This document shows positions 1-64,000 of a stretch of DNA of 64,000 nt, in pieces. The stretch spans positions 5,642,001-5,706,000 of the forward strand of contig NZ_AP022610.1 in the NCBI RefSeq assembly GCF_010729665.1. Direction: 5' to 3'. The DNA is from Mycolicibacterium madagascariense. GTDB taxonomy: Bacteria; Actinomycetota; Actinomycetes; Mycobacteriales; Mycobacteriaceae. Within the stretch, counting starts at the first letter, position 1. Each line of letters begins with the position of its first letter. The notes below the pieces were generated by a model that saw only the letters and a list, made by a program, of their open reading frames with translations, was not told the DNA's origin and did no database searches. Both the position numbers and the translations under genes were made by a program.

Positions 1-1052
1 ACGGACTGCTGACCCGCGGCCGCCAGGGGCACCCGATCGGCGCCGGCGACGAGCACGCGGTCCGCCCCCTCGGTCCGCAGGGTGGCGCTCACCGCGTCAC
101 CGGCCGCGGTGGTGGCGGTCCGGGTCGGGCCCGGGGCCGCACCCACGTCGTCCGGGACGAGGAGCGCCATGCCCGCGGCGATGATCGCGAGTCCGGCGGC
201 CACCCCCCAGGTCAGACGGCGTTTGGCCGTCGACCCCGGCGCCCAGCGGGCGGGCCACAGGAAGACGACCAGCACGGGGATCGCGTACAGCAGCCAGCCG
301 ATGACCTCGATCAGCCGTGGGTCCGCGGGGATCCCGAACATGCCCGTCACGATCGCGCCGAGGAACGACTGCGTCGGCATCCAGGACGAGAAGTCGAAGG
401 TGCGCGCCTGGCCGACCTCGATCCAGCCGGCCTCGTGGGCCGTGCGGAGGCTACTCGCGACGAGACCCGCCGCGATGAAGACCAGGAAGACGCCGGTGAC
501 GCGGAAGAAGCGGCCGAGGTTGAGCTTGAGGCTGCCGAAGTAGATGCCGACGCCGATCGCGACGGCCGTGGCTATCCCCGCGGCGCCGCCGAGGACGGCG
601 AACCAGCGATTGCCGTGGGACGCCTGGGCCGCCGCCAGCAGGAACACCGCGGTCTCAAAGCCCTCCTTGAGCACCGCGAGGAACGCCATCACGGCCAGGG
701 CGAACGCACCACCACCGTTGATCGCGCGCGCGGCGTCGCGTTCCAGCTCGCCCTTCATCCGAAAGGCGTTGCGGTTCATCCACAGGATCATCGTGGTCAC
801 GAAGACCACGGCGATGGCGCCGATGACCGTCTCGAGCATCTCCTGCTGGCGCTGCGGCAGCGACGCGGACAACAACTCCAGTCCGACGCCGACGCCGACG
901 CTGATCAGCACGGCGAGGCCGACACCAGCGAACATCGGGCGGACGGGGTTGCCGTTGCGGGCGAGGAAGGCACCGATGATGCTGACGATGAGCGCGGCCT
1001 CGAGGCCCTCCCGCAGACCGATGAGGAACGTGCCCACGAAGATGCCCTGCAC
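1..1052 (-). CDS. efeU: EfeU/FTR1-type iron permease (partial, 3' end outside window)
   Basis: An open frame runs on the minus strand from a GTG at 1052 off the window edge, about 350 codons. The product is a multi-pass membrane protein of the FTR1/EfeU family, which imports ferric or ferrous iron across the cytoplasmic membrane. Visible family marks are the REGLE motif near residue 13 (LREGLEAALIV) and a second acidic motif, LKEGFETAVFL, about 110 residues later, both in hydrophobic helices. A GGGAG Shine-Dalgarno lies 5 nt before the GTG. An IdeR-like box sits just upstream at 1081-1099, so iron repression is likely. EfeO and EfeB partners would be expected beyond the left edge; that part is inference. 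Confidence 0.85.
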   Translation of the reverse strand, partial: MQGIFVGTFLIGLREGLEAALIVSIIGAFLARNGNPVRPMFAGVGLAVLISVGVGVGLELLSASLPQRQQEMLETVIGAIAVVFVTTMILWMNRNAFRMKGELERDAARAINGGGAFALAVMAFLAVLKEGFETAVFLLAAAQASHGNRWFAVLGGAAGIATAVAIGVGIYFGSLKLNLGRFFRVTGVFLVFIAAGLVASSLRTAHEAGWIEVGQARTFDFSSWMPTQSFLGAIVTGMFGIPADPRLIEVIGWLLYAIPVLVVFLWPARWAPGSTAKRRLTWGVAAGLAIIAAGMALLVPDDVGAAPGPTRTATTAAGDAVSATLRTEGADRVLVAGADRVPLAAAGQQS

Positions 1053-1080
1053 GTGTCTCCCGTCGTTGACTGACCGGAGG

Positions 1081-1099
1081 TTAGGTTAGGCTTGCCGAT
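1081..1099. promoter_or_regulatory. IdeR/DtxR iron box upstream of efeU
   Basis: The 19-mer TTAGGTTAGGCTTGCCGAT matches the IdeR consensus TTAGGTTAGGCTAACCTAA at 15 of 19 positions, with the left 12 bases perfect. It lies 29 bp upstream of the efeU start codon, where iron-loaded IdeR would block transcription. Assignment rests on consensus match and context. Confidence 0.75.
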
Positions 1100-1169
1100 A
1101 CTTCAACCAACAGGGCAGCGTCGCGATCCGCAGGCGATCCACAGCATTTCGTCCAGGCAAGGCCCAGCG

Positions 1170-1535
1170 TCAGCTCGCCGCGTCGGCGCTCCGGTCCAGG
1201 GCGACGCGCTCGGAGTGCTCGACCTCCATGCCGAACTGCATCAGGGCCCGCACGACGGGCTGGCACGCGTGGCCCAGATCGGTCAGCACGTACTCGCAGC
1301 GCGTCCCGTACGACGCCTGGTAGGGCCGCTTGTACATCAGCCCGGCGGCGACGAACTCCTTGAGTCGAACCGACGCCGTCATGCTCGAGAGTCCCGCCCT
1401 GGCGACGAGGTCGTCGAACCGGCGCGCGCCGAGGAACGCCTCCCGGAGCAGCGTCATCGCCGAACGGGTGCCGATCAACTCCAACGCGACCTCCATGGGG
1501 CACCTCTCGGTACCGGTCGCCCACTCGCCAGCCAT
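1170..1535 (-). CDS. HxlR-family winged-helix transcriptional regulator
   Basis: A 121-residue protein with the HxlR layout: an N-terminal CPM motif (Cys12) followed by ALELIGTRSAMTLLREAFLGARRFDDLVARAGLS in the recognition region and YVLTDLG in the wing. Family members sense redox or electrophilic stress, often through the conserved cysteine, and commonly control flavin oxidoreductases. The gene lies 75 bp downstream of the azoreductase gene on the same strand, so it may be co-transcribed with and regulate it; this link is inferred from position only. Confidence 0.85.
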   Translation of the reverse strand: MAGEWATGTERCPMEVALELIGTRSAMTLLREAFLGARRFDDLVARAGLSSMTASVRLKEFVAAGLMYKRPYQASYGTRCEYVLTDLGHACQPVVRALMQFGMEVEHSERVALDRSADAAS

Positions 1536-1610
1536 GCCGCCGAGGCTACGGAGGACACGCCGTCGATCACCCGCCCAAACGGTCGCCCACAGAACACTCC
1601 AAGCGATTGC

Positions 1611-2246
1611 CTATCGGTTGGCCAGCGCCTCGAGTTCCGCACGCGCCCTGGCCAACCCGGCCTGCTGCTCGGCCACGAACTCCCCCATCGCTGGAATGCG
1701 TTGGGCCAGAGTCAGTTCGGCGACCACGAAGGTGACCCGCATGCCGAGCGCCGCGCCGAGCACCTGGTTGAGCACGGGCGTCACGAAGTCCAGCCCGGCG
1801 CCGGGCGTCCCCGGACCGTAGCGGTCGCCACGGCTGCACACGACCACCACCGGCTTGCCCGCCAGCGGCAGCGTGGGTTCGTCATAGGGGGCCGTCACGC
1901 CCGGCACGTGCAGGTAGTCCAGCCACGCCTTCAGGGTCGAGGGCACCGTCCACTGATACATGGGCGCGCCGATGACGATCGTGTCGGCGGCCATCGCCTC
2001 GGCGATCAGCGCCTGCTGCAGCTCCTCGGCGCGCGGATCGGCCACCTCGCCCGCCAGACGCAGCCGTGGCGCCCAGTGCAGCGCGTTGGTCGGCAGATGG
2101 GGCAGCGGGTCGCGGTGCAGGTCGCGCCGCACCACGGTGTACTCCGCACCCCTGTCCCGCCAGGCGTCCGCGAAGTGCTCGGTGAGCGCGCGGCTCGTCG
2201 AGTGTTGGAGGTCGGCGGAGGAATCGAGCTGCAGCAGTGAGGGCAT
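1611..2246 (-). CDS. azoR: FMN-dependent NADH-azoreductase / flavodoxin-fold quinone reductase
   Basis: A 211-residue flavodoxin-fold protein. The start is set at the ATG at 2246 because MPSLLQLDSSAD begins the first beta strand of the family; upstream in-frame codons have no family likeness. The FMN-binding signature GAPMYQWTVPSTLKAWLDYL resembles the AzoR motif PMYNFxIPSTLKxWxD. Such enzymes reduce azo compounds and quinones with NAD(P)H in the cytoplasm. It is divergent from prfC (116 bp between starts) and precedes the HxlR gene on the same strand. Confidence 0.8.
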   Translation of the reverse strand: MPSLLQLDSSADLQHSTSRALTEHFADAWRDRGAEYTVVRRDLHRDPLPHLPTNALHWAPRLRLAGEVADPRAEELQQALIAEAMAADTIVIGAPMYQWTVPSTLKAWLDYLHVPGVTAPYDEPTLPLAGKPVVVVCSRGDRYGPGTPGAGLDFVTPVLNQVLGAALGMRVTFVVAELTLAQRIPAMGEFVAEQQAGLARARAELEALANR

Positions 2247-2362
2247 GGCCCAATCCTCGCACCGCCCGGTGGGGAAGGGGCGCCGCGAACCGCGTCTGAC
2301 GTGCTGCTCCGCCTGCAGCGATTTATCAGATCGGTCCGCGGGCGAATACCATCGAGGACGCA

Positions 2363-4015
2363 ATGACCGAGGACATCCTTCAGGCGCCCACCGCTGCGAC
2401 GAGCACGGACGGGCCCGCCACGAGCCGCGTGACCGCGGAGGCCCGACGCCGACGGACCTTCGCCGTCATCAGCCACCCCGACGCCGGCAAGTCCACCCTG
2501 ACCGAGGCGCTGGTCCTGCACGCCAACGTCATCACCGAGGCCGGCGCGATCCACGGCAAGGCGGGCCGTCGGGCGACCGTCTCGGACTGGATGGAGATGG
2601 AGAAGGCCCGCGGCATCTCGATCACGTCGACCGCGCTGCAGTTCCCCTACCGCGCCCCCAGCGGACAGGACTGCGTGATCAACCTGCTCGACACCCCGGG
2701 CCACGCCGACTTCTCCGAAGACACCTACCGGGTGCTAACGGCCGTGGACTGCGCGGTCATGCTCATCGACGCGGCCAAGGGCCTGGAACCGCAGACGCTC
2801 AAGCTGTTCGAGGTCTGCCGACTGCGGCGCATCCCGATCATCACCGTCATCAACAAGTGGGACCGGCCCGGCCGCGACCCGCTGGAGCTGATCGACGAGA
2901 TCCAGTCGCGCATCGGCCTGCGGCCCACCCCGCTGACGTGGCCGGTGGGCATCGCCGGGGACTTCAAAGGCGTGCTCGATCGACGCACCGGCAACTTCAT
3001 CCGGTTCACCCGCACCGCGGGCGGCGCCAAGGCCGCGCCCGAGGAGCACATCACCCCCGACCGGGCGCACGCCGCCGCCGGCGACGACTGGGACAACGCG
3101 GTCGAGGAATCCGAACTGCTGTCGGCCGACGGCTCGGACTACGACCAGGACACCTTCCTCGGCTGCGAGACGACGCCGCTCCTATTCACTTCTGCCGCAC
3201 TGAACTTCGGCGTCAACCAGTTGCTCGACGTCCTCGTTCAGCTCGCCCCGGCACCACACGGCCAGCTCGACACCGAGGGCCACCGCCGGCCCGCCGAATC
3301 CCCGTTCAGCGCCTTCGTCTTCAAGGTGCAGGCGGGCATGGACTCCGCACATCGCGACCGCATCGCCTACGCGCGGGTCTGCTCGGGCACCTTCGAACGC
3401 GGCGAGGTGTTGACGCACGCCACGACGGGCAAGCCCTTCGTCACCAAGTACGCGCAGTCGGTGTTCGGGCAGCAGCGTTCGACGCTGGACACCGCATGGC
3501 CGGGTGACGTCATCGGCCTGGCGAACGCGAACGTCCTTCGCCCCGGCGACACCCTCTACCGCGACGTGCCGGTGCAATACCCGCCGATCCCGAGCTTCTC
3601 CCCCGAGCACTTCGCCGTCGCGCGAGGCACGGATCCCAGTAAGCACAAGCAGTTTCGCAAGGGCATCGAACAGCTCGAGCAGGAGGGCGTCGTCCAGGTG
3701 CTGCGTTCGGACCGTCGCGGCGATCAGGCGCCCGTCTTCGCTGCCGTCGGCCCGATGCAGTTCGAGGTGGCCAGCCATCGCATGGCTGCCGAGATGAGCG
3801 CACCGATTTCGCTGGAGTCGCTGCCCTACACCGTGGCGCGGGCCGCCTCCCCGGAGGACGTCGACTTCCTGTCCCGCCAGCCCTCCGTCGAGGTCTTCAC
3901 CAGAACCGACGGCGTCATCCTCGTCCTGTTCTCGACGAAGTGGCGGCTCGAGGGGTTCCAGCGCGACAACCCGAACGTCGTGCTGCAGTCCCTGGTCGCC
4001 GCCGGCGACGACTGA
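2363..4015 (+). CDS. prfC: Peptide chain release factor 3 (RF3)
   Basis: A 550-residue translational GTPase of about the usual RF3 length. The P-loop SHPDAGKST is at about residues 38-46, followed by the switch/G3 motif LDTPGHADF and the G4 motif NKWDRPGRDP typical of PrfC. RF3 removes RF1/RF2 from the ribosome after peptide release. The ATG at 2363 is the first in frame, with a roughly 40-residue variable N-terminal tail before the GTPase domain. The next gene starts 35 bp after the stop on the same strand. Confidence 0.93.
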   Translation: MTEDILQAPTAATSTDGPATSRVTAEARRRRTFAVISHPDAGKSTLTEALVLHANVITEAGAIHGKAGRRATVSDWMEMEKARGISITSTALQFPYRAPSGQDCVINLLDTPGHADFSEDTYRVLTAVDCAVMLIDAAKGLEPQTLKLFEVCRLRRIPIITVINKWDRPGRDPLELIDEIQSRIGLRPTPLTWPVGIAGDFKGVLDRRTGNFIRFTRTAGGAKAAPEEHITPDRAHAAAGDDWDNAVEESELLSADGSDYDQDTFLGCETTPLLFTSAALNFGVNQLLDVLVQLAPAPHGQLDTEGHRRPAESPFSAFVFKVQAGMDSAHRDRIAYARVCSGTFERGEVLTHATTGKPFVTKYAQSVFGQQRSTLDTAWPGDVIGLANANVLRPGDTLYRDVPVQYPPIPSFSPEHFAVARGTDPSKHKQFRKGIEQLEQEGVVQVLRSDRRGDQAPVFAAVGPMQFEVASHRMAAEMSAPISLESLPYTVARAASPEDVDFLSRQPSVEVFTRTDGVILVLFSTKWRLEGFQRDNPNVVLQSLVAAGDD

Positions 4016-4050
4016 CCTCCCAAGAGCTCCGCCGCTACAGTCAGGCGGTG

Positions 4051-5007
4051 GTGTCGGCAACGGTGACGACCTGGCTCCTCGATTCCGACCCGGCATTGCG
4101 CTGGCAGGTCGAGCGAGATCTCCTGCGGCGACCCCCCGAGGTGTGGGAGGCCACGCGGGCGAGCATCGCGACCGAGGGTTTCGGAGCGCGCCTGCTGGCC
4201 CACCAGGACGCCGACGGCCAGTGGGCCGGCGGCGCGTTCTTCCCGGCCGACTTCTCCCCCGAGGAGGAGCAACCGTGGACGGCGACCACCTGGTCGCTCA
4301 ATGCGTTGCGGGAGTGGGGCCTCGACGCCGCGGTACTTCGGGAGCGGCGAACGGCCGAGCTGCTCGCCGCGAACAGTCGGTGGGAGTACGAGGACCTGCC
4401 CTACTGGAGTGGCGAGGTCGACTGCTGCATCAATTCCTGGACCGTCTCGAACGGTCTGTGGCTCGGCGCGGACGTCACCGGACTCGTCGACTGGTTCGTC
4501 GAACACCAACTGCCCGACGGTGGCTGGAACTGCGAATGGGTCGAGGGCTCGACGCGGTCGTCGTTCCACTCGACGCTCAACTCGCTCAAGGGGTTGCTGG
4601 ACTTCGATGCCGCGACCGGCGGCACGGACGCCTCGCGGGCGGCTCGGCAGGCGGGCGAAGAATATCTGTTGCGCCGCAATCTATTTCGTCGACTGTCCAC
4701 CGGGCAGCCGGTGGCGCCCTGGGTCGATCACTTCACCTATCCCATGCGGTGGCGCTACGACGTCCTGAACGCGGCCGACTACTTTCGGCGGGCAGCCCGG
4801 GTCGACGGCACCCCGCCCGACCCGCGGATGGCCGAGGCCATCGCCCTCATCCGCGCCGCAGGCCAACCCGACGGCACCTGGCGACAGGGCGACGTCCAGC
4901 CCGGCCGGATGTGGTTCGACGTCGACGTCCCGGCCGGCGAGCCCTCGAAGTGGTTGACGCTGTTCGCCATTCGCGTGCTGCAGTGGTGGGACGCCTCGCT
5001 GCCGTGA
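4051..5007 (+). CDS. Squalene-cyclase-like alpha/alpha-toroid protein, function unknown
   Basis: About 318 residues from a GTG at 4051 (a second GTG at 4048 is equally possible; longer starts would run into prfC). The sequence has repeated QxxDGxW-type turns, such as HQDADGQWAGG, HQLPDGGWNCEW and GQPDGTWRQGD, which mark the alpha-toroid fold of terpene cyclases and prenyltransferases. I see no DxDD or other clear catalytic aspartate motif of a cyclase, so enzyme activity is unproven. It lies between prfC and the clpP pair, all on the plus strand with short gaps, and may share their transcript. Confidence 0.6.
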   Translation: MSATVTTWLLDSDPALRWQVERDLLRRPPEVWEATRASIATEGFGARLLAHQDADGQWAGGAFFPADFSPEEEQPWTATTWSLNALREWGLDAAVLRERRTAELLAANSRWEYEDLPYWSGEVDCCINSWTVSNGLWLGADVTGLVDWFVEHQLPDGGWNCEWVEGSTRSSFHSTLNSLKGLLDFDAATGGTDASRAARQAGEEYLLRRNLFRRLSTGQPVAPWVDHFTYPMRWRYDVLNAADYFRRAARVDGTPPDPRMAEAIALIRAAGQPDGTWRQGDVQPGRMWFDVDVPAGEPSKWLTLFAIRVLQWWDASLP

Positions 5008-5008
5008 G

Positions 5009-5031
5009 CGGATCCGCCTGCGGCAGATCCG
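5009..5031. repeat. Inverted repeat before the clpP pair
   Basis: CGGATC (5009-5014) and GATCCG (5026-5031) form 6-bp arms around an 11-nt spacer in the 61-bp gap before clpP. It could be an operator or a weak hairpin; the sequence does not decide. It does not fit the CGC-N5-GCG core of known ClgR boxes. Confidence 0.35.
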
Positions 5032-5068
5032 GTGGCGGCCTGGCCGTGCGCGCTGCCATCGTCGAGGC

Positions 5069-5674
5069 ATGACATCGACCACCGTTCCCGATCCCGTCAC
5101 CGAACACCTACTCAATCGCCTGCAGAACCAGCGCATCGTCCAACTCGGCCAGCAGGTCGACGACGCGATCGCCAACACGCTCTGCGCGCAACTCCTGCTG
5201 CTGGCCGAGGACGACCCGCGCCGCGACATCCTCTTCCTGATCAACTCACCGGGCGGATCGGTGTCGGCGGGCCTGGCCATCTACGACACCATGGTCGCCA
5301 TCAAGCCCGACGTCGTCACCGTCGCGATGGGCCTGGCCGCCAGCATGGGCCAGGTACTGCTGGCCGGTGGGACGCCCGGCAAGCGATATGCGTTGCCGCA
5401 CAGCATGATTCTGATGCATCAAGGTTCGGCGGGCGTCCAGGGCACGGCCATCGACGTCGAGATCCAGGCCAAGAACCTGGCACACGTCAAGGCGGTGATG
5501 AACGGTCTCAACAGCACCTTCACCGGCCAGTCGGTGGAGCGCATCGAGGCGGACTCCGACCGCGACCGCTGGTTCACCGCCGAGCAGGCCCGAGAGTACG
5601 GGTTCGTGGACGCGGTGGTGTCGTCGCTCGACGAGATCCGCCCCGCGGGTCGCAACTCGGGGCTCGGGTACTGA
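5069..5674 (+). CDS. clpP: ClpP-family serine protease, first of an accessory pair
   Basis: A 201-residue ClpP subunit. Catalytic Ser92 is in GLAASMGQ, His117 in MHQGS and Asp166 in SDRDRW; the 25- and 49-residue spacings equal those of E. coli ClpP (111/136/185), so it should be active. ClpP forms a tetradecameric barrel that degrades proteins fed by ClpX or ClpC ATPases in the cytoplasm. The stop is 2 bp before the second clpP, so the pair is one operon. The essential mycobacterial clpP1P2 normally sits next to tig/clpX, not near oriC, so this is probably an extra pair like Streptomyces clpP3P4. Confidence 0.9.
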
Positions 5675-5676
5675 CC

Positions 5677-6285
5677 ATGGGGCACTACTCGATCCCGAAC
5701 GTGGTGGAGCGCACCGCAGGTGGCGAACGCATCGTCGACGTCTACTCGCGGTTGCTGTCCGACCGCGTGGTCTATCTCGGAACCGAGATCGACGACGACG
5801 TCGCCAACGTCATCGTCGCGCAGCTGCTGCATCTGGAGTCCGACGCCCCCGACCAGCAGATCAGCCTGTACCTCAACTCACCCGGCGGTTCGATGTCGGC
5901 GACCATGGCCATCTACGACACCATGCAGTTCATCCACTCCCCCGTCGCCACGACCTGCGTCGGCCAAGCCGCATCGGGGGCCGCGGTCCTGCTGGCCGGC
6001 GGCGCCGACGGCGAACGTTCGATGTTGCCGCACGCCAGGGCACTGCTGCATCAACCGTCGATCGGCGGTCAGGGAACCATCTCCGACCTGACTCTGCACA
6101 CGAAAGAAGTGTTGCGGGTGCGGGGTCAGATGAACGAGGTCCTAAGCGCTCACACTGGCCAGACCGTCGACACCCTGCTCCGAGACACCGAGCGCGACAA
6201 GGTGTTCACAGCCGAACAGGCGGTGGCTTACGGACTGGCCGACCGCATCGTGCCGCCGCGCAAGGTGCGGTCGGCAGCAGCCTGA
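5677..6285 (+). CDS. clpP: ClpP-family serine protease, second of the accessory pair
   Basis: A 202-residue subunit with an intact triad: Ser100 in VGQAASGAA, His125 in LLHQPSIGG, Asp174 in TERDKVF. The ATG at 5677 is chosen because it lies 2 bp after the preceding clpP stop; the longer in-frame extension overlaps that gene. The N-terminus ([10 protein letters not shown]) is of the ClpP2 type. The two subunits probably assemble into a mixed-ring complex. It converges with the regulator gene, whose stop is 3 bp away. Confidence 0.9.
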
Positions 6286-6288
6286 CGG

Positions 6289-6612
6289 TCAGGCGGCCAG
6301 CAGGACGGGACCCGACGGGCGCGTCGCCGGGGGGCTGACCGCCCGCAGCCGGCGTCCCGTGAGCTGACGATCGCCGGCCCGCAAGAGGTCGACGAGCCGC
6401 AGCCCGAGTGCGCCGCAGATCGATGCGAGCATCTCCGACGACGGCTCCTTGAGACCTCGCTCCACCTCGGACAGGTACTGCGGCGAGATGCCCGCGCGTT
6501 CGGAGACGTCCCCCAGCGTCCGACCCTGCTTCGTGCGCTCGGAGCGGATGGCCTTACCGGCGAGCTCGCGCCACAGCGGTTCGACGTCGGGGGACTCCGG
6601 CTTTGCGGTCAT
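6289..6612 (-). CDS. ClgR/PopR-type XRE-family regulator with C-terminal LAA degron-like end
   Basis: A 107-residue protein with a Cro/C1 helix-turn-helix: TLGDVSERAGISPQYLSEVERGLKEPSSEMLASI is the ClgR/PopR signature. The ATG at 6612 was chosen because the helix-turn-helix begins about 25 residues later and upstream codons show no homology. It ends in GPVLLAA. In Streptomyces, PopR and ClgR activate clpP operons and are degraded by ClpP through their two terminal alanines. The adjacent clpP pair is thus the expected target. The self-limiting loop is inferred. Confidence 0.8.
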   Translation of the reverse strand: MTAKPESPDVEPLWRELAGKAIRSERTKQGRTLGDVSERAGISPQYLSEVERGLKEPSSEMLASICGALGLRLVDLLRAGDRQLTGRRLRAVSPPATRPSGPVLLAA

Positions 6613-6751
6613 GGGCTCACGATAAGGCGCGTCGGGTAGCGCAGGGGTGCTCGTTTCGCCGACAGCAGAGCGACCCGTCGCGCAGAAAATCGGTTGCATC
6701 CGAACACGACTCGCTTCGACCATGGAGGTAGCAAGCTCACAGGGAGGGATC

Positions 6752-6961
6752 GTGCGGAGATACCGCAGAGGCGACAGGGTCACGGCCCGCAGCGGGATAG
6801 CCGGCATGAACACCCCCGACGTGCCCGCCGGCGCGGTGGGGACCATCGTTCGGACGACGCTGCTGGGCCAGCCCAAGACCGTCCACTTCGAGCTGACGAC
6901 CGCCTTCGGGCCCAAGCGGTTCGAGGTGGGCGTGCACCGCAGGCCCGTCGACCTCGTCTAG
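6752..6961 (+). CDS. Small basic SH3-like protein, unknown function
   Basis: A 69-residue protein starting with MRRYRRGDRVTARSGIAG. The GTG at 6752 is preferred over upstream in-frame ATGs because a strong GGGAGGG ribosome site ends 3 nt before it. The pattern GDRV...VPAGAVGTIVR...VHFEL looks like a small SH3-type beta barrel. It is divergent from the ClgR/PopR-like gene, sharing a 139-bp promoter region, and converges on the secreted-protein gene that ends at 6978. No function can be assigned. Confidence 0.6.
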   Translation: MRRYRRGDRVTARSGIAGMNTPDVPAGAVGTIVRTTLLGQPKTVHFELTTAFGPKRFEVGVHRRPVDLV

Positions 6962-6977
6962 CCAGGCCCGCCGACCG

Positions 6978-8564
6978 TTAGCCCGCCGCCGATCCAGCGT
7001 CCGCGTCATCTTTAGTCGTCGGCGAGGTCGTGGACGAGCCATCGTCGTGGGTCTCCGCCTGGCGGCCCGTGCTTGAGGGTGGCGGTGAGAGCTGTTGGTG
7101 CGCAGCCTCATTCGTGGCGGTTGGACCGCCGCTGGTGGTGGCACCGTTCTCGGATTTGATGTTCAGGTGCGCGGTGGGTGTCGAGTCGTCCTCGGTGTCT
7201 TGGTGGACGGTGGGCGTGTCGTCGTCCTCGGTGTCGGTGTCTTGGTGGCGTTGCGCGACGGTGTGTTCTTCCGCGGTCGCCGGTGAACCTTCGTCGTAGG
7301 ACTGATCACCCCCGGCGCCCCGATCGTCCTCGGTGTCGACCCGGGTGGTCGCGTTGGTCCGCGTGCCCGGGCCATGCTGATCCGAGTCCTCACTCGAGGA
7401 GCCGTCATCGGCCGAGTCGTTGCGGCCCGGGTGCTCGGTCACCGCGTCAGAGCTCACCGTGTCAGAGGCCGCCGCCGGAAGTCCGGCCTCGGCCGGCGCG
7501 GCCGCGTGGGCCTGCTCGACAACACCGTCGGCGTTCCTGTCGGTAGCCGCAGCCACCTGCACGGGCTTTCCCGACGCAATTTGGTAGTCGGCGTGGGCCG
7601 AGAACGCATCGATGTCGGCAAATCGGTAGGCATCCCGAGACTCGATCTCTGCAACTCGCAGGTTCTTGACCTTCTCCAGCGCGGCGCGCCACTTCGGGTC
7701 TAGGACGTCGAGGGCGTGCAATTCAGCCTGCGCGGCCTTGAGATCGGACAGCACCTTCTGCCGGTAAGCCTTCTTCTCCGCGAACGCGGCCCGCGTCTTT
7801 TCGGCAACAATCTTCTTCGCCGCTATGTCCGCCTCAGTCGCCGGGACGCTGCCTGGGCCGTTGGCGGCGGCCAGAAGCCTGTCGGCCGCCGCTAGTTTCC
7901 TTCCCGCCACGAAGGCCGCGCCGCCAAAGTAGGTTTCCTCGTCCGACGCGATCCAGGTGTCTACCTCGGCTTGCTCCACCTCGGCCTTCTTCCGCCCGTA
8001 CTGCGGATCGCTCGTCGCGAGCGCGTCAAGCTCTTTGTGTGCCTTCGTCAGCTTTGCTCGTGCCTCGGTCAGGCGTGCCAAGGCCTTGAATTTGCTGTCG
8101 AACGCCCTGTCGACGGCACCCTGCAGATCGCCATCATCGTCGGAGAGCCTCTGCGAACCGTTCACCATGTTGCGTGCCGCGGCAGCGTCGCCGTCGGCCT
8201 TCTTCCCTGCGGCCGCACCGGGCAACAACCGCCGAAACGCCTGGCCCACCGCATCCAGGAACATGCTCAACGGATCCCGAGCGGCCGAGCCCTTCTTGCC
8301 AGTCGAACCGTTGTTGAACACCACGCTGAACGGCTGTCGCGCATGAGCCTGTGCCGTGGGTCCCCACCCAATCGCGATACTCAATGGCGCACTGCTACAT
8401 CCCGACCCCAAGGTGATCCCCGAGACCGACACACACGACGCCTGGGCCACCGCGGACTGACCCAAGCCACCGGAGAACAACAACCCTGAGGTCACCGTGC
8501 CAGCCACCAACGCCTTCGTCCGCTGCGCGGCCCGATTTCCACCCGACACTCGACACTTGGACAC
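6978..8564 (-). CDS. Secreted paralogue A: conserved N-domain with acidic Thr/Asp-rich tail
   Basis: 528 residues from a GTG at 8564, chosen because its paralogue has the matching GTG and both have a purine-rich ribosome site 7 nt upstream. Residues 1-45 are a signal-peptide-like segment ending VAQASC. The next 75 residues (SGITLGSGCSSAP, IGWGPTAQAHARQP, DPLSMF, AFRRLLPG) are nearly identical to the neighbour at 8783. The middle is helical and charged. The C-terminal 150 residues are low complexity and rich in Asp, Thr and Ser, with short repeats of the form QDTEDDxTPT. I do not recognise the family. Export and a surface role are inferred. Confidence 0.65.
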   Translation of the reverse strand: MSKCRVSGGNRAAQRTKALVAGTVTSGLLFSGGLGQSAVAQASCVSVSGITLGSGCSSAPLSIAIGWGPTAQAHARQPFSVVFNNGSTGKKGSAARDPLSMFLDAVGQAFRRLLPGAAAGKKADGDAAAARNMVNGSQRLSDDDGDLQGAVDRAFDSKFKALARLTEARAKLTKAHKELDALATSDPQYGRKKAEVEQAEVDTWIASDEETYFGGAAFVAGRKLAAADRLLAAANGPGSVPATEADIAAKKIVAEKTRAAFAEKKAYRQKVLSDLKAAQAELHALDVLDPKWRAALEKVKNLRVAEIESRDAYRFADIDAFSAHADYQIASGKPVQVAAATDRNADGVVEQAHAAAPAEAGLPAAASDTVSSDAVTEHPGRNDSADDGSSSEDSDQHGPGTRTNATTRVDTEDDRGAGGDQSYDEGSPATAEEHTVAQRHQDTDTEDDDTPTVHQDTEDDSTPTAHLNIKSENGATTSGGPTATNEAAHQQLSPPPSSTGRQAETHDDGSSTTSPTTKDDADAGSAAG

Positions 8565-8782
8565 GTCGACATCCCTTTCATCACCACGCCCACGAGCGGT
8601 CACACCGCCCGATACGGCCGAAAAGCTAAGCGCCGCAACCACCAACGACAACTACGCACTTGCACCCACCGCGTCCGCAGGGCCGGCGTGAGCGCGACCG
8701 GTCGCGTCGAGACCGCCAGCCGAAGCGCTCCCCGGACCGAATCCGTCATCCATTGATGACGGATGGCGACGCGGTGTTCCCA
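8565..8782. repeat. Duplicated flank upstream of paralogue A
   Basis: The stretch before paralogue A resembles the stretch before paralogue B (about 11042-11243). Shared blocks include GGCCGAAAAGCTAAGCG, CAACTACGCACTTGCACCC, GCGACCGGTCGCGTCG and the 20-bp hairpin. Both genes were therefore copied with their promoters. Confidence 0.75.
8743..8762 (-). terminator. Hairpin downstream of paralogue B
   Basis: CCGTCATC-CATT-GATGACGG is a perfect 8-bp stem with a 4-nt loop, 20 bp past the stop of the 8783-11041 gene. No T-run follows, so it may be a terminator or an mRNA-stabilising hairpin. The identical 20-mer recurs at 11211-11230. Confidence 0.55.
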
Positions 8783-11041
8783 TCAGGCCGCGTCTGCGCC
8801 TGCGCCGGCCGCGCTCGGCTTGTCGGAACCCTCTCCCGTGTCGTTGGCGACCGACGTACCTGGGCTGCTGGGACCGTTGTCCTTGTCCGTCTCCGTGGAC
8901 GTGGACGTCTCCGTGGACGCGCTCGGGTCCCCTGAACCGGTCGTGCGAGCACCCTCCACGTTGGCGTCTTTCGCGGATGCCTCGTCGGCGCCGGCCTTGG
9001 TACCGGTCTGCGGCTGATCCGGTTGCGTCTGCGGCTCGGTAGCTGGTGCGGCGACGTCCGTTGGCTTCTGGGGCGTCGATCCTGCCTGCGGGGGAAGTGC
9101 GGTGTCGCCGTGGGCAAGCCCCAGGGAAGCCAGTGCCTCTTCTGCCCTCTTCACCGCGGCAGCGAATTCGTCACCCATGAGCTTGGCGCGATTTTGCTTG
9201 ATGTAATCCCCGGTAGTGGCTGCCTTCAGCGCCTCCTGCGAGGCTGCCTTCTTGGTGGTCATCTTGGCGGCTTCGTCGTCCAACGCCTTCTTCGCGGCAG
9301 CCGCCTGCTGGCTCTTCTGCGCCGCCATCTCAGCCCTGTATTTCGCGGCCTCCGCCTTGGTGTTGGCGTCCAGTAGCGCATTTTTGGCAGTCGCAAGCTG
9401 CTCTTGGGCCTGTCGCAGTTTTTCCTGGGCCTGTCGCAGTGCCTCTTGCGCGTTGTCTACATCGCGCTTCGCGGCCGCCGCCAATTCGGGCCCACGTCTG
9501 CTCATGCTGATGTACCCGTCCGCTGTCTCGGCTTGGACCTTCTTGTAGTAGCTGAGGTCTTCTGCTTTCTTTTGCGTGTCGGCGTTCTGCTTCGTCACGA
9601 GCTCCTCGGCGCTACTCACCTTCGCGTGGAGATCAGTGAGCGGTGCTGCTGCGTCCTCGGATGCCTTCTTTGCGGCTGCCTCTTCGTCCTGCGCGCTCTT
9701 GAGGGCGGCAGCAGCGTCGTCGGCCTTCTTCTTGACGGCAGCGTCCGCGTCGGCCTTCGCCTTGGCCGCGGCCTCCTGATCAGCCTTGTCCCGCGCCGCC
9801 TTGGCCTCGTCTTCAGCTTTCTTGCGCGATGCCGCGGCCGCGTCATCGGCCTTCTTACGATCCGCCGCGGCCTCCTGATCAGCCTTGTCACGCGCCGCCT
9901 TGGCCTCGTCATCGAGTTTCTTGCGCGACGCAGCGGCGGCCTCGTCGGACTGGTTCGTCGTGGCGTTCTGAGTCCCGGTGATCTTGGTCAAGTCCTCGTC
10001 GAGTTTCTTCCTCGCCGCATCGAAATCGGTGCGCTGCTTGTCCAACTCCGCCTGCTGCTTGGCCAGGTCTTGTTCGAGAGTCTTCTTCGCGTCGGCATCG
10101 ACGGTGCCGCGCAGCTTGGACAGGTCGTCGTCGAACTTCTCTGCCGCCGTCTCCAGCCTCGAGCGTTGCTCCTCCAACGCCGCGCGCTGCTTGTCTAGCT
10201 CGGCCTTCTGCGCAGCCAACTGCTCGTCGGCCCTCTTCTTGGCGTCGGCGTCCAACGTGCCGGCGGCAGCAGCAGCATCGTCGTCGAGCTTCTTCTTCGC
10301 CGTCTCCAGATCGGCGCGCTGCCGGTCCAAATCGGCTTTTTGCTTCGCCAAGTCCTCCTCGAGCTTCTTGAGCCCCGCGGTAGACGAGTCCGCGCCATGC
10401 TGGGCCTTCTCGGTGTCGAACTTCTTCCTGGCCGCGTCCAATTCGGACTGCCGTTTGTCCAGATCGGCGCGTTGCCTGTCCAGCTCCGCGTTCTGCTTGG
10501 CGATGTCTGCGTAGGCCTGCTTGGTCTTGTCGTCGGGGGGACTCGAGGTCGCCGCGTCGTCGAGTTTCTTCTTCGCCGCGTCCAGGACGGCGCGCTGGCG
10601 TTCCAGCGCCGCGCGTTGACGCTCCAACTCAACACCGCGGCGATCCAACTCCTCCAGCTGAGCCTTGGTCGGACGGGCCGCAGGGGCACCCGGCAACAAC
10701 CCCCGGAACGCTTGGCCCACCGCCTCGATGAACATGCTCAGCGGATCCCGAGGGGCCGAGCCCTTCTTTGCGGCCGAACCGTTGTTGAACACCACGCTGA
10801 GCGGCTGTCGCGCATGGGCCTGTGCCGTGGGTCCCCATCCGATCGCAAGGGACAACGGCGCACTGCTACACCCCGACCCCAGGGTGATCCCTGAAATCGA
10901 CACACACGACGCCTGGGCCACCGCGGCTTGGCCCATCGCCCCGGAGAACAACACCCCCGAGGTCACCGTGCCGGCCACCAAGGCCTTCGTCCGCTGCGCG
11001 GCCCGATTCCCACCTGACACCCGATGCTTGGACCTGGACAC
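8783..11041 (-). CDS. Secreted paralogue B: conserved N-domain with long coiled coil
   Basis: 752 residues from a GTG at 11041, behind a GAGAGGGG ribosome site. The first 120 residues match paralogue A: signal-like hydrophobic segment, QASC, GSGCSSAP, IGWGPTAQAHARQP, and the LLPG end. Then follow about 500 residues of predicted coiled coil. The first part has at least five spaced units resembling ELDRQRADLDxxxxxLDxAxKKxD. The second is Ala/Lys/Asp-rich with an almost exact internal duplication around DEAKAARDKADQEAAA. The tail is Pro/Thr/Ser-rich. It may be an extended cell-envelope rod, but nothing shows its partner. Family unknown to me. Confidence 0.7.
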   Translation of the reverse strand: MSRSKHRVSGGNRAAQRTKALVAGTVTSGVLFSGAMGQAAVAQASCVSISGITLGSGCSSAPLSLAIGWGPTAQAHARQPLSVVFNNGSAAKKGSAPRDPLSMFIEAVGQAFRGLLPGAPAARPTKAQLEELDRRGVELERQRAALERQRAVLDAAKKKLDDAATSSPPDDKTKQAYADIAKQNAELDRQRADLDKRQSELDAARKKFDTEKAQHGADSSTAGLKKLEEDLAKQKADLDRQRADLETAKKKLDDDAAAAAGTLDADAKKRADEQLAAQKAELDKQRAALEEQRSRLETAAEKFDDDLSKLRGTVDADAKKTLEQDLAKQQAELDKQRTDFDAARKKLDEDLTKITGTQNATTNQSDEAAAASRKKLDDEAKAARDKADQEAAADRKKADDAAAASRKKAEDEAKAARDKADQEAAAKAKADADAAVKKKADDAAAALKSAQDEEAAAKKASEDAAAPLTDLHAKVSSAEELVTKQNADTQKKAEDLSYYKKVQAETADGYISMSRRGPELAAAAKRDVDNAQEALRQAQEKLRQAQEQLATAKNALLDANTKAEAAKYRAEMAAQKSQQAAAAKKALDDEAAKMTTKKAASQEALKAATTGDYIKQNRAKLMGDEFAAAVKRAEEALASLGLAHGDTALPPQAGSTPQKPTDVAAPATEPQTQPDQPQTGTKAGADEASAKDANVEGARTTGSGDPSASTETSTSTETDKDNGPSSPGTSVANDTGEGSDKPSAAGAGADAA

Positions 11042-11316
11042 GACGAAACCCCTCTCACCGGCGATCACTTCGCGCCGTCAAGGCCGAAAAGCTAAGCGGG
11101 ACAACCGCCAACGACAACTACGCACTTGCACCCTCGCCTCCGCGGGGCGAAGCGGGCGCGACCGGTCGCGTCGTCGAGAGCGTCAGCCGAAGCGCTCCCC
11201 GGGACCGAATCCGTCATCCATTGATGACGGCTGGCGACGCGATGTTCCCGTCAGACCGCCGCAGCGTGGGACCCGGCGCCGCGGGGCTGAGGAAGATCAA
11301 TGGGCCGCTAAACGAC
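11042..11316. repeat. Duplicated flank upstream of paralogue B, with a possible third-copy remnant
   Basis: This gene-free stretch first repeats the flank of paralogue A (to about 11243). Past the hairpin at 11211-11230, the bases 11231-11250 still resemble the 3' end of paralogue B, including a TGA in the equivalent place (minus strand CGGTCTGA against CGGCCTGA). The likeness fades after that. This suggests that a third copy once stood between paralogue B and tRNA-Leu. Confidence 0.5.
11211..11230 (-). repeat. Second copy of the 8-bp-stem hairpin
   Basis: Identical in sequence to 8743-8762 (CCGTCATC-CATT-GATGACGG). In this copy no intact gene ends just before it on the minus strand. Confidence 0.6.
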
Positions 11317-11350
11317 GACGGTCACGAACCCGGAAGAGTTCGTGACCGTC
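11317..11350 (-). terminator. Terminator of tRNA-Leu
   Basis: GACGGTCACGAAC and GTTCGTGACCGTC form a perfect 13-bp stem with an 8-nt loop, 31 bp beyond the 3' end of tRNA-Leu on its strand. A short T-run follows in the minus-strand reading. Confidence 0.8.
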
Positions 11351-11380
11351 AAGCCTGGAGTCCGTCGGACTCCTTCATTG

Positions 11381-11463
11381 TGGGCGAAGGGGGACTTGAA
11401 CCCCCACGTCCCGAAGGACACTGGCACCTGAAGCCAGCGCGTCTGCCATTCCGCCACTCGCCC
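11381..11463 (-). tRNA. leuT: tRNA-Leu (anticodon CAG)
   Basis: An 83-nt class II tRNA. The acceptor stem GGGCGAG pairs with TTCGCCC and discriminator A follows. TGGCGGAAT...GGCAGACGCG is the D arm, CTGGC-TTCAGGT-GCCAG the anticodon arm, then a long variable arm and GGGGGTTCAAGTCCCCC as the T arm. CCA is not encoded. The position beside fhaA matches leuT of other mycobacteria. Confidence 0.95.
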
Positions 11464-11701
11464 CAACAACCGGGTGAGACTATCACGCACGGTGGCTCAC
11501 TCCCCAACCGCGCAGTTGGGGCGGTATCCAACGCGACCAACCGCCCGTGACCTGGTTGTTTCTGATTCTCAGAGATCTGTTGGTCACGTTCGGCGGCTAC
11601 TGGCCGATAGCATGCGTTAAAGGTGCACCGGTCCACGACCTGCAGGTCGCGAAACGTGTCGCGCGCAACCGACTAGGACGAACAGCGAGGCAGGCGGTGA
11701 A

Positions 11702-13150
11702 ATGGGACTCGTCGACCGCTTCGAGCGCAAGCTCGAGTCGACCGTCGGTGACACCTTTGCCAGAGTCTTCGGCGGTTCGATCGTCGCGCAAGAGGTCGAG
11801 GGGATTCTGCAGCGCGAAGCCGAGTCAGGTGTCCGAGACGTGGGCGGCGGGCGAATTTTGGCCCCCAACGACTACGTCATTACCCTCAGTGCATCCGACT
11901 TTCACAAGGTCCGTTCGGACCCCGACCTCACCCCGACGACTTTTGCCCGATACCTGGAGGGATTCATCCGTGACCAAGGGTGGCAAACGTATGGTGATGT
12001 GGTCGTTGGATTCGAAGCGTCACCGCAGCTGCACACTGGCCAGTTCCGCACCCGCGGGACGGTCAACCCCGACTCGACCAGCGGCGAAAGCGCCCCTGCA
12101 CTCCCAGACCGTGCTCATACCGCAGAACCAGGAGTTCCACCGATGACCGACAATCCGAGCTACCGCGGCGGCCATGGACAAGGGCAGCCAGGCGACGACT
12201 ACGAGTATGGCCGACAGGGCGAAGAGCCACGCGCGCCGTACCCGCCCGCACCCGAGGGCGGCTACCCGCCTCCCCCACCCGCGCCCCCGGCGGGCGGTTA
12301 TCCCGAGTACGGCGGCTACCCGGACCGCGGCGGCTACCCCGACCAGGGCTACCCGCCGCCCAACTACGAGCAGAGGCCGCCGTCCGGATACGGTCCTCCC
12401 CCCGGCGGCGGCTACCCGGACCAGGGTTACCGTCAGCCGCCCCCCGGCTACGGCCCACCCGCCGGCTACGGCCAGCCCGAGCCCGGCGGCTACGACTACG
12501 GACGCCCGCCGGCCGCACCGCCACGTGGCGAGGAGTACGGGCGTCCCGAGGCCCGTCCCGAACCGCCCCGGCCCAGCTACCCCGACCAGGGCGGCTATCC
12601 GGATCAGGGCGGTTACCCCGACCAAGGGGGCTACCCCGACCAGGGTCACTACGGCGGCCAGGCCTACGGCAGGCCCGACTACGGCCAGCCCGACTACGGC
12701 CGCTACGCGGAGACCGCAGCGCCCGCCGGCTACGGCGAACCCGGCTACGGCGACCAGGGCTATGGCCAGCAGGCCGACGGCGGCTACGGTCAGCCCGCCG
12801 GGTACGACTACGGCCAACCGCCCGCAGCGGGCGCCGGCTATGGCGGGGGCTACGGCACCAGCGGCGCGAACGTCACCCTGCAGTTGGACGACGGCAGCGG
12901 CCGGACGTACCAGCTGCGGGAGGGCGCCAACGTGATCGGACGTGGGCAGGACGCCCAGTTCCGCCTCCCCGACACCGGAGTGTCGCGTCGCCACCTGGAG
13001 ATCCGGTGGGACGGGCAGGTCGCCCTGCTCTCGGACCTGAACTCCACGAACGGCACGACGGTCAACAACGCACCCGTGCAGGAGTGGCAACTGGCCGACG
13101 GCGACACGATCCGCCTCGGCCACTCCGAGATCATCGTCCGCGTGCACTGA
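11702..13150 (+). CDS. fhaA: FHA-domain protein FhaA
   Basis: 482 residues. Residues 1-120 form the FhaA N-terminal domain (MGLVDRFERKLESTVGDTFARVFGG). Residues 150-385 are a Gly/Pro/Tyr/Gln-rich linker with repeats of the type YPDQGG. The C-terminal FHA domain carries the phosphothreonine-binding marks GRGQDAQFRLPDTGVSRRHLEI and NSTNGT. In M. tuberculosis FhaA binds the phosphorylated MurJ pseudokinase and restrains peptidoglycan synthesis; a murJ gene lies at 47-51 kb of this window. It heads the pstP-pknB locus, 171 bp before fhaB. Confidence 0.95.
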   Translation: MGLVDRFERKLESTVGDTFARVFGGSIVAQEVEGILQREAESGVRDVGGGRILAPNDYVITLSASDFHKVRSDPDLTPTTFARYLEGFIRDQGWQTYGDVVVGFEASPQLHTGQFRTRGTVNPDSTSGESAPALPDRAHTAEPGVPPMTDNPSYRGGHGQGQPGDDYEYGRQGEEPRAPYPPAPEGGYPPPPPAPPAGGYPEYGGYPDRGGYPDQGYPPPNYEQRPPSGYGPPPGGGYPDQGYRQPPPGYGPPAGYGQPEPGGYDYGRPPAAPPRGEEYGRPEARPEPPRPSYPDQGGYPDQGGYPDQGGYPDQGHYGGQAYGRPDYGQPDYGRYAETAAPAGYGEPGYGDQGYGQQADGGYGQPAGYDYGQPPAAGAGYGGGYGTSGANVTLQLDDGSGRTYQLREGANVIGRGQDAQFRLPDTGVSRRHLEIRWDGQVALLSDLNSTNGTTVNNAPVQEWQLADGDTIRLGHSEIIVRVH

Positions 13151-13321
13151 GGACTCAGGTCGGTCGCGGCTGGGGTGCAAGCTGTTGCTTCGACCTCGCG
13201 TCTGCGACCGGCCCAAGTATCGTGACCATGCCGACGGCGGCCGACACGGCCGGTGCGCGGTGCGACGCGGCGTGATGACGCCGACGCGGCGACATCGGGT
13301 CGGTGACGGAGAGGACGTCAG

Positions 13322-13792
13322 ATGCAGGGGTTAGTGCTGCAGCTGACACGCGTCGGCTTCCTGCTCCTGCTCTGGCTGTTCATCTGGTCGGTCCTGCGCA
13401 TCCTGCGCACCGACATCTACGCCCCCACCGGCGCCGTCATGGTGCGCCGTGGTCTTGCGCTGCGCGGCACGTTACTGCCCAGCCGCGGCGAACGCCGCAA
13501 CACACCCCGCCACCTCGTGGTCACCGAGGGCGCGCTCGCCGGCACCCGGATTCAGCTGGGCGCCCAGCCGGTGCTGATCGGCCGCGCCGACGACTCGACG
13601 CTGGTTCTGACCGACGACTACGCATCGACACGGCACGCACGGCTGTCGCCGCGGGGCTCGGAATGGTACGTCGAGGACCTAGGATCGACCAACGGTACAT
13701 ACCTTGACAGGGCGAAGGTGACGACGGCGGTAAGGGTTCCGATGGGAACGCCGGTGCGAATCGGCAAGACGGTGATCGAGTTGCGCCCATGA
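13322..13792 (+). CDS. fhaB: FHA-domain membrane protein FhaB (FipA)
   Basis: 156 residues. One N-terminal membrane helix (VGFLLLLWLFIWSVLRIL) is followed by a cytoplasmic FHA domain with GRADDSTLVLTDDYASTRHARL and LGSTNGTYLD. The conserved Thr in the N-terminal region is a known PknA/PknB target in M. tuberculosis. The stop overlaps the pstP start (ATGA), indicating coupled translation. It begins the tight six-gene run fhaB-pstP-rodA-pbpA-pknA-pknB. Confidence 0.95.
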   Translation: MQGLVLQLTRVGFLLLLWLFIWSVLRILRTDIYAPTGAVMVRRGLALRGTLLPSRGERRNTPRHLVVTEGALAGTRIQLGAQPVLIGRADDSTLVLTDDYASTRHARLSPRGSEWYVEDLGSTNGTYLDRAKVTTAVRVPMGTPVRIGKTVIELRP

Positions 13793-15294
13793 GTCTCGTC
13801 CTCCGCTACGCCGCGCGCAGCGACCGCGGCCTGGTCCGCGCCAACAACGAGGACTCGGTCTACGCCGGTGCGCGGCTGCTCGCGCTCGCCGACGGCATGG
13901 GCGGACACGCGGCAGGTGAGGTCGCCTCCCAGTTGGTCATCGCCGCGCTGGCACACCTGGACGACGACGAGCCGGGCGGCGACCTGCTCAGCCAGCTGAA
14001 CTCTGCGGTGCACGAGGGCAACTCGGCGATCGCCGCACACGTCGAGGCCGATCCCGAACTGGAGGGCATGGGCACCACGCTCACGGCAATCCTGTTCGCG
14101 GGCAACAGGCTTGGCCTGGTGCACGTCGGCGATTCGCGCGGCTACCTCCTGCGCGACGGTGAGCTCACCCAGATCACCAAGGACGACACCTTCGTGCAGA
14201 CCCTCGTCGACGAGGGCCGCATCACCGCCGAAGAGGCGCACAGCCACCCCCAGCGGTCGCTCATCATGCGCGCCTTGACGGGCCACGAGGTCGAACCCAC
14301 CCTGACGGTGCGCGAGGCCCACGCCGGCGATCGCTACCTGCTGTGCTCGGATGGACTGTCCGACCCGGTCAGCCACGACACCATCCTCGACGCCCTGCAG
14401 ATCCCCGACGTCACCGAAAGTGCCGACAGGCTCATCGAAATGGCGTTGCGCGGCGGCGGACCCGACAACGTGACCGTGGTCGTGGCGGACGTCGTCGACT
14501 ACGAATACGGGCAGACGCAGCCCATCCTCGCGGGCGCGGTGTCCGGCCAGGACGACCAGAGCGCGCCGCCGAACACGGCGGCGGGCCGCGCCTCGGCCTT
14601 CAACCCGAAGCGCTTGGCGGCGGCCGCCAATCGGCCCGCGGCCGAACCCGAGCCGCCGTCGAAGAAGCCGCGGTCCCGGCGGCGCATCGTCTTCGTCGCC
14701 CTGCTGCTGCTCGTGCTGGTGCTCGCCGGACTTGCCGTCGGGCGCATGGTCATTCAGAACAACTATTACGTCGCCGAGCGCGACGGTTCGGTGCAGATCA
14801 TGCGCGGCGTGCAGGGCAGCTTCCTGGGAATGCCTCTGCAACAACCGTTTCAGATCGCCTGCCTCGATTCCCGCAACGCGATCACCAACATCGGGGTCGA
14901 CGACAGCCGCGGCAATTGCAAGCCGCTTCAGGTCGCCGACCTCCGCGAGTCCGAGCGGGCGCAGGTCGCCGCCGGACTGCCCGGCGGCACTCTCGACGAG
15001 GCGATCCGCCAACTGAGGGAGCTCGGCCAGTCCTCGGTGCTGCCCGTCTGCCTGCCACCCGCCCCGCGGACGACGCCCACCCCCACGCCCACGCCGGCGC
15101 CCGCCGCCACGACCACCACCACGTCGGGCGCTCCGACGACGACCTCGTCGGCAGCCCCCTCGACGGCGTCGGACCTGCCCGAGGTGCCGACGACCGTGAC
15201 CGCGCCACCCCCTCCGCCACCGCCGTCCCCGACCGTGACGGCCCTTCCCCCGCCGCCGCAGAAGCCGGGCACCGACTGCCGGATCGCGTCATGA
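13789..15294 (+). CDS. pstP: PP2C-family Ser/Thr protein phosphatase PstP
   Basis: 501 residues. The N-terminal 240 residues are a PPM/PP2C phosphatase with metal-binding motifs NNEDS, LADGMGGHAAGE, VGDSRGYL, CSDGLSD and GGPDNVT. A membrane helix (IVFVALLLLVLVLAGLAVG) at about 301-320 is followed by an external domain with two cysteines and a Pro/Thr-rich tail. It dephosphorylates PknA, PknB and their substrates, the only such phosphatase known in mycobacteria. ATGA overlaps join it to fhaB and rodA. Confidence 0.97.
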   Translation: MSLVLRYAARSDRGLVRANNEDSVYAGARLLALADGMGGHAAGEVASQLVIAALAHLDDDEPGGDLLSQLNSAVHEGNSAIAAHVEADPELEGMGTTLTAILFAGNRLGLVHVGDSRGYLLRDGELTQITKDDTFVQTLVDEGRITAEEAHSHPQRSLIMRALTGHEVEPTLTVREAHAGDRYLLCSDGLSDPVSHDTILDALQIPDVTESADRLIEMALRGGGPDNVTVVVADVVDYEYGQTQPILAGAVSGQDDQSAPPNTAAGRASAFNPKRLAAAANRPAAEPEPPSKKPRSRRRIVFVALLLLVLVLAGLAVGRMVIQNNYYVAERDGSVQIMRGVQGSFLGMPLQQPFQIACLDSRNAITNIGVDDSRGNCKPLQVADLRESERAQVAAGLPGGTLDEAIRQLRELGQSSVLPVCLPPAPRTTPTPTPTPAPAATTTTTSGAPTTTSSAAPSTASDLPEVPTTVTAPPPPPPPSPTVTALPPPPQKPGTDCRIAS

Positions 15295-16706
15295 GCTCCC
15301 AACCGCAGGCGCCGGTGACCGTGGTGCCGCCGCTGCCCAACCGGCGCAACGCGGAACTCTTCCTGCTCGGGTTCGCCGCGGTGATCACCACCGTGGCGTT
15401 GCTCATCGTCGAGGCCAATCAGGAACGCGGCGTCAGCTGGGATCTGCTGCAGTACACGCTCGGGTTCCTGGCCCTGTTCGGGGCCGCGCACCTCGCGGTC
15501 CGGCGCTTCGCCCCGTATGCCGATCCGCTCCTGCTGCCCGTCGTGGCCGTCTTGAATGGCTTGGGGCTGGTCATGATTCACCGTCTCGACCTCGCGGAGG
15601 GCGCACTCGGCACCGGCGGTGCCCGCGGTCCGAGCGCCAATCAGCAGATGCTGTGGACGCTCGTCGGCGTGATCGCGTTCTGCCTCGTCGTGGCCTACCT
15701 CTCCGACCATCGCATGCTCGCTCGCTACGGCTACGTCTGCGGCCTCGTCGGCCTGGTGTTCCTCGCGATCCCCGCGCTGCTGCCCAGTTCGATCTCCGAG
15801 GAGAACGGCGCGAAGATCTGGATTCGCGTGCACGGCTTCTCGATTCAGCCCGCCGAGCTGTCGAAGATCCTGCTGCTGATCTTCTTCGCCGCGGTGCTCG
15901 TCGCCAAGCGCAGCCTGTTCACCAGTGCCGGCAAGCACTTCCTGGGAATGAACCTGCCGCGTCCGCGCGATCTCGCGCCACTGCTGGCCGCGTGGATCGC
16001 CTCCGTCGGCGTCATGGTGTTCGAGAAGGACCTCGGCACGTCGCTGCTGCTGTACGCGTCCTTCCTCGTCCTGGTGTACGTGGCGACCGACCGACTGAGC
16101 TGGGTGTTGTTGGGCCTCACCCTGTTCGCGATCGGCAGCGTGCTCGCCTACCACGTCTTCGCCCACGTCCGCGTGCGGGTGGAGAACTGGCTGGACCCCT
16201 TCGCCGATCCCGACGGCACCGGCTATCAGATGGTGCAGTCGCTGTTCAGCTTCGCCACCGGCGGCATCTTCGGCACCGGTCTCGGCAACGGCCAGCCGGG
16301 GACGGTGCCCGCGGCATCGACGGACTTCATCATCGCGGCCGTCGGCGAGGAACTCGGCCTCGTCGGACTCGCCGGCGTGCTGATGCTGTACACGATCCTG
16401 ATCATCCGCGGGCTACGGACCGCGATCGCGGTGCGCGACAGCTTCGGCAAGCTGCTGGCGGCGGGGTTGGCCTCGACGCTGGCCATCCAGTTGTTCATCG
16501 TCGTCGGTGGTGTCACCAAGCTGATCCCCCTCACCGGGCTGACCACGCCGTGGATGTCGTACGGCGGCTCGTCGCTGATCGCCAACTACGTGCTGCTGGG
16601 CATCCTCATCCGCATCTCGCACTCGGCCCGCCGCCCGCTGGACGGCAAGGCCCCGAACGCCACCCCCATCGCGGCGGCGCGCACCGAGGTGATCGGACGC
16701 GTATGA
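15291..16706 (+). CDS. rodA: SEDS-family peptidoglycan glycosyltransferase RodA
   Basis: 471 residues with about ten membrane helices. SEDS hallmarks are visible: WIRVHGFSIQPAELSKI, FEKDLGTSLLLY (with the conserved Asp) and the C-terminal MSYGGSSLIANY. RodA polymerises lipid II into glycan strands during elongation and works with the class B PBP encoded next. The ATG at 15291 was chosen over the longer open frame because it forms an ATGA overlap with pstP and opens at the first polar N-terminal stretch. Confidence 0.96.
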   Translation: MSSQPQAPVTVVPPLPNRRNAELFLLGFAAVITTVALLIVEANQERGVSWDLLQYTLGFLALFGAAHLAVRRFAPYADPLLLPVVAVLNGLGLVMIHRLDLAEGALGTGGARGPSANQQMLWTLVGVIAFCLVVAYLSDHRMLARYGYVCGLVGLVFLAIPALLPSSISEENGAKIWIRVHGFSIQPAELSKILLLIFFAAVLVAKRSLFTSAGKHFLGMNLPRPRDLAPLLAAWIASVGVMVFEKDLGTSLLLYASFLVLVYVATDRLSWVLLGLTLFAIGSVLAYHVFAHVRVRVENWLDPFADPDGTGYQMVQSLFSFATGGIFGTGLGNGQPGTVPAASTDFIIAAVGEELGLVGLAGVLMLYTILIIRGLRTAIAVRDSFGKLLAAGLASTLAIQLFIVVGGVTKLIPLTGLTTPWMSYGGSSLIANYVLLGILIRISHSARRPLDGKAPNATPIAAARTEVIGRV

Positions 16707-18181
16707 ACACCTCACTGCGCCGCATCTCCGTCGCCGTCATGGCGCTGATCGTGCTGCTCCTCGCGAATGCCACTCTGACGCAAGTGTTTCGGGCCGACGC
16801 GCTGCGCTCGGATCCGCGCAACCAGCGCGTGCTCCTCGACGAGTACTCGCGTCAGCGCGGCCAGATCTCGGCGGGTGGGCAGCTGCTCGCCTACTCGACG
16901 TCCACCGACGGGCACTTCCGCTTCCTGCGCGTCTATCCGAACCCGCAGGCGTACGCGCCGGTGACGGGCTTCTACTCGCTGCTGTACTCCAGCACGGGGC
17001 TGGAGCGCGCCGAGGACAGCATCCTCAACGGGTCCGACGAACGGCTCTTCGGTCGCCGGCTGGCCGACTTCTTCACCGGCCGCGACCCCCGCGGCGGCAA
17101 CGTCGCCACCACCATCAACCCGCAAGTGCAGCAGGCCGCGTGGGACGCGATGCAGAAGGGCTGCAACGACGGTCCGTGCATGGGCGCGGTCGTGGCGCTC
17201 GAGCCGTCGACCGGGAAGATCCTCGGCATGGTGTCGGCGCCGTCGTACGACCCGAACCTGCTCGCCTCGCACGAGGGCAGCGTGCAGTCCGCCGCGTGGC
17301 AGCAGCTGCGCGACGACCCGACCGGTCCGCTCGTCAACCGCGCGATCTCCGAGACCTATCCGCCCGGTTCGACGTTCAAGGTGATCACCACCGCCGCGGC
17401 GCTCGCCAACGGCGCCACCCCGGACACCCAGGTGACCGCGGCTCCGCGAATTCCGCTGCCGGACAGCACCGCAACGCTCGAGAACTACGGCGGGACGCCC
17501 TGCGGGAACGATCCGACGACGACCCTGCGGACCGCGTTCGCCAAGTCCTGCAACACCGCGTTCGTCGACCTCGGGATCAAGACCGGCACTGGAGCCCTGC
17601 GCAGCACGGCCGAGGCGTTCGGTCTGGACGCCGCTCCCCCGCCCATCCCGCTTCAGGTGGCGGCGTCGACCGTCGGACCCATCGACGACGCCGCGGCGCT
17701 CGGCATGTCCAGCATCGGGCAGAAGGACGTCGCGCTGACCCCGCTGCAGAACGCGATGGTCGCCGCGACCGTGGCCAACGGGGGCGTGACGATGCAGCCG
17801 TACCTGGTGGACGACCTCAAGGGGCCCGACCTGGCGAACATCAGCTCGACCAGCCCACACGAGCTTCGCCGGGCGGTGTCCTCGCAGGTCGCCTCTACAC
17901 TTACGGACTTGATGATTGACGCCGAACAGGTGACCCAGCAGACGGGTGCCATCGCGGGCGTCCAGATCGCCTCGAAGACGGGCACCGCCGAACACGGATC
18001 CGACCCCCGCAACACGCCACCCCACGCCTGGTACATCGCATTCGCGCCGGCCAAGGCACCCAAGGTGGCGGTTGCGGTCCTAGTGGAGAATGGCGGTGAC
18101 CGATTGTCCGCCACCGGTGGCGCCCTGGCCGCGCCGATCGGGCGGGCGACCATTGCCGCGGCTCTGCGGGAGGGATCATGA
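16703..18181 (+). CDS. pbpA: Class B penicillin-binding protein PbpA
   Basis: 492 residues. An N-terminal membrane anchor ([16 protein letters not shown]) is followed by a PBP dimerisation region and a transpeptidase domain. Catalytic motifs are Ser223 in PPGSTFK, SCN at 282-284 and KTG at 425-427. It cross-links peptidoglycan in the periplasm, is needed for cell division and elongation, and pairs with RodA. ATGA overlaps join it to rodA and pknA. Confidence 0.97.
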
Positions 18182-19428
18182 GCGCGCGCGTCGGAGTGAC
18201 GCTGTCCGACCGCTACCGTCTTCAGCGACTCATCGCGACGGGCGGCATGGGCCAGGTCTGGGAGGGTCTGGACACCCGGCTGGGTCGGCAGGTCGCGATC
18301 AAGGTGCTCAAGGCGGAGTTCTCGACCGACGCCGAGTTCGTCGAGCGGTTCCGCGCCGAGGCGCGCATCGTCGCGATGCTGAACCACCCAGGGATCGCCA
18401 GCGTCTACGACTACGGCGAGACGGACCTCGACGACGCGGGCCGCACCGCCTACCTGGTGATGGAGATGGTCACCGGGGAGCCGCTGAACTCCGTGCTCAA
18501 GCGCACCGGGCGGCTCTCGCTGCGCCACGCCCTCGACATGCTCGAGCAGACCGGGCGCGCGCTGCAGGTCGCGCACACCGCGGGTCTGGTGCACCGCGAC
18601 GTGAAGCCGGGCAACATCCTGATCACCCCGACGGGCCAGGTGAAGCTGACCGACTTCGGCATCGCCAAGGCGGTCGACGCCGCTCCGGTCACCCAGACCG
18701 GCATGGTCATGGGCACCGCCCAGTACATCGCTCCCGAGCAGGCGCTCGGGCGCGACGCGACCGCTGCCAGCGACGTGTACTCCCTCGGCGTGGTGGGCTA
18801 TGAATCGGTCGCGGGCCGACGTCCCTTCACCGGCGACGGCGCCCTGACGGTGGCGATGAAGCACATCAAGGAGCAGCCCGCGCCGCTGCCGTCCGACATT
18901 CCGCCCAACGTGCGGGAGCTGATCGAGATCAGCCTGCTCAAGGAGCCGGGCCAGCGCTACCGCTCGGGCGGCGCGTTCGCCGACGCCGTCGCCGCCGTGC
19001 GCGCGGGTCGTCGGCCGCCGCGACCCAACCACGCTCCGTCGATCGGCCGGGCCACCCCGGCGGCCATACCGTCGACGGTGCATCCACGCCCCGTCGCCGA
19101 CTACGGTCGGCCGCCGACCGCCAACGTGCGCACGCGTCCACCCACCGGCAGCCACCGCACCCCGCCGCCGAAGCGCACCTTCTCCCCGGGTCAGCGCGCG
19201 CTGCTGTGGGCGGCGGGCGTGCTCGGCGCACTCGCGATCATCATCGCCATCCTGATGGTGCTCAACGTCCAGGACCGCAAGGACAAGCCCGCGCCGACCA
19301 CCGAGACCAGCACCACCGTGGTGGGTCCCTCCCCCGCGCCGTCCTCGGCGACGCCCGGCGCCATGGCCCCAGGCGTCGTATGGGCCCCCACGGTTCCGTC
19401 GATCGGCGTAGAACAGACATCCACATGA
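18178..19428 (+). CDS. pknA: Ser/Thr protein kinase PknA
   Basis: 416 residues. The kinase domain has the glycine loop TGGMGQVW, Lys42 in [15 protein letters not shown] with Asp141, DFG at 159-161, and activation-loop threonines at 172 and 174. A Pro-rich juxtamembrane segment precedes a single membrane helix at about 341-363 and a short external tail without PASTA domains. It controls growth and cell shape together with PknB. It overlaps pbpA and pknB by ATGA. Confidence 0.97.
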
Positions 19429-21317
19429 CGACCCCCCAACACCTGTCCGACCGCTACGAACTGGGCGAGATCCTCGGCTTCGGCGGCATGTCGGAGGTCC
19501 ACCTGGCCCGTGACGTACGCCTGCACCGCGACGTCGCGGTCAAGGTGCTGCGCGCGGACCTGGCCCGCGACCCGAGCTTCTACCTCCGGTTCCGCCGCGA
19601 GGCGCAGAACGCGGCCGCGCTGAACCACCCCGCGATCGTCGCGGTGTACGACACCGGCGAGGCCGAGACGGCCACCGGGCCGCTGCCCTACATCGTCATG
19701 GAGTACGTCGACGGCGTGACGCTGCGCGACATCGTGCACAACGACGGTCCCATCGAGCCGCGCCGCGCGATCGAGATCATCGCCGACGCGTGCCAGGCGC
19801 TGAACTTCAGCCACCAGCACGGCATCATCCATCGCGACGTCAAGCCCGCGAACATCATGATGAGCAAGTCGGGCGCGGTGAAGGTGATGGACTTCGGCAT
19901 CGCGCGGGCGCTGCACGACGGCGGCGTCAGCGTGACGGCCACCGCCGCGGTCATCGGCACCGCGCAGTACCTGTCACCCGAGCAGGCTCGCGGCGAGACG
20001 GTCGACGCCCGGTCGGACGTGTACTCGCTGGGGTGCGTGCTCTACGAGGTGCTCACGGGCGAGCCGCCGTTCGTCGGGGACTCCCCCGTCGCCGTGGCCT
20101 ACCAGCACGTGCGCGAGGATCCCGTGCCACCGTCGGAGCGCAACGCCGCGCTGTCTCCCGAGCTCGACGCCGTCGTGCTCAAGGCGTTGGCCAAGAACCC
20201 GGACAACCGCTACCAGAGCGCGGCCGACATGCGCACCGACCTGATCCGCGTCCACAGCGGTGAGGCGCCGGAGGCCCCCAAGGTGTTCACCGACGCCGAG
20301 CGCACGTCGCTGCTCTCGGCGGCCCCGACGGGCGGTCGCAACCACCCCACCGACCGGATGCCAGCGCATCAGGCGACCTACACCCCGCCCAAGGAGCGCA
20401 ACCCGGCCATCGGGCGCTGGCTCACCGTCGTCGCGGTGCTGGCCGTCCTGACCGTCGCGGTCACGGTGCTGCTCAACTTCGTCGGCGGCAACCCCCGCGA
20501 CGTCCAGATTCCCGACCTGCGCGGGCAGAAGCGCGACGATGCCGTCGTCTCGCTGCAGAACCTCGGGTTCAAGACCAACATCAACCAGCAGACGAACTCC
20601 ACCGTGCTGCCCGGCCTGGTCATCAGCACCGACCCGCCGGCCAACACCGCGGCGGCCCGCGACGACGAGATCACGATCAACGTATCGGTGGGTCCCGAGC
20701 AGCGCGAGGTGCCCGACGTGTCGAAGCTGCTGCCGGCCGACGCCGAGCGCAAGCTGAAGGACGCCGGCTTCGACCAGATCAAGCAGGTGCCGGGTACCTC
20801 GAGTCCCGACGACAAGGGCCGGGTCCTGCAGACCATGCCGTCGGCGAATTCCACCTCGGCCATCACCAACGTGATCACGATGGTCGTCGGGAGCGGCCCC
20901 AACCAGCAACAGATTCCCGAGGTCGCGGGGCAAACCGTCGACGTCGCGACGCAGATTCTGACGGCCAACCAGTTCACGACGGCGATCCCCGTCCCCGTCG
21001 ACGGTCTGGCGAACACCAAGGGCCAGGTGATGGGCACGCTTCCGCCGGCCGGACAGACCGTCCCGGTGGACACCCCGATTCAGCTGCAGGTCTCGTCAGG
21101 CAACCAGTTCAAGATGCCCGATCTGCACGGGAAGTTCTGGACCGAGGTCGCGCCGCTGCTCCAGTCGCTGGGCTGGCAGAACATGGGCAGCAACTTCATC
21201 AAGCTGCCCGACGCGCAGAACAGCGGCGTCCCGACGGCGGGCGTGGTGACTCAGGACCCGGCGCCGGGCACCCCGTTGAAGTTCACCGACCCGATCACGC
21301 TGAGCTTCGCGCAGTAG
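19425..21317 (+). CDS. pknB: Ser/Thr protein kinase PknB with four PASTA domains
   Basis: 630 residues. The start is the ATG at 19425, overlapping the pknA stop. The kinase domain contains GFGGMSEV, Lys40, HRDVKPAN with Asp138, DFG and activation-loop Thr171/Thr173. After a juxtamembrane region comes one membrane helix ([19 protein letters not shown]), then about four PASTA repeats ([74 protein letters not shown]). PASTA domains sense muropeptide or lipid II. Known substrates include CwlM and MurJ, both encoded later in this window. The 3' end overlaps trpG tail to tail by 23 bp. Confidence 0.97.
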
Positions 21318-21969
21318 CCGTCCGCACGGTGTTGGCGACGTCGTCCTCCAGCGTGCTGACCAAGCCCTCGTCGAGCGGCTGACCGCACACGGCCAGCCAG
21401 TTCGCGAGCATCCGGTGACCGCCCTCGGTCAGGATCGACTCGGGGTGGAACTGCACCCCGTGGATGGGCAGGTCGGCGTGCTGCACGCCCATCACGACGC
21501 CACCCGAGGTTTGCGCGGTGACGTGCAGGTCGGCGGGCATGGTGTCGGGCAGGATCGTCAGCGAGTGGTACCGCGTGGCGGTGAACGGATCCGGAAGTCC
21601 TATCAGCACACCAACATTCGCGTGATTGACGCTGCTGGTCTTGCCGTGCAGGAGTTCGGGGGCACGGTCCACCGTCCCGCCGAACGCGACCCCGATCGCC
21701 TGGTGGCCGAGGCAGACGCCCAGTAGCGGAGTGCCCGCGTCGGCGCTTGCCAGCACGAGGGGGATGGAGGCGCCGGCGCGTTCGGGGGTGCCGGGTCCCG
21801 GGCTCAGCAGGATGCCGTCGAAGTCCTCGGCGACCTTCGCGATGTCGGCGTCGGTGGCCAACCGGGGATCGTCGTTGCGCCACACGTCGGCGTGCACGCC
21901 CAGCTGACCGAGGTACTGGACGAGGTTGAAGACGAAGCTGTCGTAGTTGTCGACGACGAGGACGCGCAT
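21295..21969 (-). CDS. trpG: Class I glutamine amidotransferase (anthranilate/aminodeoxychorismate synthase component II)
   Basis: 224 residues. The triad is Cys86 in GVCLGHQ with His175 and Glu177 in FHPES; LSPGPGTP near residue 57 is the oxyanion signature. It releases ammonia from glutamine for TrpE or PabB and so may serve both tryptophan and folate synthesis. It starts with MRVLVVDNYDSFVFN at once. The gene follows the DUF881 gene on the minus strand by 17 bp and converges on pknB with a 23-bp coding overlap. Confidence 0.93.
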   Translation of the reverse strand: MRVLVVDNYDSFVFNLVQYLGQLGVHADVWRNDDPRLATDADIAKVAEDFDGILLSPGPGTPERAGASIPLVLASADAGTPLLGVCLGHQAIGVAFGGTVDRAPELLHGKTSSVNHANVGVLIGLPDPFTATRYHSLTILPDTMPADLHVTAQTSGGVVMGVQHADLPIHGVQFHPESILTEGGHRMLANWLAVCGQPLDEGLVSTLEDDVANTVRTATARSSA

Positions 21970-21986
21970 CGGCCCAGGTTACTGGC

Positions 21987-22736
21987 TCAGTAGCCGAGCG
22001 GACCGGCCGGCTTGGCGTAGCGCATCCGCACCGCGGGGGGATGGGCGACGACGTCGACGTCGGATCGCGTCTGCTCGGTGTACCCGAGACCGAAGCGCAG
22101 GACGTAGCGCTTGTAGAGGGTGACCATGGGCGAGGCGGCGAGCGCGGACTGCATGGCGGAGGTGTCGCCGATCGCGGTGATCACGTACGGCGGGCTGTAG
22201 GTGCGACCGTTGAGCAACAGGGTGTTGCCGACGCACTGCGGCGCCGACGTCGTGATGATCCGCTGGTCCTGCATCTGGATGCCCTCGGCCCCGGCGCTCC
22301 ACAGCGCGTTCAGCACGGCCTCGATGTCCTGCTGGTGCACCACCAGGTCATCGGCGGACGCATCGCCGGGGAAGCGGCCCGCGGCGTCGCGCTGGGCGTC
22401 GGTCAGGGTGACGACGACGCCGGGCCCGTGCAGGGCCACCAGCCCGGCGTCGGCGGCCAGTGCGTCGGCTCGCGAGGTCATCGCCGCCAGGGCCGCCGCG
22501 GCGGTGGGAGTGCCGCCGTGATGATTGTCGACGTCGTTGGTGAGCGTCTCGCGCTCGGCCGACAGCCGATCGACCGAGGCCTGCGCCTCGCGCACCAGGT
22601 CGACCAGGCGGGGTGCGTCACTGCGGCGAATCTCGTTGCCTCCGGACACCGTGTGGGTGGTGGCCAGGAGCAAGCCCGCGCAGAGGCAGACGATGGGTAC
22701 GCCGTAGCGCCACGGAGAACGGCCTGCGGCAGCCAT
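21987..22736 (-). CDS. DUF881 membrane-anchored protein (Rv0012-like)
   Basis: 249 residues. One N-terminal membrane helix ([23 protein letters not shown]) is followed by a coiled-coil stretch and the DUF881 domain, with [34 protein letters not shown] and [14 protein letters not shown]881 proteins lie near division genes in actinobacteria and some are sporulation-linked; the molecular role is unknown. It is divergent from crgA, sharing a 109-bp promoter region, and upstream of trpG. Confidence 0.9.
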
Positions 22737-22845
22737 CGTTTCTCCCGTCTTCGGAGTGCTGCGTTACGCTCTGGGATGCAGCGGTTACATCCTTGCACCC
22801 ACAACGTCAGATCGTCCCCCCGCAGCTAACTGTTCGAAGGTGTTC

Positions 22846-23130
22846 ATGCCCAAGTCCAAGGTCCGCAAGAAGAACGACTTCACGATCAGCCCGGTCAGCC
22901 GGACGCCGGTCAAGGTGAAGGCCGGTCCGTCGAGCGTCTGGTTCGTCGTCCTCTTCGTCGGATTGATGCTGTTCGGCTTGATCTGGCTGCTGGTGTTCCA
23001 ACTCGCTGCGACCAACCCCGTCGACGCGCCCAGCTTCCTGACGTGGATGGCCAAGCTGGCCCAGTGGAACTACGCCATCGCGTTTGCCTCCATGATTACC
23101 GGGTTGTTGCTCACCATGCGGTGGCGATGA
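22846..23130 (+). CDS. crgA: Cell division protein CrgA
   Basis: 94 residues. A basic cytoplasmic head ([12 protein letters not shown]) leads into two membrane helices, [20 protein letters not shown] and [16 protein letters not shown]. CrgA is a septal scaffold that binds FtsZ, FtsQ, FtsI and CwsA. The ATG at 22846 was chosen for its match to the invariant N-terminus; the upstream extension is not conserved. CwsA, its known partner, is encoded 1.3 kb away. Confidence 0.95.
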
Positions 23131-23285
23131 CCGTTTCGCGCCGTGGAAACGCGCCCAAGTCGTTCGGCCGCGTTTCGTTGCTCGCAACCTCCGCGTCACC
23201 CAATCACACCGATGTGATTCATCCCCATTGGGGATAGCACTCGTGGATAACCCGATAGTCCGCGGACAAACGGTGCAAGGCAGCT

Positions 23286-23705
23286 GTGCAGCAAACTGAA
23301 TGGGGCCCGCCCACCGCGGGCATCGCCGCGTGTGGATTCGTCGGCTTCGTGATGGCCGTCGCTGCTGTGACCGTGGTCACAGACGTTCCGGGACGGTTCC
23401 TTGCCGGCGTTGCCGCAGTGGGTCTCTTGGCGTTTGCAACGATGTCGTGGCGCGCGCGTCCCAAGCTGGCAATCACCGGCGACGGCGTGGTGGTTCGCGG
23501 GTGGTTCGGCACGCAGGTGTTGGGCCGTCAGAACCTGGCGAAGGTGCGCATCACCGAGTTCCGCCGGATCGGCCGCAAGGTGCGGCTGCTCGAGATCGAC
23601 ACCGCGCCGGATGATCGGCTGCTGGTCTTCACCCGGTGGGATCTTGGGACCGACCCCCTGCACGTCCTCGACGCCCTCACCGAGGCCGGGTACGCGGGCA
23701 ACTAA
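23286..23705 (+). CDS. PH-domain membrane protein (Rv0010c-like)
   Basis: 139 residues from a GTG at 23286. Two hydrophobic helices (AGIAACGFVGFVMAVAAVTVV and FLAGVAAVGLLAFATM) are followed by a bacterial PH-like domain (LAITGDGVVVRGWFGTQVLG...RLLVFTRWDLG). Its role is unknown; it is conserved beside crgA in mycobacteria. A strong bidirectional hairpin separates it from ppiA. Confidence 0.88.
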   Translation: MQQTEWGPPTAGIAACGFVGFVMAVAAVTVVTDVPGRFLAGVAAVGLLAFATMSWRARPKLAITGDGVVVRGWFGTQVLGRQNLAKVRITEFRRIGRKVRLLEIDTAPDDRLLVFTRWDLGTDPLHVLDALTEAGYAGN

Positions 23706-23719
23706 CCCCAGACAGCGAG

Positions 23720-23748
23720 GTGCCCCGCGAGCCGGGCCCGCGGGGCAC
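23720..23748. terminator. Bidirectional terminator between Rv0010c homologue and ppiA
   Basis: GTGCCCCGCG and CGCGGGGCAC form a perfect 10-bp GC-rich stem with a 9-nt loop in the 54-bp convergent gap. Confidence 0.8.
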
Positions 23749-23759
23749 GTCGGTGAACG

Positions 23760-24305
<546 letters not shown>

Positions 24306-24393
24306 TTCGTCTTTCGGCGCCGGGTTCCGGCCCCCCTCCGGCGGGCACCGAATAGGGTGGGCGCCGGACATCCCCCGGCAGAGAGGCTGGACC

Positions 24394-24831
24394 ATGAGCA
24401 CGACGACGAAAGTCGCCCGCCTGACCCCGGCGGCGCGCATCGCCCGCGGTCTGAAGTACACGACGGTGGGTCCGGTGGACGTCACCAGGGGAGCGCTCGG
24501 CATCGGCGTCAACTCGACGCGGGCCTCGGCGTCCTGGGCGGTCAACCGGTACCGGCTCAACCGGTTGAAGGCTCAGGTGAAGCAGGAGCTCGCCGCCGCC
24601 CAGTCGACGATCGCCCACGAACTGTCGGCGGCCCAGGACGTGGTGGCTAATCTCCCGCAGTCGATCCACGTCGGGAAGGCGAAGCGACGGCGGCCGAGGC
24701 CGCTGGTGCTGGCGGGAGCCGCGGTGGCCGTACTCTCCGTCGGCGCGGTGTCGTTCTCGATCATCAGGCGTTCGACCCAACCCGAGCCGTCGTCGCTGCC
24801 GCCCAGTGTCGACGTCACCCCAGCACCGTGA
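24394..24831 (+). CDS. cwsA: Cell wall synthesis protein CwsA
   Basis: 145 residues. The N-terminal domain ([33 protein letters not shown]) is the CwsA signature. It is followed by a helical Ala/Gln segment and one C-terminal membrane helix ([22 protein letters not shown]). CwsA binds Wag31 and CrgA and affects polar growth and septation. The ATG at 24394 sits after a GAGAGG ribosome site. The 3' end converges on the tRNA-Ala gene. Confidence 0.93.
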
Positions 24832-24868
24832 GATCGATTGCGCGGCAACGTTTTTGACGGGCGGGGAG

Positions 24869-24941
24869 TGGAGCCTAGGGGATTCGAACCCCTGACATCT
24901 GCCTTGCAAAGGCAGCGCTCTACCAACTGAGCTAAGGCCCC
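24869..24941 (-). tRNA. alaT: tRNA-Ala (anticodon TGC)
   Basis: 73 nt. Acceptor GGGGCCT pairs with AGGCTCC (one G-T), discriminator A. The anticodon arm is CTGCC-TTTGCAA-GGCAG and the T arm AGGGGTTCGAATCCCCT. No encoded CCA. The 5' ten bases also hold the stop of a small upstream ORF. Confidence 0.96.
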
Positions 24942-25033
24942 TCGGCGGCCACGTGCCACACCTCGACGCGGTTGCGCGACCTGAGGATCATCGCGACCGC
25001 GGCGACGATTGCGAGCACCACGAAGACCTTCAC
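24932..25033 (-). CDS. DLW-39-like small membrane protein overlapping tRNA-Ala
   Basis: 33 residues: a GTG at 25033, six nt after a GAAGGG ribosome site, then MKVFVVLAIVAAVAMILRSR and a tail ending WHVAAEGP. It has one membrane helix, then basic residues, then an acidic-Trp tail. Actinobacterial DLW-39 proteins of about 39 residues lie in this spot between tRNA-Ile and tRNA-Ala; here VEVW replaces DLW. The TAG stop uses bases 8-10 of tRNA-Ala. The match rests on position and layout, so the family name is tentative. Confidence 0.65.
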   Translation of the reverse strand: MKVFVVLAIVAAVAMILRSRNRVEVWHVAAEGP

Positions 25034-25061
25034 AGTGCACCCTTCTCGTCAAGGCGAACCG

Positions 25062-25135
25062 TGGGCCTGGGAGGACTCGAACCTCCGACCTCTTCGTTAT
25101 CAGCGAAGCGCTCTAACCACCTGAGCTACAGGCCC
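25062..25135 (-). tRNA. ileT: tRNA-Ile (anticodon GAT)
   Basis: 74 nt. Acceptor GGGCCTG pairs with CAGGCCC, discriminator A. The anticodon arm is TTCGC-TGATAAC-GAAGA with one end mismatch, and the T arm GGAGGTTCGAGTCCTCC. It lies upstream of tRNA-Ala, as in other mycobacteria. Confidence 0.96.
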
Positions 25136-25200
25136 GTACACACGTACGGCCGAGGGACGAGATTACCGCAGTCCCCGCCATGGCCCAAAACGGCCGCCGA

Positions 25201-26088
25201 TCAGTCCCTGTCCGCCAGGGTGACCTCGATGCCGCCCACCAGATCGGTCGTCAGGTTGTAGATGAACGCCCCACAGGTCGCCATCGCCGTGAGCAGCACG
25301 ATGTTGACCAACCCGATGAGGGCCGCGCCCCCAAAGATCGTTCCGCTGGAGACCAATTCACCGCCGCTGCCGCCACCGCTGGTCAACAGGTCACCGACGT
25401 TGCTGTTCAGCTTGCTCCACACGCCCATGCCGCCGAGCACCAGGTAAAGGAACGCGACGGCGATCATCCACACGAAGAACAGCGAGACGCTGAGCACCAG
25501 GGAGACCTTCAGCACGCTCCACGGATCCAACCGACGGATCTGCATGCTGGCGCGCACCGGCCCCTGCGAGCGGTTCGCCGCCGACGCCCGGGTGGCGGTC
25601 GTCGTCCGCGTGACGGGCTCTCCACCGGGCCGCTCGGCGGCCGGCTTGCGCGCCGATCGCGGTGCGGGACCGGAGAGGTCGGGGAGCTCGCTGGCGTAGG
25701 TGTCCGGACGTCCGGACTCCGGCCGCTCGACGCGGGTCGGCTGACCCGATTCGGACTCGCGGGCCGGTGCCGACTCACGGGGCGCCGACTCACGCGGGGC
25801 CGTCGCCTCGCGGGCCGGACCCGACGACGGACCCGCCGCGGGACCACCGGCGATGAAGCGGTTCAGTCGGGCATCGGGACCGGGGGAGGGACCGGGGGAG
25901 TGGCCGGCCACGGCGCCCGCTCGCGGACCCTCCTGCGGCCGTGGCCGCGCCGGACCCCGTTGCCACGGTGGCACGTCCCCCGACGACGACGGACCGTTCG
26001 GCCCGGCCTCGTGGGTGCCGTTCGAACCGTTGGCGCCACCGGTGCCCTCGGTGGCGCGCGGCGGTCCCGGCTCGTTGGGTGAACCCAC
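25201..26088 (-). CDS. DUF3566 transmembrane protein (Rv0007-like)
   Basis: 295 residues from a GTG at 26088, six nt after an AAGGAG ribosome site. The first 180 residues are disordered, rich in Pro, Gly, Ser and Glu. The DUF3566 domain follows, with two membrane helices: [27 protein letters not shown] and [28 protein letters not shown]. It is conserved downstream of gyrA in actinobacteria (59 bp gap here) and implicated in cell shape; the exact role is unknown. Confidence 0.9.
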
Positions 26089-26147
26089 CTACGGCTCCTT
26101 AGTTCGGGCCGGCTGCCGGAGGCAATCGGCGTGCCCACCTACGGGCA

Positions 26148-28673
26148 TCACGTCGCGCTGGTCTCTGTCTCGTTCTCGGTGTCGTCGTCGGCGGCATCCT
26201 CGTCGGCATTGCGGGCGACGGCAATCAGTGTGTCGCCATCGCCGAGGTTCATCAAGCGCACACCCTTGGTTTGCCGCCCAGCCTTGCGCACCTGCCGCGC
26301 CGCGGTCCGGATGACGCCGCCGCTCGACGTGATGGCGTACAGCTCGGTGTCCTCGTCGACGATGAGGGCGCCGACCAGAGTGCCACGCCTGCGGTCGTAC
26401 TGAATCGTCAGGATGCCCTTGCCGCCGCGACCCTGGGGCGTGTACTCCTCGATCGGCGTGCGCTTCGAGTAGCCACCCGACGTCGCGACCAGCAGATACG
26501 TACCCTCGCGGACGACGTTCAGCGACAGTAGCTGATCGTCCTCGTTGAACCGCATGCCCTGCACGCCGGAGGTAGCCCGGCCCATCGGCCGCAGGGCCTC
26601 GTCGGTCGCCGAGAAGCGAATCGACTGACCCTTCGCCGAGACGAGCAGCAGATCCTCGGTGGCCGCACAGAGCACCGCACCCACGAGTTCGTCGCCGTCG
26701 CGCAGGTTGACCGCCACGATGCCGCCGGAGCGGTTGGAGTCGAAGTCGGTCAGCTTGGACTTCTTGACCAAACCCTTCTTCGTGGCCAGCACAAGGTAGG
26801 GCGCGTCCTCGTAGCTCTTGATCCGGATGACCTGGGCGATGCGCTCCTCGGGCTGGAACGCGAGCAAGTTGGCGACGTGCTGCCCGCGCGCGGTCCGCGA
26901 CGCCTCCGGCAGCTCGTAGGCCTTCGCCCGGTACACCCGGCCCTGCGTCGTGAAGAACAGGATCCAGTCGTGGGTCGAGCTGACGAAGAAGTGCTTGACG
27001 ATGTCGTCCTGCTTGAGACCCGCGCCCTGCACGCCCTTGCCGCCGCGCTTCTGGCTGCGGTACAGGTCGGACTTGGTGCGCTTGGCGTAGCCGGTCTCGG
27101 TGATCGTCACGACGACCTCTTCGCGGGCGATGAGGTCCTCGTCGGCGACGTCGCCGTCGGCCGGGATGATCCGCGTGCGCCGGTCGTCGCCGTACTTCTC
27201 GACGAGTTCTGCGAGTTCATCGCGCACGATCGCACGCTGACGCTCCGGCTTGGCCAGGATGTCCTCGAGGTCGGCGATCTCCGCCTCGATCTTGGCCAGG
27301 TCGTCGACGATGCGCTGGCGTTCCAGGGCGGCCAGGCGGCGCAGCTGCATGTCGAGGATCGCCTGCGCCTGGATCTCGTCGACGTCGAGCAATTCGATCA
27401 GGCCGGTCCTGGCCACGTCGACGTTGGCCGACGCCCGGATGAGGGCGATGACCTCGTCGAGCGCGTCGAGCGCCTTGACCAGGCCGCGCAGGATGTGGGC
27501 GCGTTCGTTGGCCTTGCGCAACCGGTAGATCGTGCGCCGGACGATGACGTCCAACTGGTGCACCACGTAGTACCGGATGAGCTGGTCGAGCCGCAGCGTG
27601 CGCGGCACGCCGTCGACGATCGCCAACATGTTGGCGCCGAAGCTCGTCTGCAGCTGCGTGTGCTTGTAGAGGTTGTTCAGCACCACCTTCGCGACGGCGT
27701 CGCGCTTGACCTCCACCACGATGCGCAGGCCCACGCGGTCACTGCTCTGGTCCTCGATGTTGGAGATGCCGGCGAGCTTGGCATCGCGCACCTGGTCGGC
27801 GATCGAGGTGATGAAGTTGTCGTGGTTGACCTGGTACGGCAGCTCGGTGATGACCAGCAGGGTGCGGCCCTTGGAGTCCTCCTCGACCTCCACGACGCCC
27901 CGCATCCGGATCGAGCCGCGGCCCGTCGTGTAGGCGTCGTGAATGCCCTGCGAGCCGACGATCAATCCGTAGGTGGGGAAGTCGGGCCCCTTGACCCGCT
28001 CGGTGACCGCGGCCAGCGTCGCCTCTTCGTCGGCCTCGTGGTTCTCGAGGCACCAGAACACCGCCTCGGCCAGCTCGCGGAGGTTGTGCGGCGGCATGTT
28101 GGTGGCCATGCCGACCGCGATGCCGCCCGAACCGTTGGCCAGCAGGTTGGGGAACCGGCTGGGCAGGACCGTCGGTTCCTGTACCCGGCCGTCGTAGTTC
28201 GGGATGAAATCGACTGTCTCCTCGTCGATTTCGCGCAGCATCTCCATCGCCAACGGCGTGAGACGCGCCTCGGTGTACCTCATGGCGGCTGGCGGATCGT
28301 TGCCCGGCGAACCGAAGTTGCCCTGACCGTCGACCAATGGGTAGCGCAGCGACCACGGCTGGGCCATCCGGACGAGCGTGTCGTAGATCGACGAGTCACC
28401 GTGCGGGTGGTAGTTGCCCATCGTCTCGGCAACGGAGCGAGCGGATTTCGCGTGCCCGCGGTCCGGGCGGAACCCGGAGTCGTACATCGCGTAGAGCACG
28501 CGGCGGTGCACCGGCTTGAGGCCGTCCCGTACCTCGGGCAGTGCGCGGCCGACGATGACGCTCATCGCGTAATCGATGTAGCTGCGCTGCATCTCCTGCT
28601 GGATGTCGACCGGTTCGATGCGGTCGGTCGTCGCGCCGTCGTCGCCGCCGGGCGGCAGGGTGGTGTCAGTCAT
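26148..28673 (-). CDS. gyrA: DNA gyrase subunit A
   Basis: 841 residues. The catalytic Tyr133 is in [10 protein letters not shown]. The quinolone-resistance region reads GDSSIYD, with Ser94 at the position equivalent to Ala90 of M. tuberculosis and Asp98 equivalent to Asp94. The C-terminal beta-pinwheel contains the GyrA box QRGGKGVQG. With GyrB it introduces negative supercoils using ATP. It follows gyrB by 30 bp, so one operon. No intein is present at the active-site Tyr, a known insertion spot in some mycobacteria. Confidence 0.98.
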
Positions 28674-28703
28674 GGTGTCAGCCTTCGTCTTTGAGTGGCG
28701 GCG

Positions 28704-30788
<2,085 letters not shown>

Positions 30789-30940
30789 CTACCGTGATGC
30801 ACTGTCAGCACTGATTCTGAGGCGGCGTTTCCGCGCTCCTAATCGAGCCGTGCACGGTTTTTCTCGACGTCCCGTGCGTCCCGACGACCGAATACGCACC
30901 TACACGTGTTGTCGGCGCTCTGAGAACCGGCTGTTTCTGG

Positions 30941-31503
30941 TCATCCGTAGGTATCCCGGGGGCCTCGTCCCGGCACGTTGTACTTGCCCTTGCGCCAGGT
31001 GGGTCCGGCGGGGCCGACGATCTTCAGGCTGGTGACGACGCCGTCGCCGACCGCCGCGGCGATCTTGGCCAGCAGTTGCGCCTGCACCATCCGCAGCTGG
31101 GTGGCCCACGCGGTCGACTCGGCCACGACCGTCAGCACGCCGTCGCGCAGGACTGTCGGATCGGCGTGCTCGGCGATCTGCTCACCGACGACGGCCGCCC
31201 ACTGGCCGAACACCGAGCCCTCCGCCACGCGTGCGGACCACCCCCGGCTCTTGGCGAGCTCGGAGGTCGCCGCGGCCAACGTCTGGGGATCACGCGAATC
31301 CGGACCGGGTCCCGACCATCGCCGCCGGAAGCCGCGTGTCGGGGTGGCGTTCGTCGAGGACGTGCGACCCCTCCCGACGTCCTTGCCCTGGCTCTTCGCC
31401 GCGCCCGGGCCTCCTCGAGGGCGCGGCGCACCAGGTCCATCCCCTTCAGATGGGCCAGCGCATCGGGCGGTCCCAACGGCTCGTCGTCGCTGCGGTCCGT
31501 CAT
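30941..31503 (-). CDS. dciA: Replicative helicase loader-like protein DciA (apparent frameshift)
   Basis: The start (ATG at 31503, ATGA overlap with recF) reads [34 protein letters not shown]. The conserved DUF721/DciA part, [26 protein letters not shown]...[28 protein letters not shown], lies in another frame and ends at 30941. A one-base loss near 31400, in a GC-rich run (GCCGCGCCCGGGCC), would restore a product of about 188 residues like Rv0004, including the linker [11 protein letters not shown]. DciA delivers DnaB helicase at the origin. Either a sequencing error or a true mutation; the former is likelier because the gene is essential. Confidence 0.8.
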
Positions 31504-32660
31504 GGAATCACCTCCGACACTCGACCGGAATCCTCGTCGCGCATGCCGATGCGCATCCGCCGAGCATCCCAGTCCTGCGGGATGTCCTCGGCCACCGCGG
31601 CGGTCACCAACACCTGCTCGGCCGACGCGGCCACCTCGACCAACGCCCGCCGCCTGGCGTTGTCCAATTCGGCGAACACGTCGTCGAGCAGCAGCACCGG
31701 GTCCGAGCCCTCGGATCGCAGCAATTCGTAGGCCGCGAGTCTCAGCGACAACGCCATCGACCACGACTCGCCGTGGCTGGCGAAACCCTTCGCGGGCTGA
31801 TCCCCAAGCCGCAGTTCGAGGTCGTCGCGGTGCGGACCGACGAGACAGACTCCCCGTTCCAGTTCGGCCGAGCGCCGGCGCGCCAACTCGTCGAGCAGCG
31901 CCACCTCGAACACCTCCTGATTCGCCGCGCCCGTCGAGGCCTCGGCCTCGACCGCCTCCACCGCACTGCGGTAGCGCACCGACGCCGGACGCGACGCCGG
32001 CGCCAGCAGCTGGTAGGCCTTCTCGATCTCGGGGGCCAGCAGCGTGACCAGCGCAACCCTCGCCGCGATCAGCTTGGCACCGTGGGACGCCAGGTGCCCG
32101 TCCCAGACGTCGAGGGTCTCCAACGCGCCCGCATCGCCCCGATACCGCGCGCCCGCAGCACTCTTCAGCAGCGCCGTCCGTTGGCGCAGCACCTTCTCGT
32201 AGTCGGCGCGCACCCCGGCCACCGACGGCCGCCGGGTCGTGGCGAGCTCGTCGAGGTACCGGCGCCGCTCCCCAGGATCCCCACGCACCAGCGCCAGGTC
32301 CTCCGGTGCGAAGAGCACCGCCCGCAACGCCCCCAGGATCTCGCGGGCGCTGCGCACCGGCGACCGGTTCAACCGCGCCTTGTTGGCGCGGCCTGCGGTG
32401 ATCTCCAGGTCGATTGCCAACTCACGACCGTCGTTGACCACGATCGAGGACACGATCGCGCGCTCGGCGCCCGCCCGGATCAGCGGGGCGTCCGACCCCA
32501 CCCGGTGTGACCCCAGCGTCGACGAATACCACAGCGCCTCAACGATGTTCGTCTTTCCAAAGCCGTTGGGTCCGACGAACACGGTGCGCCCGGGCACCAG
32601 CTCCAACTCGAGGTGCGACCACGAGCGGAAGTCGGTCAGCGCGACGTGACGGACGTACAC
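31500..32660 (-). CDS. recF: DNA replication and repair protein RecF
   Basis: 386 residues from a GTG at 32660 directly abutting the gnd stop. The Walker A motif is [11 protein letters not shown], the ABC signature lies around [11 protein letters not shown], and Walker B is [13 protein letters not shown]. RecF guides RecA loading at gapped DNA. It is part of the dnaN-gnd-recF-dciA run. Confidence 0.96.
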
Positions 32661-33554
32661 CTAGCCCGACTCGCTGATCCTCTTCACCGCGTGGCCACCG
32701 AACTGGTTCCGCAGTGCCGCGACGGCCTTCATCGTCGGCGAATCATCTTGTCGCGAAAGGAATCTCGCGAACAACGACGCGGCGATGGCGGGCACCGGCA
32801 CGCGCAGGCGAATGGCCTCCTCGACCGTCCACCGACCCTCACCCGAATCGTCGGTGTACCCGCGGATCTCGGCGAGCTGGGGATCTTCCTTGAGGGCCTT
32901 GGCCAGGAGCGTCTGCAGCCAGGACCGCACGACGGTGCCGTTGGTCCAGGCCTGGTAGACCTCCTGCGGACTCTTGATGAGGTCCTCGGCGGCCAACATC
33001 TCGTATCCCTCGCCGTAGGCCGTCATCATGGCGTACTCGACACCGTTGTGAACCATCTTGGCGAAGTGCCCGGCACCGACGGGACCGGCGTGGACGAAGC
33101 CGTCCTCCCGAGGTCCCGCCGGCCGCAGCGTGTCGAAGATCGGCATGACCTTCTCGACGTCCTCGTCGCTGCCGCCGACCATCAACCCGTAGCCCTCGGT
33201 CAAGCCCCAGATGCCACCGGACACCCCGGCATCGATGAAGCCGATCTTCTTCTCCGCCAACAGGGCAGCGTGCGGTTGATCCTCGGTGTAGCGCGAGTTG
33301 CCACCGTCGATCACCAGGTCGCCTTCACTCAGCACCTCGGACAATCCGACGATGGTCTCGTTGGTGATGTCGCCGGAGGGCACCATGACCCACACCGCGC
33401 GGGGCGCGGTCAGCGCCTTGGCGAGCCCGGCGAGGTCCGGAACGTCGCTGACCTCGGGGCGGGGGTCGTACCCGATGACCTCGTGACCGCCCTTGCGGAG
33501 CCGGTCACGCATGTTGAAGCCCATCTTTCCGAGACCGACCAGGCCGAGTTGCAT
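32661..33554 (-). CDS. gnd: 6-phosphogluconate dehydrogenase, decarboxylating (short type)
   Basis: 297 residues, the short GndA-like form. The Rossmann motif is GLVGLGKMGFNM; IDGGNSRYTEDQ and DAGVSGGIWGLTEGYGLMVGG hold substrate-binding residues, and GHFAKMVHNGVEYAMM the catalytic Lys and Asn. It converts 6-phosphogluconate to ribulose-5-phosphate. Its presence between dnaN and recF is typical of fast-growing mycobacteria and other actinobacteria. It begins 29 bp after dnaN. Confidence 0.95.
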   Translation of the reverse strand: MQLGLVGLGKMGFNMRDRLRKGGHEVIGYDPRPEVSDVPDLAGLAKALTAPRAVWVMVPSGDITNETIVGLSEVLSEGDLVIDGGNSRYTEDQPHAALLAEKKIGFIDAGVSGGIWGLTEGYGLMVGGSDEDVEKVMPIFDTLRPAGPREDGFVHAGPVGAGHFAKMVHNGVEYAMMTAYGEGYEMLAAEDLIKSPQEVYQAWTNGTVVRSWLQTLLAKALKEDPQLAEIRGYTDDSGEGRWTVEEAIRLRVPVPAIAASLFARFLSRQDDSPTMKAVAALRNQFGGHAVKRISESG

Positions 33555-33583
33555 GTGCGCCTCTTTCGTGGCGATAGGGCCGG

Positions 33584-34783
33584 TCAGCCCGGAAGCCGCA
33601 CCGGCATCAACAAATACACGTAGTCGGTTTGCCCAGCCGGGAACGGACCGGTCGCACCGACGTGCGCATCACCATCATCACCCGCCGGCCGCAACACTGC
33701 GGGACGGCTGGATGTCGTGAAGCCGAACGTCACCTTTGACGAGTGCAGCGAACCCAGGCCGTCGGTCAGGTACGTCGGGTTGAAGGCGATGGTCAGCGGG
33801 TCGCCGGAGAATTCGACGGGCAGATCCTCCTCAGCCCGGCCGACGGCGTCCTCACCGCCGGCGGTCAACCGTAGCGAATCGTCGCTGAACTCCATCCTGA
33901 CCTGGGCGCCGCGGTCGGCCACCAGCGCCACGCGCTTGATGGCCTCGGTCAGCTCCGCGACGCCGACCGTGGCGACGGCGGTGTGTTCGGCGGGCAACAG
34001 CTGCCGGAACTTCGGGAATTCCGCGTCGAGCAGTCGGCTGGTGGTGCGCTTGCCGTTGCTGCGGATGCCGAGCAGTCCGTCCTTGCCGACGGCGGCCCCC
34101 GCGCCGAGCGACAGGTGGACGTCGGTGCCGTCGGTCCCCGCGCGCGCGGCCTCGGCCAGCGTCTTGGCGGGTACCAGGATGGCGGCCTCGATGTCGGCCG
34201 CGCTCGTCGACCAGGTCAGCTCGCGAACCGCGAGACGGAAGCGGTCGGTGGCGGCCAGCACGACCTTCTCACCCGAGATCTCGACCCGGATGCCGGTCAG
34301 CATCGGCAGCGTGTCGTCACGCCCGGCGGCGACGGCGACCTGGCTGATGGCCTGGCCGAACAGATCGGAGGCGACGACACCGGTCTCCTCGGGCAGCGCC
34401 GGCAGCGTCGGGTAGTCCTCGACGGCCATCGTCGGCAGGGAGAACCGGGCGCTGCCGCAGCTGAGCGAGACACGGGTGCCCTCGACGCTGACGTCGACGG
34501 GCTTGGCAGGCAGGGACTTCGTGATGTCGGAGAGCAGCCGTCCCGAGACGAGAACGCTTCCGGGAGTGGCGATTTCAGCCGCCACCCGGACCTCGGCCGA
34601 CACCTCGTAGTCGTAACCGGAGATGGTCAGACCCTCGTCGGAACCGGTGAGCAGCACCCCGGAGAGCACCGGCACCGTCGGCCGGGTCGGCAGGATGCGC
34701 GCCACCCACGCCACCGCGTCGGCGAAGTCCTCCCGCACCAGGCGGAACTTCAGGTCGGTACCCATCGTCGTCGCCACGTCCAT
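33584..34783 (-). CDS. dnaN: DNA polymerase III beta sliding clamp
   Basis: 399 residues from the ATG at 34783, four nt after GAAGGGGA. A longer upstream open frame covers oriC and is rejected. The three clamp domains are recognisable ([21 protein letters not shown]..., [12 protein letters not shown]..., and the C-terminal [10 protein letters not shown] that forms the protein-binding pocket). It tethers the polymerase to DNA. Confidence 0.97.
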
Positions 34784-35335
34784 CGCGTCCCCTTCAGTGA
34801 AACCCGAGCTACAAGCACTAGCAGCGGATCTACGGGTGCCTTGCGGACATGTCACCACGCTGCGATTCGACGACCGTTCCGGTTGTCGAAGACCCACCGT
34901 AGAGCCTCCGCCTTCAAGTTGAAAGCTAATCCATCGGAGTGACAGACGCCCCGTGAGGTCCGCTCGACGAGCGACCCACAGGGCGCGCTCCCCAGGTCCT
35001 TCTCTTAGAAGAGAATCTAGAGATAGAGATGAGTAACAGTAATAGGTGCTGTGGATGCTGTTAGTGCACGCGGCGCCGCGCAGGTCGGGGGCGGTGCGGT
35101 CTCGTGGGGCACTCGTGGATCGTCGCGAGGCGCCGACGGCCGCCCTGTGGACGGCCTCGTGGTGTGTGCACCGATGCGGCCGCCGCCGCCGCTTCGTCCA
35201 GAACCTGTACACGAGTTGTCCACGAGACGGTCATGTGACTCGTGGTGCGAGAGGGTCAGAAGATTTTCGAAAATCGTTGGCGCAGGGGAGAACTCGACGG
35301 GTGTCTACCCGATGCGAGGGTGGGGAAGCGAGGGC
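34784..35335. other. oriC: Chromosomal replication origin oriC (dnaA-dnaN intergenic)
   Basis: A 552-bp gene-free gap between dnaN and dnaA, the established mycobacterial origin site. Degenerate DnaA boxes appear as TGTGGATGC (35050), CGTGGATCG (35114), TGTGGACGG (35146) and TTGTCCACG (35216). An unusually AT-rich stretch at about 34999-35046 (TTCTCTTAGAAGAGAATC..., GAGTAACAGTAATAG) is a candidate unwinding element. A perfect 14-bp palindrome lies at 35262-35275. The left part also holds the dnaN promoter. Confidence 0.85.
35262..35275. repeat. Perfect AT-rich palindrome in oriC
   Basis: GATTTTCGAAAATC is self-complementary over all 14 bases, in a GC-rich context, 60 bp from the dnaA stop. 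No T-run makes a standard terminator. It may bind a dimeric protein or take part in origin opening. Confidence 0.6.
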
Positions 35336-36808
35336 TCAGCGCTTGGAGCGCTGGCGGATCCGCGTGGTGAGTTCCTTGACGTTGTCGAAGACCTCGCGCC
35401 GCTGAGCCATCTCGCCGCGGATCTTGCGCTCGGCGTACATCACCGTGGTGTGGTCGCGGCCGAACGAGTGACCGATCTTCGGCAGGGACAGATCGGTGAG
35501 CTCGCGGCACAGATACATGGCGATCTGGCGGGACTGTGCCAGCGCGCGGGTCTTGCCGGGGCCGCGGAGCTCTTCGATGGTCGTCTCGAAGTACTCGGCG
35601 GTCGCGGCCATGATGGTCGCGATGCTGATCTGCATCGTGCTGGCATCGGAGATCAGATCGCGCAGCACGATCTCGGCGAGCGACTTGTCGATGGCCGCCT
35701 TGTTGAGCGAGGCGAACGCAGTCACGCGAATCAGCGCGCCCTCGAGTTCGCGGATGTTGCGTTCGATGCTGCTGGCGATCAGTTCCAGGACGTCGTCGGG
35801 GACGTCGAGCCGATCCATCTGAGCCTTCTTGCGCAAGATGGCGATTCGCGTCTCGAGCTCGGGTGGCTGGACGTCGGTGATCAAGCCCCACTCGAACCTC
35901 GTCCGCAACCGGTCCTCGAGCGTCGCGAGCTGCTTGGGCGGCCGGTCGGACGAGATCACGATCTGCTTGTTCGCGTTGTGCAGGGTGTTGAAGGTGTGGA
36001 AGAACTCCTCCTGGATGCCTTCCTTGCCTTCGATGAACTGGATGTCGTCGACGAGCAGGACGTCGATGTCGCGATAGCTCCGCTTGAACGACGCCTTGCG
36101 GTCGTCGCGCAGGGAGTTGATGAAGTCGTTCGTGAACTCCTCGGTCGACACGTACTTCACGCGCATTCCCGGGAACAGCCGCTGGGCGTAGTTGCCCGCC
36201 GCGTGCAGCAGGTGGGTCTTGCCCAGACCGGACTCGCCCCAGATGAACAAGGGGTTGTAGGCGCGGGCCGGCGCCTCGGCGATCGCGAGCGTCGCGGCGT
36301 GGGCGAACCGGTTGGACGCCCCGATGACGAAGGTGTCGAACGTGTAGCGGCGGTTGAGGCTGACGTCGTTGGACGGCGGATTCTGCGGCCGGTTGGTGAA
36401 GTAACTCGGCCAGCTCTCCTCCGCGCTGGCGAGTGCTTCCTCGTCGTCGTCGACCTCGTCCGGATCGGGCAGGCCGTCCAGCGGGAGCTCGGTGCCGGCA
36501 TCGGGTGCCGGGGTCTCGATGCGGACCCCGAGTTCCACGCGCTGGCCGAGGCGGCGGCTGAGACTCGAGATGATCGGCTCGCGGAGGTGACGCTCGATCT
36601 CGTTCTGGACGAACGGTGTCGGAACCGACAGCAGGGCAAACCCCTCGGCGATGACCAGCGGCTTCACCAGCTTGAGCCAGGCCCTTTGCTGTGGGGTGAG
36701 GTTGGGGATCGCGGCGCCGGTCGCCGAGTCCGAGCCGAAGTCACCGTTGAGCTCCGTCACGACGTCGTTCCAGATGGCGACGAACGGGGGGTCGGGGTCT
36801 GCTGTCAA
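35336..36808 (-). CDS. dnaA: Chromosomal replication initiator DnaA
   Basis: 490 residues from a TTG at 36808 behind a GAGGGGGA ribosome site; [17 protein letters not shown] is the domain I start seen in mycobacteria, and longer starts have no homology. The AAA+ domain has Walker [12 protein letters not shown], Walker B VDDIQF and sensor motifs. Domain IV ends with the DNA-binding signature [14 protein letters not shown]. It binds DnaA boxes and opens oriC. A pair of strong boxes in its own upstream region points to autoregulation. Confidence 0.97.
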
Positions 36809-37388
36809 CGGAGACGTCCCCCTCTTGGCCGGGCGTGTTGGCCGAATGGACGAAAACCGGATGTCCACATGGTTATCCACAATTTGTGGATAACCGACAC
36901 CGGTCGTCGTGTCGTGCGTTCTGGCAGGACAGCCAGGCTCCCGGGGCACGTCACTAGGCCCGACCGGGTGGTCGAGGGCGTCGTGGGCTCGCGGTCGCGC
37001 GACCGTCATTCGCTTGTGTCGTCTAGCGCCGTCTCGTCTGAAATGGCCTTGGCAGAAGCTAACAGGTTTATTGCCGGGTGCCAACAGTTCGGGAACATTG
37101 ACGGCGTCTCCCAGGAAGCTTCTGGCAAGCACCGTGCTGGGTGGTGACGGTGTGAAGAATGTGGCGGTAGCTGGAGCCGGAGAAGGCGGTTTGACCTAGG
37201 GAAATCTCGTCAGTACCCTCGAACAGTCGCCCGAACGTGGCGGCACGGCTGCGACCCGGATCCTCGGGTTCACGCGCCGGGGCTAGCAAGCGAGACGAAC
37301 AGAAGCGTACGTACTGCGGCTGCTTCCACGCGCACATGGAGCTCATGTGCGACGGAGCGGGCGCGACCGTCACAGAGGAGAAGCAGCC
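36809..37388. promoter_or_regulatory. dnaA-rpmH divergent promoter region with DnaA boxes
   Basis: A 580-bp gap without a supported gene. At 36861-36893 three DnaA boxes cluster: ATGTCCACA (36861), TTATCCACA (36873) and TGTGGATAA (36885), the last two forming a near-perfect inverted pair 53-85 bp before the dnaA start. They are closer to the consensus than any box in oriC. The rest carries the dnaA promoters on one strand and the rpmH leader on the other; I can place no -10 with confidence. Confidence 0.75.
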
Positions 37389-37532
37389 GTGGCCAAGGGC
37401 AAGCGGACATTTCAGCCGAACAACCGGCGCCGGGCTCGCGTGCACGGCTTCCGGTTGCGGATGCGCACCCGCGCCGGCCGCGCCATCGTGTCGGGTCGGC
37501 GCAGCAAGGGCCGTCGCTCGCTCACTGCATGA
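37389..37532 (+). CDS. rpmH: 50S ribosomal protein L34
   Basis: 47 residues, [20 protein letters not shown]..., very basic. The GTG at 37389 follows GAGGAGA by 6 nt; an upstream in-frame ATG adds a tail not found in L34. It is a structural protein of the large ribosomal subunit. rnpA follows after 32 bp. Confidence 0.97.
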
Positions 37533-37564
37533 TCCCGTGTGGGTCGTGAGCGGGGTGTAGGAGA

Positions 37565-37921
37565 GTGCTTCCGGCTCAGTACCGGATGACGCGGTCGACC
37601 GACTTCGGGCTGACCGTGAGTCGCGGCCTTCGCGCGGCCCAACCCGATCTCGTCGTTCACGCCCTCGTGTCGACCGGTGAGGAAACGACTCCGAAGATCG
37701 GGCTCGTCGTATCGAAGTCGGTCGGGTCGGCCGTGCAGCGCCATCGGGTATCCCGGATGCTGCGGCACGTGGCACGCGGGGTGATCGACGATCTGGGGCC
37801 AGGTGACAAAGTGGTGATCCGAGCACTCCCCGGCAGCAGGCACGCCATCTCCGCCAGGTTGGCGCAGGAACTGCACACCGCGCTGCAGCGCGTGAAGGCC
37901 AACGCCGGAGGCCGGGGATGA
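37565..37921 (+). CDS. rnpA: Ribonuclease P protein component
   Basis: 118 residues from a GTG at 37565: [21 protein letters not shown]. The RNase P motif is [21 protein letters not shown], with basic residues that contact the P RNA. It matures tRNA 5' ends. It is followed 10 bp later by yidD. Confidence 0.95.
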
Positions 37922-37931
37922 CGCGCCGCGG

Positions 37932-38225
37932 GTGGCCGGCGTGGCCATCCGCGCCATCGAGCTGTACCGCACGATGATCTCGCCACTGCGTCCCGCCTCG
38001 TGCCGCTTCACCCCGACGTGCAGTCAGTACGCCGTCGACGCCCTGCGGGAGTACGGCGCGGTGCGGGGGAGTTGGCTGGCCCTGGTGCGGCTGGCCAAGT
38101 GCGGCCCATGGCACCGAGGCGGATGGGACCCGATTCCGGAACGGCACGAGATCGGATGTCGTCCGCGGACGGACTCCGGCGAAGCTGAGGACACCGCGAC
38201 GCTGAGGAGCGATTCGTTTGTTTAA
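37932..38225 (+). CDS. yidD: Membrane protein insertion efficiency factor YidD
   Basis: 97 residues from a GTG at 37932. The DUF37 signature is [30 protein letters not shown]...[12 protein letters not shown], with conserved cysteines. It aids YidC-dependent insertion at the inner face of the membrane. The stop overlaps the yidC TTG start region by 8 bp. Confidence 0.95.
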
Positions 38226-39345
38226 TTGGTTCAGTCTCGACGTCATCTACTACCCGGTCTCCGCGATCATGTGGCTCTGGTACAAGGCGTTCGCCTTCGT
38301 GCTCGGCCCCGACAACTTCTTCGCGTGGGCACTGGCAGTGATGTTCCTCGTGTTCACGCTGCGGGCGATCCTCTACAAGCCCTTCGTTCGGCAGATCCGC
38401 ACGACGCGGCAGATGCAGGAATTGCAGCCGCAGATCAAGGCGCTGCAGAAGAAGTACGGCAAGGATCGCCAGCGGATGGCGCTGGAGATGCAGAAGCTGC
38501 AGAAGGAACACGGCTTCAATCCGATCCTCGGCTGTCTGCCCATGCTGGCCCAGATCCCGGTGTTCATCGGGCTCTATCACGTGCTGAACTCATTCAACCG
38601 GACGCAGACCGGCTTCGGCCGACTGGGCCTGTCAGTCGAGCAGAACCGCGAACTGGGCAACTACATCTTCAGCGCCACCGACGTCGGACACTTCCTGGAC
38701 GCCAACCTCTTCGGTGCCCCGCTCGGCGCGTCGATGATTCAGACGGTGGGACTGGGCGCCTTCGACGACTTCAACCGGGCGGCCGTCATTGCGGTCGGCG
38801 TACCGCTGATGATCATCGCGGGCATCGCGACGCACTTCAACAGCCGCGCCTCGGTGGCACGGCAGAGCGTCGAGGCCGCGGCCAATCCGCAGACCGCGAT
38901 GATGAACAAGCTCGCGCTGTACGTGTTTCCCCTCGGCGTGGTCGTCGGTGGTCCGTTCCTCCCGATCGCGATCATCCTGTACTGGGTGTCGAACAACATC
39001 TGGACCTACGGCCAGCAGCACTACGTGTTCGGCAGGATCGAGAAGGAAGAGGAGCTGAAGAAGCAGGAGGACTTGGCGCGTCGTGCGTCGAATGCCCCGG
39101 CTCCCGGTTCCAAGCCCAAACGCAAGCGGCCCGCAGCCAACGGTGCGGCGCCGACCGTGCCCGCGCCCACCGAGCTGTCCGAGACGACGGGGCAGGAGAC
39201 CGATCCGCTCGAGTCCGACGCGAAGACGCCCGTGTCGAAGCCGGTGTCGAACGCCGGTGGGAAGGCGACGCCCTCCAAGGCCGGCGCGGGCGCCAACCGT
39301 GCGCCGCGCCGAACGAACAACCGCCCGAAGAAGCGACGCCCCTAA
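38218..39345 (+). CDS. yidC: Membrane protein insertase YidC
   Basis: 375 residues from a TTG at 38218, eight nt after GAGGAG, overlapping yidD. It is the short Gram-positive type: about five membrane helices, including [40 protein letters not shown] and [27 protein letters not shown], with the conserved Arg in the groove near [15 protein letters not shown]. The last 90 residues are a basic, disordered tail ending [12 protein letters not shown], probably ribosome-binding. Confidence 0.96.
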
Positions 39346-39403
39346 CTTTCACCCGATCGAGCTCGGGTCCCTGATGGCTGAGACAGCAAGGAAGTGAACG
39401 AAC

Positions 39404-39931
39404 ATGACTGATGCCGATACCACCGAACGTACGGACGTCGACGACGCCGCACCCGCGTCGGACAATCTCGAGGACCGTCTCGTCGCCGAGGGCGAGATCG
39501 CCGGTGACTATCTCGAGGAACTGCTCGATCTCCTGGACTTCGACGGGGACATCGACCTCGACGTCGAGGGTGATCGTGCGGTGGTGGCGATCGACGGCGG
39601 CAGCGATCTGGCCAAGCTCGTCGGTCGCAAGGGCGAGGTGCTCGATGCGCTGCAGGAGCTGACCCGGCTGGCCGTGCACCAGAAGACCGGCGAGCGCAGT
39701 CGCCTCATGTTGGACGTGGCGCATTGGCGGCGTGGCCGTCGAGACGAGCTGGCCGCTCTCGGTGACAAGGTGGCGCGGCGGGTGCTGGCGAGCGGCGAGC
39801 GTGAGGAGCTCACGCCGATGACGCCGTTCGAGCGCAAGATCGTGCACGACGCCGTGTCGGCTGTCGATGGCGTTCGCAGCGAGAGCGAGGGCGCCGAGCC
39901 GTCGCGCCGCGTCGTCGTCCTGCCGGCCTGA
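39404..39931 (+). CDS. jag: Jag-family KH/R3H RNA-binding protein
   Basis: 175 residues. An acidic N-terminus is followed by a KH domain with the loop LVGRKGEVLDALQELTRLAV and an R3H domain (RRDELAALGDKVARRVL...MTPFERKIVHDAVSAVDGVRSESEG). Jag/KhpB-type proteins bind RNA and affect cell wall growth; the gene is conserved after yidC. The ATG at 39404 is the only fitting start. Confidence 0.94.
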   Translation: MTDADTTERTDVDDAAPASDNLEDRLVAEGEIAGDYLEELLDLLDFDGDIDLDVEGDRAVVAIDGGSDLAKLVGRKGEVLDALQELTRLAVHQKTGERSRLMLDVAHWRRGRRDELAALGDKVARRVLASGEREELTPMTPFERKIVHDAVSAVDGVRSESEGAEPSRRVVVLPA

Positions 39932-39986
39932 CGTCTCTAGTTACAACGATGTAGTTCGTGTGGCCGGTGGCGTCGGAGTCGGAGGA

Positions 39987-40002
39987 TGTTTCACGTGAAA
40001 CA
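39987..40002. promoter_or_regulatory. parS: parS site 1
   Basis: TGTTTCACGTGAAACA, a perfect match to the ParB-binding parS 16-mer. It overlaps the 5' end of rsmG. ParB loads here and spreads for segregation. Confidence 0.95.
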
Positions 40003-40785
40003 TGGTGAAGCGCCGGCGGCGCCGCCGTCCGCTGCGGCAGTGTTCGGGGAATGCCTCGAGCTGGCAGAGCAGTATGCGGCCGTGTTGGCCGGCGCCGGCA
40101 TCGAGCGTGGACTCATTGGTCCAGGGGAAGTCGATCGACTCTGGGAACGGCACATTCTGAATAGCACCGCGGTGGCCGAATTGCTGAACTCGGGGGAGCG
40201 CGTCGCAGACGTCGGCAGTGGCGCGGGATTGCCGGGCATTCCCTTGCGGCTGGCGCGGGCCGACGTCGCGGTCACCTTGGTCGAGCCGCTCCTGAGGCGG
40301 GCGGAGTTTCTCAGCGAGGTCGTCGAGCTGCTCGGTATTCCTGTGACGGTAATCCGCGGGCGAGCGGAGGAGCGGGCCGTGCGTGATGCGGCGGGTCACA
40401 TCGACGTCGTCACGTCGCGGGCTGTCGCGTCTCTCGACAAGCTGTCGCGCTGGTGCTTGCCCCTCCTCGAACCGGGGGGTCGGATGCTGGCGATGAAGGG
40501 TGAGCGGGCGGCGGCCGAGATCGCCGAGCACCGCCGCGTGATGAGCTCATTGGGTGCCACCGACGTGAAGGTGATGGAATGTGGCGTGAACTATTTGACT
40601 CCACCCGTGACCGTGGTCGTAGCGGTGCGGGGGAGTCGTTCGGGAGCCGGTCGTCGGGGGTCACGCATACCCCCGGCGCCTCGGTCGCAGAGCCAGGAGC
40701 GACGACCACCACGGCCCCAGGGTCGACGAGGAGGACCAGTGACACGACCGCCGAGTGGCGACGGCGGCACTTCGTCGCCGGCTAG
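39995..40785 (+). CDS. rsmG: 16S rRNA (G527-N7) methyltransferase RsmG, 3' end frameshifted
   Basis: The methyltransferase domain is clear: DRLWERHILNS, RVADVGSGAGLPGIPLRLA (SAM site) and VTSRAVASLDKL. Loss of RsmG gives low-level streptomycin resistance. The GTG at 39995 is preferred to the ATG at 39986 because GGAGG (39981-39985) touches that ATG but sits 9 nt from the GTG. The frame meets no stop and runs into parA. At a five-G run (40629-40633) adding one base moves into a frame with the strong GC3 bias of real genes that stops at 40785. I infer a one-base loss; a true RsmG-ParA fusion is unlikely. Confidence 0.85.
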
Positions 40786-41728
40786 CCCGCCCGATGTTTC
40801 ACGTGAAACATGGCGCCCTCCTGTCGACGTGGAATGGAAGGACCAGACGGTCGGCGATACGCCCATTGGGGCCGAGGCCGAGCGCGCCGTCCGTGTCCTC
40901 CACGGCGCCAAGGGTCGGCAGCTGCCGCGGCCCCCACGCCAACGGGTGTTCACGATCGCGAACCAGAAGGGCGGCGTCGGCAAGACCACGACCGCTGTCA
41001 ACGTCGCCGCGGCGCTCGCGCTGCAGGGGCTGAAGACTCTGGTGATCGATCTCGACCCGCAGGGCAATGCGAGCACCGCGCTGGGCATCGAGCATCGCCC
41101 CGGCACACCGTCGTCGTACGAGGTGCTGATCGGTGAGATCCCCGTGAAGGACGCGCTGCAGCAGAGCGCGTACAGCGAACGCCTCTACTGCGTGCCCGCG
41201 ACGATCGATCTGGCGGGCGCCGAGATCGAACTCGTCAGCATGGTGGCCCGGGAGGGCCGACTGCGCAATGCGCTCGCGACGCTCGAGGAGTACGACTTCG
41301 ACTATGTCTTCATCGACTGCCCGCCCTCCCTTGGCCTGCTGACGATCAACGCGCTCGTCGCCACGCCCGAGGTGCTGATCCCGATCCAGTGCGAGTACTA
41401 CGCACTCGAGGGCGTCGGTCAGTTGCTCCGCAACATCGAGATGGTCAAGTCGCACCTCAATCCTCTGCTGGACGTCACGACCGTCGTGCTCACGATGTAC
41501 GACGGACGGACCAAGCTGGCCGACCAGGTGGCCGACGACGTCCGGTCGCACTTCGGGGCCAAGGTGCTCCGGACCGTCATCCCGCGCAGCGTCAAGGTCT
41601 CCGAGGCGCCGGGCTATGGCATGACGATCCTCGAATACGATCCGGGATCGCGCGGTGCGATGAGCTATCTCGACGCCAGCCGTGAGATCGCCGAACGTGC
41701 CCACACCACGGGGAAGGAACCACGATGA
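40739..41728 (+). CDS. parA: Chromosome partitioning ATPase ParA
   Basis: 329 residues from a GTG at 40739, four nt after a GAGGAGGA ribosome site. The deviant Walker A is [14 protein letters not shown], Walker A' LDPQGNAST, and Walker [17 protein letters not shown]. ParA forms gradients that move ParB-parS complexes and binds Wag31 at the poles. Its N-terminal tail contains DVSRET, which is the translation of parS site 2; M. tuberculosis ParA has NVSRET at the same place. The stop overlaps the parB start. Confidence 0.95.
40795..40810. promoter_or_regulatory. parS: parS site 2 inside parA
   Basis: A second perfect TGTTTCACGTGAAACA, 792 bp downstream of centre to centre from site 1, within codons 19-24 of parA. 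Confidence 0.95.
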
Positions 41729-42705
41729 CGCCGCCTCCCAAGCGAACCGGCCTCGGACGTGGATTGGCGTCCCTGATCCCGACCGGCCCCAGCGACAGCG
41801 AGCTGAGCCCGGCGATGGGCGCGGCCGCGGCCGACGTGATGTACGGCAGCGCGCCGACCGCCACGGTCGAGCCCGTCGATGACGTGGGTGCGGTGTACCG
41901 CGAGATCGATCCGTCGCTGATCGAACCCAACCCGAAGCAGCCGCGCCAGGTGTTCGACGGTGACGCCCTCGCCGAACTGGTGCACTCGATCCGTGAGTTC
42001 GGACTGATGCAGCCGATCGTCGTGCGGGCGCTGAAGCCGGCCGACGGCGGTCCTCGGTACCAACTGGTGATGGGGGAGCGGCGCTGGCGCGCGGCCCAGG
42101 AGGCCGGTCTCGCCGCCATCCCGGCCATCGTGCGCGAGACCGCCGACGACAGCATGCTGCGGGACGCGCTGCTGGAGAACATCCATCGCGCACAGTTGAA
42201 CCCGTTGGAAGAGGCGGCGGCGTATCAACAGCTGCTCGACGAATTCGGCGTCACCCACGACGAGCTCGCGGTGCGAATCGGTCGGTCGCGCCCGGTGATC
42301 AGCAACATGATTCGGCTGCTGCGGCTGCCGATCGCGGTGCAGCGCCGGGTGGCGGCGGGCGTCTTGTCCGCCGGCCACGCCCGGGCGTTGCTCGCCCTCG
42401 AGGGTGGTGCGGAGAAGCAGGAGGAGTTGGCCGCCCGCATCGTCGCCGAGGGCCTTTCGGTTCGGGCGACGGAGGAGGCGGTGACGCTGGCGAACCGGGA
42501 TGGCGTCCCTGACGCCCCACCGGCGCCGCGGCGCAAGCCGATCCAGATGCCGGGGCTGCAGGACGTTGCTGAGAAGCTGTCGTCGGCGTTCGATACCAGG
42601 GTCACCGTGAGTCTAGGCAAACGCAAGGGCAAGATCGTCGTGGAGTTCGGCTCGGTCGACGACCTTCAGCGCATAGTCGACCTAATGAACGCGTCGGAGG
42701 CATGA
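41725..42705 (+). CDS. parB: Chromosome partitioning protein ParB
   Basis: 326 residues. The N-terminal tail [11 protein letters not shown] recruits ParA. The CTP-binding region contains [10 protein letters not shown] and [12 protein letters not shown], with [14 protein letters not shown]. The helix-turn-helix follows ([24 protein letters not shown]), then a C-terminal dimerisation domain. ParB binds parS and slides as a CTP clamp. ATGA overlap with parA. Confidence 0.97.
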
Positions 42706-42776
42706 CCGGTCACACGGCGTAATTACGTCACTGTGACACCAGCCCGCCGTCGTCGGCCCTCGAAGGAGCTAAACCC

Positions 42777-42875
42777 TTGCGCAGCAACGTGATTCGCATG
42801 TCTCCGGACTCGGAGCCAGCACGCCGTGCCGTGACCCTGCGTCGGCGGCCGGCACGAGCGGACTGGGCGGTCTAG
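42777..42875 (+). CDS. Candidate 32-residue leader ORF before the Rv3916c homologue
   Basis: A TTG start 8-9 nt after AAGGAG opens a frame with the product MRSNVIRMSPDSEPARRAVT... ending ADWAV, very basic. Its TAG overlaps the GTG of the next gene (TAGTG), a layout that allows translational coupling. It may be a real microprotein, a leader peptide, or the true N-terminal region of the neighbour after a frame error. No known family. Confidence 0.4.
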   Translation: MRSNVIRMSPDSEPARRAVTLRRRPARADWAV

Positions 42876-43624
42876 TGTCCGCCCGCATCACTCCGCTGCG
42901 ACTCGAAGCCTTCGAGCAGTTGCCCAAGCACGCTCGGCGCTGTGTCTTCTGGGAGGTCGACCCGGCCACCCTGCAGCGCGGAGATCACCTCGCCGACCCG
43001 GAGTTCGAAAAGGAAGCCTGGCTCTCGATGGTGATGCTCGAGTGGGGTTCCTGCGGACAGCTCGCCGTCCCATGCGAACCCGAGGAGGCCGACTTCACCG
43101 CATCGGCGTCCAGTGGCGACGACCCGTGTCTGGGCTACGCGTTCTATGCGCCGCCGCGCGCGGTGCCACGAGCGGGCCTCTTCCCGACCGGACCCGTGAG
43201 TGCCGACGCCGTCTTGTTGACGACGGTGGGCGTCGAGTCGGGGGAGGACGGCGACGGGCTCACCCGGGCTTTGATGGCTGCGGTCGTCGGGGACCTGGTG
43301 CGACGAGGCGTCCGCGCCCTCGAGTCCTACGGCAGGACGCCCGACGCAGCGGAACTGTCTGACCCACAACGGGTTTCGCCGGACCTGCGCCCCGCGGTCG
43401 CGGTCCTCGGCGACTGTTCGGTGGAGCAGTGCGTGACCGACGCGGAGTTCCTCGCCGACGTCGGCTTCGAGGTCGTCGCGCCGCATCGGTACTTCCCGCG
43501 GATGCGGCTCGAACTCGAGCAGGGGCTGGGATGGAAGGCCGACGTCGAAGCAGCGCTGGAGCGACTCCTGGTGAGCGCCGAGCTGAAGCAGCCCGTCGGA
43601 GCCGGCGCGAGCCTGCGCGCGTGA
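42875..43624 (+). CDS. GNAT-like acetyltransferase-fold protein (Rv3916c-like)
   Basis: 249 residues from a GTG at 42875: MSARITPLRLEAFEQLPKHARRCVFWEVDP. The middle (ADAVLLTTVGVESGEDGDGLTRALMAAVVGDLVRRGVRALESYG) resembles the GNAT acetyl-CoA-binding fold, and the end (EFLADVGFEVVAPHRYFPRMRLEL) fits a terminal GNAT strand. It is conserved between parB and cwlM. Substrate unknown. The large tandem duplication begins inside this gene, and a truncated copy recurs at 51952. Confidence 0.8.
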   Translation: MSARITPLRLEAFEQLPKHARRCVFWEVDPATLQRGDHLADPEFEKEAWLSMVMLEWGSCGQLAVPCEPEEADFTASASSGDDPCLGYAFYAPPRAVPRAGLFPTGPVSADAVLLTTVGVESGEDGDGLTRALMAAVVGDLVRRGVRALESYGRTPDAAELSDPQRVSPDLRPAVAVLGDCSVEQCVTDAEFLADVGFEVVAPHRYFPRMRLELEQGLGWKADVEAALERLLVSAELKQPVGAGASLRA

Positions 43625-43625
43625 C

Positions 43626-44816
43626 TCAGCTCTGGGCGGCGCGCTGCTGTTCGACCGACCGCTCGTGGGCGAGCAGTTCGGCGAAGGTGAACGTGCCCGT
43701 CGGACGATCGTTCTTGCCCAGCAGATAGAGCCGTTTGACGGCCGCGAGTATGCCCTCGGACAACGCGTCACGCACCTGCCCGGACACCAGCAGATCCCGG
43801 TCGTGCGCATTGGTGATGTAGCCGACGTCGATCTGCACGGTGGGCATGCGCGTCAGGCGCAGCAGATCCCACGTGCGGCCGTGCGTGCGGCAGTCGCGTA
43901 ATCCCGTGCGCGCCACCAACTCTCGCTGCACGAAGTCCGCGAGGTTGCGGCCGATGGTCGACACCGAGCCGTGCGAATTGCCGAAGTGGAACGATGCGAC
44001 GCCGTTGGCGGGGGAGCCGGGCAGGGCGGCGCAGCGCAGGCTGATCATCAGATCGGCGCCCACGGTGTTCGCCGTCGCGGCGCGCTCGGCGTCGGAGGGA
44101 CTGCGACCGACAGGCCGGGACAGGAAGGTCTCCATGCCGATCGCCGTCATCCGGCCTTCGAGGCGACTCGCGAGGTCCCACAGGATGTCGGCTTCGCTGA
44201 TGGGTCCGTCGGGACCGTTCATGATGGGCCCGTGGTCGTCGCCACCGCGGCCCGGATCGATGATGATGCGCTTGCCCGACAGCCGCGGCCCGGAGCGGCG
44301 GACCAACTCCTCGCGGATCGCGTGCAGCGAGCCACCCGTCACGCGGGAGCCGAGGAAGTACAGCGAGCGCAGCGTCTCCGGACCGCAGATGCCGTCCGGG
44401 TACAAGCCGTACTCGCGCTGATAGGACATCAGACCGTTGTGGGTCTGCAAACCGAAGTGGCCGTCGACGAGGCCGGTGTAGAACCCGAGGTCCTGCAACC
44501 GGGCCTGCAGCGTCGCGACGTCGTCGCCGTACATCGGCGCGCCGAACTGGTGCGCGAGTGTCCGTGCCCCCAGCCGGTAGGACGCCTCCTTCAGCGCGCG
44601 GTACGTGGCCTCTCCGACCACGCCGTCGACCAGCAACCCCCGGTGCTGCTGGAAGGCGCGGACCGCGTGATCCAGGTCGTCGTCGAAGGCATCGAAGGCC
44701 ACGTGCTTGCCCGTGGTGAGGTCCGCGTCGGAGTTGTCGAGCAGCCCCAACGCCGCCAATGCCGCCCGAATCTCGGCCACGGGGATTCCCCGATCGCCGC
44801 GGCGCAGACTAGACAT
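43626..44816 (-). CDS. cwlM: CwlM, catalytically degenerate amidase that activates MurA (copy 1)
   Basis: 396 residues, intact in this copy. Two N-terminal peptidoglycan-binding domains (residues 1-150; [24 protein letters not shown] and [28 protein letters not shown]) are followed by an amidase_3 domain. The first zinc ligand is lost: IDPGRGG stands where active amidases have IDPGHGG. In mycobacteria CwlM, phosphorylated by PknB, stimulates MurA, the first step of peptidoglycan synthesis. It converges on the GNAT gene one base away. A second, frameshifted copy is at 52390. Confidence 0.93.
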
Positions 44817-44900
44817 GAACAGAATTGTCGCAGACAGAACCGGTAATTCTGAAACCTCCAGGCCAGTCGGGAAACCACGGCTGCCGTTGCCGGAGGCCGA

Positions 44901-45234
44901 TCAGACGACGTCGGACAGCTCGCGCAGCAGCGGCCTTGCCCTTCGTGCCGACGATGCGCTTGACCGGCTGACCATCCTTGAACAGGATCAACGTCGGTAT
45001 CGACACCACCTGGAAGTCGCGGGCGGTGCCGGGGTTGGCGTCGACGTCCATCTTCGCGACGGTGAGTGCGCCAGCCTTCTCGTTGGCAATCTCCTCCAGC
45101 ACCGGGGCGATCATCTTGCAGGGACCGCACCAGGTGGCCCAGAAGTCCACCAGCACGGGAGTGCTGCTGGACAGGACGTCGCTGGAGAACGAATCGTCGG
45201 TGACGGCGACGGTCGCGCTGGTGGTTTCACTCAT
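44901..45234 (-). CDS. trxA: Thioredoxin (copy 1; C-terminal frameshift)
   Basis: The ATG at 45234 begins [16 protein letters not shown]. The active site WCGPCK lies near residue 37, with the cis-Pro in [11 protein letters not shown]. As read, the frame slips after GTKGKAA; in another frame the family ending LLRELSDVV appears and stops at 44901. The same slip is in copy 2. Thioredoxin reduces protein disulfides with electrons from the neighbouring TrxB. 17 bp separate it from trxB. Confidence 0.88.
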
Positions 45235-45250
45235 GTCGGGCTCCTCGGGG

Positions 45251-46221
45251 TTAGGCGTCGGTGGCGTTGGTGGGGTTCAGCTCGGGGTCTTCGGTGTCGG
45301 CGAGCCAGCGCTCGGCGTCGATCGCCGCGGAACACCCGCTGCCCGCGGCGGTGATGGCCTGGCGGTACGTGTGGTCGACCAGGTCGCCGCAGGCGAAGAC
45401 GCCGTCGACCGAGGTGCTGGTGGTGCGGCCCTTGACGGCGACGTACCCGTCGTCGTCCAAGTCGACCTTGCCCGCGACGAGGCTCGACCGGGGATCGTGA
45501 CCGATGGCGACGAACACGCCCGTGACGGCGAGCTTCGACTCCTCACCGGTGACGGTGTCGCGCAGGCGCACGCCCGTGACCTTGGCTCGCCCTCCACCTC
45601 GGTGACCGCGGTGTTCAGCAGGAACGTGATCTTCGGGTTGGCCTTGGCGCGTTCGAGCATGATCTTCGACGCGCGGAACTCGTCGCGGCGGTGGATGAGC
45701 GTCACACTGCGGGCGAACCGGGTCAGGAAGGTGGCCTCCTCCATCGCGGAGTCGCCACCGCCGATCACGGCGATGTCCTGATCGCGGAAGAAGAATCCGT
45801 CACACGTGGCACACGTGCTGACGCCGGTGCCGATGCGCTCCATCTCGCCGGGAACGCCGAGCTGACGGGCGGCCGCGCCCATGGCCAGGATGACCGCGCG
45901 TGCCCGGAACGTCTCGTCACCGACGGTCACCGTCTTGACGGGGCCGTCGAGCGAGACGTCGTCGACGTCCTCCATGCGCAGGTCGGCGCCGAACCGCAGC
46001 GCCTGCTCACGCATCTGCTCCATCAGTTCGGGGCCGGTGATGCCGTCCTTGAAACCCGGGTAGTTCTCCACCTCGGTGGTCGTCATGAGGGCGCCGCCGA
46101 ATTGCACGCCCTCGAACACCAGCGGATGCAGCTGGGCACGCGCGGCGTACACGGCCGCCGTGTAACCAGCTGGGCCGGAACCGATGATGATCAGGTCGTG
46201 GACGGTGTTCGGTGAAGTCAT
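45251..46221 (-). CDS. trxB: Thioredoxin reductase (copy 1; frameshifted)
   Basis: The ATG at 46221 begins [27 protein letters not shown] (FAD site). The redox site is [10 protein letters not shown], the NADPH site [12 protein letters not shown], and the C-terminal FAD motif [23 protein letters not shown]. One missing base near 45590 breaks the frame after TEVEGE; copy 2 has the identical lesion. The composite length is about 323 residues, normal for the family. It reduces thioredoxin with NADPH. A GAAAGGCGGAA ribosome site precedes it. Confidence 0.9.
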
Positions 46222-46291
46222 TTCCGCCTTTCTGGGTACGCCTATAACACCAGCGTAAGCCCGGCTGTTCCGCGACGGCGCCTCGGACGCG

Positions 46292-46594
46292 TCACCGGCG
46301 GCCCCAGCGGCGCCACCGCCGGCGGCCCGGTGGCGGACACGAGCGCAGGGCGCGCTCGACGCGCGCGGTGACGTCCGGCGGGACGGCGTCGGCGGTCTCG
46401 GCGTCCGCGGCCAGGGCGGCCAGTTGCTGCGGCACCCGGTCCAGCGCGGCGAGGCGGTCGGCGACGTGTGGATCGGCAGCGGCACGGCTGCGCAGGCGGG
46501 CCGCGGTGCCCTCGTCGAGCAGACCGTCCCGCAGCGCGGACAGCAGTTCCCACGGGACCCGATCGCCGTCGTGATCGTCTGCCACGCTGTCCAC
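46292..46594 (-). CDS. rsmA: Anti-sigma-M-like protein RsmA, short form (copy 1)
   Basis: 100 residues: [47 protein letters not shown] resembles the N-terminal sigma-binding part of Rv3912, followed by a basic end [11 protein letters not shown]. tuberculosis RsmA is about 254 residues with a membrane helix and external domain; here none is seen, so it is a short form or has lost its C-terminal part. It lies between sigM and trxB, with the small secreted gene between it and sigM. Copy 2 differs by a 2-base loss. Confidence 0.65.
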
Positions 46595-46657
46595 CGAACG
46601 CGTCTCCTGCCGGGTCGAGCCGTCGCGCGTCAGTACACCATTGCGCTGCCCGTATCG

Positions 46658-46684
46658 GGAATTCCGCGGCTCGCCCGTTCGTTG
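46658..46684 (+). promoter_or_regulatory. Possible ECF-sigma promoter of the small secreted gene
   Basis: GGAAT (46658-46662), 17 nt, then CGTTG (46680-46684) resembles ECF promoters of the GGAAC-N16/17-CGT type. It faces the gene starting at 46751, in the divergent gap shared with rsmA. The -35 box has one mismatch to the SigM/SigE-like consensus. Confidence 0.3.
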
Positions 46685-46750
46685 GCTGAGGGGTAGCTGA
46701 TAAGGCCCTCGGCCACCTTGACATCTCGCCGAACACGAACGAAGGCCCTC

Positions 46751-47061
46751 ATGCGCAACATCCGTCGACTCCTCGTCACCGGCGCCTTCGCCGCCATGGC
46801 GAGTTCAGGTCTGATCGCGTTCGGAGCCGCCACCACGCCTGACTCCAGTCCCGTGGCGTGCGACCAGAACATCGTGCCGTACGACCCGTACCACCAGACG
46901 TGTGGCATTCCGAACCCGATCCCCGCCGTTCCCGGCGCCTCGCCGGGCGCGGGCACCATCATCGCGTGCCGCAACATCCCGGCTGCCTGTCGCAGGCGGT
47001 CAACGGGCCGCAGCTCGTCGCCGTGCCGCGCACCGACACCACGGTGCGGCAGAGTCGCTAG
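46751..47061 (+). CDS. Small secreted four-cysteine protein (copy 1; frameshifted)
   Basis: The ATG at 46751 follows GAAGG by 5 nt. The first 27 residues ([27 protein letters not shown]) form a signal peptide. In this copy a G is missing after ACATCCC near 46980, so the last third is out of frame; copy 2 at 55512 shows the whole 103-residue product. Its stop overlaps the sigM stop by three bases on the opposite strand. Confidence 0.65.
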
Positions 47062-47626
47062 CGGGCCGTCGCGACGCCGTCGAAGGACGCCAGCGACTGG
47101 GCCAGCTGGCCCGGGCCCGCGAGCATCGACTCTTGACCGTGCCCTCGGGAATCCCGAGCAGGCGGGCGGTCTCCGCGATCGAGTAGCCCTGCATGTCGAC
47201 CGCCACCACGACCGCGCGTTGATCGACGGGCAGCCGCAGCAGGGCGCGCTCGACGACGATCGCGGTGTCGACGCGCGCAGTCGGGTCCCCGATCCGGCAG
47301 TCGTCGTCCCCCAGCGGGAGCGCGGCGTGAGTCTTGTTGCGCCGCAAGCGGTCCAGACAACAGTTGACGACGATGCGGTACAGCCAGCTGCTCACCGACG
47401 CGTCGTGGCGGAAGGTCGGCGCCTTGCGGTGGGCGGCGAGCATCGCCTCCTGCAGGGCATCCGCGGCGTCCTCGGGATGGCGGCTGGTCACCTTCGCCAG
47501 CCGGTAGAGCTGCCGCTGGTGGCGGCCGAACAACTCCGCGAAGGCATGTCGATCCCCGGCGACGTGCGCGGCGAGCAACTCCGCATCGGTGCGGTCCCGA
47601 CCGTCGTGCGACGCGAAAGTCCCCAT
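47058..47626 (-). CDS. sigM: ECF sigma factor SigM (copy 1; frameshift near 3' end)
   Basis: From the ATG at 47626: MGTFASHDGRDRTDAELLAAHVAGDRHAFAELFGRHQRQLYRLA (region 2.1), SSWLYRIVVNCCLDRLRR (region 2.4) and VVVAVDMQGYSIAETARLLGIPEGTVKSRCSRARA (region 4). One base is missing near 47110, so the last 17 residues ([16 protein letters not shown] in copy 2) are out of frame. In M. tuberculosis SigM controls Esx genes and PPE genes and is held by RsmA. Here RsmA is divergent in position from its usual adjacency because the secreted gene intervenes. Confidence 0.88.
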
Positions 47627-47684
47627 GCCCGAACAGTAATGAACGCGCCACCCCTGCCCCGACACTTGTTGTGGGGCGCCTGAC

Positions 47685-50600
47685 TCAGGAAGCGGCCTTC
47701 AGCGTGATCTCGGAGAGGGCGCTGACGCTCTTGCCGTTGACCGACCCCAGCGTGGTGATCCACACCAGCAGGTTGGAGACCGGCGTCGGGTTGTTGATCG
47801 TGATGGTGTTCGTGCCCGGTTTCATCGGCGTCGGGGGTGTCAGCTCGGTGGTCTCGTCGAGCGTCGCCGGCGTCGGTGACTGTGCCGAGCGAAGTTGAAT
47901 CGACGTGCCGGTGCTGTTGAGGTTCAACGTCACCGACCCGATGGCCGTCGGCTGCGGCAGCTGCAGGACCAACCCGACCCCGTTCTTGAAGTTCGGGAAC
48001 GGCACGGCGTCGCTGTAGATGTCGGTGGACCAGCTCGTCGCGGGATTGCCGTCGATCGCGTTGGCCGCGTCCGCGGGATTGTCGGCCTCACCGCCGGGCG
48101 AAGACCGTTGCGCGAACGGGTTTCACGATCGCCGTGCTCGGCGCACTGGCGCCGGTGCTGCTGCTCGTCGGTGCGTTGAGCCCCAGCTGGTCCTTGTCCA
48201 GCGGACCGCCGACGTCACTGAACACGCCCCGCAGCACCGTCGCCAGCACGACGAGGGCGACGACGAGGATGGCACCCGCCACCGCGGCGCCGATCAGGAC
48301 GCCCTTGCGGCGCTTGGCCTTGGCCTCGGGGTCGTCGTCGGCGGCGTAGCGCGCACGGGGCGCCTCGGGCTGGTCGATCGGCGCGATCAACTCCGTGCGG
48401 TCGGCGACGGCGGTGGCTTGCTGCAGCAGGTTGAGCAACGTGGGCGCCGACCTGATGCCGCCGTTCTCCTGCACGGCCCGCACGGCCGCGGCCGAGATCT
48501 GGAACGGGATGGCGCGGTCCATGCTGCGCGGCTCCACCGGCTCGCCCGCGGGATCCCGATCGGCGGCCGCCATGCCGCTGCGCACGCCGGACTCCGGCAG
48601 GGGCCAGCGGTTGACCAGCAGCGCGTAGAGCGCCGCTCCGATGCCGCGAATGTCGTCCTCGGGCGTGGCGGTGGGCAGCGTCGCCGGGAAGGCGAGCGCG
48701 ACGTCACCCTCGATGCTGACGCGGATCCTGCCCGGGTGGTCGATCGACAGCGCGACCCCCGCGCGGTGGGCGGCCTCCGCGGCGGCGGCCAGCGACTGGA
48801 CCGCCCTGGCACCGCCGATCGCCGACGGCGCGGTCTCGGCCACCTCGGCCAGCGACCCGCCGCGAATCCACTCCGAGACCACCAGGCCGCCGGAGCCGGT
48901 GCGGGCGACGTCGAGCACGCGAGCCACGCCGGTCGAGTTGACCGAACTCAAACGCATTGTGCGCGAGGATCTCGGTCAGTTCCTCGTCGGGAAGCACGGC
49001 GTCGGGATCGATGAAGGTCAGAGCGACCTGACGGTCGAGCACCGTGTCCATCGCATGCCAGAACTGCAGGTGCGGAGGCCCGCCGTGAAACACCAGGAGG
49101 CGGTAGCGCCCGCCGGCGATGGTGGCGCCGGGAATGAGGTGGACCTCGTCGTCGGCCGTGGCGGCCTCGATCGCCGGTTCCCCCGGCACGGCAAACGCCG
49201 TCGGTTCGCGGGTGGGGTCGCCGGCGTAGTCGGCGGAGGCCGTCCCGACGGCGGCAGATGAGACTCCGCCGGCACGTCGGGTTGGAAGTCGTCGACGCTC
49301 TGTCGCGGGATGCGGGTGGTCGCGCCGCTCGCCTCGGTGCGGAATCGCCCGCGGGGTCGTCGGTCACCGCTGGTCCTTTCCGAAGCCCGGCACCGGCGAC
49401 GGTCGCCGGAGGCCCGCCCTGCCACGCCGGAGGAATTTGACGCGACGGTAACGGACGGAAATTGCTCTGATCAGAGTACGTGAGGGGCATACCGCGGCGA
49501 GGTGGGTCGGGCACCCGACCCCGGGGACGGGGTTCGCTCGGAACGGCTCGCCCGCGTCCGAGCCGGCGCCGGACCGCCGCGGCGGCGGCGAGCGCGTCGG
49601 GCACCTTGGCGGTCAGCAGCACCGTCGCGATGATCGGCGCCATGATGAGGCCGAGCACCAGCAGCCGCAGGATCGACCCGGCGCCGCCATGGTGCTCGGT
49701 GAGCGTCCCGAGGCCCAGCAGTCGGTCGACGACGTGCGCGACCAGGCCCGCGAGCAACGACCCCGCCACGGTGACGAGGATGGTCCGCACCACGTCGAGG
49801 CTGATCATTCGTCCGCCCGGCGGTTTGAGATTGGCCCTCAGCATGACGTGGCCGACGACGGCACCGGCCAGGAAGCCGAGCCCGTTGGCGAACCCGAGAT
49901 AACCGGCGACGAGTTCGGGATCGTCGGTGAGATGCGGCGCGGCGAGCGAGGCGATGACCTTGACCGCGGTGATCACGACGATGAGCACGATGGGGGTCCA
50001 CGGCTGTTCCCTGGCATAGAAGACCCGCGTCTGCAGCAGCAGCATCGAATACGGCAGCAGGGTGAACGCCGACAGCGTGAGCGCCATCCCGAGGTAGCCG
50101 GCGTCCACCTGGCCGAAGTTCCCGTACGCGAACAGCGCACTGCCGATCGCCGGGCCCGCGACGGTCATGAACGCCACGACCGGGATGAGCGTCAGCAGCG
50201 TCAGGCGGGTCGCGAACGACAGGTCGGCGAGCACCGCGGGCTGATCGTCGGCCGCGGCGTTGCGCGAGAGCCGCGGCATCACCACCGTCAGCACCGTCAC
50301 GCCGATCATGCCGAACGGGAGTTGGAGCACGAGCCACGCGTAGTTGTAGATGGCCGGGCCCGAAGCCGCTGCGTGACTGGCGATTTGGTTGCCCACGATG
50401 AGGCCGGCCTGGCTGATCAAGACGTAGAGCACCATGGCGGCGGCCATCCCGCCGAACTTCTTGATCCGGTCGTCGAGGCCCCACAGCGGGCGCATGCTGA
50501 TCCGCTCGCGGCGTACGGCGACGAACACCATCGCGGTCTGGGCCACCACGCCGAGGGTCGTGCCGATGCCCAGGACCAACAGCTTGGCGGTGCCCATCGC

Positions 50601-51260
50601 GACGGGGTTCAGCGACAGTTCGCCGGGCACGACGACGAAGACGCCGAGGATCGCCAGGCCCACCACGTTGTTCAGCACCGGCGCCCACGCCGGCGGCCCA
50701 AAGACGTTGCGCGTGTTGAGGATTGCCATGAACACCGACGACAGGCCGTAGAAGATGATCTGCGGCAGCAGCAGGTAGGCGAACGCCACGGTCAGCGATC
50801 GGTCGACCTTCGGATCGCCGCCGAGCATCAGTCGGACGAGCAACGGCGCGGCGGCCACCGAGACCACCGTCGCCACCACCAGCAGTGCGGTCGTCAGCGT
50901 CAGCAGGCGGCGTACGAACGCCGTGCCCCCGTCGGCGTCGTCGCGCTCCGCGCGGGCCAGCACGGGTACGAAGATCGCGGTGAACGTCGCCTCGAGCACC
51001 AGCGCGGCGATCAGGTTGGGCAGCTGGTTGGACACCGAGAAGGCGCTCAGCAGCGGTCCGCCGAGGATCGTGGCCAGCAGGAGGATGCGGAGGAAGCCGG
51101 TGATGCGGCTAATCAACGTCGCGAGCGCCATGCCCCACGACCGCGAGACGACGGCCGAGTCGGTCAGTTCGGGGGCACCGGCGCGGCGGCGCGGCGCTGC
51201 GCCCTGCGGGATCCGCTGCGGTGCGCGCGGCGGCACCCTGGGCGGCCGGACGGCATTCAC
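47685..51260 (-). CDS. murJ: Lipid II flippase MurJ (MviN) with pseudokinase domain (copy 1; several frameshifts)
   Basis: From the GTG at 51260 (GTGA overlap with the Rv3909 stop) about 1190 codons, close to Rv3910. Residues 40-560 are the MurJ membrane domain (ALATLISRITGFLRILLLATILG...). Then come a disordered linker, a pseudokinase (GATIAGGRYRLLVFHG...ALTFIDPDA, without HRD or DFG motifs), a membrane helix (GVLIGAAVAGAILVVALVVLATVL) and an external beta domain ending SALSEITLKAAS. Frame breaks lie near 49343, 49240, 48965 and 48107. PknB phosphorylates the pseudokinase to recruit FhaA. The breaks differ from those in copy 2. Confidence 0.9.
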
Positions 51261-51951
51261 AGGGGGCCGTCCTCGTGGGCCAGCGCGACGTCCAACGGGT
51301 CCGGCCTGCGCTCACCGTCGCGCCGCGACGGGCGGTCGAGGTCGGCGCGGTCGGGTTGGCCTCGGAACCGATGCCACAGCCGGCGTCCCGCGAGCAGCAC
51401 CAGCACCGCCCCGGCGGACAGCGTGATGAAGAACAGCACCTTGCCGTAGGCGTTCGAGTGCACCGACAGCCGCACCGGTTCGCCAAGGGGCAGACCGTCG
51501 GCGGTCTGGAGGGCGACGTCGACGGCCACGCGCTGGGTGAAGTGCACCTCGATGGGCACGCGCAGCGGCCGGGAGGCAGTTCGATCTCGCCCATGTTCGT
51601 CACGGTCATCCCCGGCGGGGCGTCGACGTCGAGGCGCACCCGGATGGGCACGGGCAGATCGTTGCGCAGGGCCAGCGGCAGCGGACTGCGTTCGGTCGCC
51701 AGGGTAGGAGCCGCCGGGGTTGACGATCGTGACGGCGTGCAGCAGGTCCTCGACCGTGGTGCCGACGACGCCGACCCGCTGCCCGCCCAGGCCGTTGCGG
51801 GCATCGGGGGCGACCGACTGACTCAGCGCCCGCAGCATGTCCTCCCGCAGCGGCGCGGTGTACTGCGGCCCGGTCAGGCCGGTGCGCGGGTCGGTGGTCA
51901 GCGCCCCGGTCAGTCCCCACAGCCGAGCGGTGACGTTCGAGATGTCCGACG
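51257..51951 (-). pseudogene. Truncated Rv3909/DUF6049 gene (copy 1)
   Basis: Only the C-terminal 230 or so codons remain ([17 protein letters not shown]... to LAHEDGPL); the duplication junction removes the rest. Two further frame breaks are visible, a 7-base loss near 51566 and a 2-base loss near 51708, relative to the full gene at 60015-62401. Confidence 0.88.
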
Positions 51952-52388
51952 ACCGGACCCGTGAGTGCCGACGCCGTCTTGTTGACGACGGTGGGCGTCG
52001 AGTCGGGGGAGGACGGCGACGGGCTCACCCGGGCTTTGATGGCTGCGGTCGTCGGGGACCTGGTGCGACGAGGCGTCCGCGCCCTCGAGTCCTACGGCAG
52101 GACGCCCGACGCAGCGGAACTGTCTGACCCACAACGGGTTTCGCCGGACCTGCGCCCGCGGTCGCGGTCCTCGGCGACTGTTCGGTGGAGCAGTGCGTGA
52201 CCGACGCGGAGTTCCTCGCCGACGTCGGCTTCGAGGTCGTCGCGCCGCATCGGTACTTCCCGCGGATGCGGCTCGAACTCGAGCAGGGGCTGGGATGGAA
52301 GGCCGACGTCGAAGCAGCGCTGGAGCGACTCCTGGTGAGCGCCGAGCTGAAGCAGCCCGTCGGAGCCGGCGCGAGCCTGCGCGCGTGA
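51952..52388 (+). pseudogene. 5'-truncated GNAT (Rv3916c-like) gene (copy 2)
   Basis: The sequence enters at SADAVLLTTVGV, lacking the first 104 or so residues and any promoter of its own, and ends at 52388. One C is missing near 52153, which breaks the frame after SPDLRP. The intact gene is at 42875-43624. Confidence 0.88.
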
Positions 52389-52389
52389 C

Positions 52390-53582
52390 TCAGCTCTGGG
52401 CGGCGCGCTGCTGTTCGACCGACCGCTTCGTGGGCGAGCAGTTCGGCGAAGGTGAACGTGCCCGTCGGACGATCGTTCTTGCCCAGCAGATAGAGCCGTT
52501 TGACGGCCGCGAGTATGCCCTCGGACAACGCGTCACGCACCTGCCCGGACACCAGCAGATCCCGGTCGTGCGCATTGGTGATGTAGCCGACGTCGATCTG
52601 CACGGTGGGCATGCGCGTCAGGCGCAGCAGATCCCACGTGCGGCCGTGCGTGCGGCAGTCGCGTAATCCCGTGCGCGCCACCAACTCTCGCTGCACGAAG
52701 TCCGCGAGGTTGCGGCCGATGGTCGACACCGAGCCGTGCGAATTGCCGAAGTGGAACGATGCGACGCCGTTGGCGGGGAGCCGGGCAGGCGGCGCAGCGC
52801 AGGCTGATCATCAGATCGGCGCCCACGGTGTTCGCCGTCGCGGCGCGCTCGGCGTCGGAGGGACTGCGACCGACAGGCCGGGACAGGAAGGTCTCCATGC
52901 CGATCGCCGTCATCCGGCCTTCGAGGCGACTCGCGAGGTCCCACAGGATGTCGGCTTCGCTGATGGGTCCGTCGGGACCGTTCATGATGGGCCCGTGGTC
53001 GTCGCCACCGCGGCCCGGATCGATGATGATGCGCTTGCCCGACAGCCGCGGCCCGGAGCGGCGGACCAACTCCTCCTCGCGGATCGCGTGCAGCGAGCCA
53101 CCCGTCACGCGGGAGCCGAGGAAGTACAGCGAGCGCAGCGTCTCCGGACCGCAGATGCCGTCCGGGTACAAGCCGTACTCGCGCTGATAGGACATCAGAC
53201 CGTTGTGGGTCTGCAAACCGAAGTGGCCGTCGACGAGGCCGGTGTAGAACCCGAGGTCCTGCAACCGGGCCTGCAGCGTCGCGACGTCGTCGCCGTACAT
53301 CGGCGCGCCGAACTGGTGCGCGAGTGTCCGTGCCCCCAGCCGGTAGGACGCCTCCTTCAGCGCGCGGTACGTGGCCTCTCCGACCACGCCGTCGACCAGC
53401 AACCCCCGGTGCTGCTGGAAGGCGCGGACCGCGTGATCCAGGTCGTCGTCGAAGGCATCGAAGGCCACGTGCTTGCCCGTGGTGAGGTCCGCGTCGGAGT
53501 TGTCGAGCAGCCCCAACGCCGCCAATGCCGCCCGAATCTCGGCCACGGGGATTCCCCGATCGCCGCGGCGCAGACTAGACAT
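52390..53582 (-). CDS. cwlM: CwlM (copy 2; frameshifted as read)
   Basis: Starts at 53582 and is identical to copy 1 through both peptidoglycan-binding domains. It has one extra codon (EEL for EL) near 53072. Two single-base losses at 52778-52791 and one extra T near 52427 break the frame, so the amidase domain is split. If the indels are errors, this is a full second cwlM; if real, the copy is dead. Confidence 0.8.
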
Positions 53583-53666
53583 GAACAGAATTGTCGCAGA
53601 CAGAACCGGTAATTCTGAAACCTCCAGGCCAGTCGGGAAACCACGGCTGCCGTTGCCGGAGGCCGA

Positions 53667-54001
53667 TCAGAACGACGTCGGACAGCTCGCGCAGCAGCGG
53701 CCTTGCCCTTCGTGCCGACGATGCGCTTGACCGGCTGACCATCCTTGAACAGGATCAACGTCGGTATCGACACCACCTGGAAGTCGCGGGCGGTGCCGGG
53801 GTTGGCGTCGACGTCCATCTTCGCGACGGTGAGTGCGCCAGCCTTCTCGTTGGCAATCTCCTCCAGCACCGGGGCGATCATCTTGCAGGGACCGCACCAG
53901 GTGGCCCAGAAGTCCACCAGCACGGGAGTGCTGCTGGACAGGACGTCGCTGGAGAACGAATCGTCGGTGACGGCGACGGTCGCGCTGGTGGTTTCACTCA
54001 T
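53667..54001 (-). CDS. trxA: Thioredoxin (copy 2; C-terminal frameshift)
   Basis: Same as copy 1, with WCGPCK intact. It shares the slip after GTKGKAA and has one additional A at the stop position near 53670, which removes the TGA seen in copy 1. Confidence 0.82.
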
Positions 54002-54017
54002 GTCGGGCTCCTCGGGG

Positions 54018-54983
<966 letters not shown>

Positions 54984-55053
54984 TTCCGCCTTTCTGGGTA
55001 CGCCTATAACACCAGCGTAAGCCCGGCTGTTCCGCGACGGCGCCTCGGACGCG

Positions 55054-55355
55054 TCACCGGCGGCCCCAGCGGCGCCACCGCCGGCGGCCCGGTGGCGGAC
55101 CGAGCGCAGGGCGCGCTCGACGCGCGCGGTGACGTCCGGCGGGACGGCGTCGGCGGTCTCGGCGTCCGCGGCCAGGGCGGCCAGTTGCTGCGGCACCCGG
55201 TCCAGCGCGGCGAGGCGGTCGGCGACGTGTGGATCGGCAGCGGCACGGCTGCGCAGGCGGGCCGCGGTGCCCTCGTCGAGCAGACCGTCCCGCAGCGCGG
55301 ACAGCAGTTCCCACGGGACCCGATCGCCGTCGTGATCGTCTGCCACGCTGTCCAC
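55054..55355 (-). CDS. rsmA: Anti-sigma-M-like RsmA (copy 2; frame runs on into trxB)
   Basis: The same first 84 residues as copy 1. A 2-base difference (GGACCGAG against GGACACGAG) changes the frame after RVERALRS, and the altered frame has no stop before the trxB start, giving an apparent RsmA-TrxB fusion. I treat it as an indel effect. Confidence 0.55.
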
Positions 55356-55511
55356 CGAACGCGTCTCCTGCCGGGTCGAGCCGTCGCGCGTCAGTACACC
55401 ATTGCGCTGCCCGTATCGGGAATTCCGCGGCTCGCCCGTTCGTTGGCTGAGGGGTAGCTGATAAGGCCCTCGGCCACCTTGACATCTCGCCGAACACGAA
55501 CGAAGGCCCTC

Positions 55512-55823
55512 ATGCGCAACATCCGTCGACTCCTCGTCACCGGCGCCTTCGCCGCCATGGCGAGTTCAGGTCTGATCGCGTTCGGAGCCGCCACCACGCC
55601 TGACTCCAGTCCCGTGGCGTGCGACCAGAACATCGTGCCGTACGACCCGTACCACCAGACGTGTGGCATTCCGAACCCGATCCCCGCCGTTCCCGGCGCC
55701 TCGCCGGGCGCGGGCACCATCATCGCGTGCCGCAACATCCCGGGCTGCCTGTCGCAGGCGGTCAACGGGCCGCAGCTCGTCGCCGTGCCGCGCACCGACA
55801 CCACGGTGCGGCAGAGTCGCTAG
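55512..55823 (+). CDS. Small secreted four-cysteine protein (copy 2; intact)
   Basis: 103 residues. A signal peptide of about 27 residues is followed by a mature part with cysteines at 37, 51, 73 and 78, in contexts [24 protein letters not shown], and no further membrane segment. Two disulfides are possible. It is Pro/Gly-rich and ends [12 protein letters not shown]. No family is recognised. It lies between rsmA and sigM, so envelope-stress control by SigM is plausible. The stop overlaps the sigM stop tail to tail. Confidence 0.7.
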
Positions 55824-56388
55824 CGGGCCGTCGCGACGCCGTCGAAGGACGCCAGCGACTGGGCCAGCTTGGCCCGGGCCCGCGAGCATCGACTCTTGAC
55901 CGTGCCCTCGGGAATCCCGAGCAGGCGGGCGGTCTCCGCGATCGAGTAGCCCTGCATGTCGACCGCCACCACGACCGCGCGTTGATCGACGGGCAGCCGC
56001 AGCAGGGCGCGCTCGACGACGATCGCGGTGTCGACGCGCGCAGTCGGGTCCCCGATCCGGCAGTCGTCGTCCCCCAGCGGGAGCGCGGCGTGAGTCTTGT
56101 TGCGCCGCAAGCGGTCCAGACAACAGTTGACGACGATGCGGTACAGCCAGCTGCTCACCGACGCGTCGTGGCGGAAGGTCGGCGCCTTGCGTGGGCGGCG
56201 AGCATCGCCTCCTGCAGGGCATCCGCGGCGTCCTCGGGATGGCGGCTGGTCACCTTCGCCAGCCGGTAGAGCTGCCGCTGGTGGCGGCCGAACAACTCCG
56301 CGAAGGCATGTCGATCCCCGGCGACGTGCGCGGCGAGCAACTCCGCATCGGTGCGGTCCCGACCGTCGTGCGACGCGAAAGTCCCCAT
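55820..56388 (-). CDS. sigM: ECF sigma factor SigM (copy 2; internal frameshift)
   Basis: Starts at 56388. A missing G near 56190 (CCTTGCGTGGG) breaks the frame within region 2 after EAMLAAH. The C-terminal end is intact here, ending [17 protein letters not shown]. Joining copy 1 region 2 to copy 2 region 4 gives a full 188-residue protein. Confidence 0.82.
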
Positions 56389-56446
56389 GCCCGAACAGTA
56401 ATGAACGCGCCACCCCTGCCCCGACACTTGTTGTGGGGCGCCTGAC

Positions 56447-59400
56447 TCAGGAAGCGGCCTTCAGCGTGATCTCGGAGAGGGCGCTGACGCTCTTGCCGTT
56501 GACCGACCCCAGCGTGGTGATCCACACCAGCAGGTTGGAGACCGGCGTCGGGTTGTTGATCGTGATGGTGTTCGTGCCCGGTTTCATCGGCGTCGGGGGT
56601 GTCAGCTCGGTGGTCTCGTCGAGCGTCGCCGGCGTCGGTGACTGTGCCGAGCGAAGTTGAATCGACGTGCCGGTGCTGTTGAGGTTCAACGTCACCGACC
56701 CGATGGCCGTCGGCTGCGGCAGCTGCAGGACCAACCCGACCCCGTTCTTGAAGTTCGGGAACGGCACGGCGTCGCTGTAGATGTCGGTGGACCAGCTCGT
56801 CGCGGGATTGCCGTCGATCGCGTTGGCCGCGTCCGCGGGATTGTCGGCCTCACCGCCGGGCGAGACCGTTGCGCGAACGGGTTTCACGATCGCCGTGCTC
56901 GGCGCACTGGCGCCGGTGCTGCTGCTCGTCGGTGCGTTGAGCCCCAGCTGGTCCTTGTCCAGCGGACCGCCGACGTCACTGAACACGCCCCCGCAGCACC
57001 GTCGCCAGCACGACGAGGGCGACGACGAGGATGGCACCCGCCACCGCGGCGCCGATCAGGACGCCCTTGCGGCGCTTGGCCTTGGCCTCGGGGTCGTCGT
57101 CGGCGGCGTAGCGCGCACGGGGGCGCCTCGGGCTGGTCGATCGGCGCGATCAACTCCGTGCGGTCGGCGACGGCGGTGGCTTGCTGCAGCAGGTTGAGCA
57201 ACGTGGGCGCCGACCTGATGCCGCCGTTCTCCTGCACGGCCCGCACGGCCGCGGCCGAGATCTGGAACGGGATGGCGCGGTCCATGCTGCGCGGCTCCAC
57301 CGGCTCGCCCGCGGGATCCCGATCGGCGGCCGCCATGCCGCTGCGCACGCCGGACTCCGGCAGGGGCCAGCGGTTGACCAGCAGCGCGTAGAGCGCCGCT
57401 CCGATGCCGCGAATGTCGTCCTCGGGCGTGGCGGTGGGCAGCGTCGCCGGGAAGGCGAGCGCGACGTCACCCTCGATGCTGACGCGGATCCTGCCCGGGT
57501 GGTCGATCGACAGCGCGACCCCCGCGCGGTGGGCGGCCTCCGCGGCGGCGGCCAGCGACTGGACCGCCCTGGCACCGCCGATCGCCGACGGCGCGGTCTC
57601 GGCCACCTCGGCCAGCGACCCGCCGCGAATCCACTCCGAGACCACCAGGCCGCCGGAGCCGGTGCGGGCGACGTCGAGCACGCGAGCCACGCCGGTCGAG
57701 TTGACCGAACTCAAACGCATTGTGCGCGAGAGGATCTCGGTCAGTTCCTCGTCGGGAAGCACGGCGTCGGGATCGATGAAGGTCAGAGCGACCTGACGGT
57801 CGAGCACCGTGTCCATCGCATGCCAGAACTGCAGGTGCGGAGGCCCGCCGTGAAACACCAGGAGGCGGTAGCGCCCGCCGGCGATGGTGGCGCCGGGAAT
57901 GAGGTGGACCTCGTCGTCGGCCGTGGCGGCCTCGATCGCCGGTTCCCCCGGCACGGCAAACGCCGTCGGTTCGCGGGTGGGGTCGCCGGCGTAGTCGGCG
58001 GGAGGCCGTCCCGACGGCGGCAGATGAGACTCCGCCGGCACGTCGGGTTGGAAGTCGTCGACGCTCTGTCGCGGGATGCGGGTGGTCGCGCCGCTCGCCT
58101 CGGGTGCGGAATCGCCCGCGGGGTCGTCGGTCACCGCTGGTCCTTTCCGAAGCCCGGCACCGGCGACGGTCGCCGGAGGCCCGCCCTGCCACGCCGGAGG
58201 AATTTGACGCGACGGTAACGGACGGAAATTGCTCTGATCAGAGTACGTGAGGGGCATACCGCGGCGAGGTGGGTCGGGCACCCGACCCGGGACGGGTTCG
58301 CTCGGAACGGCTCGCCCGCGTCCGAGCCGGCGCCGGACCGCCGCGGCGGCGGCGAGCGCGTCGGGCACCTTGGCGGTCAGCAGCACCGTCGCGATGATCG
58401 GCGCCATGATGAGGCCGAGCACCAGCAGCCGCAGGATCGACCCGGCGCCGCCATGGTGCTCGGTGAGCGTCCAGGCCCAGCAGTCGGTCGACGACGTGCG
58501 CGACCAGGCCCGCGAGCAACGACCCGCCACGGTGACGAGGATGGTCCGCACCACGTCGAGGCTGATCATTCGTCCGCCCGGCGGTTTGAGATTGGCCCTC
58601 AGCATGACGTGGCCGACGACGGCACCGGCCAGGAAGCCGAGCCCGTTGGCGAACCCGAGATAACCGGCGACGAGTTCGGGATCGTCGGTGAGATGCGGCG
58701 CGGCGAGCGAGGCGATGACCTTGACCGCGGTGATCACGACGATGAGCACGATGGGGGTCCACGGCTGTTCCCTGGCATAGAAGACCCGCGTCTGCAGCAG
58801 CAGCATCGAATACGGCAGCAGGGTGAACGCCGACAGCGTGAGCGCCATCCCGAGGTAGCCGGCGTCCACCTGGCCGAAGTTCCCGTACGCGAACAGCGCA
58901 CTGCCGATCGCCGGGCCCGCGACGGTCATGAACGCCACGACCGGGATGAGCGTCAGCAGCGTCAGGCGGGTCGCGAACGACAGGTCGGCGAGCACCGCGG
59001 GCTGATCGTCGGCCGCGGCGTTGCGCGAGAGCCGCGGCATCACCACCGTCAGCACCGTCACGCCGATCATGCCGAACGGGAGTTGGAGCACGAGCCACGC
59101 GTAGTTGTAGATGGCCGGGCCCGAAGCCGCTGCGTGACTGGCGATTTGGTTGCCCACGATGAGGCCGGCCTGGCTGATCAAGACGTAGAGCACCATGGCG
59201 GCGGCCATCCCGCCGAACTTCTTGATCCGGTCGTCGAGGCCCCACAGCGGGCGCATGCTGATCCGCTCGCGGCGTACGGCGACGAACACCATCGCGGTCT
59301 GGGCCACCACGCCGAGGGTCGTGCCGATGCCCAGGACCAACAGCTTGGCGGTGCCCATCGCGACGGGGTTCAGCGACAGTTCGCCGGGCACGACGACGAA

Positions 59401-60018
59401 GACGCCGAGGATCGCCAGGCCCACCACGTTGTTCAGCACCGGCGCCCGCCGGCGGCCCAAAGACGTTGCGCGTGTTGAGGATTGCCATGAACACCGACGA
59501 CAGGCCGTAGAAGATGATCTGCGGCAGCAGCAGGTAGGCGAACGCCACGGTCAGCGATCGGTCGACCTTCGGATCGCCGCCGAGCATCAGTCGGACGAGC
59601 AACGGCGCGGCGGCCACCGAGACCACCGTCGCCACCACCAGCAGTGCGGTCGTCAGCGTCAGCAGGCGGCGTACGAACGCCGTGCCCCCGTCGGCGTCGT
59701 CGCGCTCCGCGCGGGCCAGCACGGGTACGAAGATCGCGGTGAACGTCGCCTCGAGCACCAGCGCGGCGATCAGGTTGGGCAGCTGGTTGGACACCGAGAA
59801 GGCGCTCAGCAGCGGTCCGCCGAGGATCGTGGCCAGCAGGAGGATGCGGAGGAAGCCGGTGATGCGGCTAATCAACGTCGCGAGCGCCATGCCCACGACC
59901 GCGAGACGACGGCCGAGTCGGTCAGTTCGGGGGCACCGGCGCGGCGGCGCGGCGCTGCGCCCTGCGGGATCCGCTGCGGTGCGCGCGGCGGCACCCTGGG
60001 CGGCCGGACGGCATTCAC
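56447..60018 (-). CDS. murJ: MurJ (MviN) with pseudokinase (copy 2; several frameshifts)
   Basis: Start GTG at 60018, overlapping the stop of the full Rv3909 homologue (GTGA). The same domain order as copy 1. Frame breaks lie near 59895, 59448, 58521-58474, 58288, 57121 and 56992; the linker and pseudokinase that are broken in copy 1 read cleanly here, so the two copies together define the whole protein. Confidence 0.87.
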
Positions 60019-62401
60019 AGGGGGCCGTCCTCGTGGGCCAGCGCGACGTCCAACGGGTCCGGCCTGCGCTCACCGTCGCGCCGCGACGGGCGGTCGAGGT
60101 CGGCGCGGTCGGGTTGGCCTCGGAACCGATGCCACAGCCGGCGTCCCGCGAGCAGCACCAGCACCGCCCCGGCGGACAGCGTGATGAAGAACAGCACCTT
60201 GCCGTAGGCGTTCGAGTGCACCGACAGCCGCACCGGTTCGCCAAGGGCAGACCGTCGGCGGTCTGGAGGGCGACGTCGACGGCCACGCGCTGGGTGAAGT
60301 GCACCTCGATGGGCACGCGCAGCGGCAGGTAGCCGGGAGGCAGTTCGATCTCGCCCATGTTCGTCACGGTCATCCCCGGCGGGGCGTCGACGTCGAGGCG
60401 CACCCGGATGGGCACGGGCAGATCGTTGCGCAGGGCCAGCGGCAGCGGACTGCGTTCGGTCGCCAGGGTGTAGGAGCCGCCGGGGTTGACGATCGTGACG
60501 GCGTGCAGCAGGTCCTCGACCGTGGTGCCGACGACGCCGACCCGCTGCCCGCCCAGGCCGTTGCGGGCATCGGGGGCGACCGACTGACTCAGCGCCCGCA
60601 GCATGTCCTCCCGCAGCGGCGCGGTGTACTGCGGCCCGGTCAGGCCGGTGCGCGGGTCGGTGGTCAGCGCCCCGGTCAGTCCCCACAGCCGAGCGGTGAC
60701 GTTCGAGATGTCCGACGTCACGTCCGCGTCGATGTGGGACCGCGGGTTGCCGAGCGTCTCTGCCGGTAGCGGAGCCACCTCCGACGGCGGGATCGCGCTG
60801 CTCTCGGCGAGTACAGCCGACAGCGGCCTTGGTACGGCCAGCCCGGACCGGATCGCCGAGGCCAGCGTCGAGAGCACGGCTTGGGCCTCGTCGGGGGGCA
60901 GGTTCCAGGCCAGCGGCGGGATGAGCAGCTCGGTGCGGGGCTCGGTCTGCGGCCGCAGCGCACGCCACAGCACGGCGGCCAGGGCGTCTTCGCGGCGCGC
61001 GATGGAGGAGTCGTGGGACAGCGGAACGTCGAGGGAGCCATCGAGATAGGACGGGGTCACCGGCGTGGTGCCCGCACCGGCCAGCGCCGCGCCGACCGCG
61101 GGGTCGAAGGGCGCGGCGACCACGTTGGCGTCGTAGCGACGCGGGGCGAGGTCGATGGCCGCGGGGTCGTCCGCCGTCGAGTCCTGGGCGACGGACTCAC
61201 CGGCGGCGATCGCCACCGTCGGACCATGCGAGGACAGCAGCTTGACCGCGGGCCCGGTCGGGGCCGTCGCCGACCAGGGTGGCGCCGCGGGTCGACGCCA
61301 CGCCGAGGATCTGGTCGACGATGTCGGCGCCCTCGGTCGTCGCGGTCGTCGAGCCCGGGTCCCCGACCCTGGCGAGGGCTCCCAGATCGGCCTGCGCGTA
61401 GACCGTCGGGGCCACGCACAGCCGCTGGGCGAGCGTCCGCAACCGGCCCAGCCAGTTGACCGCCGCGTCCTGCCCCGTCCCGGCGTGCGTCGGTGAGGCC
61501 AGGCCGCCGGCGGGATCGTCGTTGACGACGTAGCCCGCCGTCATGGCGTTGACCGTGACCAACAGGTCGGGATCGACGGCCAGGCACAGGGCGGCGCGCG
61601 TCTCCCCGGCCGGGTCGACGGCGGGACTCGTCGCGAAGTCGGCGGCGGTCAGCAGCGTGTCGAGACGCCCGCCAGGGGCCAGCGACGCGGCGAGCTCGTC
61701 GTCGACGAGCCGGACGGGGGTCGTGCCGCCGGGAACGCCCGCGGCGAGGCGGGGCTTGTCGGCGAGCGGCCACAGCATCGTCACGTGGACGGGTCGCGAC
61801 GTGTCGGGCGGGACGACGGCGGTCACCGCGTCGTCGGTGCCGGCGGGCGTGCTCGGGTCGGCGGGCACGCCGAGGACGGGCAGCAGGAACCGGGCGTCGT
61901 CGAGGCGGGCCGGCGCGCCGTAGTCCGGGTGCCGTTGACGTTGACCAGCGCCGGGTAGATCCCCGGCTGGTCGATGCGCAGCGAGGAGTCCGCCGAGCGC
62001 ACCGGATAGGACAGCGTGAAGGGCATGTGCTGGCCCTGCGCCAGCTCCGGTGCGACCGTGACGAAGTTCGCGACGGCCTCGTATTGGTCGACGCCGCCGG
62101 TCAATTCGGTGCGCAGCCCGGTCGACGACGTGACGGCGGGGGCGTGTTCGAGGCGCACCATGATGTCGTGCACGGGCCGGTCGCCGACGTTGGTCACCGT
62201 CCCCGACACGGTCACGGTGGGCTCGGTCGTCGTCGTGACGGTCTCTGGGGTGATGGAGTCGATGTGCAATTGCAGGAAGGGTCGTTCGCCGGGCTCCCCG
62301 GCGGCGGCGCGCGGCGCCACCCCGGGCAGGACGAGCAGCATCAGCAGCGCGAGGACGGTCAGCAGGCGCGACCCGGCGACACCCGCCGCGGCGCGCGTCA
62401 T
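60015..62401 (-). CDS. DUF6049 secreted membrane-anchored protein (Rv3909-like), full copy, frameshifted
   Basis: About 795 residues. Signal peptide ([23 protein letters not shown]), an N-terminal beta domain ([32 protein letters not shown]), a large central domain, and a C-terminal membrane helix ([18 protein letters not shown]) with a charged cytoplasmic tail. Breaks near 61925, 61253 and 60246 interrupt the frame. The ATG at 62401 overlaps the mutT4 stop (ATGA) and its stop overlaps murJ, so it is translated together with the flippase. Function unknown; the fixed link to murJ suggests a role in envelope assembly. Confidence 0.85.
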
Positions 62402-63186
62402 GGGCCTTGGCCGCAGCCGTTCGCCCGCCGGCCGGGTGGCGGTTGCGGGGATTGGTCGGGTCGGCGGTTGCGGGTGTGCGAATGGGTCTGGGGTCGGCGC
62501 CGCGGTGCGCTGTGCGGCAGCGGCGGCAGCGCCTCCGGGCCGTCGGAGTGCAGCTTGTCGATGAGCTCTCCGGCCACCTCGGCGAGCCGGCGTTCGTCGG
62601 CGTAGGCCAGCCGGGCGGGCAGCTCGACCAGCGGCACCCAGGCCACCTCGGTCACCTCGACGTCTTCGTCGGAGAGCTCGCCATCGAGGAATCGCATGAG
62701 GTAATGGTGCACGGTCTTGTGGACGCGGCGACCCTCGGTCACGAACCAGTAGTCGATGCTGCCCAGCGCCGCGAGCACGCTGCCCTGGATGCCGGTCTCC
62801 TCGGCGACCTCTCGGATGGCGGTCTGCTCGGCGGTCTCACCCTGCTCGATGTGTCCCTTCGGCAGCGACCACAGCATGCGTCCGCGCCGATCCACGCGAC
62901 CGATCAGCGCAGCCACCTGGGCGCCCTTCGGGCCGTCGATGCCGTCGATCACGAGTCCGCCCGCGGACGTCTCGTGCACCGTGCGCAGCCGGTCGGGCGC
63001 GCGCCGGCCCTGTCGACCCGATGGGGTCGCCGCGGCGTCGGGACGGTGTCCGGGCGTCGGCCCGGGAAGCGGAGCGGCGGCGGTTCCGGCGGCGGCCGTG
63101 GCGCCTGGCTCGGGGGGACCGGCAGAGCGTCGCCCGCGGCGCCGTCCCCGGCGCCGTCGTGGTTTGGCTCGTTCGCCCTCCGACAC
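62398..63186 (-). CDS. mutT4: Nudix hydrolase MutT4
   Basis: 262 residues from the GTG at 63186 ([20 protein letters not shown]), matching the basic N-terminus of Rv3908; the longer upstream frame is not conserved. After a Pro/Ala-rich linker the Nudix domain starts at [14 protein letters not shown]. The Nudix box begins GHIEQGE and ends REVAEETG. MutT4 hydrolyses damaged nucleotides such as 8-oxo-dGTP or related substrates. It is divergent from pcnA and heads the mutT4-Rv3909-murJ run. Confidence 0.92.
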
Positions 63187-63296
63187 CCAAGCGATAGTAG
63201 CTGCCAGTTGGAATTCGCCCTGGCCGCACTCGCCGTCGTGGTCGGCTTGTCGCCGGGTCGTAATACACCCGAGAGCGCCCACTAGGCTCAACGAAC

Positions 63297-64000
63297 GTGC
63301 CGAACGATCCCGCTGCCAGCCCGCCTGACTCAGGGGAGCTGCTGGCTGCCGCGAAGGCGCTGCAGCCCCACGCCGCCATCCTCGGCGAGCTGGGGCGGTT
63401 GTTCGCTGACGCCGGACACGAGCTGTACCTGGTCGGCGGCAGTGTCCGCGACGCGCTGCTGCAACGGCCGCTGACGGACCTGGACTTCACCACCGACGCC
63501 CGGCCCGCGAGGTGCAGCAGGTGGTGCGCGGATGGGCCGACGGCCTGTGGGACACCGGCATCGAGTTCGGCACGGTCGGCGTCGGCAAGGGGACCGACCG
63601 CCTCGAGATCACGACGTTCCGCGCCGACGCGTACGACCGGGTCACCCGAAACCCCGAGGTGCAGTTCGGCGACCACCTCTCCGACGATTTGCTGCGTCGC
63701 GACTTCACCGCCAACGCGATGGCCGTGGCAATCACGCCGTCGGGCCTCGGCGAATTCCACGATCCGCTGGGCGGGCTGGCGGCAATCCGGCACCGCGTGC
63801 TCGACACGCCGTCGGCTCCGGAGGTGTCGTTCGGCGACGACCCGCTGCGGATGCTGCGGGCAGCGAGATTCGTCTCACAGCTGGGGTTCGGTGTCGCACC
63901 CCGCGTCCGCGAGGCCATGACGCGGATGGCGGGCGAGCTCGGCCGCATCACCGTCGAGCGCGTGGCGGCCGAGCTGGACAAGCTGATGCTGGGTGCCGAC
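63297..64000 (+). CDS. pcnA: tRNA nucleotidyltransferase / poly(A) polymerase PcnA (frameshifted, 3' end outside window)
   Basis: From the GTG at 63297. The class II nucleotidyltransferase motif is [14 protein letters not shown] with DLDFTTDA, holding the metal aspartates. One base is missing near 63510 (CGGCCCGCGAGG); after it the frame continues as [51 protein letters not shown] and [10 protein letters not shown] to the window end. It adds CCA to tRNA 3' ends, needed because the tRNAs here lack encoded CCA. Confidence 0.9.

Follow-up and report, generated by a model that had tools for sequence, protein, structure and literature searches.

A direct tandem repeat of an 8.77-kb segment, as written near the replication origin in the assembled genome of Mycolicibacterium madagascariense (GCF_010729665.1), is very probably a false expansion within the untrimmed end overlap of a circular, poorly polished assembly that appears to be of the long-read type. 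The DNA analysed here, referred to as the window, comprises the 64,000 nucleotides at positions 5642001-5706000 of contig NZ_AP022610.1 (C1; 5,712,088 bp) and stops 6,088 bases short of the last base of that contig. Self-BLAST of the window aligns the two copies of the unit (U1 and U2, Table 1) over 8789 columns at 99.51% identity with 0 mismatches and 28 gap openings, a match far above chance expectation. The copies abut, with 2 bases (CG) common to both at the break, and the original prediction of a direct tandem repeat without a spacer is thereby borne out to within these 2 bases. Homology beyond them was found at neither edge of the unit, nor did self-BLAST of the window reveal further repeats at the edges; a duplication generated by recombination of flanking repeats was ruled out on these grounds.

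A third copy of the unit (U0), which was invisible when the original prediction was made, lies near the start of C1, where a unit query matches C1:13723-15729. When C1:1-60000 was compared by BLAST with the window extended by C1:5706001-5712088 (window numbering thereby running up to 70088, the last base of C1), C1:1-21692 matched window 30217-51951 and C1:12908-31082 matched window-numbered 51950-70088; past C1:31082 no second copy was found among the stretches compared. Near-identity thus covers C1:1-31082 and C1:5672217-5712088 with both terminal bases of the contig included, which is the pattern of an untrimmed circle. Because the matches reach both of these terminal bases, the start and the end of C1 are one chromosomal stretch of about 31 kb that was assembled twice. 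The unit is present once at the start of C1, between normal flanks, and twice only at the redundant end, and the U1/U2 junction is missing from the contig start (BLAST of the contig start against the window). A single chromosome allows just one arrangement at this place and, since its second assembled form contains a single unit, an assembly error is the most likely explanation.

Table 1. Features of the window and of the redundant end of contig C1 (positions in window numbering)
Feature	Position	Strand	Length	Remarks and basis
Redundant contig end, also assembled at C1 start	30217..64000			Extends beyond the window by 6,088 bases, up to the end of C1; BLAST
Left arm of overlap	30217..43184			C1:1-12907; holds dnaA, parA, parB; BLAST
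DnaA	35336-37132			Left arm, outside repeat unit
RsmG/ParA frame	39986-41728			Left arm; family match
ParB	41725-42705			Left arm; family match
Rv3916c-like gene	42875..43624	+		Whole, single frame, residues 1-246 of 249; across left edge of U1
Unit copy 1 (U1)	43185..51951		8767 bp	Self-BLAST and edge comparison
cwlM-like amidase frame, U1	43626..44816	-		One piece; in U2 two pieces (52403-53582)
Thioredoxin frame, U1	44809..45234	-		TIGR01068 above cut-off
trxB stretch, U1	45302..46626	-		Two frame pieces
sigM frame, U1	47000..47665	-		NF007225 above cut-off; in U2 two pieces (55829-56388)
murJ, U1	47688..51263	-		Three frame pieces, TIGR01695 above cut-off for the longest; in U2 (56450-60021) five pieces
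U1/U2 junction	51949..51952			2 shared bases; partial Rv3909-like gene meets partial Rv3916c-like gene
Unit copy 2 (U2)	51950..60717		8768 bp	Self-BLAST and edge comparison
Right arm of overlap	60718..64000			C1:21693 onward, to C1:31082 beyond the window; BLAST

The second contig of the assembly (C2; 228,287 bp) overlaps itself in the same manner, positions 2-21784 matching 206513-228287 at 99.7% with 49 gap openings and 5 mismatches (BLAST). This untrimmed overlap amounts to about 21.8 kb, and the true length of C2 would be about 206.5 kb (calculated by hand). Since each has an end-to-end overlap, C1 and C2 are both unclosed. Untrimmed end overlaps of circular contigs in long-read assemblies are addressed by Circlator (PMC4699355), and the two contigs resemble such cases in having near-identical termini and, in the overlap of C1, a poor consensus; unlike those cases, the end of C1 contains an extra internal 8.77-kb tandem copy, a feature that the excerpted text of PMC4699355 does not describe for a chromosome. 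A comparison of C2 with the end stretches of C1 gave no match of at least 500 bp. A 20-kb segment of C2, searched against plasmids, returned one record covering 1% of the query. Shorter repeats occur as well. C2 holds three direct copies of about 620 bp at 202237-205171, which are 95-99.5% alike and lie about 1.1-1.2 kb apart. In the window, self-BLAST identified a direct repeat of about 580 bp (8215-8791 and 10686-11259; 84.6% identity) in a stretch of lower GC (0.648, bin 8001-12000), where two long frames that were scanned had no Pfam match; between its two copies sits a near-tandem pair of 85 bp (9765-9849 and 9864-9948; 89.5% identity).

The redundancy of C1 might also be read as genuine, the whole 31-kb stretch including the origin being truly duplicated in the chromosome, in the manner of a large DU1-like duplication and with no wrap-around of the contig. 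The start and end of C1 are indeed near identical over 31 kb including dnaA, and the DU1 duplication of BCG spans the origin (PMC6615170). However, the match sets in at base 1 of the contig and stops at its final base, as expected of a wrap-around but only by chance of a duplication, the same end overlap is seen in C2, and raw errors are found at both contig ends, and a duplication of this size must be considered extremely improbable.

The gene content of the unit had been given as cwlM, trxA, trxB, rsmA, a secreted protein, sigM and murJ. Family matches agree with this list for the cwlM-like amidase, thioredoxin, trxB, sigM and murJ, while rsmA and the secreted protein obtained no confirming family match. 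Intactness was probed with proteins of a relative (L010), rows below 40% identity being set aside as chance (for the Rv3909-like probe, and two for TrxB). In this relative CwlM presents Amidase_3 and PG_binding_1 and the thioredoxin reductase presents Pyr_redox_2; for the window frame of the cwlM-like gene the amidase models fall below their cut-offs, and the broken thioredoxin reductase frame of the window is likewise below cut-off. With the same probes MurJ comes out as 1, 3 and 5 frame pieces in U0, U1 and U2, respectively, and CwlM as 1, 1 and 2; SigM is in one piece in both U0 and U1, the match in U1 being confined to residues 1-173 of 191, and in 2 pieces in U2, and TrxB is broken in all three copies. 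Neither copy in the window is an intact gene set, and because murJ and trxB are broken in both, and cwlM and sigM in U2, the window does not display two working sets. The flanking genes presumably correspond to Rv3916c and Rv3909, the names used in the original prediction. One non-truncated copy of each had been described outside the unit; this holds for the Rv3916c-like gene, which is whole, whereas the Rv3909-like gene beyond the right edge of U2 spans its full length in 4 frame pieces (rows below 40% identity excluded). That U1 and U2 represent two real diverged copies was ruled out, as they differ by gaps, without BLAST mismatches, and each has broken frames.

The copies differ in the way that long-read consensus errors do. 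An alignment of U0, U1 and U2 contains 35 difference events, in which the odd one out is U2 in 17, U1 in 10 and U0 in 7, with all three different in 1. Single-base gaps make up 22 of the 35, all except one of them (21) in a run of at least 2 equal bases, and the remaining 13 involve several bases (counted by hand). Compared with seven relatives, odd indel columns number 10 in U0, 26 in U1 and 27 in U2; over 9.3 kb of the left arm, where the count was made from an exact anchor, there are 39 in the start copy and 7 in the end copy, and the right arm has 10 (start) and 9 (end) over its first 2.6 kb. Frame-breaking indels, defined by a length that is not a multiple of three at columns where the relatives agree, occur 10 times in U0, 14 times in U1 and 19 times in U2, corresponding to 1.21, 1.70 and 2.30 per kb, with 2.70 (start) and 1.52 (end) per kb in the left arm and 1.80 (start) and 0.90 (end) in the right arm. 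The control regions contain none, with 0 in 7246 testable columns for rpoBC and 0 in 3685 for gyrA-gyrB, which lies just beyond the overlap. These two regions took the place of an interior control from C1:2000001, whose conservation proved low in the single relative with which it was compared.

A third measure of error, frame switches backed by at least 2 relatives, which were binned and summed by hand, gave 42 switches in 63.5 covered kb inside the overlap (21 in C1:1-30000 and 21 in window-numbered 30001-69000) and 2 in 12.4 covered kb outside it (one each in C1:33001-45000 and window 24001-30000). Bin C1:30001-33000, which spans the border and has 0 switches in 2.9 kb, was left out of the sums. 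The consensus of the overlap is of lower quality than that of single-copy sequence, though quality does not change abruptly at the border, window 30001-36000 having 0 frame switches and single switches occurring in bins outside the overlap. When errors were profiled at 500 bp, the junction showed no clear peak of the kind that a hidden contig end could leave. The single switch seen outside the overlap at C1:33001-36000, again backed by at least 2 relatives, could be a broken gene, an error or a count artefact.

The end overlaps of C1 and C2, the indel pattern and the broken frames strongly support the reading of the repeat as an assembly error, one of the two possibilities raised in the original prediction; the other, a recent amplification with consequences for the control of peptidoglycan synthesis, gains no independent support, as the same assembly shows the place with one copy and the differences between the copies are of the consensus-error kind. 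The circular chromosome was written as a linear contig, both ends of which cover one and the same 31 kb by the replication origin and were left untrimmed and unclosed. Within the redundant terminal stretch an 8.77-kb piece was very probably entered twice in succession, the likely route being that two overlapping layout or corrected-read pieces were set end to end with their overlap left unmerged. The differences between the copies are very probably residual long-read consensus errors left by polishing, which may have failed here if reads mapping equally well to several places were skipped.

Comparison with relatives provides a further view of the locus. A cwlM search of genome contigs yielded 441 coding matches, and among the best 80 loci of these 441, which were kept, cwlM is matched once in each of the 80 and a direct repeat >800 bp occurs in none; 69 of these loci, with lengths of ≥17 kb, constitute a fair test, the shorter loci a weak one. 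Among the matches listed for 20 other whole genomes (12 from the same genus and 8 from the same order), none crosses the junction by >5 bases. Both halves of the junction are found on one contig in 8 genomes of the genus, and there they lie about 4.4-5.3 kb apart in single-unit order (distances measured by hand). By CwlM, the closest named relatives among the best 80 of 441 include M. hodleri and Mycolicibacterium sp. P1-18. Inheritance of the repeat from an ancestor was ruled out, as it is present in 0 of the 80 loci and 0 of the 20 genomes.

Parts of the evidence run counter to an artefact. Collapse of a tandem repeat is a commoner assembler error than its false creation and, because of this, the single copy at the start of C1 could be the wrong version. 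The lower error count of U0 would also follow if two copies had been collapsed into one with twice the read depth, U1 and U2 agree against U0 in 7 of the 35 difference events, including bases missing from both, the error border is not sharp, and a MAFFT alignment of the copies also contains a few substitution columns (6, of which 4 are odd in U2 and 2 in U0). The main rival explanation is that of a real tandem duplication fixed in the strain, with the start of C1 collapsed to one copy, in favour of which one may cite that collapse is a common assembly error, that U0 has the fewest errors and that U1 and U2 have a few differences from U0 in common. Tandem duplications near the origin do exist in mycobacteria, namely DU1 and the DU1-like duplications of BCG (PMC2448323, PMC6615170). 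However, the same assembly has one copy at the start of C1 between normal flanks, the doubled form is confined to a redundant end that carries raw errors, none of the relatives' loci (best 80 of 441) or the 20 genomes has the repeat, and the unit is without dnaA, unlike the DU1 forms listed in PMC6615170. A duplication fixed in the strain is in our estimation very unlikely.

The BCG systems remain the closest known point of comparison. DU1 of BCG Pasteur is a tandem duplication of 29,668 bp (PMC2448323), and DU1-like forms occur in other BCG strains, the forms listed in PMC6615170 all including dnaA, dnaN and recF; the organisation of the BCG Danish duplication was checked by PCR (PMC6615170). 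In being a direct tandem repeat near a mycobacterial replication origin, the unit in the window is like DU1 and the DU1-like forms as presented in these sources (PMC2448323, PMC6615170). Unlike the forms listed in PMC6615170, it does not contain the origin region (dnaA, dnaN, recF), dnaA lying outside it, is known from assembly alone and is contradicted by the same assembly: the two copies are not present wherever the locus was assembled, a single copy standing at the start of C1, where a collapse is possible. A literature search for mycobacterial tandem duplications as assembly artefacts returned a single paper, which deals with ants.

DU1-like duplications are described in PMC6615170 as varying between stocks of one BCG strain, and a mixed culture, with a majority of cells carrying one copy and a minority two, would account for the single copy at the start of C1 and the pair at its end if the path of the assembler differed at each contig end. 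Such a mixture requires, however, that a rare variant should happen to lie in the redundant 31 kb of a 5.7-Mb contig, and with just 2 bases shared at the junction recombination of flanking repeats is an unlikely origin for it; we judge it highly improbable. Altogether, a real and perhaps unstable duplication of the 8.77-kb cwlM-trx-trxB-sigM-murJ unit by the origin, in all or some cells, formed by 2-base end joining and with the start of C1 collapsed or sampled from the one-copy form, is unlikely, and a false expansion in the untrimmed overlap is the explanation that we favour.

The finding is mainly a caution. About 31 kb of the chromosome and about 22 kb of C2 are present twice in the assembly, and raw indel errors were measured in the overlap of the chromosome; gene numbers, seemingly 'duplicated' essential genes and apparent 'pseudogenes' should not be relied on, either close to the origin or at the C2 ends. 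CwlM and MurJ act in peptidoglycan synthesis and, if the duplication were true, it would represent a natural joint change in the dosage of CwlM and MurJ.
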